From NCBI RefSeq assembly GCF_016638705.1, contig NZ_CP067341.1:3351501-3415500 (forward strand): a DNA stretch of 64,000 bases, given 5' to 3'. The translations under genes were made by a program, and so were the position numbers. Below are positions 1 to 64,000 of the stretch, in pieces. Numbering within the stretch: position 1 is the first letter of the stretch; each line of letters starts with the position of its first letter. Below the pieces are notes generated by a model. It worked only from the letters and a program-made list of their open reading frames with translations, ran no database searches and was not told the origin of the DNA. Origin of the DNA: Lysinibacillus agricola (GTDB lineage: Bacteria; Bacillota; Bacilli; Bacillales_A; Planococcaceae).

Positions 1-151
1 AGATAAGCCAGTAAAAGTTACAAAAGAAGGCGGAACTGAGATGCTAGAGAAGCAATCATTTGAAGATGGTTCTATCACAAAGAAAGCTATTCAAAAAGCA
101 GGAGTGAACGTTTTACAAGTACATAACTTAGGTATGTATACAATCGTTTAA
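1..151 (+). CDS. Phage major capsid protein, C-terminal end (partial)
   Basis: An open frame enters from the left edge (codons in frame from base 2) and stops with TAA at 149-151. The visible tail of about 49 residues ends in HNLGMYTIV. The position, immediately before a run of small head-tail joining genes and a tail tube gene, fits the end of the major capsid gene in a siphophage late operon. The identification is from gene order and not from a recognised motif, since the body of the gene is outside the window. Confidence 0.5.
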   Translation, partial: DKPVKVTKEGGTEMLEKQSFEDGSITKKAIQKAGVNVLQVHNLGMYTIV

Positions 152-217
152 TATGATAAATGTGGGAGTGGATTATTCTACTCCTCTTTTTTAAATTAAT
201 AGGAGGAAAAGGATAAT

Positions 218-658
218 ATGAAAAAAGTAAAAGTTATTAATAATGTACATAGTGTAGTAGGTTTTTATTTAAATCCACTACCCGAATCATTCCGTATTTT
301 ACCAAGACAAGGAGCATTCTTAAATTTAACAGAAGAAGAATTAGATTACATCAACATTAATCAAGCAATTATTCAAAAAGGCTTGATTTGGATTGATGAC
401 AAAGACCTTCGTGTTAAATATGGACTAGAAACTTTAGATGGCGAAAAAGCTAATGCTAATATTCTTCAATATGAAGAAATAAAAGAATTAGTAAATGGAA
501 ATTATAAAAAATTAGAAAAAGCTATCGGAGAAATTACAGAAAATGCGATCTTATTACAGTTTGTTGAGGCTGCTCGTGAAGTGAATTTAGATAGCAAAGC
601 TAAAATTGATATCATTGAGAATAAATCCAAGATAAAAATTTATGAAAACGAAGAATAA
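218..658 (+). CDS. Head-proximal phage protein of unknown function
   Basis: 146 residues, preceded by AGGAGGAAAAGG and an ATG start. The N-terminus (about 1-65) reads like a small beta domain with a GFYLNP stretch; the rest is predicted helical, with a charged, Lys-rich C-terminus. No catalytic motif is visible. It lies between the end of the capsid gene and the head-tail connector genes and is co-directional with them, 14 bases before the next start, so a structural or head-completion role is likely. I do not recognise the family. Confidence 0.7.
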   Translation: MKKVKVINNVHSVVGFYLNPLPESFRILPRQGAFLNLTEEELDYININQAIIQKGLIWIDDKDLRVKYGLETLDGEKANANILQYEEIKELVNGNYKKLEKAIGEITENAILLQFVEAAREVNLDSKAKIDIIENKSKIKIYENEE

Positions 659-672
659 GTAGGTGTTATCTT

Positions 673-1098
673 ATGACATCTACATCATATTCAGACATTT
701 TCGGTTTATTCCTTGATAAAGTCAATGACTACTATATAAAAAATCAGTTAGAGAATAATCCAGTTTTTGCAGATGAAATATTATTAGGCTATTTAAGGTC
801 TGCTATACCGAAGTTCACATACTCTACAAAAAATCTATCTAATCGAGAGGATGCTTTATTTCAATTCAATATCTGCTTATCTGATATGGAAAAAGAAATA
901 TTAGCAACACTGATGATCGCAGAACATCTATCTCCAAAAATTATAAGCGAAGACTATGTGTATAACAAAATTGGGTCAAAAGATTATAATCAACACTCCC
1001 CCGCTAATCAACTTAAACAATTATTAGAGTTGCGTAAAGGGATAATAGATGAAGCCAACTTATTAATGATTGAATATTATTATAGGCAAGGTGTTTAG
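673..1098 (+). CDS. Putative head-tail connector (adaptor) protein
   Basis: 141 residues, mostly helical, with an AGGTG ribosome site and ATG start. Size, helical content and position right after the capsid region match the adaptor proteins that bind the portal ring in long-tailed phages. The C-terminal half contains a helix-rich segment (about residues 105-135) typical of gp6-like adaptors, but sequence similarity is not strong enough for a firm family call. Its stop lies one base before the next gene's ATG, so the two are probably translationally coupled. Confidence 0.6.
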   Translation: MTSTSYSDIFGLFLDKVNDYYIKNQLENNPVFADEILLGYLRSAIPKFTYSTKNLSNREDALFQFNICLSDMEKEILATLMIAEHLSPKIISEDYVYNKIGSKDYNQHSPANQLKQLLELRKGIIDEANLLMIEYYYRQGV

Positions 1099-1099
1099 T

Positions 1100-1396
1100 A
1101 TGAATATTTCAGATGGATACGTTAACTATTTGAAAGATAGATTCTATGAAACTCTTTGCTTATTTGAAGAAAAAAATGAAGGACTTCCACGTTATATTGA
1201 GTCGTTTAGTTATGAACTGTATGGGTTACAGTATTTAGTAGAAGACACAGTAACAGTTATTACTCTTTTAAACATTCTAGAACATTTTTATGATGACAGC
1301 CTTGCACCTAAACCAGATATAAAGGTGATTAGAGGAGAAGTTTTTCGCTGTATTAGCTTGATAAATAGGATGTTTAAAGTTGGTGAAACCACTTGA
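1100..1396 (+). CDS. Small phage head-tail region protein
   Basis: 98 residues from ATG at 1100. A longer version from TTG at 1070 is possible, but AAGGTG at 1088-1093 sits six bases upstream of 1100 and the longer form would overlap the previous gene by nearly 30 bases. The protein is acidic and helical with no recognisable motif. Its stop overlaps the next start by four bases (TTGA), a coupling typical of tightly packed phage structural genes. Function unknown; a connector or chaperone role is inferred only from position. Confidence 0.65.
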   Translation: MNISDGYVNYLKDRFYETLCLFEEKNEGLPRYIESFSYELYGLQYLVEDTVTVITLLNILEHFYDDSLAPKPDIKVIRGEVFRCISLINRMFKVGETT

Positions 1397-2088
1397 ATTA
1401 CAGAGATAAATATATACAACGTTTGAATAACGATGGTCATAATTCAAGAGACGCTTATCATAATAAATCTAAAATTATTGCTAAACAACAAATTTTAAAC
1501 TCTCCTAATAGGTATGACGTTTATTTAAATCTTGATAAGTCTGTAACTCATTATTGCATCACTAAAGATAAAGATACATATAAAAAGCGAAAATTCATCT
1601 TCATTCCAGATACAAAAGTAGATATGGGACACTATGTTACACAAGGTGAACTTACTTACTTATTAATTGCTAAAGATACGAATGAAATTACACCACAATT
1701 TTTAGGAGAACTTTGTACTGCTGAATTTCCAGTAAAGTATGCAGATGAAAAAAAGTTTTTAGGTTATGACGATTTAGACAGACCTGTTTATGACATTATT
1801 CCAGGAGAAGTCACAAGATTACCATGTATAACAAAAATGAATGATGCATCTACAGCTATTGCAGATACCAATAACCCAGTGAATTTGTTAGATAATCAAG
1901 TAATGGTCATTATCCCATACTCTGAAGCACCTTCTATAAAATATAACGAAAAATTTGAGTTATACAATGATGCCTATCGTATTATCAGAATTGATCCATC
2001 ATCTTCAATTAATAAAATAGGCACTCTAAGAATTACTGGTGAACGTGTTGAAAGTGTAAATAATCAGGAAGGAGATGATGAGGAATAG
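1393..2088 (+). CDS. Putative head-closure/neck protein
   Basis: 231 residues starting at TTG 1393, which overlaps the TGA stop of the previous gene. The C-terminal half is beta-rich and ends with the pattern DAYRIIRIDPSSSI followed by GTLRITGER, the kind of strand-turn-strand tail seen in phage head-tail stopper proteins. Its place after a connector-like gene and before tail completion genes supports a stopper/neck role. No enzymatic motif is visible. The function is inferred from order and fold character. Confidence 0.6.
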   Translation: MNYRDKYIQRLNNDGHNSRDAYHNKSKIIAKQQILNSPNRYDVYLNLDKSVTHYCITKDKDTYKKRKFIFIPDTKVDMGHYVTQGELTYLLIAKDTNEITPQFLGELCTAEFPVKYADEKKFLGYDDLDRPVYDIIPGEVTRLPCITKMNDASTAIADTNNPVNLLDNQVMVIIPYSEAPSIKYNEKFELYNDAYRIIRIDPSSSINKIGTLRITGERVESVNNQEGDDEE

Positions 2089-2111
2089 ACTTCAAAGGTA
2101 ATTTAGAAGAG

Positions 2112-2606
2112 TTGTACAAGGCTTTAGTTTCAAACAAAAAACTAATGAGACTCCTTCATTATGTGCCAAAAAATGCATTCGACTCCCCTCTTTCTCCTGA
2201 TAAAAAAGACATAAATGAATTAAAAAATAAAGATGAAATTATCAAAAAAGTTATCTCCCCTACCGACAAAAGATACGATTTAGATTTAGAATCTCAATTC
2301 TGTAGAATTTGTTTTTACACTGGATCAAGACAATTACAGAAAAGTTATAATAACTCCGCTAGAAGACTACAGGATAATATATATGTAGCTGACCAGATAT
2401 ATAATTTTGATGTCTATGTGCATGTAGATATAGATAATGAGGACATGAGGCTAGGTTGGATTTGCAATACACTAAATGAAATATTAGATAATCAACAAAT
2501 CACTGATATTGGAAATTTTAGATTGGCGTTCTCCTCTCCTATTGACAAAACTCCAGATGGCTTTATAGGATACAAAATGGCATATATTACAAATTCTCTA
2601 CAGTAA
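2112..2606 (+). CDS. Putative tail completion/terminator protein
   Basis: At least 164 residues. TTG 2112 is the first conventional start but lacks a well-placed ribosome site. The frame is open back to 2082 and reads IDFKGNLEEL before the annotated start. AAGGAG at 2069-2074 is about ten bases before an ATA codon at 2085, so initiation at ATA is possible. The protein is alpha/beta with a Tyr- and Asp-rich centre. Its place between a stopper-like gene and the tail tube gene fits a tail-terminator protein. Family not recognised. Confidence 0.6.
   Translation: MYKALVSNKKLMRLLHYVPKNAFDSPLSPDKKDINELKNKDEIIKKVISPTDKRYDLDLESQFCRICFYTGSRQLQKSYNNSARRLQDNIYVADQIYNFDVYVHVDIDNEDMRLGWICNTLNEILDNQQITDIGNFRLAFSSPIDKTPDGFIGYKMAYITNSLQ
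2256..2263 (+). repeat. Strand-biased octamer TCCCCTAC (first of 11 copies)
   Basis: Exact copies on the plus strand start at 2256, 4433, 7953, 9081, 14480, 15800, 19168, 27526, 33291, 42794 and 46322; no reverse-complement copy was noticed in the phage part. Some lie in terminator stems, others inside genes where they are read as Ser-Pro-Thr or Pro-Tyr codons. The word is far rarer by base composition in such AT-rich DNA. Role unknown. Confidence 0.6.
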
Positions 2607-2620
2607 AAGGAGGATTTGCT

Positions 2621-3379
2621 ATGAAGATTGATTTAGATAATGTTTGGGGAAATCCTAAATACCATCGTAATATCCCAATCTACCCTGTTCAGATGGAAAA
2701 CATTGAAGACTTATACGATACGGTACAATGCCTATTGCTTCCTAAGAATACAATTCAAAATCCAATGATTATTAAAATGTCTTATTTGGCATTTTTGATA
2801 CTTATTAGTTCAGATGATGTTAATAAGCACTTCTTTGATAAATTAGTAACTCTAATAAAATTGATTAGTAGAAGTGAAAATATTAGGTTTGATGTTGATG
2901 AAAAGAATAGATATACGATTATTATTGATGACGAAATTGTAATTAGAGAAAGAGATTTTGACAAAATTAAAGTGATAATTGGCGAGCAAAATCTAATTGA
3001 TGTTTCAGATGAGAGTTTAGGTACTGAGTTTGATAAAGCAAAGAGTGAAGCTAGAGCGTTTATGAATAAAAGAAACAAAAAAATGGCTGATTTAGAACAA
3101 CAGATAATTGCTTATAAGTGTGTTTCGAAGTCTTCTTATGAGGATATAAAACAAATGACTATTTATCAATTTAGAAAAGAGTTAGAAAGATATGATTTAA
3201 TCAAGTCTGCAGATATTCTTCAGAACGCTCAATATTCAGGAATGGTTTCGTTTAAAGAAGGAACTGTAATTCCTCACTGGTTAGATCACATTGAAACTAA
3301 GAATCCTGATGATGATATTGTCATGTCAAAAGAACAGTTGGATAAATTAGTCTCAGATAAAGGAATATCTAGTAATTAA
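2621..3379 (+). CDS. Phage structural-region protein of unknown function
   Basis: 252 residues, ATG start with a strong AAAAGGAGG site. The first 130 residues are mixed alpha/beta; about 135-215 is charged and probably coiled (KRNKKMADLEQQIIAYK and a YQFRKELERYD stretch). The C-terminus is polar. It lies directly before the tail tube gene and after the tail completion gene. No known domain recognised. It could be a tail assembly or chaperone protein, but nothing in the sequence decides this. Confidence 0.65.
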   Translation: MKIDLDNVWGNPKYHRNIPIYPVQMENIEDLYDTVQCLLLPKNTIQNPMIIKMSYLAFLILISSDDVNKHFFDKLVTLIKLISRSENIRFDVDEKNRYTIIIDDEIVIRERDFDKIKVIIGEQNLIDVSDESLGTEFDKAKSEARAFMNKRNKKMADLEQQIIAYKCVSKSSYEDIKQMTIYQFRKELERYDLIKSADILQNAQYSGMVSFKEGTVIPHWLDHIETKNPDDDIVMSKEQLDKLVSDKGISSN

Positions 3380-3418
3380 CAAAATACATATATTTTAAAG
3401 AAAGAAGGAATTTTATTA

Positions 3419-4399
3419 ATGAAAAAATTATTCGCAGTATCAGTTGCAGATGCTCTACTTTTAGATCCTAAAACTGATAATCTATTAGTAAAAGGTAAAG
3501 CTTTACTTAGCTCTTCAATGGAACAAACAATTCAGGAGCAAGAGGTATACGCAGGTCGTGGTTCACAATTGCAGACTGTATACAACTATCAAAAAGTCGT
3601 TGCATTCCAACTCGAAGCAGCTGATTTCAGTCCTACGTATCTAGCTTTACAAACAGGCTCTGAAATTAAAAATAAGCTAAGTAAATACTATACTGAAGAA
3701 ACTGTTGAGTTTGATGCAAATGGTAAAGGTGCACTCAAAGAAACTCCTATTGGAAATGTATACGTAGAAATGGACGCAGGTAATCAAACAATCATTCCGA
3801 ATGATAAAGAAATTACAGTCCATACTCTTGCAGATAAAACAGCGATGGTCGTATATCAATATGAGACATTAGTAGACGAAATGGTGATCCCTGCTAACTC
3901 ATTCCCTAAAGCATGTAAGTTAGTATTAACTTCTGGACTATTTGATGAAGATGGAGATCATGCTTATGAGGTACAAATTGAAGTTCCTCGATATAAGCTT
4001 GATGGAGCTATGTCATTATCACTTACACATGACGGTACATCACAGTCTACATTAAACGGTAAATCTTTAGTAGATGATAAAGGTAACTATGCTTATATTA
4101 AATATTTACCAATGGGAGATCAAAAGGTAGAAATTTCAATGTTGGCAAGCAATCCATCTGAAGTAGTATTAGATTCTACGATTGCGAATGATTCTGAGCA
4201 AGTAACCGTTTACGGCATTCGTGGTGGTGGATACGGTAATATCGTAATGGATAATGCAAAGTTAACCTTCACTTCTGATGACCCAACAATTGCAACCGTA
4301 GATACAAAAGGTAAAATTACTGCAGTAGCTATCGGTAATACAACAGTTCGTGTTACAGACGGCAAGTATAAAGAAGTAATTGATGTCGAAGTAGTTTAA
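3419..4399 (+). CDS. Major tail tube protein with C-terminal Ig-like (BIG2) domain
   Basis: 326 residues. The first 230 or so are beta-rich, as in siphophage tail tube subunits that stack into hexameric rings. About residues 245-326 form a bacterial Ig-like group 2 domain: LTFTSDDPTIATVDTKGKIT followed by AIGNTTVRVTDG is the classic BIG2 signature. Such domains often decorate tail tubes and are thought to bind host surface sugars weakly. The gene has its own spaced leader (AAAATACATA at 3381 and a GAAGGAA ribosome site) and is followed by a terminator, consistent with high-level separate expression. Confidence 0.8.
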   Translation: MKKLFAVSVADALLLDPKTDNLLVKGKALLSSSMEQTIQEQEVYAGRGSQLQTVYNYQKVVAFQLEAADFSPTYLALQTGSEIKNKLSKYYTEETVEFDANGKGALKETPIGNVYVEMDAGNQTIIPNDKEITVHTLADKTAMVVYQYETLVDEMVIPANSFPKACKLVLTSGLFDEDGDHAYEVQIEVPRYKLDGAMSLSLTHDGTSQSTLNGKSLVDDKGNYAYIKYLPMGDQKVEISMLASNPSEVVLDSTIANDSEQVTVYGIRGGGYGNIVMDNAKLTFTSDDPTIATVDTKGKITAVAIGNTTVRVTDGKYKEVIDVEVV

Positions 4400-4405
4400 T
4401 TAAAT

Positions 4406-4415
4406 AAATACATAA
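4406..4415 (+). repeat. Recurrent intergenic motif AAATACATAA (family of at least 12)
   Basis: Representative copy of a motif found between genes across the phage part: 4406, 9136, 9225, 10306, 11841, 12867, 15467, 19250 (inside an intron), 33864, 34646 and 45660 (start positions), plus 5537 inside the first codons of an endonuclease gene and near copies at 3381, 11914 and 18173. It usually lies within a few bases of a stop codon and upstream of the next start or of a leader hairpin. It contains a TACATA stretch like a minimal -10 element. Its role is unknown; a phage-specific promoter or leader signal is the best guess. Confidence 0.7.
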
Positions 4416-4419
4416 TAAT

Positions 4420-4450
4420 GAGTAGGGCTAAATCCCCTACTCTCTTTTTT
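4420..4450 (+). terminator. Rho-independent terminator after tail tube gene
   Basis: GAGTAGGG (4420-4427) pairs with CCCTACTC (4435-4442), followed by a T-rich run at 4443-4450. It would limit read-through from the tail tube gene into the assembly genes. Confidence 0.8.
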
Positions 4451-4480
4451 ATTATTTGAGGAGAAAAGGAGAATATAAAT

Positions 4481-4984
4481 ATGTCTAAACCATTGAAGTT
4501 GGCTGATATTAAAAATCAGGTACAGTTATTAAATGAAACAAAACGACATAATTTCACAAAAGAAACTCATATTGATTATGATGTCTTATTTTCTTATTCA
4601 AAAATGGATAATCTATTTGAGGATTTATCTAGCTTTATTAAGGAAGCAAAAACTAAAAATATCGACTATCTGAAAGACGATGCTCAAGTAATTGAATTCC
4701 TTCAATTTTTAATAGTAAAACACTTCACTTCTTTATACGGTGAATTAAAAAATCAATCTCTTGAAATGCATACAGCAACGATGTGGGAAATGTATAAACG
4801 TGGATGGCTTACGTTTATTTTAGATAAGCTATTTGATAAAGAACAGATTTTTATAGTCGTTGATAGATTCTATGAAAAAGCAGATATGATGACTGAATTA
4901 ATTAAGATTGAAAAATCAGCACTTGAAGAGTTTAAAGATAAGATTGAGTCAGAAATGCTTAAAGCTAAAGGTAAAGGTAAATAA
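4481..4984 (+). CDS. Putative tail assembly chaperone
   Basis: 167 residues, helical and Lys/Glu-rich, ending KAKGKGK. It follows the tail tube gene, the usual position of tail assembly chaperones that coat the tape measure protein before tube polymerisation. AGGAGAAAAGGAG precedes the ATG. The stop is two bases before the next ATG. In many phages the second chaperone product arises by ribosomal frameshifting; the AAAGGTAAAGGTAAATAA end is A-rich, but no clear slippery heptamer is evident, so frameshifting is not claimed. Confidence 0.6.
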   Translation: MSKPLKLADIKNQVQLLNETKRHNFTKETHIDYDVLFSYSKMDNLFEDLSSFIKEAKTKNIDYLKDDAQVIEFLQFLIVKHFTSLYGELKNQSLEMHTATMWEMYKRGWLTFILDKLFDKEQIFIVVDRFYEKADMMTELIKIEKSALEEFKDKIESEMLKAKGKGK

Positions 4985-4986
4985 TT

Positions 4987-5487
4987 ATGGTTCAATTTAA
5001 AGATTTAAATCAACTACAACGTTATTTAACACGTGGAGATATTATCAGCACAGTATTTAAAGATAAAAATATTGAAAAAGTATTAGCAAGTGTAATGTCT
5101 AAAGCTGTACAAGATGTAGTTTATCGTCAATATGTACCTGTTGAATATTTACGTAGAGGTAATGATGGTGGTTTATCTGATGTTCGTAACATGAAGATTA
5201 CTAAGGTTGAAATCGACAATGGAAAAGTTCGAGTACTATTCGAAAACTTAACTTTAGGACAAGGACACTTCTCCCCTATCTATGAACATGATTATGATTC
5301 ATTAAGAGGGCAATTTATTACTGACACTATTGTCGATGGCTTAGATGAAAATTGGTATCGTACTGGTAAGTGGAGTGAGAGTAGAGATTTTGTAAAAAAA
5401 ACAATTGAGTCTATCATGGATAACCCTAGTCACTTAACTGATGCAATTAAATCGGCTTATAGGAAAGTAGGATTTACAGTTAAGTAA
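4987..5487 (+). CDS. Tail-region structural protein with a duplicated 3' end downstream
   Basis: 166 residues, starting two bases after the previous stop. The centre is beta-rich and contains NWYRTGKWSESRD; the C-terminal 28 residues (coded by 5401-5487) are helical and end YRKVGFTVK. The same 28-residue ending, at 18 of 28 identical positions, reappears after the homing endonuclease at 6754-6840. This shows that the endonuclease segment was inserted near the 3' end of this gene and that the present 3' end was restored or replaced. Function unknown; position suggests tail assembly or completion. Confidence 0.65.
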   Translation: MVQFKDLNQLQRYLTRGDIISTVFKDKNIEKVLASVMSKAVQDVVYRQYVPVEYLRRGNDGGLSDVRNMKITKVEIDNGKVRVLFENLTLGQGHFSPIYEHDYDSLRGQFITDTIVDGLDENWYRTGKWSESRDFVKKTIESIMDNPSHLTDAIKSAYRKVGFTVK

Positions 5488-5566
5488 TATACAAAGTTAA
5501 TACGAAATAAGGGGTTGGATAGAAATTTGCGAAAACAAATACATAAATATACAAACTAATGAAGAG

Positions 5567-6754
5567 TTGGATTTGGAAAGAGTTAAAAATTTAAAAGATA
5601 ATGCAATGTTAAAAATAAATACATATTTATGGGTTGAATGGGATTTTGAAAAGAATAATGTTTCAGAATTGAATGTATACGATACAACTAAAAGTAGTGG
5701 AAAAGTAGCGTGGTGGATTTGTCCTAAATGTAAAAGTAGTTATGATGCAACAGTAAATCAAAGAAGGAAAGGTCAAAAATGTCCTTATTGTAGTGGAAGA
5801 AGAGTTAACGATACGAACTCTTTAGTTTCATTAAGACCAACTATTGCGTCTGAATGGATTGAGTCTATAGGTATAAACTTAACTCCAAACGATGTTACTT
5901 GCGGAAGTAAGTATAAGGTTCGATGGAAATGTGATTTTGGACATGAATGGGTAGCTTCGATTGATCGTAGGACTAGAGGTGATGGTTGTCCTTATTGTAA
6001 TGGTGGAACTAACCTAATTTTAAAAGGTGTTAATGATATGTGGACTACTAATCTAGATTTAGCTAAGTTATTAGAAAACCCTGAAGATGGATATAAGTAT
6101 AAGCAAACTAGTGGAAAGAAAGTGATATGGAGATGTCCAGATTGCGAGACTACTATTTCAAAGAAAATATCTGATGTTAAATGGCAAGGGTTATATTGTC
6201 CAGTATGTTCAGACGGAGTTAGTTTAGGTGAAAAAATAATGTATTGTTTGTTAAAAGAATTAAATATAGATTTCGATTATGATAGTGCAAAGTACTGGTC
6301 ACAAGGAAAACGTTATGATTTTTATATTCCTTCTCATAAAATGATAATTGAAGTACACGGATTACAACATTATAAAGAATCATTTGAGCGTATTGGAGGC
6401 AAGACTTTACTTGAAGAGCAAGAGAATGATAAATATAAAAAACAATTAGCAAAAGAAAACGGGACAATGACTTATATAGAAGTGGATGCTAAAAAAAGTA
6501 ATTTTGAATACATAAAGAATTCAATATTGAGTACTGACATCGTAAAGTTTTTTAATTTTGAAGCAGATGTATTTAATGAGATATCATTTGAGATAAAAAA
6601 AGGATTCACTAGTAGAGCATGGGAAATGTGGAATTCTGGAAAATCAATAAATGAAATATCTGAAGAACTAAAACTACATGATACTACAATCAGAAGATAT
6701 CTCGAGTTAGGTTATTCTCTTGGTAAATGTAGCTTTAAAATAAAACAAAGATAA
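5567..6754 (+). CDS. Free-standing homing endonuclease (zinc-ribbon repeats plus Vsr-like nuclease)
   Basis: 395 residues from TTG 5567, with a likely N-terminal extension. Three Cys-rich zinc-ribbon units (CPKCKSSYD to CPYC; CDFGHEW to CPYC; CPDCE to CPVC) span about residues 50-215. They are followed by a PD-(D/E)XK/Vsr-like nuclease core with RYDFYIP and IIEVHGLQH (about 245-275), and a C-terminal helix-turn-helix (MWNSGKSINEIS to TTIRRYLELG). This architecture is that of phage selfish endonucleases. The paralogue at 13032 begins MCEDTYVNIQTGEVLDMERV; here the same stretch is encoded upstream of TTG from ATT 5525 (CENKYINIQTNEELDLERV), with AAGGGG about ten bases before it, so the true start may be ATT. 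Confidence 0.8.
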   Translation: MDLERVKNLKDNAMLKINTYLWVEWDFEKNNVSELNVYDTTKSSGKVAWWICPKCKSSYDATVNQRRKGQKCPYCSGRRVNDTNSLVSLRPTIASEWIESIGINLTPNDVTCGSKYKVRWKCDFGHEWVASIDRRTRGDGCPYCNGGTNLILKGVNDMWTTNLDLAKLLENPEDGYKYKQTSGKKVIWRCPDCETTISKKISDVKWQGLYCPVCSDGVSLGEKIMYCLLKELNIDFDYDSAKYWSQGKRYDFYIPSHKMIIEVHGLQHYKESFERIGGKTLLEEQENDKYKKQLAKENGTMTYIEVDAKKSNFEYIKNSILSTDIVKFFNFEADVFNEISFEIKKGFTSRAWEMWNSGKSINEISEELKLHDTTIRRYLELGYSLGKCSFKIKQR

Positions 6755-6840
6755 CAATTGAAAGAATACAAGCTAATCCTGTACCCCTTATTAACGCAAT
6801 AAAAAATGCATATAGAAAACTTGGATTTGAAGTGAAATGA
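6754..6840 (+). pseudogene. Orphan 3' end of the 4987-5487 gene left behind by endonuclease insertion
   Basis: These 87 bases encode 28 residues plus TGA. They match the last 28 residues of the gene at 4987-5487 in the same length, with 18 of 28 residues identical (both contain TIE, NP, AIK, AYRK, GF and final K). There is no start codon or ribosome site. The fragment abuts the endonuclease stop by one base. At the DNA level the two copies differ widely at third positions, so this is not a recent duplication but two divergent alleles of the same gene end. Confidence 0.8.
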
Positions 6841-6857
6841 GCTTCAAGTCTTTTTTA
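6827..6857 (+). terminator. Terminator overlapping the orphan gene end
   Basis: TTGAAG (6827-6832) pairs with CTTCAA (6842-6847), followed by a run of six T at 6851-6856. It uses the last codons of the orphan fragment, suggesting that this was the original end of the ancestral gene. Confidence 0.65.
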
Positions 6858-6882
6858 TTATTATGAAAGGAGAATGGTAATA

Positions 6883-7935
6883 TTGTCAGAAAAGGATAAC
6901 AGTAAAGAAATTGAAATTAATAAGAATATGCTACGTGACAGAGCAAAGAAATTACCAGAAGTAACTGATGAAATGTGGAATGAAGTCAATAAAGAATTTA
7001 GAGATTTAGTTTCCGAATACATAGCATCTCAATCACACTCACCTCAAACTAAAAAACAGTATTTATCAATGTTGCGTCAATTCGGGTGGTTTATTTGTTC
7101 CTCCTTAAATAACAAACCTATTTATAAGATTAAGAAAAGAGATATCATTAGATACTTGTCTTATTTACGAGATGACCGTAGAATGTCTCCTTCCGCAATT
7201 GGTACTCGTAAAGCAGTTATTTCTAGTTTATGTAACTATATAGAAAATGTAGTAATGGATGATTTTGACGATGATGAAGAAAATCCATATAAAAATTTCA
7301 GAAACTTTACTCGTGGATTACCTGCTATTCCAAAAAGTTCAGTATATGAAAAGATTAAAATTACAAAAGATGAATATCTTGAAATGATGAAAGTCTTAGA
7401 AGATGATGAGAATTATTTAGGAATGGCTTGGTTAGCTACAGCATTTAACACTGGTGCTAGACGTAATGAAATTATTCAATTTAAGTCTGAAATAGCAACT
7501 TATGAAATCGATGAAAATGCTACATATATCATGAGTCATAATGTACGTTTAAAAGGTCGTGGTGAAGACGGTAAAATTGAACCTTATATGGTCAACTTTG
7601 AAGCATTAAAATACATAAAACTTTGGTTAGAAAAACGTGGATATGACCACGAGTATATCTTCACTAAAAAATATGGAGATGAGATTAAAGTTGTAGAAGA
7701 AGGATGGGCTAACTATTTATGCTCCAGTGTTCTTTCTCATATCCTTGAAAGACGAATAAATCCTCACTTGTTTAAAGCTAGTGCAGTAACTTACTTATTA
7801 GAGCAAGGAGTTCCGTTAGAATTAGTAAGTAAATTCGTAGCGCATCACGAAAATGTGGCTACAACGATTGCTCATTATGATTTACGTGACCACGCTGAAG
7901 AGAAGAATAATATCTTTGGCAGTCTGAATACGTAA
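6883..7935 (+). CDS. Tyrosine-recombinase-like protein (SPbeta YomM-like)
   Basis: 350 residues from TTG 6883; AAAGGAG ends ten bases upstream, while ATG 6874 lies directly against it. An N-terminal SAM-like core-binding domain (about 40-140) precedes a catalytic-type domain. First Arg is present in TGARRNEI (about 190), a conserved-type Lys in VRLKGRG, and the last box keeps His and Tyr (AHHENVATTIAHYD). The usual HxxR box reads HLFK, with Lys in place of the second Arg. The gene sits among tail genes and not near an attachment site, as for SPbeta YomM, so it is probably not the integrase and may have weak or no recombinase activity. Confidence 0.75.
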   Translation: MSEKDNSKEIEINKNMLRDRAKKLPEVTDEMWNEVNKEFRDLVSEYIASQSHSPQTKKQYLSMLRQFGWFICSSLNNKPIYKIKKRDIIRYLSYLRDDRRMSPSAIGTRKAVISSLCNYIENVVMDDFDDDEENPYKNFRNFTRGLPAIPKSSVYEKIKITKDEYLEMMKVLEDDENYLGMAWLATAFNTGARRNEIIQFKSEIATYEIDENATYIMSHNVRLKGRGEDGKIEPYMVNFEALKYIKLWLEKRGYDHEYIFTKKYGDEIKVVEEGWANYLCSSVLSHILERRINPHLFKASAVTYLLEQGVPLELVSKFVAHHENVATTIAHYDLRDHAEEKNNIFGSLNT

Positions 7936-7953
7936 CTAAATGATTGAATTACT

Positions 7954-7972
7954 CCCCTACTCTTTTTAGGGG
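7954..7972 (+). terminator. Hairpin after recombinase-like gene
   Basis: CCCCTA (7954-7959) pairs with TAGGGG (7967-7972) around a T-rich loop. No long T-run follows, so it may be a weak terminator or an RNA processing/stability hairpin. The left arm includes one copy of the TCCCCTAC word. Confidence 0.45.
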
Positions 7973-8055
7973 AATACTTGAGTTATTTAGATAATATCAG
8001 AATTTTATTAAATATATACAATAATCATTACTAAGGTAGTGGTTTTGCAAATGCA

Positions 8056-8084
8056 TTTTCAAAATGACATTAATGTTATATAAT
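8056..8084 (+). promoter_or_regulatory. Candidate sigma-A promoter before membrane protein gene
   Basis: TTTTCA (8056-8061), 17-base spacer, TATAAT (8079-8084). The -10 is perfect and the -35 is weak. It would serve the gene starting at 8142. Confidence 0.4.
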
Positions 8085-8141
8085 ACGTATAAAGAAACTG
8101 CTACATATATCTTCATAAACATAGCAAGGAGCTTTATACGT

Positions 8142-8768
8142 ATGACTTCTCCATCTTCTGATAATAATAAAAATAAGGACGACGACAGCACTGAGCAATC
8201 TAAAAACGGTTTCTTTGATTTCTTATATTGCGGAGAAACTAAATTCATTATAATATTTATCGCAGCAATAGTTGTAATTAAGGTATTTTTTATTGATGAA
8301 TTCAATTCTTTCTTAACTTATTTCAAAGGTTTTAACATGATGAATCAATTTTTGATTCCGTCATTATTCGGAGCTTTAGGCGGATACTGCTACATAATCA
8401 TCGATGGTGTAAAAGGTGGGTATCGTCAAGATATCAAGCATATTAAGAAGAAGTTCTCATTTGTTGGTTCTGTAGCCGGAATTACAGCGGTCAATCTTTT
8501 AAATCCAAGTGGCACAGTATCTCAAGTAATGATCTTAGGTCTTATTGCAGGATTGAGTGGATTTTCGTATCTAAAAAGAAATGCTTTAGTTGATTCTCAT
8601 CGTGAGGATTCCATTATGGAGGATTTAAAATCCGATAGCAAGGTTTTATCTACAGAAGAAGTCGATTCATTATCTTCTAAAGGAGAATCACCAAATGAAA
8701 AAGCAGAAGTAATCTATAGTAACATGCTCGAAATGATGAAACGTTATGAGGATAAAAATAAAAGTTGA
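8142..8768 (+). CDS. Small phage membrane protein (SPbeta YomL-like position)
   Basis: 208 residues from ATG 8142, chosen because AAGGAG at 8126-8131 is ten bases upstream; a longer frame reaches 8064 without a ribosome site. The N-terminal 25 residues are polar and Asp/Lys-rich. Three hydrophobic segments follow (about residues 38-55, 70-92 and 115-150), then a polar acidic tail. No enzymatic motif. Situated between the recombinase-like gene and the tape measure block, as in the SPbeta yomM-yomL order. Function unknown; possibly membrane-related DNA entry or superinfection control. Confidence 0.6.
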   Translation: MTSPSSDNNKNKDDDSTEQSKNGFFDFLYCGETKFIIIFIAAIVVIKVFFIDEFNSFLTYFKGFNMMNQFLIPSLFGALGGYCYIIIDGVKGGYRQDIKHIKKKFSFVGSVAGITAVNLLNPSGTVSQVMILGLIAGLSGFSYLKRNALVDSHREDSIMEDLKSDSKVLSTEEVDSLSSKGESPNEKAEVIYSNMLEMMKRYEDKNKS

Positions 8769-8814
8769 ACACATAATATTTACTTACAGCATATATTTTA
8801 GGAGGGGTGTTCTG

Positions 8815-9066
8815 ATGAGCAAATTCCGTCCATTTGACTATCTGACAGAAAGCGAAAAAAATGAAGTTTTAAGCTACGAAGCCAAACTACAAAATTCAAA
8901 ATCGGTTAAGGAGTTTATTGAAATTGAACGGATTTTAAAGGACTATAGAAGTCTAGGTATAGCACGTAGACATTTCAAGGAAATGGAAAATATACTGAAA
9001 TCAGCAGGCGACTCTGATGACGATGAAGAAAGTTCTAATTATCGGACAATGATTAAGGTTAAGTAA
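8815..9066 (+). CDS. Small acidic phage protein of unknown function
   Basis: 83 residues from ATG 8815 with AGGAGGGGTG upstream; the frame is open further left but without a good start. It is helical and charged, with a GDSDDDEESS acidic stretch near the C-terminus. No family recognised. It ends just before a strong hairpin, closing the small operon that begins at 8142. Confidence 0.6.
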   Translation: MSKFRPFDYLTESEKNEVLSYEAKLQNSKSVKEFIEIERILKDYRSLGIARRHFKEMENILKSAGDSDDDEESSNYRTMIKVK

Positions 9067-9081
9067 TTTTACATTTCACTT

Positions 9082-9116
9082 CCCCTACCTTGATTAAATG
9101 AGGAGGGGTCTTTTAT
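9082..9116 (+). terminator. Terminator after small acidic protein gene
   Basis: CCCCTACCT (9082-9090) pairs with AGGAGGGG (9101-9108), allowing one mismatch, followed by TCTTTTATT. The left arm carries the TCCCCTAC word. Confidence 0.7.
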
Positions 9117-9135
9117 TATCACAAATTAAATAACA

Positions 9136-9234
9136 AAATACATAAATTAAACTTGAATTATTTTCATTCTCCTGTTAGTATTAAATTGTAGATAAGAATT
9201 TTACTTCACATCTACTAATTAATAAAATACATAA
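9136..9234 (+). promoter_or_regulatory. Leader module, copy 1 (before antirepressor-type gene)
   Basis: Starts and ends with AAATACATAA (9136-9145 and 9225-9234). Between them lie ACTTGAATT, then TTAGTATTAAATTGTAG and a small hairpin GTAGAT/ATCTAC. The same order of elements is found at 11841-11923 before the paralogous gene, and partly at 12867 and 18173. It is probably a shared promoter/leader. No protein can be read from it. Confidence 0.6.
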
Positions 9235-9255
9235 TTTAAAGGAGAGTAAATATTT

Positions 9256-10299
9256 ATGAGTAACATTACAAACTTTACAGAAGGAAACAAAGATTTATAT
9301 TTATTTGAACTGGATGGCAAGGTAGCAACTATTGCTCCAGAACTAACAGCTTTTGAAGGTTATACTGTCCCCTCTAAAGCATGGTTTGATATTAAAGATC
9401 GTGAAGAGTTCGAGGATGGCTTTGAATTCAAAACATTAACAGGCGAAGATTTAAAATTGTTTAAACAAGTATTAAAAGAAAGTAAAGACCTCAGTCTGGT
9501 CGTTACTGAAACAGTAAAGACCTTATACGAACAATATAAATCAGTTCCTCGTTTAGATATCGTTTTAGAAGAAGGCATCTTTGGTACTATGTATGCTTCT
9601 AACTCTGGAAATGCTAATAAGTTTAAAAAGTTTATGCGTCGTGAAGTTAACCCTAAATTAAACTCAGATGGCAAATTTGATATTGTTGAGAATGAAATTG
9701 CTAAAATTGAAGATGAAACAGAAAAACAGTTACGTCTAAGAATCTGGAAGTGTCAAAGTCTTTTTGAAATAGCTCCAACAGACACTTTAACAGCTATTCA
9801 GCTGAATAATTTAAAGAATGAATTGCATCAATATCTACAATCTAAACAAATAGAAGAAGTTCAAACTAAAGTTGAAACACTTGAACATAAAGTAAATCGT
9901 ACAGCAATTATTCGTGAAGGTGATTGTACTGCTGAGGCTGTAGCTAAAAAGTTAAACATCTTCTCCTCTACAAGTAATAAACCGCATTCAGGATTCACAA
10001 TTAATATGGCTAAGAAATTAGGCTTCTATATAAATCCTGAAGGAAATGCAGGTCATATGGACGATTATATTACTATCAATCTTGTTCAGCGTGGAGGTCG
10101 AGATGTCTCTACTGTAAAGTATAGTGAATTAGCAATTAAAGAAATTGAAAATTATATTTATGAAGAAGGATTAGTTTTTGCAGTAGAGTACAATAAACCT
10201 AAAAATAATGAAGATAAAGGCACATTTAAACGTGCTAAGATTGCTTTTGATACAGGTAACATTTGGGTGAATGAAACTACGTATAATTTATATAATTAA
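9256..10299 (+). CDS. Phage antirepressor-type DNA-binding protein, paralogue 1
   Basis: 347 residues, with AAAGGAGAG and ATG. The C-terminal half (about 215-347) is shared with the protein at 11943: both have a coiled linker (VETLEHKVNRT here, VLTLETEFNKET there), a helical block beginning AEAVAKKLNIFSSTSNKPHSG here, and a terminal block ending in TYNLYN or TYKKYLS. The N-terminal half differs between the two. Such two-part proteins with swappable N-terminal DNA-recognition domains and a conserved C-terminal domain are typical of phage antirepressors (Rha/ORF6N/KilA type). The binding target cannot be read from sequence. Confidence 0.55.
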   Translation: MSNITNFTEGNKDLYLFELDGKVATIAPELTAFEGYTVPSKAWFDIKDREEFEDGFEFKTLTGEDLKLFKQVLKESKDLSLVVTETVKTLYEQYKSVPRLDIVLEEGIFGTMYASNSGNANKFKKFMRREVNPKLNSDGKFDIVENEIAKIEDETEKQLRLRIWKCQSLFEIAPTDTLTAIQLNNLKNELHQYLQSKQIEEVQTKVETLEHKVNRTAIIREGDCTAEAVAKKLNIFSSTSNKPHSGFTINMAKKLGFYINPEGNAGHMDDYITINLVQRGGRDVSTVKYSELAIKEIENYIYEEGLVFAVEYNKPKNNEDKGTFKRAKIAFDTGNIWVNETTYNLYN

Positions 10300-10316
10300 A
10301 ATACGAAATACATAAA

Positions 10317-10341
10317 AAGGTGAGAAAATTAATCTCACCTT
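10317..10341. terminator. Bidirectional terminator between convergent genes
   Basis: AAGGTGAGA (10317-10325) pairs with TCTCACCTT (10333-10341). On the minus strand the stem is followed by TTTTT, so it best serves the leftward gene ending at 10353; on the plus strand it can stop the antirepressor transcript. Confidence 0.7.
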
Positions 10342-10352
10342 CCCTATTCAAA

Positions 10353-10793
10353 TTAATAAATATCAACTACTCTAGCTGCAACAATTTCAACAACTTGCAT
10401 GTCCAATTTAAAGAAATAACACTCATCCTTGAATGTAAAGTTTTGAATTGTGATGCTACTAGGTGTAAATATGTTATCAATGTCATTAAGTAGATCATCA
10501 TGTACATCTTCAACTAGCACACATAAATCAAATTCAACTATCCCTTCCTCTATAACATTGAATGTGAAGTAATTGGTGAATTTGTATGTAGCTTCTGATA
10601 GAGATTCTATGGTCATGTTGAAATTTTCAATACTGAAATCTAGATGATTTTCTTCGTCATAGTTATAGTCTTGGTAAATTATTTCGAAAGTTTTAATTTT
10701 ACCATTCTCGTAGATTGGCTTACCCATTAGCTCAACTTGTGATGGAATATTACCTTTTGCAATAAGTTTGATCGATGTGATTAATGTGTTCAT
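10353..10793 (-). CDS. Leftward phage protein of unknown function
   Basis: 146 residues, ATG start with AGAGGAG upstream on the minus strand. Beta-rich, acidic, no signal peptide and no recognised domain. It is the only leftward gene in the phage apart from the lysogeny block at the right end, and has a sigma-A-like promoter (TTGATT, 16 bases, TATAAT) and its own terminator. This suggests expression in the lysogen, perhaps as an accessory gene. It is divergent from the small HTH gene at 10973. Confidence 0.65.
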   Translation of the reverse strand: MNTLITSIKLIAKGNIPSQVELMGKPIYENGKIKTFEIIYQDYNYDEENHLDFSIENFNMTIESLSEATYKFTNYFTFNVIEEGIVEFDLCVLVEDVHDDLLNDIDNIFTPSSITIQNFTFKDECYFFKLDMQVVEIVAARVVDIY

Positions 10794-10870
10794 TTTTATT
10801 CTCCTCTTCTTTTTTGAAATTTATTATTTTAGTTTTGTTAAATGAATACCTCACAAAACTTTATAATGCA

Positions 10871-10946
10871 ATTATACACTCAATAGTTTATTAATCAATA
10901 CATTCTTAAACTAATTAATGATTTATTAAATTTTTTAGTGTATAAT
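10871..10946. promoter_or_regulatory. Divergent promoter region between leftward gene and HTH regulator
   Basis: Minus strand: TTGATT (10898-10893), 16-base spacer, TATAAT (10876-10871), serving the gene at 10353-10793. Plus strand: TATAAT at 10941-10946 preceded by a weak -35, serving 10973. Both -10 boxes lie in the same AGTGTATAAT word. AT-rich inverted segments between them (TTATTAATCA and TTAATGATTTATTAA) could be operators for the small HTH protein. Confidence 0.55.
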
Positions 10947-10972
10947 ATAGACAGAAAGAGAGGTATTTTATT

Positions 10973-11179
10973 ATGATGACTGAAAAAATTAAAATTTTAT
11001 TACTGAAAGAGGATGTGTCAATTAAAGAACTTGCTAAGAGGTTAAATACTACTCCTCAAAATATTACAAATAAATTTAAAAGAGATAATTTTAGCGAAAA
11101 GGAATTATTAGGTATTGCGGAAGCGTTAAATGTGGAATATACTGCAAATTTCATTACTTCTAAAGGGGAAAAAATTTAA
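10973..11179 (+). CDS. Small XRE/Cro-type helix-turn-helix regulator
   Basis: 68 residues; AGAGGTATTTTATT precedes ATGATG, so initiation at 10973 or 10976. Residues about 5-55 form a helix-turn-helix of the XRE family: VSIKELAKRLNTTPQNITNKFKR is a clear recognition unit, followed by SEKELLGIAEALNVEY. The short length, without a dimerisation tail, is like Cro-type regulators. The divergent promoter next to it is the probable target. Confidence 0.8.
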   Translation: MMTEKIKILLLKEDVSIKELAKRLNTTPQNITNKFKRDNFSEKELLGIAEALNVEYTANFITSKGEKI

Positions 11180-11272
11180 TTATAATAACTGAATAAATTG
11201 CAACATATATCATAAATTTCATAATTATGCTATCCTTATATTACATATTTTTGTATTTCAGGAGGCGTAATT

Positions 11273-11782
11273 ATGAAATTTAACAGATTGTGGATGGTAT
11301 TGATATGCTTTTCTTTCCTATTATCTGCTTGTGGAAAAGAAAATAATGAAAAAGTAAGTGCTAGCGCTGAACCAAAAGTAGATTTATCGAGTTATCCAGT
11401 TGGTGTTCAGGAAAGAAAAATCTCACTTGAATATTATAATATCCTGTTAGAGGCAAACACTAAACTAGGAGAATTTAATAAAAACCTAAAAAATGCATCT
11501 GGAAATGACATTGAAGAGAAAAAGAATTTATATAGAAAGTTTCTGGTATATGTAAATGGAGTTAGCTATACTCCTGTAAATGATGCAGAAAAAGAAATAG
11601 ATAATTATTTTTCTTCGTTTTTATACAATGCTAAATTGTACTCTGAACATCAAATTAAATCTTATGATTCAAAGTCAGAATTAGATAGTTCTGTAGCAAA
11701 AGACTATGCTATCAATGCTCAAAATGATATGTTAATGGTCACTGAAATTATGGATAAGTATCAACTGTTCAATGAAAATTAA
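11273..11782 (+). CDS. Phage-encoded lipoprotein (moron)
   Basis: 169 residues with a signal peptide of about 20 residues and a lipobox SFLLSACG, so it should be processed by signal peptidase II and anchored to the outer face of the membrane. The mature part is helical and polar with no recognised domain. AGGAGG precedes ATG. It has its own terminator and lies in the accessory island, features of a lysogenic-conversion gene. Surface lipoproteins of prophages sometimes block superinfection; that is a possibility and not shown here. Confidence 0.7.
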   Translation: MKFNRLWMVLICFSFLLSACGKENNEKVSASAEPKVDLSSYPVGVQERKISLEYYNILLEANTKLGEFNKNLKNASGNDIEEKKNLYRKFLVYVNGVSYTPVNDAEKEIDNYFSSFLYNAKLYSEHQIKSYDSKSELDSSVAKDYAINAQNDMLMVTEIMDKYQLFNEN

Positions 11783-11793
11783 CTACTATATAT

Positions 11794-11834
11794 ATTACAA
11801 CCTACTCTCAAATGATTAGGTTGTAATATTTTAT
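11794..11834 (+). terminator. Terminator after lipoprotein gene
   Basis: ATTACAACCT (11794-11803) pairs with AGGTTGTAAT (11818-11827), followed by ATTTTATTT. Confidence 0.75.
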
Positions 11835-11840
11835 TTAATA

Positions 11841-11923
11841 AAATACATAAAATATACTTGAATTTGATATTCGTAAATGTTAACATTTAACTGTAGATAA
11901 AATTTATCTATAAAAATACACAA
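11841..11923 (+). promoter_or_regulatory. Leader module, copy 2 (before second antirepressor-type gene)
   Basis: AAATACATAA (11841-11850), ACTTGAATT, TTAACATTTAACTGTAG, a hairpin TAGATAA/TTATCTA, then AAATACACAA (11914-11923) and AAAGGAGAG. Order and spacing follow copy 1 at 9136, so leader and gene were probably duplicated together. Confidence 0.6.
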
Positions 11924-11942
11924 ATATCAAAGGAGAGAATTA

Positions 11943-12854
11943 ATGAGTAATTTAGCAATTAAAGAAACAGTAAAGGTTATGAGGATTGAAATTCCTAATA
12001 TTCATGGAGGATTTGGAGTAGATAAGAAATCAATACTTGCGAAACATATTGCTGAAATTCACAGTAAACGTTTAGCTAAAGTAAATGAAGCAATTAACAA
12101 TAATCGTAAACGTTTTAAAGATAATATTGATATTATCGATGCAAAAAACTCAGTCCTTTTCATGGACTCACTTATTGAGCATAACATCTTCACAAAACAA
12201 TCTATTTCAAACTCAACAAACATCTATCTATTATCTGAAAGAGGATATGCAAAACTTGTTAAAATATTTGATGATGATAAATCTTGGGATTTATATGATG
12301 AATTATTAAATGAGTATTTTGAATTACGTGATGGAAACATCATACCAATTAATAATCAACCATCAACTGAATTACAAGTTTTACAAGGTATAGTTAATAA
12401 TATGGTAGAACAAGAAAAGAAAATGTTAGAAGTGAATGATAAAGTCCTCACACTTGAAACGGAGTTTAATAAAGAGACTGTATCTGAAGGTTATAAAACT
12501 AACGATAATATCGCTCGTCATTTTGGATTGTATTCATTAAAGAGTAAACCTCACTTCAATTTTATTGACGCCATTGCAAAGCATTTAAGAATCTATAACA
12601 CAATAATTGGCTATAAAGATGAATATGTAAATGTTATTCGCACAACAGTACATGGCGGTAATGTTGGTACAGCAGTTTATTATTCAGATAAAGCTTTAGA
12701 AATGATGAACGATTTCTTAGAGAATGAACTTTATCTTGATGTAGATTATTATAAACGTGGAACAAGGAACGGAAAGTTTAAAGAAGCTTATTTTGAATTA
12801 AGTGGTAAGACTTATAAATTCAATGAAAACACATATAAAAAATATTTATCTTGA
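11943..12854 (+). CDS. ORF6N-type phage antirepressor, paralogue 2
   Basis: 303 residues. The N-terminal 110 residues read like an ORF6N/KilA-N DNA-binding domain (IEIPNIHGGFGVDKKSILAK, then IYLLSERGYAKLVKIFDDD with a helical tail). A coiled linker (about 135-165) joins it to the C-terminal domain shared with the protein at 9256 (TNDNIARHFGLYSLKSKPH onward). Antirepressors of this kind antagonise lysogeny repressors or regulate other phage promoters. It is preceded by the same leader module as its paralogue. Confidence 0.65.
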   Translation: MSNLAIKETVKVMRIEIPNIHGGFGVDKKSILAKHIAEIHSKRLAKVNEAINNNRKRFKDNIDIIDAKNSVLFMDSLIEHNIFTKQSISNSTNIYLLSERGYAKLVKIFDDDKSWDLYDELLNEYFELRDGNIIPINNQPSTELQVLQGIVNNMVEQEKKMLEVNDKVLTLETEFNKETVSEGYKTNDNIARHFGLYSLKSKPHFNFIDAIAKHLRIYNTIIGYKDEYVNVIRTTVHGGNVGTAVYYSDKALEMMNDFLENELYLDVDYYKRGTRNGKFKEAYFELSGKTYKFNENTYKKYLS

Positions 12855-12866
12855 GTTTAACGAAAT

Positions 12867-12985
12867 AAATACATAATTCATAGTAGTTTTCCGTTGTTAC
12901 ATATGTTAATATTTAACTATAGGGATAGAGAAGGAAGTCATGAACCTACTTGACAAGTAAAGCATCCTAACTTTACTTCCCTATT
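12867..12985 (+). promoter_or_regulatory. Leader module, copy 3, with long hairpin, before homing endonuclease 2
   Basis: AAATACATAA (12867-12876) is followed by TTAATATTTAACTATAG (from 12906) and a segment in which GGAAGT (12933-12938) can pair with ACTTCC (12975-12980). About 75 bases (12908-12984) align without gaps to 18226-18300 in the first intron. The element may be a translation-control leader for selfish nuclease genes. Confidence 0.6.
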
Positions 12986-13031
12986 TAATATAATTAGGAA
13001 AATATAAATTGCTGTAGGAGGTAATTTAATT

Positions 13032-14459
13032 ATGTGTGAAGATACATATGTAAATATTCAAACTGGTGAAGTATTAGATATGGAAAGAGTATCAAGTTTA
13101 AAAGACAATGCAATGCTAAAACATTCCCCTCACCTATTCATTGAGTGGGATTTTGAGAAAAATGACGTAGACATTTATAAAGTAACTAAAGGTAGTAAAA
13201 TGAAATTAAATTTTATTTGCAAACAGTGTAAAAGTAAACATATTGCTATGCCAACAAATAAAATAAGAAGTAAAATGTGTATTTATTGCAGAGGATTTAA
13301 AGTTAATGAAACTAACTCATTAGCATCATTAAGACCTGATTTAGCGTTGCAATGGCATCCAAATAAAAATAACACTTTATCACCTCATGACGTTACTTGT
13401 GGATATGATAAGAAAGTCTGGTGGTTAGGTAATTGTGGTCATGAATGGGACATGAGAGTTGTAGACAGAAATAAAGGTTCTAATTGTCCAATATGTGCAA
13501 ACAAAAGAATTATAATTAATGAAAATGATTTATGGACTACTCATCCATATGTAGCAGTATTACTAAAAGATGAGTCATTAGGATATAAACATCATCATGG
13601 AAGTACATTTTGCACAGATTGGATATGTTCTAATTGTGGATTAGAAATAAAGAATAAAGAAATTAGAGTAATAGTAAAAAAAGGACTACCTTGTACTAAT
13701 TGCTCCGATGGCTTTAGCCTACCTGAAAAAATGATGAGTGCAATTTTATCTCAATTAAATATAAACTTCGATTCTCAAAAATCTTTTTCTTGGTCAAATA
13801 ATAAAAGATACGACTTTTACTTACCCACATTAAATATGATAATTGAAACACACGGCGCACAGCACTCAGTTAATCCTTATAAAAATGGAAGAAGTCTAAA
13901 AGAAGAACAGATTAATGATGAGTTTAAAAGAAGTGTCGCAATTGAAAACAAAATCAAAAATTATATTGAAATTGATTGTAGAGTTAATGACTTTGATTAT
14001 ATTAAAAAATCAATATTTAATAGTACTATGACAAATTTCTTCAACCTCAAGATTATAAATTGGGAAAACGTTTATAAAAAATCATTCAATTCTATGGTAA
14101 ATGAAGTATGTGAGATTTATAAAACAACAGAACTTACTCATACCGAAATAAGTAAGAAACTAAATGTTTCAAGTAGTACAGTTATTAGATATTTAAAAAT
14201 AGGTGCAAAAATGGGAATCGTAGAATATACTCCCAATGGCGAAAGAGGTATTCGTTCAAGTGGTATATTAAATAAAAAGAAAGTTGTCCAATTAGAAGGT
14301 TCTAATCTAATAAAAGTTTGGCAATCTATAGATGAAGCAAGTAATGCAATGGGATTGAAAAGCTCATCATCTATATCTATTGCTTGCAAAAATAATAATA
14401 GGACGGCTAAAGGGTTTAATTGGTCTTCCTTAGAACAATACGGTAAAATAGATAAGTAA
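13032..14459 (+). CDS. Homing endonuclease 2 (zinc-ribbon repeats, Vsr-like nuclease, HTH, NUMOD1)
   Basis: 475 residues, AGGAGG and ATG. Order of parts: zinc-ribbon units (CKQCKS to CIYC; CGYDKK to CPIC; CSNCG to CTNC) over about 60-230; Vsr/PD-(D/E)XK-like core RYDFYLP and IIETHGAQH (about 257-280); helix-turn-helix HTEISKKLNVSSSTVIRYL (about 366-390); and a C-terminal NUMOD1 DNA-binding module (VVQLEGSNLIKVWQSIDEAS to GFNWSSL). It is a paralogue of the protein at 5567 with an extra NUMOD1 unit. It is placed free-standing after the antirepressor gene and is preceded by the conserved hairpin leader. Confidence 0.85.
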   Translation: MCEDTYVNIQTGEVLDMERVSSLKDNAMLKHSPHLFIEWDFEKNDVDIYKVTKGSKMKLNFICKQCKSKHIAMPTNKIRSKMCIYCRGFKVNETNSLASLRPDLALQWHPNKNNTLSPHDVTCGYDKKVWWLGNCGHEWDMRVVDRNKGSNCPICANKRIIINENDLWTTHPYVAVLLKDESLGYKHHHGSTFCTDWICSNCGLEIKNKEIRVIVKKGLPCTNCSDGFSLPEKMMSAILSQLNINFDSQKSFSWSNNKRYDFYLPTLNMIIETHGAQHSVNPYKNGRSLKEEQINDEFKRSVAIENKIKNYIEIDCRVNDFDYIKKSIFNSTMTNFFNLKIINWENVYKKSFNSMVNEVCEIYKTTELTHTEISKKLNVSSSTVIRYLKIGAKMGIVEYTPNGERGIRSSGILNKKKVVQLEGSNLIKVWQSIDEASNAMGLKSSSSISIACKNNNRTAKGFNWSSLEQYGKIDK

Positions 14460-14660
14460 TGACTAATATTTAACTCTACTCCCCTACTCTATAACTTATA
14501 TAACATACGCAGCCTTTAGGGCGTGAAATTGCATCACGTACATCGAAAACCAAAACCTTCTGGTCATCCTCCTAACTTTTATTTTGGGGGTTTTTACATA
14601 ATCTTGCTCGCACGTTGTGTACGACTAAGTTAAAATTATATCGCAAGATGAGTGCGTTAT

Positions 14661-14708
14661 AAATAGGGTTCACACGTTGAGTATGATCCCTATTTGAATA
14701 CTTTTTAT
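14661..14708 (+). terminator. Terminator before toxin-antitoxin operon
   Basis: AAATAGGG (14661-14668) pairs with CCCTATTT (14688-14695), followed after six bases by CTTTTTAT. It would insulate the toxin-antitoxin pair from upstream phage transcription. Confidence 0.6.
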
Positions 14709-14759
14709 AGCATCTCCTTCAAAGTTATCATTTATTGTCGGAGGAAAAGTTAAACATTC

Positions 14760-14787
14760 TTGATAATATGCTAATATATGCTATAAT
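14760..14787 (+). promoter_or_regulatory. Sigma-A promoter of toxin-antitoxin operon
   Basis: TTGATA (14760-14765), 16-base spacer, TATAAT (14782-14787). The spacer contains the direct repeat ATATGCTA, a possible binding site for the antitoxin or toxin-antitoxin complex. Confidence 0.65.
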
Positions 14788-14860
14788 TTTCTTAACTAAA
14801 CTCTATCAAACTCTCATATATAATAGTATCTCTATTGTATATATTGGGAGGTGATAGACA

Positions 14861-15058
14861 ATGAATGAAAAGGAGGATGAAGAAATGTTAGGAGTTCTAA
14901 ATGAAGAAAAAATCGAAGCAAAAGAAGTTAGATTGAGTATTAAAAACATCGAACTTATCAAAGAACTAGCATCAAAACAAGAACCCCTTATAGTGGAAAA
15001 TGGCATTGCTCAAATAGATTCTTCTCACCCCGATTATGAATTTTGGATGGAGGATTAA
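14861..15058 (+). CDS. Antitoxin of a PemK/MazF-type pair
   Basis: 65 residues; GGGAGGTGAT precedes ATG 14861 (a second candidate start at 14885 also has AAGGAGG before it). The protein is small and acidic, with a helical front (residues 20-45) and an acidic C-terminus DSSHPDYEFWMED, of the kind that threads into the active groove of MazF-like toxins. It lies directly upstream of the toxin with a seven-base gap, the standard order. No classical DNA-binding motif is obvious, so autoregulation by this protein is uncertain. Confidence 0.7.
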   Translation: MNEKEDEEMLGVLNEEKIEAKEVRLSIKNIELIKELASKQEPLIVENGIAQIDSSHPDYEFWMED

Positions 15059-15065
15059 TTGAGTT

Positions 15066-15398
15066 ATGAAAGTTGGAGATATATACAAGATTGACTTTCC
15101 TTTTGAAGAAGGACGAGGCAGTAAATATCGCCCTGTCCTTGTTTTTATTTTAATTACTGAATCTACAGATTTTATCGCTTTAAAAATAACGTCTACTCCA
15201 AGACCGTCTAATAGAGTTAAAATAGATTACTGGAGAGAAGCTAATTTAAGAAATGAATCTTACGTTCAATTAGACAACTTTAAAAGAGTTAAGTTTAATA
15301 AAGGTTCTAGTTATGTCGGCACTTTAAATTTAGATGACTATAATAAAATAGTTTCTGAATTTGATAAGTTCCATGAAAACCTAACTGTTCATAAATAG
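15066..15398 (+). CDS. PemK/MazF-family endoribonuclease toxin
   Basis: 110 residues. The start MKVGDIYKIDFPFEEGRGSKYRPVL shows the MazF/PemK SH3-like barrel signature (GDI, F, G, K-RP-VL); later strands include ALKITST and SYVQLDNFKRV with a final GTL. Family members cleave mRNA at short sequence motifs and are held inactive by the upstream antitoxin. The pair sits inside the phage accessory island with its own promoter and terminator, suggesting prophage maintenance or anti-phage function. Confidence 0.8.
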   Translation: MKVGDIYKIDFPFEEGRGSKYRPVLVFILITESTDFIALKITSTPRPSNRVKIDYWREANLRNESYVQLDNFKRVKFNKGSSYVGTLNLDDYNKIVSEFDKFHENLTVHK

Positions 15399-15432
15399 CA
15401 TACATAAGACAATTTTATACAGCAGCTGCTTT

Positions 15433-15459
15433 CCCTTTCATTTGGAAGGGTTTTTATTT
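15433..15459 (+). terminator. Terminator of toxin-antitoxin operon
   Basis: CCCTT (15433-15437) pairs with AAGGG (15446-15450), possibly extended by a T-A/G-T pair, followed by TTTTTATTT. Confidence 0.7.
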
Positions 15460-15480
15460 ATAAACTAAATACATAAAAAT

Positions 15481-15533
15481 AAAAAGAAGAAGTTGAGTGA
15501 TTATATTTCACTTGCCTTCTTCTTTTTATTTTG
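15481..15533 (+). terminator. Strong hairpin directly before tape measure gene
   Basis: AAAGAAGAAG (15483-15492) pairs with CTTCTTCTTT (15516-15525), with an inner AGTGA/TCACT stem, followed by T-rich sequence. It lies only about 20 bases before the tape measure ATG and is preceded by the AAATACATAA motif (15467). As no promoter fits between the hairpin and the gene, transcripts must pass through it or be processed there. Confidence 0.65.
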
Positions 15534-15550
15534 CAAATTAATAAAGGAGG

Positions 15551-17932
15551 ATGAAAATGGCTACAAAAAATCCAATTGAATTGTTGATTGCCTTGGGCGT
15601 AAACGACTCATCGTCAAAAAATAATATTCAAAGTTATCTAGACAAGTTAAAAAAAGACTTAAAATTAGATGTTGAATTAAATGCAATCAAAGGTAACGGT
15701 AACACCTTTGAGAATATGCGTAAAGAAATTGAATCATTACAGAAGCAAGTCACTCAATTAAATCAAGAATTAAGCAATGTAGGTTCAAAGAAGTCTCACT
15801 CCCCTACCCTAGCTCAAGGTATTAAACAAGATGTCGTTGAGTCAATGAAATCTCTCGATCAGTTGAAGAATCATGTTAAGCAGCAAAATGGCGAATACAA
15901 GATTAAGACTGTCGTAGACTCACAAGGAATAGAAAAGATAGATGCTGTTGTTACCAGAGTGAAAACTGGATTAAACCAAATTCAGGAAACTCAACTAAAA
16001 CCTATCCTTGACCCCTCTGGCACATTGGTTGGACTAAAACAAATCAATCAAACTGTACATAATATTAGCTCAAAAGACTTAAAAGTTAATGTAACCAAAG
16101 GTATTGAAGAGTTAAACAAATTTGCTCGTCAAGGTGAGTTATCAAAAGAGAAATATGAGCAATTCAGGAATAGTATTAGTTCTTCTATCAATAATACCGA
16201 ATTAAATAAAGTATTAGAGTCCATGAGAAGTATTAATAAAGAAACTACTCATGAAAATAAAATGCAGAATTCAATGGCAAATATTAATCAGCAAGCTATC
16301 GAATTATCTCAAAAGTTAAATCAGTTTACTAAAGATAAGAATAATGCATTCAATCCTGTTGTTGTAGATAAGTTTTTGAGTAGATTGGATAAAGTAGCAG
16401 GTTCAAATTTCGATTCAATTACAGGAATGAAGTCGGCTAATAGGGATTTCTCTTCTGTAGAAAAAGAAATAAATACATATATTAAATTACAAGAAAAATA
16501 TAAATCTGTTACGGATAATTTAGAACTATTACAGCGTCAAGGAAAAATTACCTCTTCTGATTTAGCTAAGTTTACTCAAGATGCAAAATTAGCTACTACA
16601 GTAACTGAGTTAGGTAATTTAAATAAAGAAATAAATAAATTTGCTAAGAATACACAAATTGATGCTCAAACTTCTAATGCATTTAAAAATATTGGTAATG
16701 AAGTAGAGCGATTAAATAGTAAATTAAAAAATGTAACAAATGGTTTTAATGTGCCTTCAAGCAATACTTTATTTACAAAGATTAAATCTGATATTGATTC
16801 GATTAATAATATGAAGATCAATACTCCTGAAGACATTAAAACTTTGAACAAATTAATTTCTGATACCTCTAAAAATATCCGTCAACTAGGACAAGATAGT
16901 AACAGTTTAAAACAATTTGAAACTAAGACTCGTGAGATTAATGATTTACTTCAAAAAATGAAAGAATCAGGATTGCTCACTAATAAAGAAATAAGCAAAT
17001 TTGCTGATTCCCTATCAAGAATTGAAACTGGCAACCTAGCTCATGTTAATAATTTGTTGACTCAAATGAGTACTAAATTTGATAAGTTAAAAAATAGTGA
17101 AAAGAATTTAGATACATTTGAAAAACAGCAAAACTCCCTTTCTAGACTTAATTCAGAATTAACAAGAACTGAAAAGTTATTCCCTCGTACAATGGACAAG
17201 TCCAAAGCTGAGGAATTAAGAAAAGAGATAGAGAAACTTAGTAAGTTAAATATTATTAATCCTACTTCTCTGAAGAATAGTCAAAAAGAAATTGATGCTT
17301 TAAAAGAGAAAGTTAAACAATTCCATGCCGAATCCACTCAAGCTGCTAAAGGCTCTACTGGAGTAATGGAGGCATTTGGCGTAGCCATGCAGAAGTTTCC
17401 TATCTGGATGAGCGCCAGTACAATATTTTATGGCACTGTCCGTACTGCCAAGGAATTCGCCTCCATACTAGTTGATATCGACTCAAAATTAGTCTCTATT
17501 CAAAAAGTAGTAGATGATGGAACAGATATTGGCGCAGTTTTTGATAGAGCCACTCAATCAGCAGAGGCTTATGGTCAAAGTATAAGCAAGGCGCTTGATG
17601 CATATATCGAATTTTCACGTCAAGGTTATAAAGGCGACGAGTTAGGAACGTTAGCAGATGCAGGTTTAGTTGCATCAAACGTAGGTGAGATAACGGCTCA
17701 GGCAGCGTCGGAATACATGACGGCTTCTTTGGTGCAGTGGAAAAAAGATGCGTCAGAAGCTATGGGAATAATTGATAGTTGGAATAATATATCCAATAAC
17801 TTTGCAACAACAACAGAAAAATTAGCAAAAGGTCAATCTCGTGCAGGGGCAACTGCTCGTGCAATGGGATTAGAATTTGATCAGCTTAATGCAATTGTCG
17901 GTACAGTTACAGCGTCTACCAAACAATCGGGT
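15551..17932 (+). CDS. Tape measure protein, exon 1
   Basis: First 794 codons of a split tape measure gene (the open frame continues into the intron to 17968). AAAGGAGG precedes ATG. Residues about 1-600 are almost wholly helical/coiled-coil, rich in Gln, Asn, Lys and Ser, as expected of the rod that sets tail length. A hydrophobic segment (about 615-640, IWMSASTIFYG onward) begins the conserved membrane-active part. Reading in phase ends TKQSG; phage tape measures normally continue with DEVGNF and a run to VLPR, which is found at 19391, so splicing of an intron is required to make the full protein of about 3,029 residues. Confidence 0.85.
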
Positions 17933-18172
17933 AAACTTCATCGCCCCTTTGCACAGCGATGTGCATAGCAAACCCTGAATATGCTGGAAACTCGTCTCAC
18001 AGCCTTTATTAGTAATTTTTATTGGAAACGATATTAATATCTGAAAATATAAAGGACATGGTGAAAATCAGCAGAGATAGACCTAAGTGTAATATACATA
18101 TGGTAAGCTCTCAACGACTATCAAGGGGTAACTCATAATTAAAATTAATCACATTCCACCATTTATTAAATA

Positions 18173-18300
18173 AAATATATAATATCGGCAATTGTACATT
18201 AAATAAAGTTATTTCGTATATTATATATTTAACTATATAGATATAGAAGGAAGTTATGAGTATTTTTGATAAGTAAGACATCCTAACTCCACTTCCCTAC
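18173..18300 (+). promoter_or_regulatory. Leader module, copy 4, before intron-encoded nuclease
   Basis: AAATATATAA (18173-18182, a variant of the recurrent motif), then ATATTTAACTATA (from 18226) and a hairpin GGAAGT/ACTTCC. The last 75 bases align to 12908-12984 upstream of homing endonuclease 2 without gaps. Its association with two different nuclease types suggests a shared control element. Confidence 0.6.
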
Positions 18301-18393
18301 TAGTTTAAATAATCAAAATTTAATACTGATATCAAAAGCTTATTAGAGATAATTATTTCCAATTTACTTATAATTAAGTGGATTGGGGGAGTT

Positions 18394-18816
18394 ATGATGT
18401 CAGATGATAATCGGTTAGATTTATTTGATTTAGATAATTTAGATAAAGAAGTTTATACTATCGGAAGAATTACTGACGAGATAATTGACTTACTAGGAAT
18501 TACTATAAATCAAAAAGATATTATAATATGGAGAGATAGATTTGCGTATATCGATAAGCATAAAAATGAATTTGATAATGAAAAACAATACATAGAACAT
18601 GTTAAAGCAATACCAGATGTCATTCGAAATCCAGAATATGTAGGTGTACATCCAAGTGGAAAGAGTATTGAGTTTATAAAAAAGATTGATAAAAATTTGA
18701 TGATTGCAGTTAGGATTAACACCAAAGGAAATTTAGTATTTAGAACATCTTATCCAATTAAAGATTCTAAACTTAATAACTATATTTCATCTGGTAGGGT
18801 TAAAAAAGTGGAATAA
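18394..18816 (+). CDS. Intron-encoded PBECR-type (barnase-EndoU-colicin-RelE-like) nuclease
   Basis: 140 residues, GGGGGAG before ATGATG. The segment from about 65 to 140 (HVKAIPDVIRNPEYVGVHPS, then KSIEFIKKIDKNLMIAVRIN and LVFRTSYPI) matches what I know of the phage PBECR nuclease family, usually found fused to phage capsid or portal proteins and thought to act on RNA. Here it is free-standing inside L8 of a group I intron, where homing endonucleases normally sit. The N-terminal 60 residues are acidic with no clear domain. It may be a toxin, an RNA-processing factor or an unusual homing factor; family confidence is moderate. Confidence 0.6.
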   Translation: MMSDDNRLDLFDLDNLDKEVYTIGRITDEIIDLLGITINQKDIIIWRDRFAYIDKHKNEFDNEKQYIEHVKAIPDVIRNPEYVGVHPSGKSIEFIKKIDKNLMIAVRINTKGNLVFRTSYPIKDSKLNNYISSGRVKKVE

Positions 18817-18832
18817 ATATTAACTAAAGTTA

Positions 18833-18861
18833 TTTACATGTAAGCATAGATATGTTATATT
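18833..18861 (+). promoter_or_regulatory. Sigma-A-like promoter inside intron 1
   Basis: TTTACA (18833-18838), 17-base spacer, TATATT (18856-18861). It starts 17 bases after the nuclease ORF stop and points at a structured RNA ending in a terminator. Confidence 0.6.
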
Positions 18862-18867
18862 GAACAT

Positions 18868-19015
18868 AAGATATAAGTGGTAAGTTATTTAAGGGCGGAA
18901 CAGGCAGCCGCCACACCAATATAAATTATTGGTCTTACAAGAGATGCAGATTGCCACCTGCTAAATAACTTATCTTTCGTTAAACACCCTACATTAATTT
19001 GGAGGGTGTTTTTAT
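18868..19015 (+). ncRNA. Candidate structured small RNA with own promoter and terminator
   Basis: About 148 bases from the predicted start near 18868. AAGTTATTT (18882-18890) pairs with AAATAACTT (18963-18971) as a closing stem. Inside are GGCGG/CCGCC, CCAAT/ATTGG and GCAG/CTGC hairpins, and CAGGCA (18901-18906) can pair with TTGCC and CCTG (18951-18960), hinting at a pseudoknot. AACACCCT (18983-18990) and AGGGTGTT (19003-19010) followed by TTTTT make a textbook terminator. No ORF. Family not recognised. Confidence 0.55.
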
Positions 19016-19390
19016 CAGTTTCTAACAGAAAGACCTCCACTTCAAGCAACCTGTAAGAGTGTTAAGTGGCTAGAAGTTCAAGTATGATTTAAAGAAGGAT
19101 CACACATTATATATATGTCCTTTCTACATGAAATGTGTGAATTGAAATAAATTGCACTAGATATAAGTCCCCTACCTCATTTTATTCACAAGCTTTAAAA
19201 AGCATTATGTTTTCTTACGTGAAGAAAATAAAAAGATATCAACAAATAAAAATACATAAAAATATTTTATTTATCACCTTATTAAACAGTGGAATGTGAT
19301 TAAAGGTGATTTTTATTATGAGTTAATGGTATAGTCTACTCCCACTTCTTTGTGAAGTGTTAAAATATAGCGAAAGCTAGGGTATATTTG

Positions 19391-19594
19391 GATGAAGTTG
19401 GAAACTTTGTTAAAAACGTATTACCTCGTTTAGTAAGTGATCCGGCTCAAGATGCATTAAAAATGGTAGATGTCTCTCTTACTGACAAATCTGGAAATAT
19501 GCGCGACATTATAGATGTATATACTGATGTTGCAAACAAAGTGAAAGAGCTGAATGACGTCGAAAGAATCAGTGTCATGGAAGGCTTAGCGGGT
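19391..19594 (+). CDS. Tape measure protein, exon 2
   Basis: 68 codons, in phase with exon 1, reading DEVGNFVKNVLPRLVSD onward to VERISVMEGLAG. This is the conserved hydrophobic block of phage tape measures (the segment that contacts the host membrane region during DNA entry). It is open only from 19391 to the splice point because a TGA follows at 19595. Some annotation tools will call it as a separate 69-residue ORF from 19388. Confidence 0.85.
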
Positions 19595-19910
19595 TGATAT
19601 TGGCTCGCTTTAAATGTGGTGAACTTTATTTATAAAGGTGTACATTTAACGTTAAGGAATTGTAGGAAATGACAATTAATAAATGTGCTAACAGGGAACA
19701 TCTAAGTCTCATTTAAGATATGACAATCCTGTGCCAAGCTTGTGAGGAAACTCTCTTGAAGGTGCAACGACTAGAGTATACGGTCTAAGTCTCTTTTGAT
19801 ATGATCATGAAACTCAATAGCGCCACACATTATTTATAATAATGAAGATATAGTCTATTCCCTACTAAATATCAGGAAACTGAGGGTATGTAATTACTAT
19901 ATTACAAAAG
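19595..19910 (+). other. Group I intron 2 in tape measure gene
   Basis: 316 bases, no ORF. The exon ends AGCGGGU; the internal guide GCTCGCT (19603-19609) pairs with it over seven positions with a U-G pair at the splice site. AATCCTGTGCCAAGC (19727-19741) is the classic group I core element; GCAACGACTAG (about 19764) and ATATAGTC (about 19849) form P7, and the intron ends in G (19910). Protein continuity GLAG | KYHISRMQ confirms the boundaries. Confidence 0.9.
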
Positions 19911-22900
19911 AAATATCACATATCTCGTATGCAAGCATTATTAGATGATTTAGGTTCTGCAAAATCAATGTACAGAGACATGTACGAAACATCTAAGAAT
20001 AGTTCCGGAAGTGCAATGCGAGAAAATGAAATTTACATGCGTTCACTCGAAGCACGAATTGCATTGACACGAGTTGAATTTGAAAAGTTAGCAGTATCAA
20101 TAGGAGACGCCTTTCTCACAGATGGCATGGTGACATTTCTTCAATTAGCTTCAGGTGGATTAGGTACTATAACTAGTCTTGTAAATGGAGTTGGGTTACT
20201 CCCTATCGTTTTAGGCACTGCAGGTATGGCAACATTCGCTTTATCTAATAACTTTAGAACATTAAGCGCTAACGTTGGCAGCTCTATTATTTCATTGCTT
20301 GGATTTAGAGGTGCTGCAACAGCTACTACCACTGCAACTAATCTTTTGACAGCGACATCTAGAGGATTAGAAGTGGCATGGAAAGGTTTAGGTATAGCGT
20401 TTAAAGGGTTCATATCTTCTTTAGGCGTAGGATTGCCTTTAGTTGCCATTGGCTTTGTTATTGAAAAACTAATGAGTAAGATGGGCGAAGCTCGTCAAAA
20501 AGCTGAAGAGTTAGAATCTGCTAATAAAGAAATGCTTAATTCGTATAGTCAAAATGCTACAGATATTGATGAGTTATCAAAGAAATATGAAGAACTAGAG
20601 AAAAAAATGGCATTATCTAATGTCGACTCTAAAACTATTAATGAATATCGGGATATCCAAAATGAAATTGGCACAAAGCTCCCTTCTTTGGTTACTGGTG
20701 AAGATTCCTACGGTAATAAATTAATAGGTACAAGTGACGCACTTAAAGTTAAGATTGACTTACTCAAACAACAATTAGAGATAGATAAACAAATAGCTGA
20801 TGCTGAAGCAAATAAGAAGAGAAATGAAGATATCGATACTTATAATTCAGATATGAACTCAGCTAAAGACAAAATGCAAGGACGTTTACAGGTATTAGCA
20901 AATTATGATGATAACTCTTTAAAGTGGGCTAAAAAACTCGATGTACCAAAAGACGTTGTAATTAGACTTGTTAATGATGAAGGCGAACCATTATATAAAA
21001 CTGCTGACGAAGTTGCTAAAAAATTAGATGAAGTTAAAACTAAGCACCTCGAAGCTAAAAATTCAGGCAACGATGGTTTAGTAGAGTACTACAGTAAATT
21101 ATTATTCATGCTAGAAGAGACATATAAAGCTGTATTACCACATGAACTTGAGATGAATAAGTCAACTGCTAACCTAAAAACGCAATATATAGCATCATTA
21201 AATGCCATGATTAGTACAAATTCATCATTGCAAGACTCTACAAAAGAAATGGCTCAAGTTTTCTCATCACAACTACTTTCAATGTCTGATTCTAGTAACA
21301 TTAATGATCTAAAAAATGGTTTAGAAACACTATTCTCCTATAACGGTAATGACGAGTTATCTAGTAAAGCAAATGAGATAACTGCTAATATTTCTAAATC
21401 ATTCAGTGATATGGCTAATGCTACAGAAGAAGATTTTGGAAAAACATCAACAAATGTTAAAGCTATGTTGGATGGTCTTCCAAAGCTTTTAAAAGATGTT
21501 ATTAAAGACGAAGAAGACAGAAAAGCTGTAATGGATTTGCTTAACAAGACATATGAAAATGCAGTTGTACAGCATGAGAAAATAGCGAAAGCTGCAAAAG
21601 AAAGTGGAATAAGTTTTGAACAAGCTGCAGCTAACGCAGTTGAGTTCGGTGAAGGCGCAGAACAATCAGGTAACGCAGTATCAGAACTAGCCTCAAAAAT
21701 GAGCGAATTCAAAGATGTAACTGAACAAATGGCAGGAGTATCTCAATCAGGAGTTGATGCATTAAACGACTTAATATGGCAGTACGACACACTATCCAAT
21801 CAATTAGCAGGCTATACAGAACAACAACTTCAAGATATCTATGTTAAAGAAAATTTAACTGCAGAAGAACGCTCAGTTAAAAAAGTCTTAGATGATCGTG
21901 TAGCTATAATGAAGGAACTGTCAGGGATATACCCTGATTTACTTGGTAAAGATGGTAAAGCTATTGCCCTATCGGATGCGAAACGTAAAGCTATTGAACA
22001 AGAAACTAAAGCTAATGAGGTTCTTCTTAAAGCAAATAAGCTTTCTCGCGACGGTAAACTGAGTGCAGACCAAGACGCAATGTTATCTAGTACTAGAAAA
22101 ACTATGCGTGTAATAGAAGATATAAAAAAAGAAATCGCAGCCTTAAATGTTTTACAAAAAGCTTTACAGGATACGTACAATAAAGCTATGGAAAGCATGA
22201 AAGGTGGAGACCCAAACAGTTATACTTACGGTATGAAGGCTGCTCGAGCAGGTACATTACTTGGTCAAGCTCAATTTAAAACAAGTAATTATACATCTGA
22301 ATTAGATGCTCTGCAAAATTCATTAAATACTAACATCGGTAAAATTGATAGTTTCTCTACTGCCATTGAAAACTCTTCTAAGTCTACTAGCAGTAATACT
22401 AAAGCTACAAAAGAGAACAATGCTGAAAAAGAAAAATCCATTTGGATTACTGATAAGTATAAGCAAAAATTAGAAGAACTTAATTTAGCAATTGAAAAGC
22501 AGCAAAAGTTACAATCTAAGTATCCCGAATGGTCTAAAGAATATAAGAAATCACTAGAATCTCAAATTAAGCTTGAGAAGGAAAAGCTAGCATTACAACA
22601 AAAGCAAGCTAAAGCTATACAATCTCAAATTGCTTCAGGTAAGATTCAGCAAACTGGTAGCGTTTCAAGTCCATCTACTTCGAACGGTAAGATTAATGGA
22701 TATAGTGGTAAAATTACTTCTGGTTATGGAGAACGTTCAGATAATCATCGTGGCGTAGATATTGCTATGCCTAAAGGTACTCGTGTAGATGCTCCTGCGT
22801 CTGGTACAGTCATCAAAGCAGGTTCAGCAACATCAGAAACAAATGGCAAGAAGATGGACTGGACTTACGGCAACTTAGTAGTTATTGAAGATAAAAATGG

Positions 22901-25900
22901 AATTAGACATTTACTAGCACACTTAGATAGCACTCTAGTAAAAGTTGGCGATCAAGTAGAAGCAGGAACTCAAATCGGTAAGTCTGGTAGCTCTGGTCAT
23001 TCTACAGGACCCCACTTACACTACGAACAAAATAATTCTAAAGGTCAAACAATTAATCCTACTGCTACTTTAAATTCTATTCGTTCTGGTAATGGTACGG
23101 TAACCTCCTCTGCTTCTAGTCAACAAGCTGTAGTTTGGAATTATTTCAAAAATAAAGGTTTAAATGATAAAGCTATCGCAGGACTTATGGGTAATATTCA
23201 ACAGGAATCAGGCTTTAATTCAAGTGCTGTCAATAAGTCTTCAGGAGCGTCAGGTATTTTCCAATGGCTAGGTGGGCGTAAAACAGGACTACAAGATTAC
23301 GCTAAATCAGTAGGTAAATCTTGGACTGATATGCAAGTTCAATTGGACTATGCTTGGAAAGAGTTGCAATCTACTGAGAAAAAGTCTTTAGCATCTTTAC
23401 AAAGAAATGATTTATCATCTTCCCAACATGCATCTGAATTTGAGAGATTATTTGAACGTTCTGGTGGTTCTGCTGTTGGTAAACGTCAAGACTATGCTAA
23501 CCAATATTATAATCAATTTGCAGGCACTAATGGCGGTGCAGGAATTGGTATTGATACTTCTCAGCAGGCTATTGACCAAGCTAAATCAGATTTACTGTCA
23601 CTACAGGGAGACGCTCTCAATACTCAATCTATCATTGATAATTTGAATGAAGAATTAGTTAAATCTAATCTCGCATATTACGATCATCTTATTGATGGCG
23701 TAGACCGTTCTATTCAGATGTCTAATATTCTCGCATCTCAACAATCGGAGCATTCAAAGGCGTATCGGGATGAGTTAGAAAAAGAAACTAAGCATCTAAA
23801 GTATAAGCAAACTTTACTGCATAACGAAGCTAACTTTATTCGTAATCAACTTAAACGTAAAGATTTGTCCCCTGCTTTAAAAGGTGAATTGACTACTCAA
23901 CTAAGTGAATTATCATTGGCTTGGTGGGATGTTGCTGAAAGCATAAAAGATGTAAATGAGAAGATTCAAAATAGTAAAGTTGAATCATACATCGCAAAGT
24001 ATGATGAGTTACGTCAAATACAAGATAAGACTATTAGCTATGAAAAAGCTAAACTTGAAGAATTGGATACTTCTTCCGCTAGATATGTGAAAACTCTTGC
24101 AAGTATAAACAATGCGATGAGAGAAAAACAAAACTCTAATCGCTACGAATTAACTCAATTAACTGCTCTAATAAACAAAAATGAGTTGCAAGGTGACGCT
24201 TTAGAGTATGCTAAAAACCGTATAGAAGAATTGACACTAAGTATTAAAGAATTACAGATTGAAATTCAAGATGGAGATTATGATATTTTAATTAATATTA
24301 AAACTCAATCTGATGAAAAAATTGGCATAATGGAATCTGCAATTAATCAAGCTGAAGCAATTCGTAAAATGTTTGATGAAGGCTCTGCTGATTACGTCAA
24401 ATATACGAAAGTTATTCTTGCAGAATATGAAAAAATGGCTAAACAGCATTTAGCAACTAGAGACGCTTTAGTTGCAGAATTACAGCAGCGTGATGTTAAG
24501 GCTGAACGTATTAAGGAAATTAACAAGCTAATGGCAGAGGAACATCTAGCTTATGTAAATGCTACCCTATCCATCAAAGAGTATACAAAACAAGTTGAGG
24601 AAGCTAATAAATCGCAACTTGAAAGTGTTGCAGATAAAGCTATCAATGCATATAAAGAATACATTCAAGAGCGTAGAGATGAGCATATAAAGACTCTTGA
24701 TGATGAAATTAAGCATGAAAATGAAAAGCACGAGCAAATCATGAAAAATCTTAATGATGAAATGGATTTGTTTAGAAAGAACGTTGAAGATAAGCTAAGA
24801 CTTATTGATCGTCAAGAAGCTCAACGAAGTTATGACATGGAAATTTCAGACTTAGAAAAAGAGCGTAATAATGTTCAAAGCCAATTTGACGAATTAGCTT
24901 TAGATAATTCACATGAAGGTAAAGCTAAACGTAAAAAGTTAAAAGAACAATTAGATGAAATTGACAAGCAAATTGAAGAAAAACGTCATAGTCGTGAAGT
25001 CGAATTACGTAAAGAATCTTTAAACGATGCCTTAGAAGCTAAAGAAGAAGAAGTAAATGAAAAAATTGAACTTCAAGATAAAGAGCACGAAAATGTAATC
25101 AATAAGATTAATCGTGAAAAAGAATATTGGGAGAAGCATTACAAAGATTTACTTAATGATGAACGAAAATTTGCCGAAATGAGAGAGGCAATTCTTTCTG
25201 GTCATTTTGAGAAAATTGATGCTGAATTTCAAGAATATGTTCAAAAAATGATTAATACTATGCCACTTTTAGAAGATTCTCTAGACGGTACTATGGTAGC
25301 TGTCGGAACTTCTATTAGACAAAATGTAATTGATAATTTAAACGAAGCACTTAAATTAATTGATGAATTTAATGATAGTCAAAAAGCATCTGATAATGGT
25401 TCATTCAACTTCAATCCTTATGACGGTAATCAAGTTCAAACATCTAATGGCAATCTATCTCAGGGTGATTTACAAGTATTATTAGGTAAATTCTTATTTG
25501 ACAACGTTGCTCCTAACACATCTGGCAGTGAAAAAGATAATATTCGTCAAATGGCAGAAAAATTGGCTGAGCAAGGTCGAAAAAATGGCAGCACTCAATT
25601 CACTAAAGATGACGTTAATTTTAATGATTCCATTAAAGGTCTTACTCAAGCCGATATGGACGCTTTATATGAATACTTTGATAGTAGTAAAGGAATGTTA
25701 GGCGGTAATTATGATAGTTTTATTGAGCAGTTTATAAGTAGTATTTCTGGCAATAAACATGAATCTACGAATGATGGAAGTTTATCTAAAGCAGATATGC
25801 AAGTTATGCTAGGTAAATTTATTTATGAAAAATTAGTACCTGATACATCGTTGAGCGCTAATACTAAAACAGCATTAAAAGCAAAAGCTGACGGCGTTGC

Positions 25901-26414
25901 CAAACAAGGTCGAAACGGTGGTTCAAAGATTTCAGAAAATGTGACATTCGATGCTATAAAGAGTACATACACTTCTGGACAAGTCAATCAAATGAAGTCA
26001 TTCTTTGACTCCAATTTAGGTATGATTGATAATGCTAAAACTAGAGAGCTAATGCAAAGAAAGATAGCTTCGCTTGATACTGGTGGATTTATGAATTGGA
26101 ATGGAACAGGTATCGATGGTAAAGGTGGTAAAGCCATCATAGCTCATCCAAATGAAATTATGTTGAATAAAGTTGATACCAAAGGATTCTTTGATTCAAT
26201 TAATGTAATGGATAAGGTCATGAGCAACCTATCCCCTTTCCTATCAAAATTCGCACCTGCACAAAAAACATCTCCTGTTGTTAGTGGAGATACATATGGT
26301 GACATCAAAATAAACTTCAATATTGATAAAATGAATGGTGACAAAAATGACTTAAGTCGATTCAATAAAATGATTGACGATGATTTATTACGTAGAAAAG
26401 GAGTGAGAAAGTAA
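19911..26414 (+). CDS. Tape measure protein, exon 3 (M23 peptidase and tail lysozyme domains)
   Basis: 2,167 codons in phase from KYHISRMQALLDD; an isolated ORF starts at ATG 19929. Hydrophobic stretches follow (about 60-190 of this exon), then long coiled coils. At 22,690-23,075 there is an M23 metallopeptidase domain (GYGERSDNHRGVDIA, HLLAHLD, GPHLHYE zinc ligands). At 23,115-23,520 there is a phage tail lysozyme domain (GLMGNIQQESGFNSSAVN with likely catalytic Glu). The rest is coiled coil to about 25,200 and then Asn/Gly/Ser-rich repeats. The layout parallels SPbeta YomI/CwlP: a tape measure that also opens peptidoglycan during DNA injection. Confidence 0.9.
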   Translation, partial: KYHISRMQALLDDLGSAKSMYRDMYETSKNSSGSAMRENEIYMRSLEARIALTRVEFEKLAVSIGDAFLTDGMVTFLQLASGGLGTITSLVNGVGLLPIVLGTAGMATFALSNNFRTLSANVGSSIISLLGFRGAATATTTATNLLTATSRGLEVAWKGLGIAFKGFISSLGVGLPLVAIGFVIEKLMSKMGEARQKAEELESANKEMLNSYSQNATDIDELSKKYEELEKKMALSNVDSKTINEYRDIQNEIGTKLPSLVTGEDSYGNKLIGTSDALKVKIDLLKQQLEIDKQIADAEANKKRNEDIDTYNSDMNSAKDKMQGRLQVLANYDDNSLKWAKKLDVPKDVVIRLVNDEGEPLYKTADEVAKKLDEVKTKHLEAKNSGNDGLVEYYSKLLFMLEETYKAVLPHELEMNKSTANLKTQYIASLNAMISTNSSLQDSTKEMAQVFSSQLLSMSDSSNINDLKNGLETLFSYNGNDELSSKANEITANISKSFSDMANATEEDFGKTSTNVKAMLDGLPKLLKDVIKDEEDRKAVMDLLNKTYENAVVQHEKIAKAAKESGISFEQAAANAVEFGEGAEQSGNAVSELASKMSEFKDVTEQMAGVSQSGVDALNDLIWQYDTLSNQLAGYTEQQLQDIYVKENLTAEERSVKKVLDDRVAIMKELSGIYPDLLGKDGKAIALSDAKRKAIEQETKANEVLLKANKLSRDGKLSADQDAMLSSTRKTMRVIEDIKKEIAALNVLQKALQDTYNKAMESMKGGDPNSYTYGMKAARAGTLLGQAQFKTSNYTSELDALQNSLNTNIGKIDSFSTAIENSSKSTSSNTKATKENNAEKEKSIWITDKYKQKLEELNLAIEKQQKLQSKYPEWSKEYKKSLESQIKLEKEKLALQQKQAKAIQSQIASGKIQQTGSVSSPSTSNGKINGYSGKITSGYGERSDNHRGVDIAMPKGTRVDAPASGTVIKAGSATSETNGKKMDWTYGNLVVIEDKNGIRHLLAHLDSTLVKVGDQVEAGTQIGKSGSSGHSTGPHLHYEQNNSKGQTINPTATLNSIRSGNGTVTSSASSQQAVVWNYFKNKGLNDKAIAGLMGNIQQESGFNSSAVNKSSGASGIFQWLGGRKTGLQDYAKSVGKSWTDMQVQLDYAWKELQSTEKKSLASLQRNDLSSSQHASEFERLFERSGGSAVGKRQDYANQYYNQFAGTNGGAGIGIDTSQQAIDQAKSDLLSLQGDALNTQSIIDNLNEELVKSNLAYYDHLIDGVDRSIQMSNILASQQSEHSKAYRDELEKETKHLKYKQTLLHNEANFIRNQLKRKDLSPALKGELTTQLSELSLAWWDVAESIKDVNEKIQNSKVESYIAKYDELRQIQDKTISYEKAKLEELDTSSARYVKTLASINNAMREKQNSNRYELTQLTALINKNELQGDALEYAKNRIEELTLSIKELQIEIQDGDYDILINIKTQSDEKIGIMESAINQAEAIRKMFDEGSADYVKYTKVILAEYEKMAKQHLATRDALVAELQQRDVKAERIKEINKLMAEEHLAYVNATLSIKEYTKQVEEANKSQLESVADKAINAYKEYIQERRDEHIKTLDDEIKHENEKHEQIMKNLNDEMDLFRKNVEDKLRLIDRQEAQRSYDMEISDLEKERNNVQSQFDELALDNSHEGKAKRKKLKEQLDEIDKQIEEKRHSREVELRKESLNDALEAKEEEVNEKIELQDKEHENVINKINREKEYWEKHYKDLLNDERKFAEMREAILSGHFEKIDAEFQEYVQKMINTMPLLEDSLDGTMVAVGTSIRQNVIDNLNEALKLIDEFNDSQKASDNGSFNFNPYDGNQVQTSNGNLSQGDLQVLLGKFLFDNVAPNTSGSEKDNIRQMAEKLAEQGRKNGSTQFTKDDVNFNDSIKGLTQADMDALYEYFDSSKGMLGGNYDSFIEQFISSISGNKHESTNDGSLSKADMQVMLGKFIYEKLVPDTSLSANTKTALKAKADGVAKQGRNGGSKISENVTFDAIKSTYTSGQVNQMKSFFDSNLGMIDNAKTRELMQRKIASLDTGGFMNWNGTGIDGKGGKAIIAHPNEIMLNKVDTKGFFDSINVMDKVMSNLSPFLSKFAPAQKTSPVVSGDTYGDIKINFNIDKMNGDKNDLSRFNKMIDDDLLRRKGVRK

Positions 26415-27010
26415 TGTTGGAGTCTATTCATTTTATGTACGACAACATCTCATCGAAAGATATGGGTGTTAAAATTGCTTGGTCTAAAGGTGGATTATAT
26501 GAAGAGATCTTTCTCCCTACACGTAAAATAATTGAAAAAAAAGTAGCTAATAACGAGAAACCTTACTTTCAGAGAGTGGAACATGAACCACTCTCTTTTA
26601 GTTTGTCTTTTTATTTAGAAAGTTGGGTTGAAGATAAGGATATAAGGAAAATTACACGTTGGTTATTTCAGCCATATTACAAACCTTTAGTTTTGGAAAG
26701 TAATCCAAACAGAGTGTTCAACGCTCTTGTTGAAGGCGATTCTAAATTGCTACATAACGGTTTAAAACAAGGTCATGTTGAATTTAACATTAGATGTGAC
26801 TCACCTTATACCTATTCACATGAACATGTATTTAATAACTTAGAATTTAGAGATTCTAATGTAGGTTATCAAATTGTTGATGATGTGAGTACATTCGAAC
26901 AAGGAAGTTTTATCAATACAAAAATCACATCTAATGGATTAACTATTGATAAAGTAGACAACTCTTGGGGAGCGTTATATCCCAACGTAAAGAGATGGGG
27001 TGAATTATAA
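26414..27010 (+). CDS. Distal tail protein (Dit/YomH type)
   Basis: 198 residues; ATG overlaps the tape measure stop (TAATG), indicating coupling. The first 130 residues are the typical siphophage Dit belt domain: FMYDNISSKDMGVKIAW at the start, FQRVEHEPLSFSLSFYLE, and ITRWLFQPYYKPLVLES. Dit forms the hexameric hub joining tail tube and tail tip. Its place directly after the tape measure is canonical. Confidence 0.85.
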   Translation: MLESIHFMYDNISSKDMGVKIAWSKGGLYEEIFLPTRKIIEKKVANNEKPYFQRVEHEPLSFSLSFYLESWVEDKDIRKITRWLFQPYYKPLVLESNPNRVFNALVEGDSKLLHNGLKQGHVEFNIRCDSPYTYSHEHVFNNLEFRDSNVGYQIVDDVSTFEQGSFINTKITSNGLTIDKVDNSWGALYPNVKRWGEL

Positions 27011-27012
27011 AT

Positions 27013-27669
27013 ATGGAAACTACAGATCAACTTGATTTAAATATTACAACTGAGTCATCTTTTAGTGACGATGATATAAAACAGACAATTGTGAGTTATG
27101 GAGACAATTTTAAAAAAATAGAACAATACATGAAGAATTCCACCAACTCTATAGAAGATTTGAGTGACAATAAACTTTACAAAGTTGGTCATATACTATG
27201 GAATAAAACTCCAGTAATCACCTCATTTGTCGGATGGGTTGTAACTAGAGAAGGGATTCAAGCTAAAAATTGGCTGCCTAATAAAAATTACAGTATAGGC
27301 AATTTAGTAAAACCTCCTGTAGATAATGGTGGATTATATGAATGTGTTGTAGATGGTAAAAGTTCAACCACTCCTCCTACCTTCCTTACTGTATTAGATC
27401 AAGAGTTTTATGAAGTAACTGGTTCAACTTGGCGCAATGAATTCAACTATGAAGTAGGAAATTTAGTATTCCCTACAAATGGTAACAAGACACACTATTA
27501 CATATGCGAAACAGCAGGCTATTCCTCCCCTACTGAACCTGAATGGGCGTCTATCAAAAACGATACTGCATTTGTAGATGGTTCAGTTGTATGGCGAAAG
27601 GCTAAAAATATTATTTGGAAAAGGGTCGGAACTAATTGCGAATTTAGACCATTTGGAAAAATAGAATAG
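27013..27669 (+). CDS. Tail protein with repeated carbohydrate-binding-like modules
   Basis: 218 residues. After a helical N-terminus (1-50), three short modules occur around 80-210 with the pattern Trp/Tyr, GNLVKPP or GNLVFPT, YECV or YYIC, then TPPTF or TEPEW. This pattern is widespread in phage tail proteins and resembles chitin-binding-like small modules. A related module is present in the protein at 33890. It probably decorates the distal tail. It lies between Dit and tail-tip genes. Confidence 0.65.
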   Translation: METTDQLDLNITTESSFSDDDIKQTIVSYGDNFKKIEQYMKNSTNSIEDLSDNKLYKVGHILWNKTPVITSFVGWVVTREGIQAKNWLPNKNYSIGNLVKPPVDNGGLYECVVDGKSSTTPPTFLTVLDQEFYEVTGSTWRNEFNYEVGNLVFPTNGNKTHYYICETAGYSSPTEPEWASIKNDTAFVDGSVVWRKAKNIIWKRVGTNCEFRPFGKIE

Positions 27670-27680
27670 GAGTTTTTAGA

Positions 27681-28319
27681 ATGAAATGGAGTTCTTTAAT
27701 AAATTCAACAGGTTCTTATATTTCTAAAAGCTATGAGATATCCAATGTTTCTTCTAAGTATTTAACTACAATACTTTCGAATATTATAAATATACATAAT
27801 CAAGAAGTCCAATTTCACTATTCAGTTTCCTACGATTATGAAAATTGGACTTCTTGGAAGCCAATAAACTTTAACGATAATGACTTATTGAATGGACTTT
27901 CATTAGATGGATTAATTTTCAGATACAGAATTGTTATGAATGCAAAAAAAAATAATGAAAAACCCTATGTCCAATCTTTCTCTATCTCATTTGACCCTTA
28001 TGAGTCGTTAGAAAATTTAGGTGATTTTGAAATAAAGCCTAAGCTGTGGATTAGGAAGAAGAATGGAAATGGTACTGTTGAGGTTACTAATATGAATACA
28101 AATCAAAAAATGATTATTGAAAATCTCATAGATAATGAAGAAGTTTTCATAGATTGTCAAAAAGAAGATATAGTTTCTGATAGGAAAAGTCTAGGAGTAT
28201 ATAGATTCGATGACCATAATGATGAGTATTTGAGATTAGTAATTGGTGATAATTTCTTAAAAGGTAAAGGAGATTTTGACATGGATATTAGACATCGATA
28301 CGTCTTTATTCAAGAATGA
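27681..28319 (+). CDS. Tail/baseplate protein of unknown function
   Basis: 212 residues, beta-rich. About 30-115 looks like an Ig/fibronectin-type sandwich of the kind used by tail proteins (HYSVSYDYENWTSWKPIN, then FRYRIVMNAKKNNEKPYVQ). The second half (about 120-212) is a separate beta domain with DRKSLGVYRFDDHNDEYLR. No catalytic motif. Co-directional, between the module protein and the tail tip protein, so a baseplate part is likely. Confidence 0.6.
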   Translation: MKWSSLINSTGSYISKSYEISNVSSKYLTTILSNIINIHNQEVQFHYSVSYDYENWTSWKPINFNDNDLLNGLSLDGLIFRYRIVMNAKKNNEKPYVQSFSISFDPYESLENLGDFEIKPKLWIRKKNGNGTVEVTNMNTNQKMIIENLIDNEEVFIDCQKEDIVSDRKSLGVYRFDDHNDEYLRLVIGDNFLKGKGDFDMDIRHRYVFIQE

Positions 28320-28336
28320 GATGAGGTGATGATTAC

Positions 28337-31300
28337 TTGAAACTAGGCGAAATAGATTACAATTTAAAACCAGATAATGCTAGGATTTTCCTTTGTAGAC
28401 CTGACAAGAAAACAATAGCTAGAATTAGTGAAGCTTATGATATCAATTACAGCACTAAAGTACCAGTTTTAAATGAATTATCATTTAAGATACCTACTGT
28501 ACTAATTGAAGATGGAATTCCTGTTGATAACAAAAATATTGATAAAATAAAAAACAGATATCTTTTTAAGTTGAAATTCGGCAATGTCACAGAATATTTT
28601 CTAATTAATGAATCTAATAAATCATATAGCGAAGATGAGTATATTGAGTTCACTTCTCTATCCCTTGGTGTTCAGTTAAGCGATAAGAATATAAGACAAT
28701 TTGAAGTTGTCAGTAAAACTTTATCTCAAGTAACAAATGAAATTCTGTCGTCAGTAAACACAAAATGGAAATTAGGATATGTAGACAGTTACTTCGAAGA
28801 AATTTACCGAAGTTATGAAGTTGCCTCAAATAATGTTTTAGAAATTATTTATGATCTAGCTAATGTTTGGAATGCATTAATTGTATGGGATTCAGTTGAG
28901 TATAAAATAAACTTTTATAAACCTGATAACATCGGTAAGGATAAAGGTTTTTACATAAGAGATGGCAAATATTTAGAGTCATTTAATTTAGCTACAAATA
29001 CAATTGATACTATTACACGTTTAAAAGTTTATGGTCAAGATGGTTTATCAATACATAGATTAAATCCAACTGGACAATCGTATCTAGAAGATTATAGATA
29101 TTACCTCCACCCCTTCAAACGTGAAGATGAAGTTGTTATTAGTCATTCGATACATTTAAGTGACAGTTTATGCATTGCTTTAGAAGATTATAAAGTATTA
29201 GTGGAATCTTTATCTGAGAAGTTTACCAACTTAACTACAATGGTCACTACGCAAAAATCTATAGTTCAAACAGAAGAACAAAAACTAAGCGCCTTGAATA
29301 CTCAAAGAATAATTATCGAGGACGAATTAGATTTATCCAATGCTAACTTTCAATCATCCTCCCATAACCATCGGGATATTATCCAAAGATTAGAAGAAAA
29401 AAGAGCAGAAATATCAACTCAAGAAGCATTCATTAGAGAATTAAGATACCAACTTGCTAATTATGAAGATGAATTAAACGATTTGAGGGATCATTTAGCT
29501 AGGGAGAATAATTTTACTGTTGAACAATTAGAAGAGTTATCAGATTTTGAAATTGAAAAGGAATATACAAATGACTCTATTGTAGATGATGAAGACTTGA
29601 TTGAAGAAGGATATGAAGTATTTAGAAAATATCTAGAACCAAAAATAAAATTAGATATGAATTTAATTGATTTTCTATCTATAGTTGAATGTCAAAATGA
29701 TTGGGATAAATTAGGCTTAGGAGATATCATAAGAGTTAGATATGATAGATTGCAAGTAAATGTTAAAGCAAAGATTACTGAGATTACTCATGATTTTGAA
29801 AATGAAAGTATCTCAGTCGTTATTGAAAATGAATTTGATGAAGGTAACAATTGGTTAGAACAATTAAATAAAGCAGGTAATACCTCCACAATAGTCCAGA
29901 TGGATAAGTGGAAATGGAATTTATCTGAAGAGAATAACGGTGCTATCAATGACATCATCAATAATGAATGGGATGCTTTAAAAAATGCTGTAATGGCAGG
30001 TTACAATCAGAAGATCGAAATAAGTGAACGTGGGATTATTGTGAGAGACTTGGAAGATCCTTTAAGTTGGCTTGTTATTCAAAACGGATTTTTAGCCATA
30101 ACTAATGATGATGGACAGTCTTGGAAGCACGCAATTTCAAAACACGGCGTATTTGGCGAGCGCATTTTCGGAAAAATAATTTCTGGAGTCAACTTAATTA
30201 TCGAAGATGAATCAGGGATATGGCTAACACAAGGATCAAGGACTACAATTTATAATCGTTATGGTGATGAAGTGATGCATTTAGGATTAGTTTCAGAGAA
30301 CAAAAAAGACGAAAACGGAAACTTAATTCCACAAGAAAACGAATGTTTTGGACTCGTATCTCAGAATCATATCACCAGAGTTGCACTGACAACATGTGAA
30401 GGTTTTTCAGTTAGCAAAAAAGATGGCGATGACTGGAAAAAGGTATTGTGGGCTAATACAGATGGTACGTTATATTCTCGAAACATGGTGGCTGAGAATA
30501 TTAAAATTGTAAATAATTTAGATGAAGTCATCTTAGACGCAGAGAATGATTACTTTAATATTGGCTTATTTGATAAAATTGTTGCTGATGGTAAATTGAC
30601 GACACTTGAAAAATTAGAGTTGATTAAAGAGCTGTATAAAATCCATTCCGATTACAAATTACTTCTTCAGCAAGCACAGAAATACATAAGAAGCGATAGA
30701 GACAATGTTACTGATGTAGATTCAGAATTTGATACAAAAACACAAACCTTCCCTACCGTTTACTCTACCACTGACAAATATTCAACAAGTGCTTTAAAAA
30801 ATGCTTACTTAGAGTTAATGACTTATATTTCAAACTATATAAAAGTCATAAATAACGGTTATTTAGAATCAGAAAGCTTAAATATAGATATGTCTGACCC
30901 ACTTACTGAATCCACGAGTTCAATTGACGATCGTGGTTTTTTTGTGCAGAAATTTAAAGATTACTATGATGAAGCTACTCGTCTACGTCAAGCAATTGAA
31001 GACTCCCTATTCTACTCTGGTATTCAAATGGGATCGTACAACAATAATCTTATTATGAATGATTTTGGTTTTATTGCTGTTCGAAGTGATGGTAAATATC
31101 GAGCGTACCTTAATGCAACGAATGGTTTAGCTCTTCAAAAATGGGAAAATGGGAAATGGACTAGTAAACTATTTGCAACTTTAGGTGACTCTAAATGGGA
31201 AGATGGCACACTTTATGCGGAAGGATTGGTAACAAAAAATCTTCGTATTGTTGATGGTGATTTGGGTGACTCAATTATACTTGACTGGAAAGATGGTATT

Positions 31301-32179
31301 ACTATTTTTGGTGATCCTGATGGAGATGGAGTCAAAGAATCAGTAACTAGATTAAACGGTAATGTCGGAATATCTATCCATGTGAATAATGATAAAAAGT
31401 TTTGGGTTGGTATTGATGGTAGATTATATGCTAAAGACATTACTACTCATAATTTAAAAATTGTTGATGGTAAACTAGGTGAAAAGATTATCTTTGACCA
31501 TGAGAAAGGCATTACTATCAATGGAAATAACGGTGAACAAATTCGCCTAAATGCTAACGAAGGCATAGCTATTGACGTAAAAAAAGAGCCTAGATTTTGG
31601 ATAAATAAAGATGGAAACTTGTATGCACGAAAACTGTTTATTATGAACGGTGAGTTGGATGAATCTATTTTAGAGTCTTTGGATAAGGACGATAGCTTTA
31701 TTTCTGATTTAACTGTTACGAGATTAAGAACATACGATAAGGATGATCCTTACAACTATGTTCATATAAAACAAAAATTCTTAAGATTTATGACAAGATT
31801 TGATTTAAAAAATCCTTCATCAGAACAAGCGAAATACGAAATGTACTTTGAAGGTTCTGGTGTGGAAGCCTACCCTGTTGCTATTTGGGGTACAGGTTCG
31901 GGAGCTAACACTGATTATAATAAAGCTAAACAATATAAAACTCCAAATGGATTCTTTACTGAGTATGTAGACGAATATGGTGAAAAACATTCCGTTAACT
32001 TAACAACTGATAGAGAAAAATCTATAGAACTTAATTCACCTAGAACTATTTCCCTCAAAGGCGGTAGTGGAAGTATTACAATGAATAACTCTAAATTAGA
32101 ACTATCCTTTGGCAGCAATGTAATATCTATGACTACTAATGGTATAAAAATAAATGGTAATCGTATCGACATTAACTAA
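28337..32179 (+). CDS. Tail tip / tail-associated protein (Tal-like)
   Basis: 1,280 residues starting at TTG 28337 with GAGGTGAT six bases upstream. The first 400 residues have the gp27-like tail hub character (LNELSFKIPTV, VTEYFLINESNK, NNVLEIIYDLANVWNALIVWD). About 290-390 is a coiled coil. From about 500 on, repeated beta modules appear: GLVTKNLRIVDGDLGDSI and DITTHNLKIVDGKLGEKI are near-repeats, with GIT-GDPDGDG and GITINGNN strands. It likely forms the tip of the tail and carries the receptor-binding or spike part. Confidence 0.75.
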   Translation: MKLGEIDYNLKPDNARIFLCRPDKKTIARISEAYDINYSTKVPVLNELSFKIPTVLIEDGIPVDNKNIDKIKNRYLFKLKFGNVTEYFLINESNKSYSEDEYIEFTSLSLGVQLSDKNIRQFEVVSKTLSQVTNEILSSVNTKWKLGYVDSYFEEIYRSYEVASNNVLEIIYDLANVWNALIVWDSVEYKINFYKPDNIGKDKGFYIRDGKYLESFNLATNTIDTITRLKVYGQDGLSIHRLNPTGQSYLEDYRYYLHPFKREDEVVISHSIHLSDSLCIALEDYKVLVESLSEKFTNLTTMVTTQKSIVQTEEQKLSALNTQRIIIEDELDLSNANFQSSSHNHRDIIQRLEEKRAEISTQEAFIRELRYQLANYEDELNDLRDHLARENNFTVEQLEELSDFEIEKEYTNDSIVDDEDLIEEGYEVFRKYLEPKIKLDMNLIDFLSIVECQNDWDKLGLGDIIRVRYDRLQVNVKAKITEITHDFENESISVVIENEFDEGNNWLEQLNKAGNTSTIVQMDKWKWNLSEENNGAINDIINNEWDALKNAVMAGYNQKIEISERGIIVRDLEDPLSWLVIQNGFLAITNDDGQSWKHAISKHGVFGERIFGKIISGVNLIIEDESGIWLTQGSRTTIYNRYGDEVMHLGLVSENKKDENGNLIPQENECFGLVSQNHITRVALTTCEGFSVSKKDGDDWKKVLWANTDGTLYSRNMVAENIKIVNNLDEVILDAENDYFNIGLFDKIVADGKLTTLEKLELIKELYKIHSDYKLLLQQAQKYIRSDRDNVTDVDSEFDTKTQTFPTVYSTTDKYSTSALKNAYLELMTYISNYIKVINNGYLESESLNIDMSDPLTESTSSIDDRGFFVQKFKDYYDEATRLRQAIEDSLFYSGIQMGSYNNNLIMNDFGFIAVRSDGKYRAYLNATNGLALQKWENGKWTSKLFATLGDSKWEDGTLYAEGLVTKNLRIVDGDLGDSIILDWKDGITIFGDPDGDGVKESVTRLNGNVGISIHVNNDKKFWVGIDGRLYAKDITTHNLKIVDGKLGEKIIFDHEKGITINGNNGEQIRLNANEGIAIDVKKEPRFWINKDGNLYARKLFIMNGELDESILESLDKDDSFISDLTVTRLRTYDKDDPYNYVHIKQKFLRFMTRFDLKNPSSEQAKYEMYFEGSGVEAYPVAIWGTGSGANTDYNKAKQYKTPNGFFTEYVDEYGEKHSVNLTTDREKSIELNSPRTISLKGGSGSITMNNSKLELSFGSNVISMTTNGIKINGNRIDIN

Positions 32180-32191
32180 GGAGGTTATTAT

Positions 32192-32659
32192 ATGGCTTTG
32201 ATTACACTAAATGGAGCATCTATAAATCAATCAACTGCTAACTCTCACATTAGTACTGAAAGATACATTCAGACAGGTACTCAATGTACATCATGGGACG
32301 ATGATGGCTATTGTACTAATCGTGAACCTGTCTATAGTTGGGTTGGAGGCTATAGTGCTAACGCTACGATTAATGGAACTGTAAAAGCAAAACAATCCAA
32401 TGTATTTATTCAAGGGAAAAATCCTGCTCTACTTGGAGACAGTACAGTTGAATCGGATTCTTATAGCCTGTCATCGAATGAACGTTATGCAGGCGGACAG
32501 CATAATAATGCTAATGGAAAAGTGTCCAGTGGAAACAGTAAAAATGTTTATATTGGCGGAGTTTTAGTAGCAACTAAAGATTCTACAATTCAAACACATG
32601 CAAATACTAGTACAACTGTAAAAGATGGGTTCAGTGCTAATGTTTATATTGGAGGATAG
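32192..32659 (+). CDS. PAAR-like tail spike tip protein
   Basis: 155 residues, AGGAGG and ATG. The sequence is Gly/Ser/Asn-rich with PAAR-like turns: SNVFIQGKNPALLGDSTVE and KNVYIGGVLVATKDSTI, and it ends NVYIGG. Such proteins form a sharp trimeric cone that caps the tail spike. Two Cys (CTSWDDDGYC) could bind a metal or form a disulphide. It follows the tail tip gene with a 12-base gap, as expected. Confidence 0.6.
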   Translation: MALITLNGASINQSTANSHISTERYIQTGTQCTSWDDDGYCTNREPVYSWVGGYSANATINGTVKAKQSNVFIQGKNPALLGDSTVESDSYSLSSNERYAGGQHNNANGKVSSGNSKNVYIGGVLVATKDSTIQTHANTSTTVKDGFSANVYIGG

Positions 32660-32674
32660 AAAGAAGGTGATAAA

Positions 32675-33835
32675 TTGTCACTACCTATAAATTATTTAGA
32701 ATTTAATAATCCTATTCATATCTTATGGCGTAGTGGATTGCCAAATGATCCATTTATAGACCGTTTAGATATTGTTCGTGTAGTGAATCAACGTGTCTTT
32801 TTATTAGAAATTCCTGATGAGATGTTTAGGGTAAGGATCACAGGTATGTTTGAAATTAACTACGATAAGTTTATGAAGTACAACTTAGATAAAAATGAAT
32901 TCTACGTAGATTACACAAATGGATTTGTTTACTTTCATGTGTCAAAAGAAGCTGAAACAATGTCAATAGTATATAAAGGAAGAGGTTTAATCCTCTACCC
33001 TTCTACTCGAATTGCACATTACGATGGATCTGATTCGACAGAGACGCTGCATGAAATCATAGAAAAAAGCAAATCACAAGTTCAAGAATTAATTGATAGA
33101 ACGGATAATTACGAAGAGTATTTGAACAATCTTGTCATTGCTATAAATAATTCAAATCATGCAACTGATCAAGCATTGATTGCTACTCAAAAAGCTAATG
33201 ATGCTGCAGAGTTAGTTAAGGACGGTTATGAAACAACAGTCTTAATCTATCAGCCATACGTCAATACATATGATGAAATTGCTAGTAAATTCCCCTACCC
33301 TGAGGTTGGATGGACAACTCAAGTATTTGATACAGGTATACGTTATAGATGGAACGGAAAAGAATGGACTCCTATTGATGCTCTTGGTGGAAATGTCCCA
33401 CTTGCAAGTGAAATTATTAATGGATTGATGAGCAAAGAACAATTTACCAAAGTAAAAAATATAACTAAATTTGTTAATGAAAGAGCAATTGTATTCTTTA
33501 TTCCAAAAGATGTTTTACAAGGCGTGCAAGACCCAGAGTTTGAGTTTGAATGGGATGGTGAAATAATCGATGTTAAAGCAAAGGTTTCTTTTAAAGGACA
33601 ACAACCTACTCCAGTTCAAATACAGAAATCCTCGAATTTTAAAGATTGGGTTGATGTTACAGACAACCCACTAACAATTGATGCAGATAACCATCGCAAC
33701 AATAAAGAATTTAAATTAATTAATACAAAAGTTAAAGAAGGTGATGTATTTAGATTATACGTCCCTTCTTTTAATGTCGATGCTCAAACTTTAACTGTGA
33801 ATGTGAAAATTGCATTGAACGACTCTCTAAATTAA
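32675..33835 (+). CDS. Upper baseplate / neck appendage protein
   Basis: 386 residues from TTG with AAGGTGAT upstream. The N-terminal 110 residues are beta-rich (FEINYDKFMKYN, then NGFVYFHVSKEAETMSIVYKG). A helical segment (about 125-190) is rich in Asn and Ala, like trimeric coiled coils of baseplate proteins. The C-terminal part (about 265-386) is another beta sandwich. It resembles BppU/DUF2479-type baseplate proteins in layout, but I cannot confirm the family. Confidence 0.6.
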   Translation: MSLPINYLEFNNPIHILWRSGLPNDPFIDRLDIVRVVNQRVFLLEIPDEMFRVRITGMFEINYDKFMKYNLDKNEFYVDYTNGFVYFHVSKEAETMSIVYKGRGLILYPSTRIAHYDGSDSTETLHEIIEKSKSQVQELIDRTDNYEEYLNNLVIAINNSNHATDQALIATQKANDAAELVKDGYETTVLIYQPYVNTYDEIASKFPYPEVGWTTQVFDTGIRYRWNGKEWTPIDALGGNVPLASEIINGLMSKEQFTKVKNITKFVNERAIVFFIPKDVLQGVQDPEFEFEWDGEIIDVKAKVSFKGQQPTPVQIQKSSNFKDWVDVTDNPLTIDADNHRNNKEFKLINTKVKEGDVFRLYVPSFNVDAQTLTVNVKIALNDSLN

Positions 33836-33889
33836 TTTAATAAAAGATGACTATTATTTAAATAAATACATAAGAAAGAAGGAATTTTA

Positions 33890-34639
33890 ATGAGTGAAAG
33901 ACCTATAGTTTCTTGGTACGAAGGTACAAATACTACAGCTACAGAAGTAAAAACTACAGTTAACTATGGTACGGTAGATGCATTTTCAGACTCTCCTCAG
34001 AAAACATACTTTATCTGGAATAATCGTGGAGGTACAAAAGACTGTTCAAAAATGGAAGATGTTAAATTTACTACTCGTGATCGTAATGGTGGTGATGGTA
34101 GTAGTGCAGGCAATATTGTAGAGGCAGTTCGTGATAACTGGTTTAGAGCTAGGGTTGATAGTCTAAATGAACAAGTGTTCACTCCTGTCGGCAAAGGTGG
34201 AGTTGGGACAGAAAATCCATCCGGTACGAAGTTTTTAGGTACAAATGGAACTACTACAAATATTCATTCAAGTACAGCTTCAGTATGGATAAAAGAAACT
34301 AAATTAACTATAGATGCGTATGTTAAACCTACTGTTGATAATGGTTTTATTTACAAAGCTGTCAATGCAGGTGAAACAGGTGCAACTGAACCAAGTTGGC
34401 TTACTGAAGAAGGAAAATCTGTATTCGATAATGGAGTCGAATTTGTTGCTATTAAAATTGATAAAAAACCAAACGCAAAAGAAATTTTAGGGCTAGCAAA
34501 CAACACTAAAGCCGATGGCAGTAATGCAAATTTAGCAGGAGGAAACTTTGTACAAGTTACTGTATTTGCAAAAGTTCCTATCGATGCTTCTGCGGGGAAG
34601 AACACATTACTTAAAAGAGCAACTTTTTCGTACGTTTAA
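33890..34639 (+). CDS. Tail decoration or baseplate protein with TEP-W module
   Basis: 249 residues, GAAGGAA then ATG; AAATACATAA lies 17 bases upstream. Beta-rich. At about 145-185 the module VKPTVDNGFIYKAVNAGETG, TEPSW, then VFDNGVEF repeats the unit seen at 27013. It is followed by a terminator and precedes the adhesin cassette. The N-terminal half may be a tail-like structural domain. Function not determined. Confidence 0.6.
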   Translation: MSERPIVSWYEGTNTTATEVKTTVNYGTVDAFSDSPQKTYFIWNNRGGTKDCSKMEDVKFTTRDRNGGDGSSAGNIVEAVRDNWFRARVDSLNEQVFTPVGKGGVGTENPSGTKFLGTNGTTTNIHSSTASVWIKETKLTIDAYVKPTVDNGFIYKAVNAGETGATEPSWLTEEGKSVFDNGVEFVAIKIDKKPNAKEILGLANNTKADGSNANLAGGNFVQVTVFAKVPIDASAGKNTLLKRATFSYV

Positions 34640-34663
34640 TTAATAAAATACATAATACAACTT

Positions 34664-34698
34664 AGGGTTAGAGGATTATTCCTCTTCCCTATTTTTTT
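34664..34698 (+). terminator. Terminator before adhesin cassette
   Basis: AGGG (34664-34667) and GAGG (34671-34674) pair with CCTC (34681-34684) and CCCT (34687-34690), followed by ATTTTTTT. Confidence 0.8.
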
Positions 34699-34733
34699 AA
34701 TTAAAAATACTCAATACAATGAGGTGCATATAA

Positions 34734-35330
34734 ATGATATTTTCAAATTCAAATAATTTACAAGCAATTGGCATCCCTTTTAATTGGAATGCTGATTATG
34801 CAAATGGTAAAAATTATGCTGAGTATGACCTACTTACGCATAAAAAAAATGATTTTTATTTAATACAGAAAAGTCAGGTTATACGTTTCGGTTTGTTTGG
34901 TCAAAGATTGAAGTTTTTCTTTGAGATGTCTGATGGCTCATTCTATTTACATGGTAGAAGAATAGAAATTGGCTATGAAGATGAAAATGGAGAAACATAT
35001 TATTTAACATCAAACTTTAGAGACAAAGACCTTATTACATATAAAATAGCATCTACTGATTTTAGTAGTAAACAAGGGTTACAAAATACTAATATTGAAT
35101 CGATTAATTTCGGATATAAAACAATTTACAATAAAAATGATGTGGAATTATTCTTCCAACCAGTAGTATCCCTCCCCTTTAATCAAAGTGCATTCATTGA
35201 AGTTAAATTGACATCCAATAAAAATTTGAATGGTCATATAATTTTTAAATCTAGAGGGATTGAAGTAGAACGCTTCTATGCCCCATTAGAAGCTAATGTG
35301 TCAGGTCAAATTAATTGGACTATTAAATAA
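34734..35330 (+). CDS. Phage adhesin-cassette protein, beta-rich
   Basis: 198 residues with a GAGGTG ribosome site. The protein is beta-rich and aromatic (FNWNADYANGKNYAEYD, FFFEMSDGSFYLHGRR), compatible with a small receptor-binding or baseplate sandwich domain. No family recognised. First gene of the cassette running to 44,877, all rightward with short gaps. Confidence 0.55.
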   Translation: MIFSNSNNLQAIGIPFNWNADYANGKNYAEYDLLTHKKNDFYLIQKSQVIRFGLFGQRLKFFFEMSDGSFYLHGRRIEIGYEDENGETYYLTSNFRDKDLITYKIASTDFSSKQGLQNTNIESINFGYKTIYNKNDVELFFQPVVSLPFNQSAFIEVKLTSNKNLNGHIIFKSRGIEVERFYAPLEANVSGQINWTIK

Positions 35331-35351
35331 CTCAAGAAAGGAGTGCACTCT

Positions 35352-35942
35352 ATGTCAACTGTAGGTGGTAATTTAGAAAAGAAAGAGATAGGATTACCTA
35401 TTGGTGTTTCAGGAACTCACAATAACACAGAGATTGATAAAGTTACAGGATTCTTACGATTAGCTCAAACTGATATTGATGGTAGTGGAAAATCTATATA
35501 TGTAGAAGAAGGCTCTTGGACTTCAGATGTTATTAATCTCGAAGATAAATTTCAGGACTTTGACAAAGTGTTTACAAATAATATAAATAATGGATCAAGT
35601 TCAATCGCTGTATTAACAAGAGTATCAGATGATGGCTACAATTGGTCGGATTGGATCGCTATTGCGGAAGATGGGGCTATTCAGTCTGAAACTAAACAAT
35701 ATATTCAAGTGAGAATTGATATATTTGCAGGATTTGTTACTGACCACTTTGTAATTTCAAATTCAGATTTTGAGAATAATGAGTTTGTTGAAAAGTTTAA
35801 TGACATTAAACTAAAGCGTGAGTATCAATATGATATGAATTTAGATTCAAAATGGTCAGATACAGGAAGTTTACACAGTAAAAAAATCACTCGTAATGAA
35901 TGGTTGAGGATTGATAGTTTAGAAGTATCTATTGATAAATAA
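35352..35942 (+). CDS. Phage adhesin-cassette protein, beta-rich
   Basis: 196 residues from ATG 35352 with AAGGAG about eight bases upstream (GTG 35343 is an alternative). Residues about 60-140 form a sandwich resembling the Ig-like part of the protein at 27681: IAVLTRVSDDGYNWSDWIAI matches its HYSVSYDYENWTSWKP in layout. The C-terminus is charged. Probably an accessory tail protein. No enzyme motif. Confidence 0.55.
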   Translation: MSTVGGNLEKKEIGLPIGVSGTHNNTEIDKVTGFLRLAQTDIDGSGKSIYVEEGSWTSDVINLEDKFQDFDKVFTNNINNGSSSIAVLTRVSDDGYNWSDWIAIAEDGAIQSETKQYIQVRIDIFAGFVTDHFVISNSDFENNEFVEKFNDIKLKREYQYDMNLDSKWSDTGSLHSKKITRNEWLRIDSLEVSIDK

Positions 35943-35975
35943 TAAAATGACTTTAATATAAAAGGAGGAAATGAT

Positions 35976-37190
35976 TTGCCTATAGTAAATTTATGGTATG
36001 AAACTAATATGACTTCTGATACTTCACCTGCACCATTAGTTGCTAGTGCTAGTTCTTCAAATAGTGCAAGACCATCCTACCTATCATTTAGAGACTCTAC
36101 AGTAAACACTTGGCAATCTGCTACCTTCAATGGAGCAGGAAGTAGCTCTTGGATAAAATTAAACTTTGGAGAACCTAAAAATGTTAACAAGATAAGAATG
36201 TGGAAAAACACAGGTTTAGCTTTAGCTTATCATCCATCTTATATATATATTGAAGGTTCAAATGATGATTTAACATTTAATGTTTTACACCATACAGGCT
36301 CATTAAATTGGACTGATGTTATCGAACTTACTTTTGAGAACGATGATGCTTATCAATTTATTAGAGTGCGTATTACTAACACACCTAACAGCACTCTAAC
36401 TACAATTGGAAGAATATTATTTGGATATAATGGATTTGAACCTATTGATAAAACACTTATTTTAAATGATGGTGAGTATAAGAAATGGGATTCTAAGTAT
36501 AAGCACGATTCTTTAGAAATGCCAGAAAATGATTTAGTTCTATCTACAACTTCAGCAGTCACAAGAGTAAATCATATAAAATTTGATAGTAACTTTATAT
36601 TGCAAAAAATAGGATACAAAACAGAAGGTTCTAATAGTTTAACTCTTAAGATATATGAAAAAGACTCCCAAAAACTAGTATTTTCAATGCCTGTAAGTAT
36701 CACAAAGGGTTGGAATTATATAAGTATTTCAGATGTAGAATTGCTAAAAAATAAAGACTATTTAATTGGGTTTTATGGCACAAACATCTATGGATATAAA
36801 ACTCCTACAACCATTCCGATATCAATGGTTTCATCAAACCATTATATTAATGGGACAGTGTTTGGTAGGTACGATGCTTCAGGAGATTCATTTCCAACTA
36901 CACTAAATAATACAACAGCCTTAATGATGAGTTTTGAAGGAACAGCAGTATCTGAGAGTGGCAGCAATTGGATGTCAGTGAGCACTACCACTCCTACTCT
37001 ACAACAATTCCTAGAGCAAGGAGTGGATTCGTTATCTCCTCTATTTGACCGTAAAATTACAGTTTTAGAACCTATGGCGATGTCTAATAAAAATGAAATT
37101 TTATTGAGTGAGGAAGGAAAGGTATTTAGTAAGACAATTGACTTGAAAAAATATTTTGATATTAGAAGTATAAGAACTGAGGTGAAGTGA
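35976..37190 (+). CDS. Discoidin (F5/8 type C) domain tail protein
   Basis: 404 residues, TTG start with AAAGGAGG. Residues about 5-155 are a discoidin/F5-8C fold: YETNMTSDTSPAPLVASASS, then WIKLNFGEPKNVNKIRMWKN, YIEGSNDDLTFNVLHHTGSLN and FIRVRITNT. Such domains bind sugars or lipids. About 190-320 is a second beta sandwich (FILQKIGYKTEGSNSLTLKI). It ends one base before the next gene's ATG. A receptor-binding or decoration role is likely. Confidence 0.75.
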   Translation: MPIVNLWYETNMTSDTSPAPLVASASSSNSARPSYLSFRDSTVNTWQSATFNGAGSSSWIKLNFGEPKNVNKIRMWKNTGLALAYHPSYIYIEGSNDDLTFNVLHHTGSLNWTDVIELTFENDDAYQFIRVRITNTPNSTLTTIGRILFGYNGFEPIDKTLILNDGEYKKWDSKYKHDSLEMPENDLVLSTTSAVTRVNHIKFDSNFILQKIGYKTEGSNSLTLKIYEKDSQKLVFSMPVSITKGWNYISISDVELLKNKDYLIGFYGTNIYGYKTPTTIPISMVSSNHYINGTVFGRYDASGDSFPTTLNNTTALMMSFEGTAVSESGSNWMSVSTTTPTLQQFLEQGVDSLSPLFDRKITVLEPMAMSNKNEILLSEEGKVFSKTIDLKKYFDIRSIRTEVK

Positions 37191-37191
37191 T

Positions 37192-38433
37192 ATGACAACA
37201 GTCCCTATAACATGGGATACCATAAACAAGGGCACTACTGTAACACTATCAAATGACAATTTAACTGCTATTATACCAAATAGAACAAAGACAGTAAGAG
37301 CTACTGTAGGAAAAATTACTGGCAAATGGTATTGGGAAGTGTATCTTGATGCATTAAACACAAATGGTGGTATGGTAGGTATTGTCAATTCAAAAGTAGA
37401 TTTAAATGCAGACGTCCTAGCCACGAGAGATAATGTTAGATATATTTATTCAGCTGATGGCAATAAATATCCTGAGAATACAGCCTACAGCTCTTCTTAT
37501 AAAGCAGGAGATACTATAGGTGTAGCATTAGATTTAGATAATGACACATTAGGATTTTATAAAAATGGAGTGTTTCTAGGCATTTCACACACCAATATTA
37601 AACTCTTGGGCGAGGTTTATCCTGCTGTGAGTAGTGGTGGTAGTTCAGTAGGAAATACGAATACAGTCAACTTTGGTGCAACATCATTTAAATATACAAT
37701 TCCAAAAGGATATATGGCTTACAATAAGCAAAGTAAAATACTGCTTCGATCTAATAGTAAAACATACTCGTTAGAGTCAATTAATGTTCAGTACGAAACT
37801 AAAATGACTTCTAATACTGCTCCCTCTCCATTAGTTGCTACAGCTAGCAGTATTTACTCTACCACATTTCCTGCGTGGAAAGCTTTTGATGGCATTACTA
37901 ATGTATCATCTGGAGCCAATAACAATTGGGCTTCATCAGATAATCAGTTCCCCTGTTGGATTCAAATTAAATATGGTGAAAAAAAGCAAGTAAATGCATT
38001 TTATGTGTATCATATCAATGGAGGAAATGAGACTGCTAGATTAAAAAATTTTACATTGCAAGGCTCTGACAATGGAAATGATTGGGCAGATATAAAAACC
38101 TATAATGACGTTCAATGGTTAGATTATTATCAATTATTTTATATGGGCAAGATTGTAGACTATCTATATTATAGACTTTATATAAAAAGCAATTATGGAT
38201 TCTCCAGGGTTTCTATAGCAGAGATTGCTTTCGGCTATATTGAACATATCGTCAATGATATTCCAGTTATATCACGAAACAATTTTATTAGTTATGGTCA
38301 AAATGAAATAAAAGAGCTGCATAGTATATATACTAATCAAAAATACATTCTACAAGAGGAATCATCTAAAAACTCAGAAGGATTATGGACGACTCAATTA
38401 GATAGAAAACCACTCAGCATTAGTTTTAATTAG
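37192..38433 (+). CDS. SPRY plus discoidin domain tail protein
   Basis: 413 residues. About 1-175 is a SPRY domain (TVRATVGKITGKWYWEVYLD, GDTIGVALDLDNDTLGFYKN, GEVYPAVSS), rare in bacteria but known from phage tail proteins. About 195-350 is a discoidin domain starting YETKMTSNTAPSPLVATASS with FPAWKAFDGITN and WIQIKYGEKKQVNAFYVYH. The SPRY fold suggests protein or glycan binding. Its last codons form part of a terminator hairpin. Confidence 0.8.
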   Translation: MTTVPITWDTINKGTTVTLSNDNLTAIIPNRTKTVRATVGKITGKWYWEVYLDALNTNGGMVGIVNSKVDLNADVLATRDNVRYIYSADGNKYPENTAYSSSYKAGDTIGVALDLDNDTLGFYKNGVFLGISHTNIKLLGEVYPAVSSGGSSVGNTNTVNFGATSFKYTIPKGYMAYNKQSKILLRSNSKTYSLESINVQYETKMTSNTAPSPLVATASSIYSTTFPAWKAFDGITNVSSGANNNWASSDNQFPCWIQIKYGEKKQVNAFYVYHINGGNETARLKNFTLQGSDNGNDWADIKTYNDVQWLDYYQLFYMGKIVDYLYYRLYIKSNYGFSRVSIAEIAFGYIEHIVNDIPVISRNNFISYGQNEIKELHSIYTNQKYILQEESSKNSEGLWTTQLDRKPLSISFN

Positions 38434-38446
38434 TGCTGAGTTTTTA
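38412..38446 (+). terminator. Terminator overlapping the end of the SPRY gene
   Basis: ACTCAGCA (38412-38419) pairs with TGCTGAGT (38434-38441), followed by TTTTATA. The left arm lies in the last coding triplets of the gene ending at 38433. Confidence 0.8.
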
Positions 38447-38479
38447 TATTTCTTAATATAATAAGAAAGGAATGATTAA

Positions 38480-39667
38480 ATGGCAACAATTGGTCAAGCT
38501 TTAGCCTCTCCTGAAAGTGGATGGAAAAGATATGATATTCCACTGGTTAGTGATGATATTTTTAAAATAAATGGAGACTATGGAAAGCTATTTGAGTCTT
38601 ATTATTACAATGGTACAGCTATCTTTTTAAGCTCTACAAGTAGCAACTTACTCTTCTACTTTAAGGGAACAAGTTTAAGGGTAACTGGAAGTGCATATTC
38701 TACACAATCAATAGATTCGACCGTGAATATAGATGGTGATATACATGTTATTGGTATCAATGTACCAAACTCGCAATTTGTTGGTCAAGCGCTTTTATTA
38801 GACGTTCAAGGACTAGAAGATGAATTTCACAAAGTAGAAATAAAAAAAGGTGTCACTTTTAGCGATATAGTGTTGGATGCTGTTGATATTAATGAGAGTG
38901 GAGAATTTAGATTCCCTTATAAGAAACTAGCTTTGAAAAATCCAACAACAAGTGAATTGTACTCTTTATCAGATAACACTCTTATTCACCTTCCTAACAG
39001 CTCAGATAAAAACATGATTTTACATGGTATTGAACAAGATAAAGAGATTCAATTAGATGTGCCTTTTACTAAACATGATTGTGTTAATGAATCACCAGTT
39101 GTCAATGTGAGTGGAAAAGTGTTTACGCAGAATATTGGTAAAATTAATACTTTGAGTATTAAGGAGGTAGAAGAGAGCGATAACAAACCTATCTATACAT
39201 GGTATAGCACTAATATGACAGCCAATAATATCCCTGCCCCATTTATAGCTAGTGCAAGCAGTGAATACAATACAACATATCAAGCTTGGAGAGCTTTTGA
39301 TGGTATTACTAATGTCAACGCATGGCTAACAGTAGCCAATACTACGATAGGGTGGTTAAAATTAGATTTAGGACAAAAAAAGCCTATAAACATTTTTAAA
39401 ATGACTTGTCGAGATGGTTCTACAGATGCAATCACAAAGGCTATGCCAAAAGACTTTGAGTTGTACGGCTCTAATGATGATTCAACATACAGTCTTTTAG
39501 GAGTATTTAACAATCAAGTTAAATGGTCATTCCTAGAAGAGAGAGTTTTTACTGTAAATAATAGCAATGAATATAGATATCTGAGATTAAATATTTTAAG
39601 CAATGGTGGGTTTACAGAATATTCAAATATAGGTGAGTTAATATATGGATTTAAAAGAGAGGTGTAA
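38480..39667 (+). CDS. Tail protein with N-terminal beta sandwich and C-terminal discoidin domain
   Basis: 395 residues. The N-terminal 145 residues form a carbohydrate-binding-like sandwich (YYNGTAIFLSSTSSNLLFYF, then STVNIDGDIHVIGINVP and FHKVEIKKG). The C-terminal 155 residues are a discoidin domain (YSTNMTANNIPAPFIASASS, AWRAFDGITN, WLKLDLGQKKPINIFKM, YRYLRLNILSN). The discoidin unit is a paralogue of those at 35976 and 37192, in a different position in the protein, a sign of module shuffling. Confidence 0.75.
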   Translation: MATIGQALASPESGWKRYDIPLVSDDIFKINGDYGKLFESYYYNGTAIFLSSTSSNLLFYFKGTSLRVTGSAYSTQSIDSTVNIDGDIHVIGINVPNSQFVGQALLLDVQGLEDEFHKVEIKKGVTFSDIVLDAVDINESGEFRFPYKKLALKNPTTSELYSLSDNTLIHLPNSSDKNMILHGIEQDKEIQLDVPFTKHDCVNESPVVNVSGKVFTQNIGKINTLSIKEVEESDNKPIYTWYSTNMTANNIPAPFIASASSEYNTTYQAWRAFDGITNVNAWLTVANTTIGWLKLDLGQKKPINIFKMTCRDGSTDAITKAMPKDFELYGSNDDSTYSLLGVFNNQVKWSFLEERVFTVNNSNEYRYLRLNILSNGGFTEYSNIGELIYGFKREV

Positions 39668-39670
39668 TAA

Positions 39671-40618
39671 ATGGCAACAACAGAACAATTAATGGCACAA
39701 TATGGTGTTGCATGGTTTGGTTTTGATGAGCCTAGTGGAAACACATATGACAAACTAGGTAATGGTTATGTTGGAGAAATGATTAATATCCAAAGACCAG
39801 AGGGATGGAATGGTTCAGGTCATTCCGCATTATTTAATGGTACTTCTAGCGTGATGACTCAAACTACAGGCAAAAACGCACTCATGCCTTCTACTGAAGT
39901 GGCTATTAGACTTAAGTTTAAATGTGATGTAGTTAGAGCAACAGATATGTACTTGTTATCAACCTTAAGTTCCTATACCACACAAAAAGGAATGTCTATT
40001 GGCATAATAAATAATGGAAAAATTCATGTTGGATGGACTAATGCTGGTAATAAGTTCTGCTTCTTTTATAACTCTCCTGATAATTTTAATGATGGAAAAT
40101 GGCATGATATGTTTCTATCATGGGATGGTAAGATTAATTCATTAGTGCATATTTTTATAGACGATATGACAAAACCAATTGTAGTATTAAGGTCTCAATT
40201 TGCTAATGATGGTCACACCTATCCCAATTTTAACTTAGGTAGGTCTGCTGGAGCTACAACTAGATGGTATGCTGGACAAATTGACGATTTACAAATTTAC
40301 AATAAAGCACTTTCTCCTTCCGATTTTACACAAAAGCGTTTAGCAATAAAAACAGCAGACAATAAAAATATTACTCTACCATCTACTATGAATCGTATAA
40401 AAGAAATTCCAAATATAGAAGAAAATACACTGTTAACTCAAGGCAGAATAATAAAAGAAATAGACTCGGCAACAGATAGACTGCCAGTTGATTTAACCAA
40501 AGCTACAACTGAATATGAGTTAGTTAGCAACACTCAAGCAGCATTAAATTCAAATAAAGTATTTACTATTCCTTTATCGACAGATTTTAAAACAATTAAC
40601 ATAGAGGATAATTATTAA
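39671..40618 (+). CDS. LamG/concanavalin A-like tail protein
   Basis: 315 residues, starting four bases after the previous stop. About 15-215 is a LamG-like jelly roll: WFGFDEPSGNTYDKLGNGYV, GWNGSGHSALFNGTSSVM, EVAIRLKFKCD, WHDMFLSWDG, FNLGRSAGATTRWYAGQIDD, LQIYNKALS. These bind glycans. The C-terminal 100 residues are polar and probably an attachment or trimerisation segment. It begins like the next protein (GFDEPSGN), so they are paralogues. Confidence 0.8.
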   Translation: MATTEQLMAQYGVAWFGFDEPSGNTYDKLGNGYVGEMINIQRPEGWNGSGHSALFNGTSSVMTQTTGKNALMPSTEVAIRLKFKCDVVRATDMYLLSTLSSYTTQKGMSIGIINNGKIHVGWTNAGNKFCFFYNSPDNFNDGKWHDMFLSWDGKINSLVHIFIDDMTKPIVVLRSQFANDGHTYPNFNLGRSAGATTRWYAGQIDDLQIYNKALSPSDFTQKRLAIKTADNKNITLPSTMNRIKEIPNIEENTLLTQGRIIKEIDSATDRLPVDLTKATTEYELVSNTQAALNSNKVFTIPLSTDFKTINIEDNY

Positions 40619-40635
40619 GTAAGGAGGTCAATACA

Positions 40636-42936
40636 ATGGCTAACAGTAAGGACAATTTAAAAGCTTATGGAAAACATTTTATAGGTTTTGACGAGCCCAG
40701 TGGTAATGCAATGGATTCCATAGGTGGATATACAGGTACTTTGTATAACGCTCCTACTCGTGTGACAGGATGGAATGGTCAAGGAAGTGCTATGAATTTT
40801 AATGGTACTAATCAGTATGTAGAATTTAATAATCCTATTCTGAATTTTACTGACAGTTTTGCTATTAGATTTAAATTTATGGTAAGAAATACTGGAACTA
40901 ATACTATAATGACCACTCAAAATGATGGTACGAGAGGGAAAGGTGTTAGAATAGAAGTTTATGACTCCAAAGTATTGTTTGTAGCTGGTGATGGCACTAA
41001 CTATATAACAGGTCAAAACACTATCATTCAACCATATTCTATTGTAGTGAATGAGTGGTATGATTTTTTAGTGGAAAAAGATAAAAATAGCAATCTTGTA
41101 AAATTATATCTAAATGATTTGACAAGCCCTGTGTCAACTATTGAATTGAACGGTTTGATATATCACTCTACTAATTTGAGAGTCAGTAGAAATGGTAGTG
41201 GAACAAACTTTTTTAATGGATATATAGACAATATAGAAATTTATGATAGAGTAATCTCCCCTATTCCTGATAAATACCTAGTACAACACAACTCACAATA
41301 TAAATATCATGATGGTGCTTCATGGAAAACTACTACACCAACAGAAGACAATTTTATTAAATATGGTATGTCTCAATTATCACAGATAACAGAACCACAG
41401 TGGAAAGAGCTATCTGGTAATAAGTCCTTAATGATGTGGACAGATTTTAAAAATAAGCAGTTTGCTAATGCTGTATTAAATAAAGAATCATTCACAGCTC
41501 AAGAGTTATTAGGCGATACACCACAAATGATTTATTACACAGACTCAGATACTTCACAAATAGTAGTAGAAACAGGCGTTGAACCTTATTCAGTGTATGA
41601 CTACATCGGTGATTTACCTACTATAGTGGCTTATACAGAGTCTACAGAGGATATTGTAGTATCAACTAGCACTGAACCGTTTGATATCCATGATGAGTTT
41701 GGCGATGAAGTAGAAGTTCTTTACTATACAGATGATGAGGCTGTAACAAATGCTGATTTAATCTTGGATGCAAATTGGTCTCCTGTTGATGAGTTAGAAA
41801 GTGACTTTGAAGTGGTAACATGGACTGACGAATCCCCTGATACTGCTCAGAGAACACTTGAAGTGACGGCTATACCTAAGCCTCAATTCATTAAATTAGT
41901 GAATCCCAAACGCCTATACGGTTATTTAGACGATGTTTTTGTTAATGATATTTCTCAATCATACCGAGATGAGGCTAGATACTTTATTACAGGAGAAGAT
42001 AATTCTAAATGGTATGTGTGGGATAAATCAAAGCAAACATACACGGCAGCAGACACCTCAACAGAAGAAGCAATTCTTAAAAATGGTATGAATTATCATG
42101 AGTTAAATAGCATCACTGATAAACAATGGAGAACTTGGGGAAAACAGTATTTAAATATAGGCGTTTTCCTTAAAGACAATCCTCGTGACACAATTGTTTC
42201 AGTTGTTGAAAGTGTATCTTACCAAGATTACCTTCCTCGAAATACGACAATTATTAAGGACACGAGCCTTTACATCATAAATACTACTGCAAAAATTGAT
42301 ATTGAATTTAATGGTAACATTCTCAAAGGCGTTCTAAGTGATCCTGACTTAACACGTGTTCAATATCGTGTACTGCTAAATGGTGGACACTTCTACCCTA
42401 CTGATGGAAGTTTCACTAAACTAGGCGAATCACCTCAAAACATTGAATTAATTATTGGTAGTAAAGATGTTAAGATTGACGATTGGAATACCTTAAAAGT
42501 AGAGTTTCAAGATTTTTTTGGCACTACTGATTATTGGCAAACTAGCTTTATCGGTACATATTCAGGTCTTATGTTTAAAGATGTGTACGGTCAATATTTC
42601 TCTAGTGAGATTGGAGAAGTATTAAATTATCTTGATTTCGGTGTCATTATTGCAGGTCAAACCACTATCGAACATGAAGTAATACTGAAAAACCAATATG
42701 GTTATGATGTTAAGGATATTCATTTATCCGCAAATACATCTAATTTCCCTACAGGAATGGCAATGGAATTTAGTGAGAATTTAACTCCATTTATCCCCTA
42801 CCCTGAGTTAAAGCTGAATAGGACACTTCAAAATAACGAAGAAATGTCATTCTTCATTAGACTAAAAACAGAATTAGGCGCAACGCCTGACGCTAACGGT
42901 TCATTTGACATTATCGTGAGAGCAGATAAAGCCTAA
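40636..42936 (+). CDS. Large LamG-domain tail fibre/adhesin
   Basis: 766 residues. About 10-210 is a LamG domain paralogous to the preceding protein (GFDEPSGNAMDSIGGYTG, GWNGQGSAMNFNG, FFNGYIDNIEIYDRVIS). About 295-415 holds four units of roughly 30 residues with a YYTDS or AYTES core and TEPFDIHDEFGD-like ends. About 430-766 is beta-rich with FNGNILKGVLSDPDLTRVQY and a C-terminal domain (YGYDVKDIHLSANTSNFP). Probably a receptor-binding fibre. Confidence 0.75.
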   Translation: MANSKDNLKAYGKHFIGFDEPSGNAMDSIGGYTGTLYNAPTRVTGWNGQGSAMNFNGTNQYVEFNNPILNFTDSFAIRFKFMVRNTGTNTIMTTQNDGTRGKGVRIEVYDSKVLFVAGDGTNYITGQNTIIQPYSIVVNEWYDFLVEKDKNSNLVKLYLNDLTSPVSTIELNGLIYHSTNLRVSRNGSGTNFFNGYIDNIEIYDRVISPIPDKYLVQHNSQYKYHDGASWKTTTPTEDNFIKYGMSQLSQITEPQWKELSGNKSLMMWTDFKNKQFANAVLNKESFTAQELLGDTPQMIYYTDSDTSQIVVETGVEPYSVYDYIGDLPTIVAYTESTEDIVVSTSTEPFDIHDEFGDEVEVLYYTDDEAVTNADLILDANWSPVDELESDFEVVTWTDESPDTAQRTLEVTAIPKPQFIKLVNPKRLYGYLDDVFVNDISQSYRDEARYFITGEDNSKWYVWDKSKQTYTAADTSTEEAILKNGMNYHELNSITDKQWRTWGKQYLNIGVFLKDNPRDTIVSVVESVSYQDYLPRNTTIIKDTSLYIINTTAKIDIEFNGNILKGVLSDPDLTRVQYRVLLNGGHFYPTDGSFTKLGESPQNIELIIGSKDVKIDDWNTLKVEFQDFFGTTDYWQTSFIGTYSGLMFKDVYGQYFSSEIGEVLNYLDFGVIIAGQTTIEHEVILKNQYGYDVKDIHLSANTSNFPTGMAMEFSENLTPFIPYPELKLNRTLQNNEEMSFFIRLKTELGATPDANGSFDIIVRADKA

Positions 42937-42966
42937 TCACAATACAATGTGATTGGATGTGGTTAT

Positions 42967-44877
42967 ATGGAGGAAATAAAAAACAATTCCTCTCAATCAA
43001 ATGAAGATGGAATATTAATTGAACCTATTGAAAATTCATCTTTCATAAAAATTGAATATGAAGTTAAACCAAATAATAGATTTAAAGCAAAGTATAAATT
43101 ATATGCAATTGGAAATGAAGATGTTCTAACAGAGATAACTGTAAAACAGTTTAAAAATTCAGATGTTGTAACTGAAATAACACCTAGAGCTTTTGGTATC
43201 AGCGAAAAAGAAACATATATAAATATCGTCTATCGTGGTAACTCAGATATTGTAACAGAGATACAACCTTACATACATAATTTCATTGAAGTGGAAATCG
43301 AAATACCTCCTCATAATAGAATGTCAGCCATTTATGATATACAACAGCCACCTATCGTCACAGACATCTTTAATCCTACTCAGGACGCATTTACTCGTGA
43401 AAAATTAGAATATCAATCTATTAACTATGGTGATTACCAATCTATGATTGTTGGACGTAGTGAAGATGATATTTGGCGTTCATTTGTACAATTTGATTTA
43501 AAGTTTACTCATTCGTCCTATATTTTAACTGACGCTAAATTAAGGTTGCATTATGATGGCGTAATTTCAAAAGATGTCGTTTTAGAAATACTTAATGCAG
43601 ATAGAGAATGGTCAGAATACAGTATCACTAATTTAAATAGACCTACTCCTATTAAGTTAATTTCGAATCAGTTTACTATCAATGAAGATTTAAAATTTAT
43701 AGAATTCAATGTATTCGATATTGTTAAAGACTGGGTATCATTAAAACAAGCTAATAATGGATTCATAATTCGCACATCAGTAGAAACCTCTAATAATTCC
43801 GTAACTTTTAAAACAAGAGAATCATCACTACCTCCAGAATTAATTGTGGATTATTACGATTCTAGAATTTTCAGCACTGGCAGAAGCGATGTAATAACAG
43901 AACTATTTGTTTATAAAAATGGTGAATCAGATAAACTTACTGAAATTACTGTAGGATCAACCTATGAATCATCAGACAGAGAAGCAACTATTTATGTACA
44001 TAGAAAAGAATTTCCTCTGGATGAGGACATAGTTGTTGAAATTACAGTTACTAAAGAATTCATTCCTGTTGAATTGACAGTGGCTATTCCTGATAAGAGT
44101 GATATACCTACCACTATTGACGTTAGACTACAAGATAAAGATGACAAAGTTATAGCTGAAATTACGGTAAGTAAACCAGATGTGCTAACTGAAATTTCTT
44201 GTATGAGAAAAGATCATTCTGAATTTATATCTACAATATCCATTAGTAAACCTGATATAAATGTCGAAATTACTGTACCAATAAAAGATTCAAGTGATAT
44301 ATACGTAGAAATAGAAGCAAATGACGTTCACTCTAATGAGATACTAACTGAGCTTATTGTAAGTCGTGAATCAGTTTACACTGAAATTACACCAAGAGTT
44401 AAGTCAGATAGCAGCTTATATGCTGAGATAACAGTAAGTAAACCTGATACTCTAGCTGAAATTTATGTTACTTATTCTAGTGATATATTAGTTGAAATTG
44501 AAGCTAATATTAAAAGTGATATTCCAATCGAAATTTGCGTCTCTAAACAAAATATTGAAACAGAAATTGAAGTTAGAGCACATGATGGTAGCCAGACAAA
44601 TTCCGAAATTTTTGTTGTTTTTACAGATGATATATTAGTTGAGATAACTTCAAATGCTACAAGTCAAATTCATACTGAAATCAATATTAACGCTATTAGT
44701 CAGATTAATGCTGAAATTACTATCTCTAAGCCAAACATACTTATTGATATTACTGTTCCAACCAGAGATGAATCTGAAGTTTTAGTAACTATTGAGCCAC
44801 GTATTTTAACTGTAGACAACATCCATACAATAATTACTGTAAACGGTAAAGTATCAGGATATGCGTTTATTATGTAA
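42967..44877 (+). CDS. DNRLRE-domain protein with long beta-repeat (EI-V) fibre
   Basis: 636 residues from ATG 42967 (GTG 42949 would add six residues but has no ribosome site). About 130-300 is a DNRLRE-type domain: DAFTREKLEYQSINYGDYQS, WRSFVQFDLKF, ILTDAKLRLHYDG, FNVFDIVKDWV, FKTRESSLPPELIVDYYDS. On both sides, and especially from 310 to 630, a short strand repeat of the type SDI-x-x-EI-x-V recurs more than twenty times (for example VLTEIS, VYTEITPR, LYAEITVSKPD, ILVEIEAN). This should build an extended beta fibre. Confidence 0.7.
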   Translation: MEEIKNNSSQSNEDGILIEPIENSSFIKIEYEVKPNNRFKAKYKLYAIGNEDVLTEITVKQFKNSDVVTEITPRAFGISEKETYINIVYRGNSDIVTEIQPYIHNFIEVEIEIPPHNRMSAIYDIQQPPIVTDIFNPTQDAFTREKLEYQSINYGDYQSMIVGRSEDDIWRSFVQFDLKFTHSSYILTDAKLRLHYDGVISKDVVLEILNADREWSEYSITNLNRPTPIKLISNQFTINEDLKFIEFNVFDIVKDWVSLKQANNGFIIRTSVETSNNSVTFKTRESSLPPELIVDYYDSRIFSTGRSDVITELFVYKNGESDKLTEITVGSTYESSDREATIYVHRKEFPLDEDIVVEITVTKEFIPVELTVAIPDKSDIPTTIDVRLQDKDDKVIAEITVSKPDVLTEISCMRKDHSEFISTISISKPDINVEITVPIKDSSDIYVEIEANDVHSNEILTELIVSRESVYTEITPRVKSDSSLYAEITVSKPDTLAEIYVTYSSDILVEIEANIKSDIPIEICVSKQNIETEIEVRAHDGSQTNSEIFVVFTDDILVEITSNATSQIHTEININAISQINAEITISKPNILIDITVPTRDESEVLVTIEPRILTVDNIHTIITVNGKVSGYAFIM

Positions 44878-44898
44878 AGAAAAAGGAGAAAGATAATT

Positions 44899-45348
44899 AT
44901 GATGATGAAGAATTACGAAATTGGAGAATTACAATCATTTTTGTTCAATTTAATTTTAAAAGGTAAAGAATCTAGAATGCGAACACGTTTTATTAGTTTA
45001 TTAGATAATCAAATAGAATTAATAAAAAAAGAAAGACAACTATTAATTAATGACTATGCTTCTAAAGATGATAAAGGAGATATAGTTACAGAAACAAAAG
45101 TGATAAATGATAGAGAGGAAATGATTGTTATATTCCCTTCTATTGATGCAGAAAAAGAAGCACAAATGCAAATTATGCTGATGATGGATGAGGATTTTAT
45201 TATTGAAGAAACCGTAGATAAAATTGAAATGCTTAAAACTTTACAGAATATAATCTTAAACTGTGATTTAGAGTTTACTGGTCAAAAGGCAGTTCTGTAT
45301 GATAGATTCTGTGAAATATTTGAAGAAATATATTTACTTGAAGACTAA
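44899..45348 (+). CDS. Small late phage protein, helical
   Basis: 149 residues with AAAGGAG and three adjacent ATG codons (44899, 44902, 44905). Helical and acidic, rich in Met in the centre (MQIMLMMDEDFIIEE). No recognised motif. Located between the fibre gene and the lysis module; it could be a fibre assembly chaperone, but this is only positional. Confidence 0.6.
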   Translation: MMMKNYEIGELQSFLFNLILKGKESRMRTRFISLLDNQIELIKKERQLLINDYASKDDKGDIVTETKVINDREEMIVIFPSIDAEKEAQMQIMLMMDEDFIIEETVDKIEMLKTLQNIILNCDLEFTGQKAVLYDRFCEIFEEIYLLED

Positions 45349-45365
45349 TTAAAGGAGGTGATTTA

Positions 45366-45653
45366 ATGACAGTTCAGGTAGAATACATAAATTATAATGA
45401 AACAATTCAATCTGCTAAAGTTCCAATCGAGAAAGATGTTTATCAAGTAATTACTCCTGTTGTGAAGAAAGTAGAAATAAACGGAAAAGAAGAAATTGAA
45501 CACTACATTGAAATTACTTTGCATGATGAGCGTCTAAGCAATACTATTACCAAACGATATGAACAAAAAGAAATGCTTGAGTATATTCGACTTTTACAAA
45601 GAATGGTGAAAGAAATTATGATTGAAGATGTTACTAGTAATTCTAAGTGTTAA
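45366..45653 (+). CDS. Small late phage protein, beta-rich
   Basis: 95 residues, AAAGGAGG and ATG. N-terminal two thirds beta, final third helical (KEMLEYIRLLQRMVKEIM). It ends KC. No family recognised. Next to similar small genes before the lysis module. Confidence 0.6.
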   Translation: MTVQVEYINYNETIQSAKVPIEKDVYQVITPVVKKVEINGKEEIEHYIEITLHDERLSNTITKRYEQKEMLEYIRLLQRMVKEIMIEDVTSNSKC

Positions 45654-45699
45654 ATTAAAAAATACATAATTATAAAAATTAGAAAAGAGGAATTTATTT

Positions 45700-46167
45700 A
45701 TGAAATACCGTGTAATTAAGGATATCAAAGAGAATGTTTACTCTGTTACATTTGAAGTTGTAGAACAGTCACCAGAATTTATTGAAGCAGTATCAGATCG
45801 AGGTCAAAAAGTTTTAAATGTCGGAGGTAAATTTACTAAGAAGATTATTGAAAATATAATCACTAAAGTTCCAATTGTAGATGAAAAAGGAGACCCTGTT
45901 TTAGATGATTCTGATAACCCTACCTTTAATGAAGTTTCAACTCCTACTGAACGCGAAGAAGTTTTGTTGAATATCGGTGATTCTTTCAAGTACTTCCCTA
46001 AAGAATTACCATTCACAAAATCCTTCTCTAAGAGTCAATATAATGAGAACGTGGAAGATGTAGCTAATTTATATGAAATTACTTTACGTGAACGTATTGA
46101 TAAATTAATTGATGAATTAAAATCAGACGTAGATAATTTCAGCGGTACTAGTGAATATATTCGGTAA
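45700..46167 (+). CDS. Late phage protein of unknown function
   Basis: 155 residues, AAAAGAGG before ATG. It contains an extended Pro/Asp-containing loop (VDEKGDPVLDDSDNPTFNE, about 64-82) that interrupts beta strands. The C-terminal part is helical (LRERIDKLIDELKSDVDNF). AAATACATAA (45660) lies 31 bases upstream of the ribosome site region. No domain recognised; structural or lysis-related role not determinable. Confidence 0.6.
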   Translation: MKYRVIKDIKENVYSVTFEVVEQSPEFIEAVSDRGQKVLNVGGKFTKKIIENIITKVPIVDEKGDPVLDDSDNPTFNEVSTPTEREEVLLNIGDSFKYFPKELPFTKSFSKSQYNENVEDVANLYEITLRERIDKLIDELKSDVDNFSGTSEYIR

Positions 46168-46363
46168 CGTTTAATAATATACACATTTTATCTAAAAATA
46201 AGTGTATAACTATACATATAATACGAATAAATAACGTATAAAAGTAATAAAAGTGTATTAAAATGCATCAAATTAAAAGTGAATCAGGAAATTCAGTTTA
46301 GAGTAGGTGTGAGTTAATCCCTCCCCTACTCTTTTATTATTTTGATAAAAGTCGGTGATTAAA
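46168..46363 (+). other. Intergenic region before lysis module with terminator
   Basis: About 196 bases without a gene, AT-rich with several TATA-like stretches (46180-46270) that could hold a promoter. The only clear element is a hairpin GAGTAGG (46301-46307)/CCTACTC (46325-46331) followed by TTTTATT, a probable terminator including TCCCCTAC. Confidence 0.6.
46301..46340 (+). terminator. Terminator before lysis module
   Basis: GAGTAGG (46301-46307) pairs with CCTACTC (46325-46331) around a 17-base loop, followed by TTTTATTATTTT. Confidence 0.65.
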
Positions 46364-46810
46364 TTGGAAAATGAAAAGCTTGGTGAAAGATTGGCAAGCG
46401 TGGAAACAGAATTAAAAAATCAAGACAATAGACTTTCTAATATGGAAAAAGATAAAGAGTTACTTTATCGTTTGACAGTTGTATCTGAACAGCAGCAAGA
46501 AATGAATAAAAATCAACAAATACAACTAAATAAAATGGACGAAAATCAGCAAAGACAATTAAACAAAATGGATGAAACATTCAATAACATCAATATCAAT
46601 TTGACTAAATTAAATATGTCTCAAGATGAATTACAAAACAATGTTAAAACTATTGGTAAACGTGTTGATGGTATTGAGGAGGATTTGAAAGTTGAAACTA
46701 ACAAAGGAACAATATCATTCAATGAAATTTTATCTAAGTATCTTTTATGGTGGATCATGATTCCAACTGTAATTGTCGGTGCTTGGATACTTTTTAAATT
46801 AGGACTATAA
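46364..46810 (+). CDS. Holin-associated coiled-coil membrane protein (XhlA-like)
   Basis: 148 residues from TTG 46364, which has GGTGA five bases upstream; GTG 46355 is the alternative. Residues 1-115 are a continuous coiled coil (LASVETELKNQDNRLSNMEK, a duplicated NKMDENQQRQLNKMDE unit). Residues about 122-146 form one transmembrane helix (LLWWIMIPTVIVGAWILFKL). This layout is that of XhlA/hemolysin-type lysis accessories. It is followed by a holin and an amidase. Confidence 0.7.
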   Translation: MENEKLGERLASVETELKNQDNRLSNMEKDKELLYRLTVVSEQQQEMNKNQQIQLNKMDENQQRQLNKMDETFNNININLTKLNMSQDELQNNVKTIGKRVDGIEEDLKVETNKGTISFNEILSKYLLWWIMIPTVIVGAWILFKLGL

Positions 46811-46827
46811 GAAAGGAATTGATAAAT

Positions 46828-47109
46828 TTGAAAATCAACTGGAAGGTAAGAAAAAATAATCCTCAATTTTGGATTACATTAGGATTATCGATAATTACTC
46901 CTCTATTTGCCTACTATGGAATTACTGGAGCAGATCTAACTACTTGGAGAAGTGTATGGTATTTAGTTGTAGACGCAGTTTCTAATCCATACGTTCTAGC
47001 TTTAATTGGAGTAAGTACATATAACGCTATTCTAGACCCTACTACAGCTAATTTAAGTGATTCTAAAAAAGCTTTAACGTATGTCAAACCGAAGCGAGAT
47101 GATATTTAA
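46828..47109 (+). CDS. Holin, phi LC3 family
   Basis: 93 residues from TTG 46828 (AAAGGA ten bases upstream; the protein then begins MKINWKVRKN, as is typical of phi LC3 holins). Two transmembrane segments (about 12-32 and 45-70) with a short linker containing TTWRSV and a charged C-terminus. It should oligomerise in the membrane and let the amidase reach the wall. The stop overlaps the amidase start. Confidence 0.8.
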   Translation: MKINWKVRKNNPQFWITLGLSIITPLFAYYGITGADLTTWRSVWYLVVDAVSNPYVLALIGVSTYNAILDPTTANLSDSKKALTYVKPKRDDI

Positions 47110-47816
47110 TGGTAATAATTAAACAAAACTTAGTATCCTCTAGCAAATATAGCATCAAATGTCCTTATTCTATGAATGCTAAATTCATCACAGTACACAA
47201 TACAGCCAATGATGCACCTGCAGCTAACGAAATTTCGTACATGATTAGTAATAACAATCAGGTGTCCTATCATGTCGCTGTGGACGACAAAGAGGTTATT
47301 CAAGCTATTCCTTTCGATCGTAATGCTTGGCATTGTGGGGATGGCGGAGGAGTTAATGATCCTGACGCTCTAACTAAAGGTAATCGCCTTTCTATTGGTG
47401 TTGAAATATGCTACAGCAAAAGTGGCGGTGCTCGTTACACAATCGCTGAAGAAAATGCTGTCCAATACATCGCTAAGTTATTAAAGCAATTTGGTTGGGG
47501 TATTGAGCGAGTAAAAAAACACCAAGATTGGTCAGGTAAATTATGTCCTCATCGAATTTTAAGTGAGGAACGTTGGAATAGTTTCTTGAAACGTATAGAA
47601 GATACAATGAATAACAAAAATGAAGTGACAGAAAAGGATGATGATAAAATGAAATTTACGAATGAGACAACTAAAGCAGCAGTACGTGATCACATTAAAC
47701 AAACAATAGATAAAAAGTTAATTGATAAGTCATGGTTGGATAAATTTGACACTGGAACTATGACAATCGGTGATTATGAAGGATTGAAGCTTATCATTGC
47801 ACAGCGTAGTAATTAA
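47109..47816 (+). CDS. N-acetylmuramoyl-L-alanine amidase endolysin (CwlA/BlyA type), possibly C-terminally shortened
   Basis: 235 residues. Residues 1-170 are an amidase_2 domain: FITVHNTAND and AWHCGDGG contain the first zinc histidine region, GVEICYSKSGGARY is a conserved family strand, and HQDWSGKLCPHRI supplies the final ligands. The C-terminal part (KMKFTNETTKAAVRDHI onward) is a small wall-association repeat. The frame stops at TAA 47814, but another 30 codons stay open in phase to TAG 47907 and encode a matching continuation (LLDYVTREQVSTMIHRMD), so the protein may have lost, or conditionally read through to, its normal end. Confidence 0.85.
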   Translation: MVIIKQNLVSSSKYSIKCPYSMNAKFITVHNTANDAPAANEISYMISNNNQVSYHVAVDDKEVIQAIPFDRNAWHCGDGGGVNDPDALTKGNRLSIGVEICYSKSGGARYTIAEENAVQYIAKLLKQFGWGIERVKKHQDWSGKLCPHRILSEERWNSFLKRIEDTMNNKNEVTEKDDDKMKFTNETTKAAVRDHIKQTIDKKLIDKSWLDKFDTGTMTIGDYEGLKLIIAQRSN

Positions 47817-47909
47817 CAACAAAGCCTACTAGACTATGTGACTCGCGAACAAGTATCAACAATGATTCATCGTATGGATCAATTTAATACTAAGAAGTTT
47901 AGTAAGTAG
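47817..47909 (+). pseudogene. In-phase continuation of endolysin after stop codon
   Basis: Thirty in-frame codons directly follow the TAA, reading QQSLLDYVTREQVSTMIHRM and ending KKFSK before TAG. The LLDYVTREQV stretch looks like the normal C-terminus of the endolysin repeat. It is a remnant made by a nonsense change or a read-through extension. No separate start is present. Confidence 0.6.
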
Positions 47910-47993
47910 TTAATATTACATATATGAGCATGATGTACAAATAGCATTCTAATCAAATACATATCATAAAAGGTCAAATTAACACAAAATCAA

Positions 47994-48030
47994 TCCCTAT
48001 CCAACTAATATTACGGATAGGATTTTTTTC
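47994..48030. terminator. Terminator between lysis operon and leftward lysogeny block
   Basis: CCTATCC (47996-48002) pairs with GGATAGG (48015-48021), followed by ATTTTTTT on the plus strand. It separates the convergent endolysin and spare yfkAB genes. Confidence 0.8.
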
Positions 48031-48074
48031 TTTAATAATTTATAGAAAATGTGAGTATAGCTTTCTCTTAATAT

Positions 48075-49178
48075 TTATTTTACAGAACCACTTTTAAAAG
48101 TTTTGTCTGGATAGTACATGTTTTTAACTATAATATTAGAACCTAAACATTTAACAGACGGACAATGACAGTTAATACTGTTAGAAATATTAGTATTCAA
48201 CCATTTATCATAAATATTCTTCAATGATTCCTCTTTAATATTACCCAATGCTGCCCCATCATCAGTGAAATCTGATACAGAAATATCTCCTGAAAAAATA
48301 TTTAAATTCATTCGTGATCTTCCATCAACATCGTTTCTAATAGTTGTATTTGGAGTTCCATTAATTCTTTCTAATAAAGCTAAATCACGCTTATCAGAAC
48401 TACAAGCATAGAATGGCAATGTACCGAATAATACCCAAATGTTTTCATTTCTAAAGTCAAGTATGTTATTGACTGTATCTCTATATTCATCTAATCCTAT
48501 AGTTTCTAAGTTTTCAGCGTAGTCACTTGAATACATAGGATGAATTTCGTGCCTTTTACAAAGCATTTCACTAGCTACTTCATTATGAATCTTCTCAAGA
48601 TAAGGGACTGTATTGCGATTCAACATAGTCTCTGCTGATACAAACATTCCACCTTTTGAAAGTTCCCTAGCATTATCTAAAATGTTTCTGTATAATTCCG
48701 CTCTTTTTTGTACAGGAGGTTTTCTATCCATCATTGCAAATCCTGTTTCGACAAATTCCTCTTCATTACACCAGTTATGAGAAATATGCATAACGTCTAA
48801 ATATGGTGCAACCAATTCATAGTGATCCATAGGTAATGTTAAATTTGAATTGATTTGAGTTTTAATGTTTCTGCCTTTAGCATACTTCAAAAGTGGTAAT
48901 AAATTATCTCTAATCCCCTTCTTAGTAAGCAATGGCTCTCCGCCAGTAAAACTCATTGTACGTAAAGTTTCAACTTCATCTAATTGTCTAATAATATCAT
49001 CTATTGGAAGTGAATTTGCTTCTTTTGTTGTTAGTGCATAACCAACAGCACAATGAGCGCACCTCATGTTACATAAATTAGTAGTGGTAAATTCAATGTT
49101 TGATAGAGTCAGTCTTCCATACTTCTCAATGTCATGATAGCTTTCCCATGTGTCATACGGTTTATATATAGTATTCAT
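48075..49178 (-). CDS. Phage-borne YfkAB-like radical SAM protein (replacement for interrupted host gene)
   Basis: 367 residues from ATG 49178 (upstream residues to 49217 lack a start context). The protein has the radical SAM cluster motif CNMRCAHC (about 40-47), the GGEP motif, a full barrel and the C-terminal CxCxxxxC motif (CHCPSVKC). It is complete and co-linear with the host fragment at 49985-50851, and by eye close to 60 percent identical to it. The host gene is cut by this prophage, so this copy likely restores its function in the lysogen. Leftward, downstream of a recombinase-like fragment and behind a hairpin overlapping its ribosome site. Confidence 0.85.
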   Translation of the reverse strand: MNTIYKPYDTWESYHDIEKYGRLTLSNIEFTTTNLCNMRCAHCAVGYALTTKEANSLPIDDIIRQLDEVETLRTMSFTGGEPLLTKKGIRDNLLPLLKYAKGRNIKTQINSNLTLPMDHYELVAPYLDVMHISHNWCNEEEFVETGFAMMDRKPPVQKRAELYRNILDNARELSKGGMFVSAETMLNRNTVPYLEKIHNEVASEMLCKRHEIHPMYSSDYAENLETIGLDEYRDTVNNILDFRNENIWVLFGTLPFYACSSDKRDLALLERINGTPNTTIRNDVDGRSRMNLNIFSGDISVSDFTDDGAALGNIKEESLKNIYDKWLNTNISNSINCHCPSVKCLGSNIIVKNMYYPDKTFKSGSVK

Positions 49179-49182
49179 GATT

Positions 49183-49229
49183 AAAAAATCTCCCTTTCTG
49201 CTATACAATTTTCGCATAGTTTAGGGAGA
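49183..49229 (-). promoter_or_regulatory. Terminator-like hairpin overlapping the ribosome site of the spare yfkAB gene
   Basis: Read on the minus strand: TCTCCCT (49229-49223) pairs with AGGGAGA (49195-49189), with an inner CTAT/ATAG stem, followed by six T (49188-49183) and the ATG at 49178. The 3' arm is also the Shine-Dalgarno sequence. It could act as an attenuator or terminator for the upstream recombinase transcript and/or control translation of the spare gene. Confidence 0.6.
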
Positions 49230-49239
49230 TAATAAAGGG

Positions 49240-49845
49240 TTAGTTATTATATGTTATCTTAAAAGTTTCATTTTCATAAACTTTGATATGATCAATTAAC
49301 GCTGAAAGTAATTTTTCTGTAAAGTCAGTAATTCCAGTATCTTTAGTAATTTGTCTCAGTAAATCACTTTCAAGTATGGTAGAGACTTCAGTATCACAAA
49401 ATTCTTTTGACTTTAACCTTCCTGAGCAAATGTATCTTACGTTTTTACCTCCCTTCCTAGCATAAATTTTACCGCATTTAGAACAAATAATTTTTCTTCT
49501 GAATAACATCTCCATATTTGTTTTGTCTATTTTATCTAACTTTCCAATTCTTTTCTTCAAAATGTATTCAATTAAATCTTCATCGAAATCTAAATTATAT
49601 TTGTTTAATAAATACTCTGTGAAATCTTCAAATTGCAACTGATGCTTTTTCAAAAATGAACACATTGCTGCGTAATTATACCCAACTGTTATGACAATAT
49701 TTGCAATGTAAAACGAACTATCATATCTATTGATAAAATATGTCTTAAACATTGTTACTGCTTTCTTGTTTTTATCGCCTACTCTTTTCAGTTGATTCTG
49801 AGTAAGTGACTTCAAAAACATTATGTTATTGATTGGATTTGCCAT
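49240..49845 (-). CDS. C-terminal part of a serine-recombinase-like protein
   Basis: 201 residues from ATG 49845, but the frame is open upstream to a TGA at 50116-50114-equivalent position 50016-50014, through the prophage-host junction, adding about 56 residues. A zinc-ribbon of large serine recombinases is seen at about 120-155 (RRKIICSKCGKIYARKGGKN, then CSGRLKSKEFC), followed by a C-terminal strand block LLSALIDHIKVYENETFKI typical of the family. The N-terminal catalytic resolvase domain and its serine are absent here. The missing half is probably at the other prophage end, or lost. Confidence 0.55.
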   Translation of the reverse strand: MANPINNIMFLKSLTQNQLKRVGDKNKKAVTMFKTYFINRYDSSFYIANIVITVGYNYAAMCSFLKKHQLQFEDFTEYLLNKYNLDFDEDLIEYILKKRIGKLDKIDKTNMEMLFRRKIICSKCGKIYARKGGKNVRYICSGRLKSKEFCDTEVSTILESDLLRQITKDTGITDFTEKLLSALIDHIKVYENETFKITYNN

Positions 49846-49980
49846 TTTATCGAATTGCTCTGCGAATTCAGCAAAAGCATCTGATACTATATTTGCTTGA
49901 TTACGTATTTCTTCAAAATAGTTAGCCTTAATATCAAATTCCTGTTTTACTTTTATTAAACCATTTATATCTTCTGTAAC

Positions 49981-49998
49981 TACAGGAGAACCGATGAT
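49981..49998. other. Prophage right attachment site (attR) inside yfkAB
   Basis: Right of about 49985 the plus strand reads GEPMM in the yfkAB frame; the expected preceding residues of the host protein (radical SAM core and TGG) are absent and replaced by phage sequence. The switch lies in ACAGGAGAACC, encoding the GGEP motif. The exact crossover cannot be fixed without attL or an uninterrupted allele. Confidence 0.7.
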
Positions 49999-50851
49999 GT
50001 CTAAGAAATCCGTTCAAAACTATGTATTGCCTTTATTGAAATATGCGCATGGACGAGGCGTGCGAACACAAATCAACTCTAACCTAACAATGGAGCCCGA
50101 ACGTTATTTACTGATTGCACCGTATTTAGATGTGCTACATATTTCACATAACTGGGGTACGATCGATGAATTCGTCGAAACAGGCTTTGCCATGATGGAG
50201 CGAAAGCCAACTTATGAACAGCGTGCAGCTTTGTTCCAACGCATGATTGATAACTCAAAAATGCTTGCAGAGCACGGTGTAATGGTATCGGCGGAAACAA
50301 TGTTAAACAAAAAAACTTTACCATACTTAGAGCATATCCATCATCAAATCATCAACGAAATGAAATGTGCACGCCATGAGGTGCATCCGATGTACCCTTC
50401 AGATTTTGCAAGTGCCCTTACGTCTCTATCACTTGAGGAAACTCGTCATGCGATCCATCATTTACTAGATGTCCGTGATAAAAACACTTGGATGCTTTTT
50501 GGCACGCTACCTTTCTATCCATGTAGCATGAATGAAGAAGATCAAAAGCTCCTAAAACGACTAAGGGAAGAAAAAAACGTGACGATGCGTAATGATCCTG
50601 ATGGTCGCTCACGCTTAAATGTTAATATATTTACTGGTGATGTCATTGTGACAGACTTTGGCGACACACCAGCGCTTGGCAATATTGCGAACGACGAATT
50701 ACCAGCGATTTTTGATAAATGGATGGCAACAGATTTAGCGAAATCACTAAACTGTCACTGTCCAGCAGTCAAATGCTTAGGACCTAACGTCCTTGTTAAA
50801 AATATGTATTATAAAGATGCAGGGTTTGTTAGTGGCTCTGCTATAGTGTAA
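49985..50851 (+). pseudogene. yfkAB: Host yfkAB, 3' fragment interrupted by the prophage
   Basis: Encodes the last about 288 residues of a radical SAM/CxCxxxxC-motif protein, from GEPMMSKKS to the end, including CHCPAVKC near the C-terminus. The iron-sulphur motif CxxxCxxC and the start of the gene are missing and presumably lie left of the prophage. ATG codons at 49994 and 49997 exist but have no ribosome site and would give a protein without its cluster motif. The function of YfkAB is unknown to me. It is followed by a terminator. Confidence 0.85.
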
Positions 50852-50855
50852 AATG

Positions 50856-50895
50856 AAAAATATCCAATGCATACATTTGCATTGGACATTTTTTA
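50856..50895 (+). terminator. Terminator after yfkAB
   Basis: TCCAATGC (50863-50870) pairs with GCATTGGA (50879-50886), flanked by AAAAAT and ATTTTTT. Confidence 0.85.
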
Positions 50896-50960
50896 TAGGA
50901 TTTATGAAATTTTCGCCTTAACAATAAATGTTCTATTAAGCTATTATCTGTTGCTTCTTC

Positions 50961-51920
50961 TTATTCCTGATGTAAATTTAGACTTTTTATTCTTTCAATT
51001 TCTTCTCTCGATAAGCCTAATAAATCCATTATTTCTTCAATCGGTTCATGACGTTTTAGTAGTTTTTTCACTAACTCTATTTGCGCTTGTTTACGCCCTT
51101 GCTCTAGTCCTTGTTCTCTTCCCTTGTTGATTCCATCAATGTAACGGGCTTCTTCATCTAAGATATACTTTAAACGAGACTGGTAAGCAAGAATTGTTTC
51201 AGGGGATTGACTGATTTCTTCCCATGTATCAAATGCTGCGCGCAAGTTTTCATCCTTCATCGCTAACTCCTCCAATTCACGATATATCTCTGCATAAACT
51301 TTCTTTTTGCGACCATCGACCATACCAAGTAATAACAACCATCGAATTAATATGTCATCAAGAGCATCTAATTTTTCTTCATGCCAGAGAGTAATAAACT
51401 TGTTCATTTCTATAAAGTGAATTTCTAGTACATCTTCTTCTGGCATTAACCTCGATAATGTTGTGTCTTCATAAAGATGATACGTACTATGATAAGATTT
51501 ATTATCTTTAAACATTGTAAAATTACATATATTGATCGTAATGGTTGGGCGTAATTCACTATATCCCATCCCTCTAGCTAGTTGTGACTCATACATTTTT
51601 GCCCAATAATATAGCGTTCTCTTTGTCATATCATGCTGATTGGATAGTTGAATTTCTACATTGATAAAGTCATCATTTTGTGTTTTTACAAGAATATCGA
51701 GCCTAGATTGTTTATCGTCCTGATATTCACCGCCCAATTCTTGCTGAATAAATGTTACTTCTTTAATAGTATCTCGTCCGGTTAGCTTTAATACCGCATT
51801 CAAAAAAACAATTGTCATTTTTTTATTTTTTTCATTTCCGAACAATTGCTTGAAGGCAAAATCAACCTTCAAATCAAAAAACTTTTCTAACGGAATTCTT
51901 CGTATTGCTTTTCGATTCAT
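50961..51920 (-). CDS. Rpn-family PD-(D/E)XK nuclease / putative transposase
   Basis: 319 residues, ATG start with AGAGGTGATTCC upstream. The N-terminus FFDLKVDFAFKQLFG and the nuclease core (RLDILVKTQNDDFINVEIQL, with D and E-x-Q) identify the Rpn/PDDEXK_2 family. These proteins promote RecA-independent recombination and include a C-terminal helix with repeated EQGLEQGRKQAQ-like heptads, seen here at about 265-290. Length is typical. It belongs to the host side and is transcribed toward yfkAB. Confidence 0.85.
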   Translation of the reverse strand: MNRKAIRRIPLEKFFDLKVDFAFKQLFGNEKNKKMTIVFLNAVLKLTGRDTIKEVTFIQQELGGEYQDDKQSRLDILVKTQNDDFINVEIQLSNQHDMTKRTLYYWAKMYESQLARGMGYSELRPTITINICNFTMFKDNKSYHSTYHLYEDTTLSRLMPEEDVLEIHFIEMNKFITLWHEEKLDALDDILIRWLLLLGMVDGRKKKVYAEIYRELEELAMKDENLRAAFDTWEEISQSPETILAYQSRLKYILDEEARYIDGINKGREQGLEQGRKQAQIELVKKLLKRHEPIEEIMDLLGLSREEIERIKSLNLHQE

Positions 51921-52054
51921 CAGGAATCACCTCTTTTTTATTACTATTATTATAGCATGGGCGTGCTATTAGACCTCTTTAAAACTTCAAAAACGTATTT
52001 GGCTCTTAAATATCTTTAAAAGTCTTCGGAAGCAACTAATTTTATATAAGAAAA

Positions 52055-52092
52055 GCCATGTTCACTTAACTGAACATAGCTCCTTTATTTCC
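52055..52092. terminator. Terminator-like hairpin between leftward genes
   Basis: ATGTTCA (52058-52064) pairs with TGAACAT (52071-52077), extended by GC pairs. T-rich on the plus side; AAAAG precedes it, giving CTTTT on the minus strand, where it would end the transcript of the monooxygenase-like gene. Confidence 0.6.
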
Positions 52093-52185
52093 AAAACTTC
52101 GTATCTCTTGCTAATTAGTAAGTTCAATATAAAACTTAAAGCAATAATTAAGCAATTCTTCTTTCTGCAAGTACTCCCGCCGCCG

Positions 52186-53193
52186 CTAAAGTAGTGGGGT
52201 TCTTATTAATTCCTTTGCAAGTAGCCTATAAGTATTCAAGCGACTTTCTAGTGCGTATTGGTTGCAGTTAAGCATCACTTCGTCAAATCCATATTGCTCT
52301 TGCTCTGCTACTAAAAATTCAGCGATTTCCTTCGGTGTTCCGACAAGATTAGCTTTTCGATTATTGGCGATTGTCATTTTATCCAACTCCGTAAGTGGAT
52401 AATTCTTTGCTTCCTCAGGTGAAATCGCTTGAATGATTTGTCCCTTCATGAGATGGAGACGTGTAATATCAATCGGCTTTGCCAAATATTCCGCTTCCTC
52501 TAACGTATCTGCAACTGTCGCCGCATAGGTAACGATAATTTGTGGCTTCTCCATATAATAGGAAGGTATAAAGTAATCTCTATACGTATCAAATATATCC
52601 TTTGACATATTGCCAGTGAAAAACTGCGCATATGAATAACCTACACCTAATCTTCCTGCCTGCATAGCGCTTTGGCCACTAGATCCAAGTAACCAAGCCT
52701 CAGGTAATTGGATATTCACAGGTGCCGCTATCACTTGATCATAGACATCTTCCCCTGTTTTTTGATTATTCATCAGTTTTAAAATGATTTCGAGCTTATC
52801 GTATTGCTCTGTAAAACGCTGTCTTCGTCCCTCTGCTAGTGCATAAATAGAGGCATGGTCACCACCAGGGGCTCTGCCCACGCCAAAATCAATACGATTC
52901 GGTGCTAAGCCACTTAATGTTTTAAAGACCTCTGCCAGCTTATATGGAGAATAGTGCATCATCATCACGCCTCCAGTACCGATACGAAGACGTTTTGTTT
53001 TCGCTGCTAAGAAAGCCGCTGTAACCTCGGGAGCTGAACTTGCCAGTGAATGGCTATTATGGTGCTCCGCTAACCACATACGATGATAGCCAAGCTCTTC
53101 ACCTAAGAGCGCTATTTGTTCTGTACGCCGAAAGGCCTCCTCAGCAGTATGATCTTTTGGTATAGGCATTTGATCTAAAATACTTAATCTCAT
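52186..53193 (-). CDS. LLM-class flavin-dependent oxidoreductase (luciferase-like)
   Basis: 335 residues from ATG 53193; AGAGAGGG lies upstream (GTG 53202 is an alternative). The N-terminus RLSILDQMPIPKD and segments GYHRMWLAEHHNSHSLAS, RIGTGGVMMMHYSPYKLAE and DFGVGRAPGGD are the group 1 luciferase-like family signature; the C-terminal GTPKEIAEFL is also typical. Members use FMNH2 and oxygen on small substrates that are not predictable from sequence. Monocistronic by appearance. Confidence 0.9.
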   Translation of the reverse strand: MRLSILDQMPIPKDHTAEEAFRRTEQIALLGEELGYHRMWLAEHHNSHSLASSAPEVTAAFLAAKTKRLRIGTGGVMMMHYSPYKLAEVFKTLSGLAPNRIDFGVGRAPGGDHASIYALAEGRRQRFTEQYDKLEIILKLMNNQKTGEDVYDQVIAAPVNIQLPEAWLLGSSGQSAMQAGRLGVGYSYAQFFTGNMSKDIFDTYRDYFIPSYYMEKPQIIVTYAATVADTLEEAEYLAKPIDITRLHLMKGQIIQAISPEEAKNYPLTELDKMTIANNRKANLVGTPKEIAEFLVAEQEQYGFDEVMLNCNQYALESRLNTYRLLAKELIRTPLL

Positions 53194-53266
53194 TGAAAAC
53201 ACCCTCTCTGTCTAAGCATTCCTCCCTACTGTAATATAGGAAGTTCTTTTTACAAAGCAAAAGACC

Positions 53267-53692
53267 TTACTCATAGGCAAGCCGTTTTGCATGCCATGTG
53301 TCATAAACCATGCCAATAAGCAACTGGTTTTGTTCTGGACTCAATACGACATCATTAAATTTCATTGCATAAACTGTAAATTGTTCGGTTTGTTCATCTA
53401 CTACGAACTGTAAAATGGCATGTCCTTTTTCATCTTCAAATGTAATATCACCTGATAATTCGACAACATGCTCCCCAGTTTTTGCCTGATAATATCGCCA
53501 ATAGGGTTCAAAAAATGCGTAATTAAATGCATTCCTAACAGATACATCTGAAAAATTCCCCAAATACCCTTCTTTTACAGTATCGATATATTCATTATCA
53601 GTTATATCTTTTTTGACATTATACACACATCCGACAAGTAGCCCCATACAAACAACACAAATAAATACTCTTACATGATTTCCTAAACTCAA
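53267..53692 (-). CDS. Small lipoprotein of unknown function
   Basis: 141 residues. Signal peptide of about 21 residues with lipobox GLLVGC, so a membrane-anchored lipoprotein is expected. The mature domain is alpha/beta with WRYYQAKTGEHVVELSGDIT and AILQFVVDEQTEQFTVY. No known family recognised. A single gene next to the monooxygenase gene on the same strand with a 74-base gap. Confidence 0.75.
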   Translation of the reverse strand: MSLGNHVRVFICVVCMGLLVGCVYNVKKDITDNEYIDTVKEGYLGNFSDVSVRNAFNYAFFEPYWRYYQAKTGEHVVELSGDITFEDEKGHAILQFVVDEQTEQFTVYAMKFNDVVLSPEQNQLLIGMVYDTWHAKRLAYE

Positions 53693-53907
53693 ATGTCATC
53701 ACGCCCCTTTACGCAAAAAACACAATCACCTACATAATACATTAAAATTTGTACATAAAGTAGAATATTTTAGATTTTTACAGAATTTAAAAATATCAAA
53801 AAAGCTTAAATCCTCAAAATTAATAGAAAAATATAATTTAAGCTATTTACAGTTACTTTTCATTTCGCTACTATCAGATTATTATTATAGAAAAGAGATG
53901 ACCTGCT

Positions 53908-54675
53908 GTGCCTTTTGATTTAGATGTAAACATTTTACTCATTCTTATCTTTTTTGGCTTTCTAGCCGCATTTATCGATTCTGTTGTAGGAGGCGGCGGG
54001 CTTATTTCATTACCAGCTCTTATGTTTGTTGGACTTCCACCGTCTGCAGCCGTGGCAACAAATAAATTAGCAGGCACTATGGGGTCATTAACAAGTACTG
54101 TGACATTTTATAGCTCTGGAAAATTAGATATTAAATCTGTTTATAAATTGTTCCCTTTTGTTTTTATAGGTTCAATGTTTGGTGCATGGATTGTCCATCT
54201 TATGGATCCTAGCGTTCTAAAACCGCTAATGCTTGTCATGCTAGCAGCCGTGGCTATTTACACTATTTTCAAAAAAGACTGGGGTAGCATTTCTACCTAT
54301 AAAAAATTAACACCTAAACGTTACGCACTTTTTGTGATGATCATTACCTTAATTGGCTTCTATGATGGCTTTTTAGGGCCAGGGACAGGCTCATTTCTAC
54401 TATTCGCCTTTTTAATAGTTGGCTTTGACTTTTTAAAATCAGCAGGCAATGCCAAATTCTTAAATTTTGGAAGTAATATCGCAGCCCTTCTTATGTTTAT
54501 ATACTTAGGGCAAATAAATTATGCCTATGGTTTGCCAATGGGACTTGCACAAATCGCTGGAGCAATTGTTGGTTCTAAATTTGCCATTAAACGTGGTAGC
54601 GGGTATGTACGTAATTTATTTATCGTTGTGACAATCCTATTACTTTTGAAAAATACATATGACTATTTTTCATAA
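53908..54675 (+). CDS. TSUP-family (TauE/SafE) membrane permease
   Basis: 255 residues from GTG 53908. Seven or eight transmembrane segments; the N-terminal signature FIDSVVGGGGLISLPALM and the repeat AAVATNKLAGTMGSLTST, plus the second-half motif GFYDGFLGPGTGSFLLFAF, are diagnostic of the TauE/SafE anion exporter family (inverted repeat of two four-helix units). Substrate, perhaps sulphite or an organic sulphonate, cannot be told. It is followed by a very long perfect terminator. Confidence 0.9.
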   Translation: MPFDLDVNILLILIFFGFLAAFIDSVVGGGGLISLPALMFVGLPPSAAVATNKLAGTMGSLTSTVTFYSSGKLDIKSVYKLFPFVFIGSMFGAWIVHLMDPSVLKPLMLVMLAAVAIYTIFKKDWGSISTYKKLTPKRYALFVMIITLIGFYDGFLGPGTGSFLLFAFLIVGFDFLKSAGNAKFLNFGSNIAALLMFIYLGQINYAYGLPMGLAQIAGAIVGSKFAIKRGSGYVRNLFIVVTILLLLKNTYDYFS

Positions 54676-54696
54676 TTGATTTGTTATATCTTTAAA

Positions 54697-54745
54697 AACC
54701 AAATTAAGCGATGCAATTATATTGATTGCATCGCTTAATTTGGTT
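54697..54745. terminator. Long perfect terminator after TSUP gene
   Basis: Twenty-one bases from AACCAAATTAAGCG (54697) onward pair with the complementary arm ending at 54745, loop of about seven bases. Confidence 0.9.
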
Positions 54746-55071
54746 TGTATGTTGTTTTAGTGTGACACTACTTTACAATCAAAGTAGTCAATTCTCAATT
54801 TGAGTATAGATTTGAATATGCCACTCCCTTTTTAGCCTTTTTCTAGCCTAAAATTCTTAGGAAAAGTTTCGTTGCAGTCAAATAAGTTTAAGGATATTTT
54901 TTTCGATTGCTCTTCCGCCTATTCAGATGCTCTTCCTTCTCCAAATAACACCGTTGCAACATCATTTCCAATTGTAACCAAATTACTCTTTCCCCTTTCT
55001 AAACAATTGTAAAAGGTATATAATTTGCTATGTTTTTCACCAACATAAAATATACAGCAAAGCATTATGGT

Positions 55072-55103
55072 GGGAGACTTATTGCCCGTTAATACGGGAT
55101 AAA
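55072..55103 (+). repeat. Direct repeat copy 1 with small hairpin
   Basis: Begins GGGAGACTTATTG and continues with the hairpin CCCG/CGGG, ending GGGATAAA. Matches 55203-55234 at 28 of 32 positions. Unit type not identified. Confidence 0.7.
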
Positions 55104-55202
55104 GTGAAACTTTAATCAGTGGAGGTTTCTTCATTCCCACTGATCTTCACCAATAGGGATTTTACAGTTTTTCTTTCACCTTATTCTTCGCTTTCACTTA
55201 AA

Positions 55203-55234
55203 GGGAGACCTACTACCCGTTAATGCGGGATAAA
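55203..55234 (+). repeat. Direct repeat copy 2 with small hairpin
   Basis: Begins GGGAGACCTACTA and continues with the hairpin CCCG/CGGG, ending GGGATAAA. Second copy of the element at 55072, starting 131 bases downstream of it. Confidence 0.7.
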
Positions 55235-55296
55235 TTACTATAAACCTATTACTTGTCTTTGATGTTAACAAAATAAGATAAGTTTTTTTATTGCTT

Positions 55297-55325
55297 TCAA
55301 CTTTTTTTCCCCTTTCACACGTCTA
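55297..55325 (+). promoter_or_regulatory. ECF-type promoter before sigV-like gene
   Basis: CAACT (55298-55302) as -35 and CGTCTA (55320-55325) as -10, about 17 bases apart. ECF sigma factors usually activate their own operon from such sites. Confidence 0.55.
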
Positions 55326-55365
55326 GTAGTTGTATACAATTTGAAAATGTTAAAAAGGAGCTTCT

Positions 55366-55890
55366 TTGGACATGAAAACAAGAAATGCATTTCAACATGA
55401 AGAGGTGTTTGTCCAGTTTATTCGTGAACAGAAAGAACGTTTTTATTTGCTCGCGTATACCTATACGAAAAATGAACAGGACGCACTTGATGTTGTACAA
55501 GACAGTATTCAAAAAGCAATGCTTTCTCTCGATCGACTAGAAAATGTCGAGTATATGAAAAGCTGGTTTTATAAAATCGTCGTACGTACAGCCATTGATT
55601 TTTTACGTAAGCATAAACGCTTACAGGTGACAGACGATGATACATTGCAATATTTAACACCTGCACAAGAGGACGTCTACGAAAACGTGGATTTAGAGCA
55701 TGCATTAGACGAATTACCTCTAATGTATCGAGAAGTTGTCATTTTACATTATTTTGAAGATTTAAAGCTCGCTGATGTTGCCAATATCCTTAACATTAAG
55801 CTGAGTACCGCTAAATCGCGTCTTTACAAAGCGTTAAAGCTATTGAAAATACAATTGCAAGATGCGAAGGGAGAAACAGCACATGGATGA
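55366..55890 (+). CDS. sigV: ECF sigma factor, SigV-like
   Basis: 174 residues from TTG 55366 (AAGGAG five bases upstream) or ATG 55372. Region 2 spans about 15-80 (LAYTYTKNEQDALDVVQDSI, then KSWFYKIVVRTAIDFLRKH); region 4 spans about 115-165 (LPLMYREVVILHYFEDLKLA, then LSTAKSRLYKALKLL). There is no domain outside these, as in small ECF factors. The next gene is a DUF3298/RsiV-like anti-sigma factor overlapping by eight bases, which makes SigV the best match. In relatives SigV answers to lysozyme. Confidence 0.8.
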   Translation: MDMKTRNAFQHEEVFVQFIREQKERFYLLAYTYTKNEQDALDVVQDSIQKAMLSLDRLENVEYMKSWFYKIVVRTAIDFLRKHKRLQVTDDDTLQYLTPAQEDVYENVDLEHALDELPLMYREVVILHYFEDLKLADVANILNIKLSTAKSRLYKALKLLKIQLQDAKGETAHG

Positions 55891-56770
55891 AAAATTAAAA
55901 GAATTAGAAAAACAATATAATGAGGTACCCATTCCAAAGGAGCTCGATTTTGTGGTTGAAAACGCATTAAAGCAAGGCAAAAAGAAAAGAAAAAAACGTG
56001 TACCACAATGGTTACTTGGATCTGCAGCGGCTGCAATGCTTTTTACAGCTGGTTTAAATGTGAGTCCTGCCATGGCACGAACACTTTCAGAAATACCTGT
56101 TGTTGGCAGTGTCGTAAAAGTCTTAACTTGGACTGAATATGAAGTAAAAGAAGAGACATATGACGCAAACATTAAAGTACCTTCTATCGAAAACCTAGAA
56201 AATAAAGATCTTGCTAATACTTTAAATGAGAAATACCGTTCAGAAGGTAAAGCTCTTTATAATGACTTTATTACAGAAGTTGGTGATTTAAAGGCTAACG
56301 GTGGTGGCCATTTAGGCGTAGATAGTGGCTACGAAGTAAAAACAGATAATGACCAAATCTTGTCGATTGGTCGTTACACTGTCAATACAGTTGCATCCTC
56401 TTCTACAGTTATGCACTACGATACAATTGATAAACAAAATGAAATTTTAATTACACTGCCAATGCTATTTAAAGACGATAGTTATATTAAAACTGTCAGT
56501 GAAAACATTATTGAACAGATGCGTAATCAAGCTGCTTCCGACTCAGATAAAGTGTACTGGGTAAAAGGCGGAGGTCTTCCTGATGAAGAGGTTATTGACG
56601 GATTTACAGCTATTCACGCAGACCAGCAATTTTATATTTCTGATAAAGGGAAACTTGTGATCTCCTTCGATAAATATGAAGTAGCACCTGGCTATATGGG
56701 CTTACTGGAATTCGAAATCCCAACCGATGTCCTAAAAAATGATCTTGTAAGTTCTAAATATATTCATTAA
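55883..56770 (+). CDS. rsiV: RsiV-like anti-sigma factor (DUF4163/DUF3298)
   Basis: 295 residues from ATG 55883, with GGGAGA upstream. The cytoplasmic N-terminal 45 residues (MDEKLKELEKQYNEVPIPKE) bind the sigma factor; one transmembrane helix is at about 48-65. The extracellular part contains a DUF4163-like segment and a C-terminal DUF3298 domain (VIDGFTAIHADQQFYISDKG, then LVISFDKYEVAPGYMG). In Bacillus the RsiV domain binds lysozyme directly and is then cleaved. The gene overlaps sigV by eight bases. Confidence 0.75.
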   Translation: MDEKLKELEKQYNEVPIPKELDFVVENALKQGKKKRKKRVPQWLLGSAAAAMLFTAGLNVSPAMARTLSEIPVVGSVVKVLTWTEYEVKEETYDANIKVPSIENLENKDLANTLNEKYRSEGKALYNDFITEVGDLKANGGGHLGVDSGYEVKTDNDQILSIGRYTVNTVASSSTVMHYDTIDKQNEILITLPMLFKDDSYIKTVSENIIEQMRNQAASDSDKVYWVKGGGLPDEEVIDGFTAIHADQQFYISDKGKLVISFDKYEVAPGYMGLLEFEIPTDVLKNDLVSSKYIH

Positions 56771-56800
56771 TTATTTGCTAATAATATAATTCCAAAATAT

Positions 56801-56843
56801 GAGGTATTTGACGATTAAATTGTCAAATACCTCGTTTTTTTTT
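56801..56843 (+). terminator. Terminator after sigV-rsiV operon
   Basis: GAGGTATTTGAC (56801-56812) pairs with GTCAAATACCTC (56822-56833), followed by about nine T. Confidence 0.9.
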
Positions 56844-56940
56844 ATAAGATTTCTTCTTTTAGAGGGATCTGTCAATGCTTATAATCCTCTCACTTTTTGT
56901 CTAAGCTAAAATGTATCAATTAACGTTAGAGGGTTTTCAT

Positions 56941-58014
56941 ATGAAAGGTCTAGGATCAATTAGTATTTTACATGTCGTTTTCTTATCCATGACTGTTATT
57001 GGCTTAAAAAACCATGTGACAATTATTCCACCGCTACTAGATGTTGCAGAGAGAGATGGCTGGGTATCTGTGATAATGGCCACAGTTATTATATTTTTTT
57101 GGCTATTCCTTTTAGTTTATATTCAAAAAAAGACAAATATGGAACCTATTAGGGACTGGTTAGATGCAAAAATTGGAAAAATAGGCTCTACCATTATCAT
57201 TTACATTATAGCTATATATCTACTCATTCTCGCTGCCTTTACGATGGTTGAAACACTGCAATGGGTAAACACAACGTTTTTACCTCAAACTCCAGTCATT
57301 ATATTATTACTCATTTATACAATTCTTTGTATGTTACTCGTTACAACAAGCTTACAAACCATTGTTATTTTAAATGTTTTTGTATTATTTGGTGTAGTAG
57401 TCTTTGGATTTTTTGTAGCATTTACAAATATACAGGTAAAAGATTACGAGTTATTACGTCCGTTTTTTGAACATGGATTCAAACCTGTTGTGAAAGGGAT
57501 GATTTACCCGGCATCAGGATTTATTGAACTATTAATGCTTTTATTTTTACAGCACCAATTCAAAGAGCGTCTTCGTTGGTATCATTTTGGCATCATACTT
57601 TTCATTTTAATGGGGCTTACTTTAGGTCCACTCATGGGCGCAATTGCAGAATTTGGTCCAACCGAAGCTGCAAAGCAAAGATATCCTGCCTACGAGGAAT
57701 GGGGACTAGTATCGATAGGTCGCTATATTGAGCATCTTGACTTTTTCTCTATTTACCAATGGCTTACCGGAACATTTATACGAGTTAGCTTCATCTTATA
57801 TGTTATAGCGGATTTATTGAAAATGACTGGGGATCCAAAACGAATTTGGAAAATGCTTGCTCCCCCCTTCTTTCTACTTTGTCTGCCGCTAATTATTTTA
57901 AATGAAAAACATATTTTTTTGAAGGTGAAAGGGAACTATATATTAACAGCTACTTTTTATTTTCTTTTTTTTTTTGTCAATTTTTTTCGTAATAGTAGCT
58001 TCCTTTTCAGATAA
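56941..58014 (+). CDS. GerB-type spore germination permease, C-terminus frameshifted
   Basis: 357 residues from ATG 56941 (GAGGG seven bases upstream). Ten transmembrane segments and the GerAB/amino acid permease character (MKGLGSISILHVVFLSMTVI, then LKNHVTIIPPLL). Within a run of eleven T (57965-57975) the frame appears one base too long: with ten T the sequence would continue FVIVASFSDKSSKKGKPEKQ and end at TAA 58067-58069, overlapping the ATG of the next gene as is usual in ger operons. As given, it ends early at 58014. This could be a real frameshift or a homopolymer sequencing error. Confidence 0.85.
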   Translation: MKGLGSISILHVVFLSMTVIGLKNHVTIIPPLLDVAERDGWVSVIMATVIIFFWLFLLVYIQKKTNMEPIRDWLDAKIGKIGSTIIIYIIAIYLLILAAFTMVETLQWVNTTFLPQTPVIILLLIYTILCMLLVTTSLQTIVILNVFVLFGVVVFGFFVAFTNIQVKDYELLRPFFEHGFKPVVKGMIYPASGFIELLMLLFLQHQFKERLRWYHFGIILFILMGLTLGPLMGAIAEFGPTEAAKQRYPAYEEWGLVSIGRYIEHLDFFSIYQWLTGTFIRVSFILYVIADLLKMTGDPKRIWKMLAPPFFLLCLPLIILNEKHIFLKVKGNYILTATFYFLFFFVNFFRNSSFLFR

Positions 58015-58068
58015 ATCTTCTAAAAAAGGAAAACCTGAAAAACAAGAAATGGAAAGTGGTGAATCATA

Positions 58069-59529
58069 ATGCCTCAGCAGGAAAACGCTATAGACCTAAA
58101 CACCTTAAAAAAACTATTTCAAAAATCAGCAGATATTCAATTTCAGGAATATACATTTAATCAAAAAAAGGTTCATTTCATTACCTGTGATGCAATGATA
58201 GACCAGCTACTGCTCAATGAGGTCATTATTCGGCGTGTTCAATTTCTTTATGACCATTTAGCTGATACATCCTTAGAAGAAAATATTACAAATCAACTTC
58301 ATATCCCTACTCTTCAAAAAATCAAAGATAAAGAAGAAGCCATTACCTTTGTATATACTGGTTTCCTACTGCTTTATTTTGAAGAGGAAGAGCTTTTATA
58401 TGCTAGTAATATTGCTAAAAAACCTAATCGAAATCCTGAAGAAACGAGAATGGAGGTTCTCGTTAAAGGGCCAAGGGATAACTTTATTGAAGACATCCGC
58501 GTCAACATTGCACTACTGCGAAAACGTTTACCTACGAACTCATTTTGTGTAGAAAAAGTGGAGTTAGGTAAACGTTCAAAAACAACCGTGGCTATTCTTT
58601 ATTTTGACGATATTGTCGATATGGATATTTTACACGGAATTAAAAAGCAACTGGCAGCTGTAGATACAGATATTGTCTTTAGTGGAGATGTCTTAATGGA
58701 ACGAATTAATAAAAACTCCAAGCTTTTCCCGAAATTCGATTACACCGGGCGACCCGATTATGCTATTCAGGCACTAATTAGAGGACGTTTTCTCATTTTC
58801 GTCGACGGTGTAGCATATGGCGTCATCACACCTGTGAATTTATTTTTATTATTAAAATCCGCGGAGGATAATGAATATCCTATCGTTTTCAGTTCTATAG
58901 AACGGATTTTGAGGATTCTTGGCATTTTAATTGGTTTGCTGTTGCCTGCATTTTGGCTTTCCCTAACGACTTATCATCAAAATCAACTACCATTCCAGCT
59001 TTTAGCAACCGTTGTCCAAGCCAAAACAGGTCTACCTCTCCCCTCCTCTCTCGAAATGCTACTAATGCTACTAATGTTTGAATTGTTTCGTGAAGCTGGC
59101 TTACGTCTGCCTTCTGTTATTGGAGGTACGATAAGTGTTGTTGGAGGTTTAATTATTGGTGATGCAGCCATTCGCGCAGGTGTGACAAGTCCAGAAATGA
59201 TTGTAGTTATTGCGATCTCTACAATCGCATCATTTACTCTTGTTAACCAATCTCTTGTCACAACCATCAGTATATTGCGAATTACTTTCATTCTTGCCAG
59301 TGCTTTTTTTGGTTTATTTGGATTTTTTGTATCACTATACCTTACACTTCTTTACTTATGTAATATCCGAATCTATGGTTACTCTTACATGAATCTTGCA
59401 ACAGATTTAAATTGGTCAACTATTAAAAAATCGATCTTCCGCTTATCACCAAAAGGCTACACTGAGCGTAATAAAGCACTTGCACCCCAAGATTACACTC
59501 GTACTTCTAAGAGTAAGGAACAGAAATGA
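58069..59529 (+). CDS. GerA-type spore germination receptor subunit
   Basis: 486 residues. N-terminal soluble domain (1-260) with typical GerA segments (EVLVKGPRDNFIEDIRVNIA LLRKRL region, then SGDVLMERI) and a C-terminal membrane part with about five helices (FSSIERILRILGILIG, RLPSVIGGTISVVGG). Part of the B-A-C order, overlapping gerC by four bases. It would sit in the spore inner membrane and respond to nutrient germinants, which are not predictable here. Confidence 0.9.
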   Translation: MPQQENAIDLNTLKKLFQKSADIQFQEYTFNQKKVHFITCDAMIDQLLLNEVIIRRVQFLYDHLADTSLEENITNQLHIPTLQKIKDKEEAITFVYTGFLLLYFEEEELLYASNIAKKPNRNPEETRMEVLVKGPRDNFIEDIRVNIALLRKRLPTNSFCVEKVELGKRSKTTVAILYFDDIVDMDILHGIKKQLAAVDTDIVFSGDVLMERINKNSKLFPKFDYTGRPDYAIQALIRGRFLIFVDGVAYGVITPVNLFLLLKSAEDNEYPIVFSSIERILRILGILIGLLLPAFWLSLTTYHQNQLPFQLLATVVQAKTGLPLPSSLEMLLMLLMFELFREAGLRLPSVIGGTISVVGGLIIGDAAIRAGVTSPEMIVVIAISTIASFTLVNQSLVTTISILRITFILASAFFGLFGFFVSLYLTLLYLCNIRIYGYSYMNLATDLNWSTIKKSIFRLSPKGYTERNKALAPQDYTRTSKSKEQK

Positions 59530-60683
59530 AGAGAAATATTATTTTACTATCAAGCTTAGCTACTTCACTGCTTCTTTCAGGATGTTGGGATATTACGGAA
59601 CCCCAAAGAATGGATTATGTTCATGGCATAGGTATAGATTATAAAGATGGTCAATATGAAATCTATATGCAATTAATTAACTTCGCCAATATTGCAAAAT
59701 CTGAAAGGCTTAATCCTCAAGCAACACAGGCAGAGGTTGGACATTCTCAAGGAAAAACAATGGAAGAAGCAATTTTTAAATTATATCGATCCATCGACCA
59801 AAAAGTGTTTTGGGGGCATATGACTTACCTTATTTTCTCTGAAGAAGCAATGAAAAATGAAAATACCATCGCCATTATCGACAGTTTTTTGCGGCATAGT
59901 GAAACAAGGTATCAAATTTGGATCTATTGTACAAAGGATCCTATTCAAGACATCCTTCTTACAACGCCGATTTTGAATAAATCTCTTACATCGTCAAAGT
60001 TAAGTAATCCTTTAAATTCAAAAGAGCAAGAAACATTCATTGAGCCCGTTAATTTACGAAACTTAGTTATTGGCTTAAATGAACCAAGTCACGAAATTGG
60101 CATTCCTTATGTAAACATCAATAAAAACTGGGAAACGACAAATCGGCCAGCACAGGATATTGCTTTAATGGGGGTCGGGGTGCTATCTAAAAATGGATTT
60201 AAAGGCTTTATTGAAAATGAAGCTGCAAAAGGCATGCAATGGATGAATAATAGAACGCACAGAGGTGAATTAACCTTTAAGCTAGATGGTAACGAAAGTG
60301 ATTATTTAACGACAACAATGAAAAAAATAAAGGTAAATATCAAACCACTTGTTAAAAATGATCAAGTAACATTTGAGGTAGATGTAAAATTAGATGCAAC
60401 CCTAAATGGTTTCAAAACTAACGTTTCAGCAGAGGAAATAAGAAAAAAAATAATAAAAGAAGTGAAAAAAGAAATTAGAACAACGTATGAAGAAGCATTA
60501 GCGAAAGATATGGATATATATCGCCTTTCTGAACATCTATATCGAAAAAATGTGAAAGTATGGAGAAAATTAGAGAAGGATGGGAAAATCCCATTAACAC
60601 CTAATTCCATTAGTAAATTAGAAATAGACGTTAACAATGTAAATCCTGGCCGAAAAACATTTGTAGAGACAATTAAAGAATAA
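59526..60683 (+). CDS. GerC-type spore germination lipoprotein
   Basis: 385 residues with signal peptide and lipobox SLLLSGCW; the start MKRNIILLSSLATSLLLSGC and DITEPQRMDYVHGIGIDYKD are typical of Ger(x)C proteins. The three-domain body ends in TPNSISKLEIDVNNVNPGRK. It anchors to the outer face of the spore inner membrane with GerA and GerB. Start overlaps the stop of the preceding gene (ATGA). Confidence 0.9.
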   Translation: MKRNIILLSSLATSLLLSGCWDITEPQRMDYVHGIGIDYKDGQYEIYMQLINFANIAKSERLNPQATQAEVGHSQGKTMEEAIFKLYRSIDQKVFWGHMTYLIFSEEAMKNENTIAIIDSFLRHSETRYQIWIYCTKDPIQDILLTTPILNKSLTSSKLSNPLNSKEQETFIEPVNLRNLVIGLNEPSHEIGIPYVNINKNWETTNRPAQDIALMGVGVLSKNGFKGFIENEAAKGMQWMNNRTHRGELTFKLDGNESDYLTTTMKKIKVNIKPLVKNDQVTFEVDVKLDATLNGFKTNVSAEEIRKKIIKEVKKEIRTTYEEALAKDMDIYRLSEHLYRKNVKVWRKLEKDGKIPLTPNSISKLEIDVNNVNPGRKTFVETIKE

Positions 60684-60690
60684 TCTAAGA

Positions 60691-60732
60691 AAAATCCCTC
60701 AAATTACATTACTATTTTGAGGGGATTTTTCA
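60691..60732. terminator. Terminator between ger operon and ABC transporter gene
   Basis: AAAAATCCCTCAAA (60691-60704) pairs with TTTTGAGGGGATTTTT (60717-60731 region) as a nearly perfect stem. Functional in both directions because it is A-rich on one side and T-rich on the other. Confidence 0.9.
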
Positions 60733-60744
60733 ATCCGTTCGTCT

Positions 60745-62502
60745 TTAGTTTACTTCAACATACTCCTGCCTGGATGGCTCTTCTTGTCCCTTACGAAATT
60801 GAATATGATGGAGTTTAGCGAAAATTCCATTTTGTGCAACAAGCTCATCATAAGTTCCATCTTCTTCAATACCATTTGGTGTGACTACTAAGACTCGATC
60901 AGCATTGCGGATGGTTGCAAGTCGGTGAGCAATAACAAGGGTTGTTCGATTCTCCGCAAGCTCTGTTAATGACTGTTGGATAATCATCTCTGTTTCTGTA
61001 TCCAAAGCAGAGGTTGCTTCGTCTAATATTAAAATCGGTGGGTTTTTTAGGAACATTCGTGCAATGGCAATTCGTTGCTTTTGTCCACCCGAAAGCTTTA
61101 AGCCACGCTCCCCTATTTGTGTCTCATAGCCATCTGGAAGCTCTGCTATGAATGCCTCTAAGTGTGCTTTTTTTGCCGCCTCACGAATTTCTTCCTCACT
61201 AGCACCTAATTTTCCATAGGCAATATTTTCTCGAATAGTACCTGTAAATAAGAAAACATCCTGCTGTACGATACCAATTTGCGAACGTAGTGAAGACTGA
61301 GTCATATTTCGCACATCAATGCCATCTATCGTAATGGCTCCACTACTTACATCATAAAATCTCGGAATTAAAGAACAAATCGTTGTTTTACCTGCACCAG
61401 ATGGACCTACAAATGCAATCGTTTGTCCAGCCTGAATGTCAAAGGAAATATCCGTTAACACAGCTTTTGAAGTGTCATAATTAAATTGAACATCATTAAA
61501 TGAAATATCTCCGTAAAGATGTGTAACTGACTTTGCTCCCTCACGATCTTGAATTTCTGGGTCTTGCTCTATTAACTCACGGAAGCGTTTAAAGCCTGCC
61601 ATTCCCTTTGGATAAAGCTCTAGCAGTGCACTTATTTTATCGATTGGTTTAATGAGAACATTTGTATATAAAACAAAGCTTACTAGCTCACCATAAGATA
61701 GTTTGCCATTAAAGCTTAGCCATGCACCTACAACAAGTACGACTAACGTTAATAAACGTGTCATCATATAAATACTCGAGTGCGTTCCTGACATAATTTT
61801 ATAAGCATACAATTTAGCAGAGCGGAAAAAGCCGTTTTGCTCCTTAAAGCGTTCAATTTCAAAAGCTTCATTTGTAAAGGATTTGACAACGCGTACGCCA
61901 GATACACTATCCTCTACACGGCCATTCACATCAGCAATTTTTCCATACATTGTTTTCCATGCGTTGTTCATTTTAATATTACTAAATGTAACAAGCCATG
62001 TTAAAAACGGCACCATAATCGCGGCGATTAACGCTAATGTTGGATTAACATTAAACATAATAGCAAAGGCCCCAATAAACGTCATTACGGCGATAAATAA
62101 ATCCTCTGGCCCATGATGTGCAAACTCGCCGATATCAAATAAATCATTCGTAATACGGCTCATGATATGACCTGTTTTCGTATTATCAAAAAACCGGAAT
62201 GATTGACGCTGGACATGTGTAAATAACTCTTGTCGCATATCTGTCTCGATATTAATACCTAGTTTATGCCCTAAGTAGTTGACGATAAAGGTAAGGACTG
62301 TGCTAAGTACATAAACAAGTAATAATAACACACTCACTTTGACGATCATGCCCCAGTCACCTGTAGGTAGTAGCCCGTCGATAAACCACTGAACAGCTAG
62401 AGGGAATGCAAGCTCTAAAATTGCCACAATGATTGCACTCGAAAAATCGATCACAAATAATCGTTTATGTGGCTTGTAATATGAAAAAAACTTTCTATAC
62501 AT
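60745..62502 (-). CDS. ABC exporter half-transporter (fused permease and ATPase)
   Basis: 585 residues from ATG 62502 (AGAGGAG seven bases upstream; a 30-residue longer frame lacks a ribosome site). Six transmembrane helices in the first 310 residues. The ATPase has Walker A GPSGAGKTT (about 367), signature LSGGQKQR (about 472), Walker B ILILDEATSALD and the switch His in LVIAHRL. It resembles the BmrA/YfiB-type multidrug or lipid exporters. Function depends on homo- or heterodimerisation; no partner gene is adjacent. Confidence 0.9.
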   Translation of the reverse strand: MYRKFFSYYKPHKRLFVIDFSSAIIVAILELAFPLAVQWFIDGLLPTGDWGMIVKVSVLLLLVYVLSTVLTFIVNYLGHKLGINIETDMRQELFTHVQRQSFRFFDNTKTGHIMSRITNDLFDIGEFAHHGPEDLFIAVMTFIGAFAIMFNVNPTLALIAAIMVPFLTWLVTFSNIKMNNAWKTMYGKIADVNGRVEDSVSGVRVVKSFTNEAFEIERFKEQNGFFRSAKLYAYKIMSGTHSSIYMMTRLLTLVVLVVGAWLSFNGKLSYGELVSFVLYTNVLIKPIDKISALLELYPKGMAGFKRFRELIEQDPEIQDREGAKSVTHLYGDISFNDVQFNYDTSKAVLTDISFDIQAGQTIAFVGPSGAGKTTICSLIPRFYDVSSGAITIDGIDVRNMTQSSLRSQIGIVQQDVFLFTGTIRENIAYGKLGASEEEIREAAKKAHLEAFIAELPDGYETQIGERGLKLSGGQKQRIAIARMFLKNPPILILDEATSALDTETEMIIQQSLTELAENRTTLVIAHRLATIRNADRVLVVTPNGIEEDGTYDELVAQNGIFAKLHHIQFRKGQEEPSRQEYVEVN

Positions 62503-62608
62503 GAATATCTCCTCTCTAAGTTGCTGAAATTTTTCACTTATCTCCAATAGTACCATTTGTTTGAACTGTTCGGAAAAGGATTTTTTCACCATAGCTTCAC
62601 ATTTTTAT

Positions 62609-62636
62609 TTGCAATTGACTATAAGCATGCTATAAT
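62609..62636 (+). promoter_or_regulatory. Sigma-A promoter of riboswitch-controlled terC gene
   Basis: TTGCAA (62609-62614), 16-base spacer, TATAAT (62631-62636). Transcription would begin near 62643, directly before the riboswitch. Confidence 0.75.
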
Positions 62637-62654
62637 CCATGTATAAAGAATTGA

Positions 62655-62800
62655 ATAGCTTTTGACAATTATGTCAAAGGGGAGTAGCTAGCAGATGTAA
62701 ATGAAACATCTGATTTCACATTCGTCATTACATGGTCATTTGCCATCGGGTGTGAAGGCATATCTTTAATTATAAGATATTTTTCTGTGGTACTACAGTT
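62655..62800 (+). promoter_or_regulatory. yybP-ykoY (manganese) riboswitch
   Basis: Contains the hallmark AAAGGGGAGTAGCTAGCAGA at the 5' side, GTCATTACATGGTCATTTGCCA in the middle and GTGAAGGC near the 3' side, flanked by pairing arms. This RNA class senses Mn2+ and usually turns on terC/ykoY or P-type ATPase genes. It is followed by a terminator (62812-62849) and then the ykoY-like gene, so control by transcription attenuation is expected. Confidence 0.85.
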
Positions 62801-62811
62801 AATTGCTTAGC

Positions 62812-62849
62812 AAGACCTTTGCCTATTTTTTTAGGCAGGGGTCTTTTTA
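62812..62849 (+). terminator. Expression-platform terminator of the Mn riboswitch
   Basis: AAGACCTTTGCCTA (62812-62825) pairs with TAGGCAGGGGTCTT (62832-62845), followed by TTTAT. Confidence 0.85.
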
Positions 62850-62925
62850 TTTTGCCTAAAAAAGGAAAGAATAAGTTAAAAGCAGTACATTCATTTCTGT
62901 TCCAATTATAAAGGAGGAAATAAAT

Positions 62926-63687
62926 TTGGAGGCAATTTTACTAGAATACGCATGGGTACTCGTCGTATTAATTGTACTAGAAGGATTATTAGCTGCCGAT
63001 AACGCCGTCGTTATGGCCGTTATGGTTAAACATTTACCAAAGGCACAACAGCAAAAAGCACTATTATATGGATTAGTGGGAGCATTCATTTTCCGCTTTG
63101 CTGCACTATTTCTTATTACAACACTTGTTAATTTTTGGCAAATCCAAGCTCTAGGTGCTGCCTATTTATTATTCATGTCAGTTAAGCATATTTATGATTC
63201 GCGAAAAGCCGCCCAAAATCCCGAGGCAATTCAAGAGTCTAACAAGCAATCAGGCTTCTGGATGACAGTAATGAAAGTAGAGCTTGCAGACATTGCCTTT
63301 GCGGTAGATTCAATTTTAGCAGCTGTCGCCATTGCCGTTACGCTACCTCATATCGGAAATTTTGATGTTGGCGGCATTAATGTTGGTCAATTCTCAGTGA
63401 TGTTCCTAGGCGGGATTATCGGTGTTATTATGATGCGTTTTGCGGCTCGTTGGTTCGTGAAAGTTCTCGATAAATTCCCATCACTTGAAACAGCTGCCTT
63501 CCTAATCGTTGGCTGGGTTGGTGTAAAGCTGGCTGTTCTAACACTAGCTCATGAAAAACTAGGTATAATTCCACATGAGTTTCCACACTCAACAATATGG
63601 AAGGCTATCTTCTGGATTGTCTTAATCGGCATCGCCCTTGGTGGTTATTTAGTTGGTGTGAAAAACCAACGGAAAAATGCAAAATGA
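62926..63687 (+). CDS. ykoY: TerC-family manganese exporter (YkoY-like)
   Basis: 253 residues from TTG with AAAGGAGG upstream. Seven to eight transmembrane helices; the family signatures are LEGLLAADNAVVMAVMVKHLP near the start and VELADIAFAVDSILAAVAIA in the second half, each with conserved Asp that likely bind metal. YkoY-type proteins export Mn2+ and help metalate secreted enzymes. Placement behind a Mn riboswitch supports the function. Followed by a terminator. Confidence 0.9.
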   Translation: MEAILLEYAWVLVVLIVLEGLLAADNAVVMAVMVKHLPKAQQQKALLYGLVGAFIFRFAALFLITTLVNFWQIQALGAAYLLFMSVKHIYDSRKAAQNPEAIQESNKQSGFWMTVMKVELADIAFAVDSILAAVAIAVTLPHIGNFDVGGINVGQFSVMFLGGIIGVIMMRFAARWFVKVLDKFPSLETAAFLIVGWVGVKLAVLTLAHEKLGIIPHEFPHSTIWKAIFWIVLIGIALGGYLVGVKNQRKNAK

Positions 63688-63692
63688 TACGT

Positions 63693-63732
63693 AAAAAAAT
63701 TCGCCTGGTCATACATCCTGGCGAATTTTTTA
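63693..63732 (+). terminator. Terminator after ykoY
   Basis: AAAAAATTCGCC (63694-63705 region) pairs with GGCGAATTTTTT (63720-63731) around a 14-base loop. Confidence 0.9.
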
Positions 63733-64000
63733 GTTCTATAATATTTGTTCGTACAAGAATGCCCGATAGCCCTACCAAAAGATCACACAATGTTTATGTC
63801 ACCAAAATAAGGAGGCTTGGCAGTCTATCGGCGGAAAGGAAAGTGTATTCCCCAGAATGCTTTGGGAAGATTCACAGTACCTCGCCTTACTTGATTTCAA
63901 ACTAAATTTGTGGATTATGGTGATGAACCAAATTTTTCAATAGTTGAATCTTTTTAGAAATTAATTCGTATAGTAAGTATATTTTACAAAAGAAAGGGAT
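63733..64000 (+). other. Gene-free end of window
   Basis: No convincing gene. The last 60 bases contain TTGAAT and TATAGT (19 bases apart) and AAAGAAAGGG at the edge, which may be the promoter and ribosome site of a gene beginning outside the window. Confidence 0.4.

What the first reader, a model, noticed from the sequence alone, without database searches (positions are those of the whole stretch)
48075..50851. Prophage breaks host yfkAB and carries a complete divergent replacement copy
Seen: the host gene at 49985-50851 begins abruptly at the GGEP motif of a radical SAM protein and lacks its cluster motif; 0.8 kb inside the prophage a complete homologue (48075-49178, minus strand) has CNMRCAHC and the full length. 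The two are clearly homologous but far from identical, so the phage copy is not a duplication made by integration. Known: most phages spare the target by restoring a gene end or tRNA. Carrying a full substitute for the destroyed gene is unusual and suggests yfkAB is needed by the host or phage.
Basis: partly seen in the sequence, partly recalled or inferred. Interest (0 to 1): 0.9.

Follow-up and report, generated by a model that had tools for sequence, protein, structure and literature searches.

The report
Prophage replaces the gene it breaks
A large bacterial virus inserts itself into the middle of a host enzyme gene but brings its own complete version of that gene, and in some related bacteria the virus seems to be gone while its replacement gene is the only copy left.

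Summary
Confirmed. In a Lysinibacillus chromosome a 157-kb SPbeta-like prophage splits the only native yfkAB at its GGEP codons (core GGAGAAC; attL, with the 5' part, is 107 kb left of the window). A complete yfkAB' (56% identical) lies 0.8 kb inside attR, inverted; no intact native copy exists. A second Lysinibacillus prophage, with an integrase only ~23% identical, splits yfkAB elsewhere and carries a 95% identical yfkAB'. In two further species (a third is likely) no prophage remains at the locus and the native gene is a decayed remnant, but yfkAB' stays, inverted, beside integrase relics. yfkAB' is under strong purifying selection. New here: attP lies inside the serine integrase gene, uninterrupted in two viral contigs, so integration swaps the last ~240 integrase residues. 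Geobacillus virus E3, with a related integrase, is a probable parallel: its integrase holds DNA like the pdp GGVGDTTT motif and is followed by a complete pdp; no lysogen was found. Against a strict need: one lysogen breaks yfkAB without a substitute, and 64 of 261 family genomes have no match. Replacement is inferred; expression and function are untested.

The parts
1..49984 (.). right-hand part of a ~157-kb SPbeta-like prophage (the rest lies to the left of the window)
   Evidence: attL and attR at G000:C1:3244532 and window 49985; tape-measure, minor tail and amidase families; tape-measure protein related to Lysinibacillus phage LC76P1, Psychrobacillus phage Perkons, Geobacillus virus E3 and SPbeta yomI
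48075..49178 (-). yfkAB', complete phage-borne radical SAM protein YfkAB, the substitute
   Evidence: TIGR04478 549.6 bits; 79-95% identical to copies in four other Lysinibacillus genomes and 87-91% to three viral contigs; dN/dS 0.02-0.12 over the 21 pairs of seven phage and relic copies
49179..49239 (-). promoter-proximal stretch and ribosome-binding site of yfkAB', with a TATGCGAAAAT block
   Evidence: a similar block, T[AG]TG[AC]GANAAT, in 7 of 7 phage and relic copies and 4 of 4 native genes printed; function inferred
49240..49980 (-). orphaned C-terminal ~246 codons of the large serine integrase (with a second recombinase zinc ribbon), cut off by integration
   Evidence: PF13408 hit; same frame phase as the integrase at attL; 80% identical to the integrase tail of circular phage G261 and homologous to residues ~590-817 of the 821-aa integrase of L049
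49985..49991 (.). attR core GGAGAAC (shared by attL, attR and the attP of G261)
49985..50851 (+). 3' remnant of native yfkAB (from about residue 80 on), no SAM-cluster motif
   Evidence: 93% identical to the intact gene of G004

Best explanation
A large SPbeta-like temperate phage uses a serine integrase to enter the conserved GGEP codons of host yfkAB, which destroys that gene, and brings a complete divergent yfkAB' that takes over. Shown by sequence: the split native gene, the intact cargo, its place beside the integrase gene in the phage form, and attP inside the integrase gene, so that integration breaks yfkAB, parts the integrase from its last ~240 residues and leaves yfkAB' with its own upstream region near attR. 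Inferred: yfkAB' is made in the lysogen and does the same chemistry (substrate unknown), which lowers the cost of lysogeny; the truncated integrase is a post-integration form with changed activity or direction; when the prophage decays, selection keeps yfkAB' while the native fragments are lost, a gene displacement driven by a phage.
For: Split gene with one core and no other intact copy. Second prophage (G023): integrase ~23% identical, a different site in the same gene (core GGTACATCGGATG at HPMY), a 95% identical yfkAB' directly after the integrase. In G009 and G010 the phage-type copy lies between the HAD and LLM genes that flank native yfkAB, with only a decayed native remnant and no prophage; in G019 it lies beside LLM. 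Integrase-tail relics lie upstream of it (best E 4e-6 in G010, 3e-4 in G009, 0.005-0.007 in G019, in a search space of only 3.5 kb); G010's remnant starts at the same AGAACCGATG point. The copies lie inverted relative to native yfkAB, as in the prophage. dN/dS 0.02-0.12. Viral contigs: L049 has an 821-aa integrase ORF followed by yfkAB'; G261 is circular by a 127-bp terminal repeat and has attP inside the integrase frame, with yfkAB' next. G264 holds attL-type and attP-type versions of one integrase end.
Against: G133 carries a 134-kb prophage at the HPMY site with no yfkAB'; 64 of 261 family genomes have no YfkAB match and G192's gene looks frameshifted, so the gene is not essential everywhere. 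Two viral contigs with related integrases show no yfkAB': G265 (a 36-kb fragment, integrase without tail, target unknown) and G264 (whose contig ends where yfkAB' would lie). No expression or complementation data. The phage-type clade also holds apparently resident genes of other genera, so the phage may only have captured one of these. G019's relic match is weak and its contig ends 0.5 kb past the gene. Orientation alone is no proof: G025's native-type gene is inverted without a phage. G009 and G010 are probably one event.
Confidence: 0.8

Rival explanations
1. Excision restores the gene: as with SPbeta in spsM and phi3T in kamA, the prophage leaves during sporulation and yfkAB is rebuilt; yfkAB' is unrelated cargo.
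For: SPbeta-like phage with a serine integrase; the native 3' part of G000 is open and 93% identical to G004, the 5' part 92%; the G264 assembly holds an attP-type end as well as attL; the SPbeta review describes spsM and kamA rebuilding (PMC8270828, passages); G133 has no substitute.
Against: It does not explain why the cargo is a homologue of the very gene broken, in two prophages with different integrases, nor why yfkAB' stays where no prophage is left while native fragments decay.
Confidence: 0.12
2. yfkAB' serves the phage itself (for example a metabolic or anti-defence role), and integration into yfkAB is coincidence.
For: It sits at the integrase end where cargo is common (recalled); its radical SAM domain has a distant PADLOC viperin match (4e-12).
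Against: TIGR04478 scores 549.6 bits against 38 for the prokaryotic viperin model. In 50,697 phage records the only matches at E 1e-5 are three Staphylococcus records; in the two examined it is host DNA beside the integrase. Of the five phage-borne cases seen, two sit at yfkAB (G000, G023), one has the G000 core (G261), one has an untested site (L049) and one contig starts inside the gene (L048).
Confidence: 0.05
3. The type II yfkAB clade is an old bacterial gene that spreads by ordinary horizontal transfer; the phages and the G009/G010/G019 loci received it independently.
For: 15 genomes outside Lysinibacillus have a single type II copy, among them named Metasolibacillus and Caryophanon; G009/G010 group with six copies of genus g16, 100/99.
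Against: Integrase-tail relics directly upstream of yfkAB' in G010 and G009 and weakly in G019, the shared att breakpoint in G010, and the inverted placement point to a phage route there. In Metasolibacillus and g16, 11 of 11 type II loci are inverted relative to the type I arrangement (seen in 9 of 10 type I loci). But of the other four type II loci, one of two in Caryophanon's genus lies each way and the two of g9 had none of the neighbours sought.
Confidence: 0.1

Closest known systems
SPbeta in spsM and phi3T in kamA of Bacillus subtilis
   Same: large temperate phage, serine integrase at the prophage edge, intragenic attB (passages of PMC8270828; tape-measure kinship)
   Different: there the gene is rebuilt by excision in sporulation and the passages seen name no phage-borne copy; SPbeta attP lies between sprA and sprB, not inside the integrase gene
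Staphylococcus Sa5int-type phages (phi11, phiSA169, phiST9-A, phiSabovST1) in yfkAB
   Same: same target gene (PMC11852059, PMC7329321, PMC8638950, passages)
   Different: phage entry near codon 15 with a phage-supplied new start; the yfkAB in the records of phiST9-A and phiSabovST1 is host DNA, 99.9% and 99.5% identical to a native S. aureus locus through the flank; annotated as integrase and XerC, not as serine recombinase. Grouping the last two with Sa5int is my inference.
Mx8 int and archaeal suicidal integrases (SSV1, pTN3, pT26-2)
   Same: attP inside the integrase gene, so integration rewrites or splits the integrase (PMC6070905 and PMC8371274, passages)
   Different: the archaeal ones are tyrosine recombinases, and so is Mx8 Int as I recall; here it is a large serine recombinase that keeps its catalytic part and loses a C-terminal zinc-ribbon tail, and a target substitute follows the integrase
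Phages and islands that restore the end of a tRNA or protein gene (established knowledge, recalled)
   Same: the host function survives integration
   Different: here the whole gene is supplied as a divergent, inverted copy with its own upstream region

Membership tests
YfkAB (TIGR04478) | score above curated cut-off over full length | tested here: met
   549.6 bits, cut-off 250, positions 5-360 of 363
YfkAB (TIGR04478) | CxxxCxxC SAM cluster and C-terminal CxCxxxxC | tested here: met
   CNMRCAHC and NCHCPSVKC in the translation
YfkAB (TIGR04478) | enzyme activity | not testable with these tools
   substrate not found in the passages seen
Large serine recombinase | Resolvase, Recombinase and zinc-ribbon domains | tested here: met
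   G000 left-end protein and L049 integrase have all three
Integrase with attP inside its gene (Mx8 / suicidal type) | open frame runs through attP in the circular form | tested here: met
   G261 circular contig with the core inside the frame; L049 821-aa ORF, its core only inferred
Integrase with attP inside its gene (Mx8 / suicidal type) | tyrosine recombinase | tested here: not met
   serine recombinase domains; works like these, is not a member
Integrase with attP inside its gene (Mx8 / suicidal type) | integrated form differs in activity | not testable with these tools
   needs recombination assays
SPbeta-type developmental gene rebuilding | sporulation-timed excision through a directionality factor | not tested
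   no directionality factor was sought and timing needs the bench; only attL-type plus attP-type ends in the G264 assembly
Gene-end restoring integration | phage supplies the lost end so that the original gene is rebuilt in place | tested here: not met
   both native parts remain truncated; the phage copy is separate, inverted and 56% identical

The most novel reading that the evidence does not exclude
Some large serine-integrase phages carry a 'break and replace' module: the integrase, in one group with attP inside its own gene, aims at a conserved motif of a conserved host enzyme and sits beside a complete, diverged copy of that enzyme gene, which the host may later keep for good. At least two targets are involved: yfkAB (at GGEP or HPMY, Lysinibacillus phages) and, by prediction, pdp at GGVGDTTT (Geobacillus virus E3). 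In the att-in-integrase group, entry rewrites the integrase C-terminus and so may switch its direction.
Probability: 0.55. Interest if true: 0.88.

Novelty: new variant of a known kind. Interest (0 to 1): 0.78.

Why it matters
It would add a third way for a temperate phage to live inside a protein gene: not restoring its end, nor leaving at the right moment, but bringing a whole substitute. It gives a route by which prophages change the allele of a resident enzyme for good; two Lysinibacillus species (G009, G010, probably one event) and possibly a third appear to have gone this way, with older candidates in related genera. A serine integrase with attP inside its own gene makes the question of integrase direction control testable with natural long and short forms of one enzyme. 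It also yields a search rule: a gene beside a serine integrase may name the integration target.

Tried and rejected
Staphylococcus phages as cargo carriers: rejected for the two records examined of three hits. Their yfkAB continues into host flank at 99.5-99.9% identity to a native locus and only the first codons are phage-made; OR845001 was not examined.

YfkAB' as a viperin-like defence protein: rejected on scores. No PDB sequence relative at E 0.001.

A strict rule that yfkAB breakage always comes with a substitute: rejected by G133; its integrase is 51-52% identical to G023's and its site is at the same codons.

Orientation as sole proof of phage origin: rejected because G025 has an inverted native-type gene with no phage trace, and one Caryophanon-genus type II gene is not inverted.

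An 18-mer similarity scan between two yfkAB-type integrases (L049, G261) and 25 native yfkAB genes gave no signal at the att position; the shared core is only 7 bases, so the att assignment rests on junctions, not on similarity. L049's own target is therefore unproven.

The idea that each phage's own copy is recoded at the core: own Glu codon opposite to that of attP in 3 of 3 (G000, G261, L049), but two are close kin, L049's core is inferred, and the relics do not follow it. Likewise E3's own pdp differs from its att stretch, but its GGVGDKISL is also the commonest motif among the 30 host pdp genes fetched (13; TTTL 8). Suggestive only.

A lysogen of E3: none in viral contigs (only E3 itself), nor at the strict cut-offs used in 261 family genomes (1e-40) or 398 class genomes (1e-50). 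Pdp in other phage records: 28 matched, 15 listed, the 13 listed rows other than E3 have no annotation and were not examined.

Literature: ten searches of open-licence PMC papers, several showing only the top of longer lists (5 of 1,394; 10 of 64; 8 of 10). None listed a phage carrying a whole substitute for the gene it breaks, or a serine integrase with attP inside its gene. This does not show that none is in print.
Full report
WHAT IS THERE. The window is G000:C1:3351501-3415500 of a 5.29-Mb single-contig genome. The minus-strand gene 48075-49178 is a complete YfkAB (TIGR04478, 549.6 bits). The plus-strand gene 49985-50851 is only the 3' three quarters of a YfkAB (model positions 79-360). 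The genome holds one further match, residues 7-83, at 3244313-3244543. Left and right junctions share GGAGAAC: host ACTGGCGGAGAAC then phage on the left, phage ACAGGAGAAC then CGATGATG of the host on the right. The element is thus about 156.95 kb. Tail, tape-measure, amidase and ribonucleotide reductase families, and kinship of the tape-measure protein to SPbeta yomI and Lysinibacillus phage LC76P1, make it an SPbeta-like phage.

THE INTEGRASE HOLDS THE ATTACHMENT SITE. At the left end a minus-strand large serine recombinase (607 aa, L004 8432-10255) runs through attL into antisense host sequence. At the right end a 246-codon minus-strand frame with another recombinase zinc ribbon is open through attR in the same phase. 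Natural phage-form sequences show that these are two parts of one gene. Viral contig L049 (IMGVR_UViG_3300025292_000011) has a single 821-aa ORF matching both parts, followed 110 bases later by the yfkAB' ORF. Contig IMGVR_UViG_3300022879_000002 (G261, 121,875 bp) has a 127-bp terminal repeat, hence is circular, and reads AACTACAGGAGAACGCCCC without interruption inside the integrase frame. Integration therefore removes the last ~240 residues and adds about 32 host-encoded ones. Between G000 and G261 the tail shows dN/dS 0.18 (its first 45 codons 0.07) and the integrase body 0.06; against the more distant L049 the figures are 0.45 and 0.21, with dS near saturation, so the tail is less constrained than the body. 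A related integrase, L099 (in G265), stops at 557 aa without the tail and has no yfkAB match in its 36-kb contig. In the scaffold IMGVR_UViG_2615840593_000003 (G264) the integrase end occurs once fused to host yfkAB antisense and, after a run of N, once with the phage tail, which suggests that integrated and circular forms coexist in that culture; scaffolding error is an alternative. G264 shows no yfkAB', but its contig ends where the gene would lie by comparison with G023.

A SECOND PROPHAGE, ANOTHER INTEGRASE, THE SAME CARGO. In G023 the native gene is split at HPMY (core GGTACATCGGATG) by an element of about 134 kb that shares many left-end genes with the G000 phage but has a 506-aa integrase only ~23% identical; a 95% identical yfkAB' follows it at once. 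Here att lies outside the integrase gene.

RELICS. In G009 and G010 the phage-type gene (79-80%) sits between the HAD and LLM genes that flank native yfkAB elsewhere, with only a few other genes and no prophage between them. The native gene is reduced to residues 299-369 (G009), or 80-224 and 336-370 (G010, starting at AGAACCGATG, the G000 core). In G019 the phage-type gene (84%) lies beside LLM and no native fragment is found; its contig ends 0.5 kb beyond the gene, so a prophage on another contig is not excluded. Directly upstream of these genes lie stretches resembling the integrase tail (best E 4e-6 and 9e-5 in G010, 3e-4 in G009, 0.005-0.007 in G019; three queries, 3.5 kb searched, no correction, and chance hits near 0.02-0.1 in the same table). 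HAD(-) YFK(+) is seen in 24 of the 25 native loci L016-L040 and in G021; G011's locus was not fetched. G009 and G010, and as far as its contig shows G019, have the gene inverted, as in the prophage. The exception, G025, is an inverted native-type gene without phage traces. Of 32 genus genomes, 27 have a native-type gene only, five have the phage type, and none shows an intact gene of both kinds.

SELECTION AND ANCESTRY. dN/dS over the 21 pairs of seven phage and relic copies is 0.02-0.12 (many dS values exceed 1). G009 against G010, both without a prophage at the locus, is 0.116 at dS 0.24. In a 59-row tree the phage copies, relics and genes of Metasolibacillus, Caryophanon's genus, g9 and part of g16 form one clade (100/100) apart from native Lysinibacillus genes; G009/G010 join six g16 copies (100/99). 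Of 261 family genomes 197 have a match. At the GTPase/beta-helix locus 11 of 11 type II genes (five of Metasolibacillus's genus, six of g16) lie inverted relative to 9 of 10 type I genes, the tenth having no neighbour in reach; in Caryophanon's genus one of two lies each way, and for two of g9 none of the neighbours sought was found. This fits older displacements of the same sort, or an inversion followed by phage capture; I cannot tell which.

COUNTEREXAMPLES. G133 (genus g13) has a 134-kb prophage at the HPMY site with an integrase 51-52% identical to G023's and no yfkAB'; a 105-aa gene with a weak zinc-ribbon match stands in that place. This integrase type (E <= 1e-80) occurs in 3 of 261 genomes, all at yfkAB: G023, G133 and G021. 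G021 has only an integrase gene nearby and a native-type yfkAB with a 19-codon in-frame insertion exactly at HPMY. G192's gene looks frameshifted. 64 of 261 genomes have no match. So yfkAB is dispensable in some lineages.

A PROBABLE SECOND TARGET. Geobacillus virus E3 has the best-ranked integrase match in 50,697 phage records (33.6% over 96%). Its 675-aa gene is followed, with a 4-base overlap, by a complete pyrimidine nucleoside phosphorylase (pdp) and then a 127-aa zinc-ribbon gene. Where the Lysinibacillus integrases hold attP, E3 reads FGGVGDTTTTK, in DNA visibly richer in G+C than its surroundings. Of all 24-mers in the E3 integrase this one matches best to 34 host pdp genes: 22 of 24, elsewhere at most 19, mean 16.0, s.d. 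0.89. That figure is inflated, because 4 of the 34 were fetched for matching the pattern; among the other 30 the longest exact run at the motif is 16 bases (then 14 and 14), against up to 15 elsewhere in the integrase in the 14 rows printed. A pattern made from it, with three wobble positions, occurs in 4 of 338 class genomes, all four in pdp at KHSTGGVGDTTTL and in frame; none has E3's exact letters. E3's own pdp reads GGVGDKIS there. I predict that E3 enters pdp and replaces it. No lysogen was found.

HOW IT PROBABLY WORKS. Shown: target, core, split integrase, cargo and its neighbours. Inferred: yfkAB' is transcribed from the region upstream of it, which holds a block similar to that of native yfkAB; it restores YfkAB function; a lysogen with a substitute loses little; the native fragments then drift and the prophage may be lost. 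The short integrase may have a different activity, as reported for Mx8 (PMC6070905, passages). The archaeal review calls self-disrupting tyrosine integrases exclusive to archaea (PMC8371274, passages).

WHAT IS KNOWN. S. aureus phages use yfkAB as attB (PMC11852059, PMC7329321, PMC8638950, passages); phiST9-A is placed next to yfkA in its paper and phiSabovST1 between two hypothetical genes in its own (PMC12282191, PMC12570506, passages); in these two records the phage supplies a new start rather than a copy. SPbeta and phi3T rebuild spsM and kamA by excision (PMC8270828, passages). The searches listed under Tried and rejected, open-licence papers only, listed no phage carrying a whole substitute for the gene it breaks.

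VERDICT. The claim that the gene is needed must be softened. The attP-in-integrase arrangement and the E3 parallel raise the interest.

Noticed in passing
window 15551-17968 and 19929-26414: The tape-measure gene may be in two ORFs (805 aa matching the first ~770 positions of a 2625-position tape-measure family, then 2161 aa related to tape-measure proteins) with 2 kb between; an intron or a frame break is possible.
   Followed up: no
window 5567-6754 and 13032-14459: Two related HNH/homing-endonuclease-like proteins (phrog_4538, phrog_559).
   Followed up: no
L046 8414-9592 (G021): Native-type yfkAB with a 19-codon in-frame insertion exactly at the G023-type att site, beside a related serine integrase gene; perhaps a prophage scar that keeps the frame.
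   Followed up: partly
L142 10867-11184 and L096 6684-7067: Small separate zinc-ribbon genes near the integrase in G133 (weak match) and E3 resemble the tail that is fused to the integrase in the Lysinibacillus phages.
   Followed up: partly
L143 (G025): Native-type yfkAB inverted between HAD and LLM with no phage trace.
   Followed up: yes
window 50961-51920; L041 5181-6321: A protein gene next to the yfkAB remnant is intact in G000 and split in two ORFs in G023; I take it for an Rpn-family nuclease from recall only.
   Followed up: no
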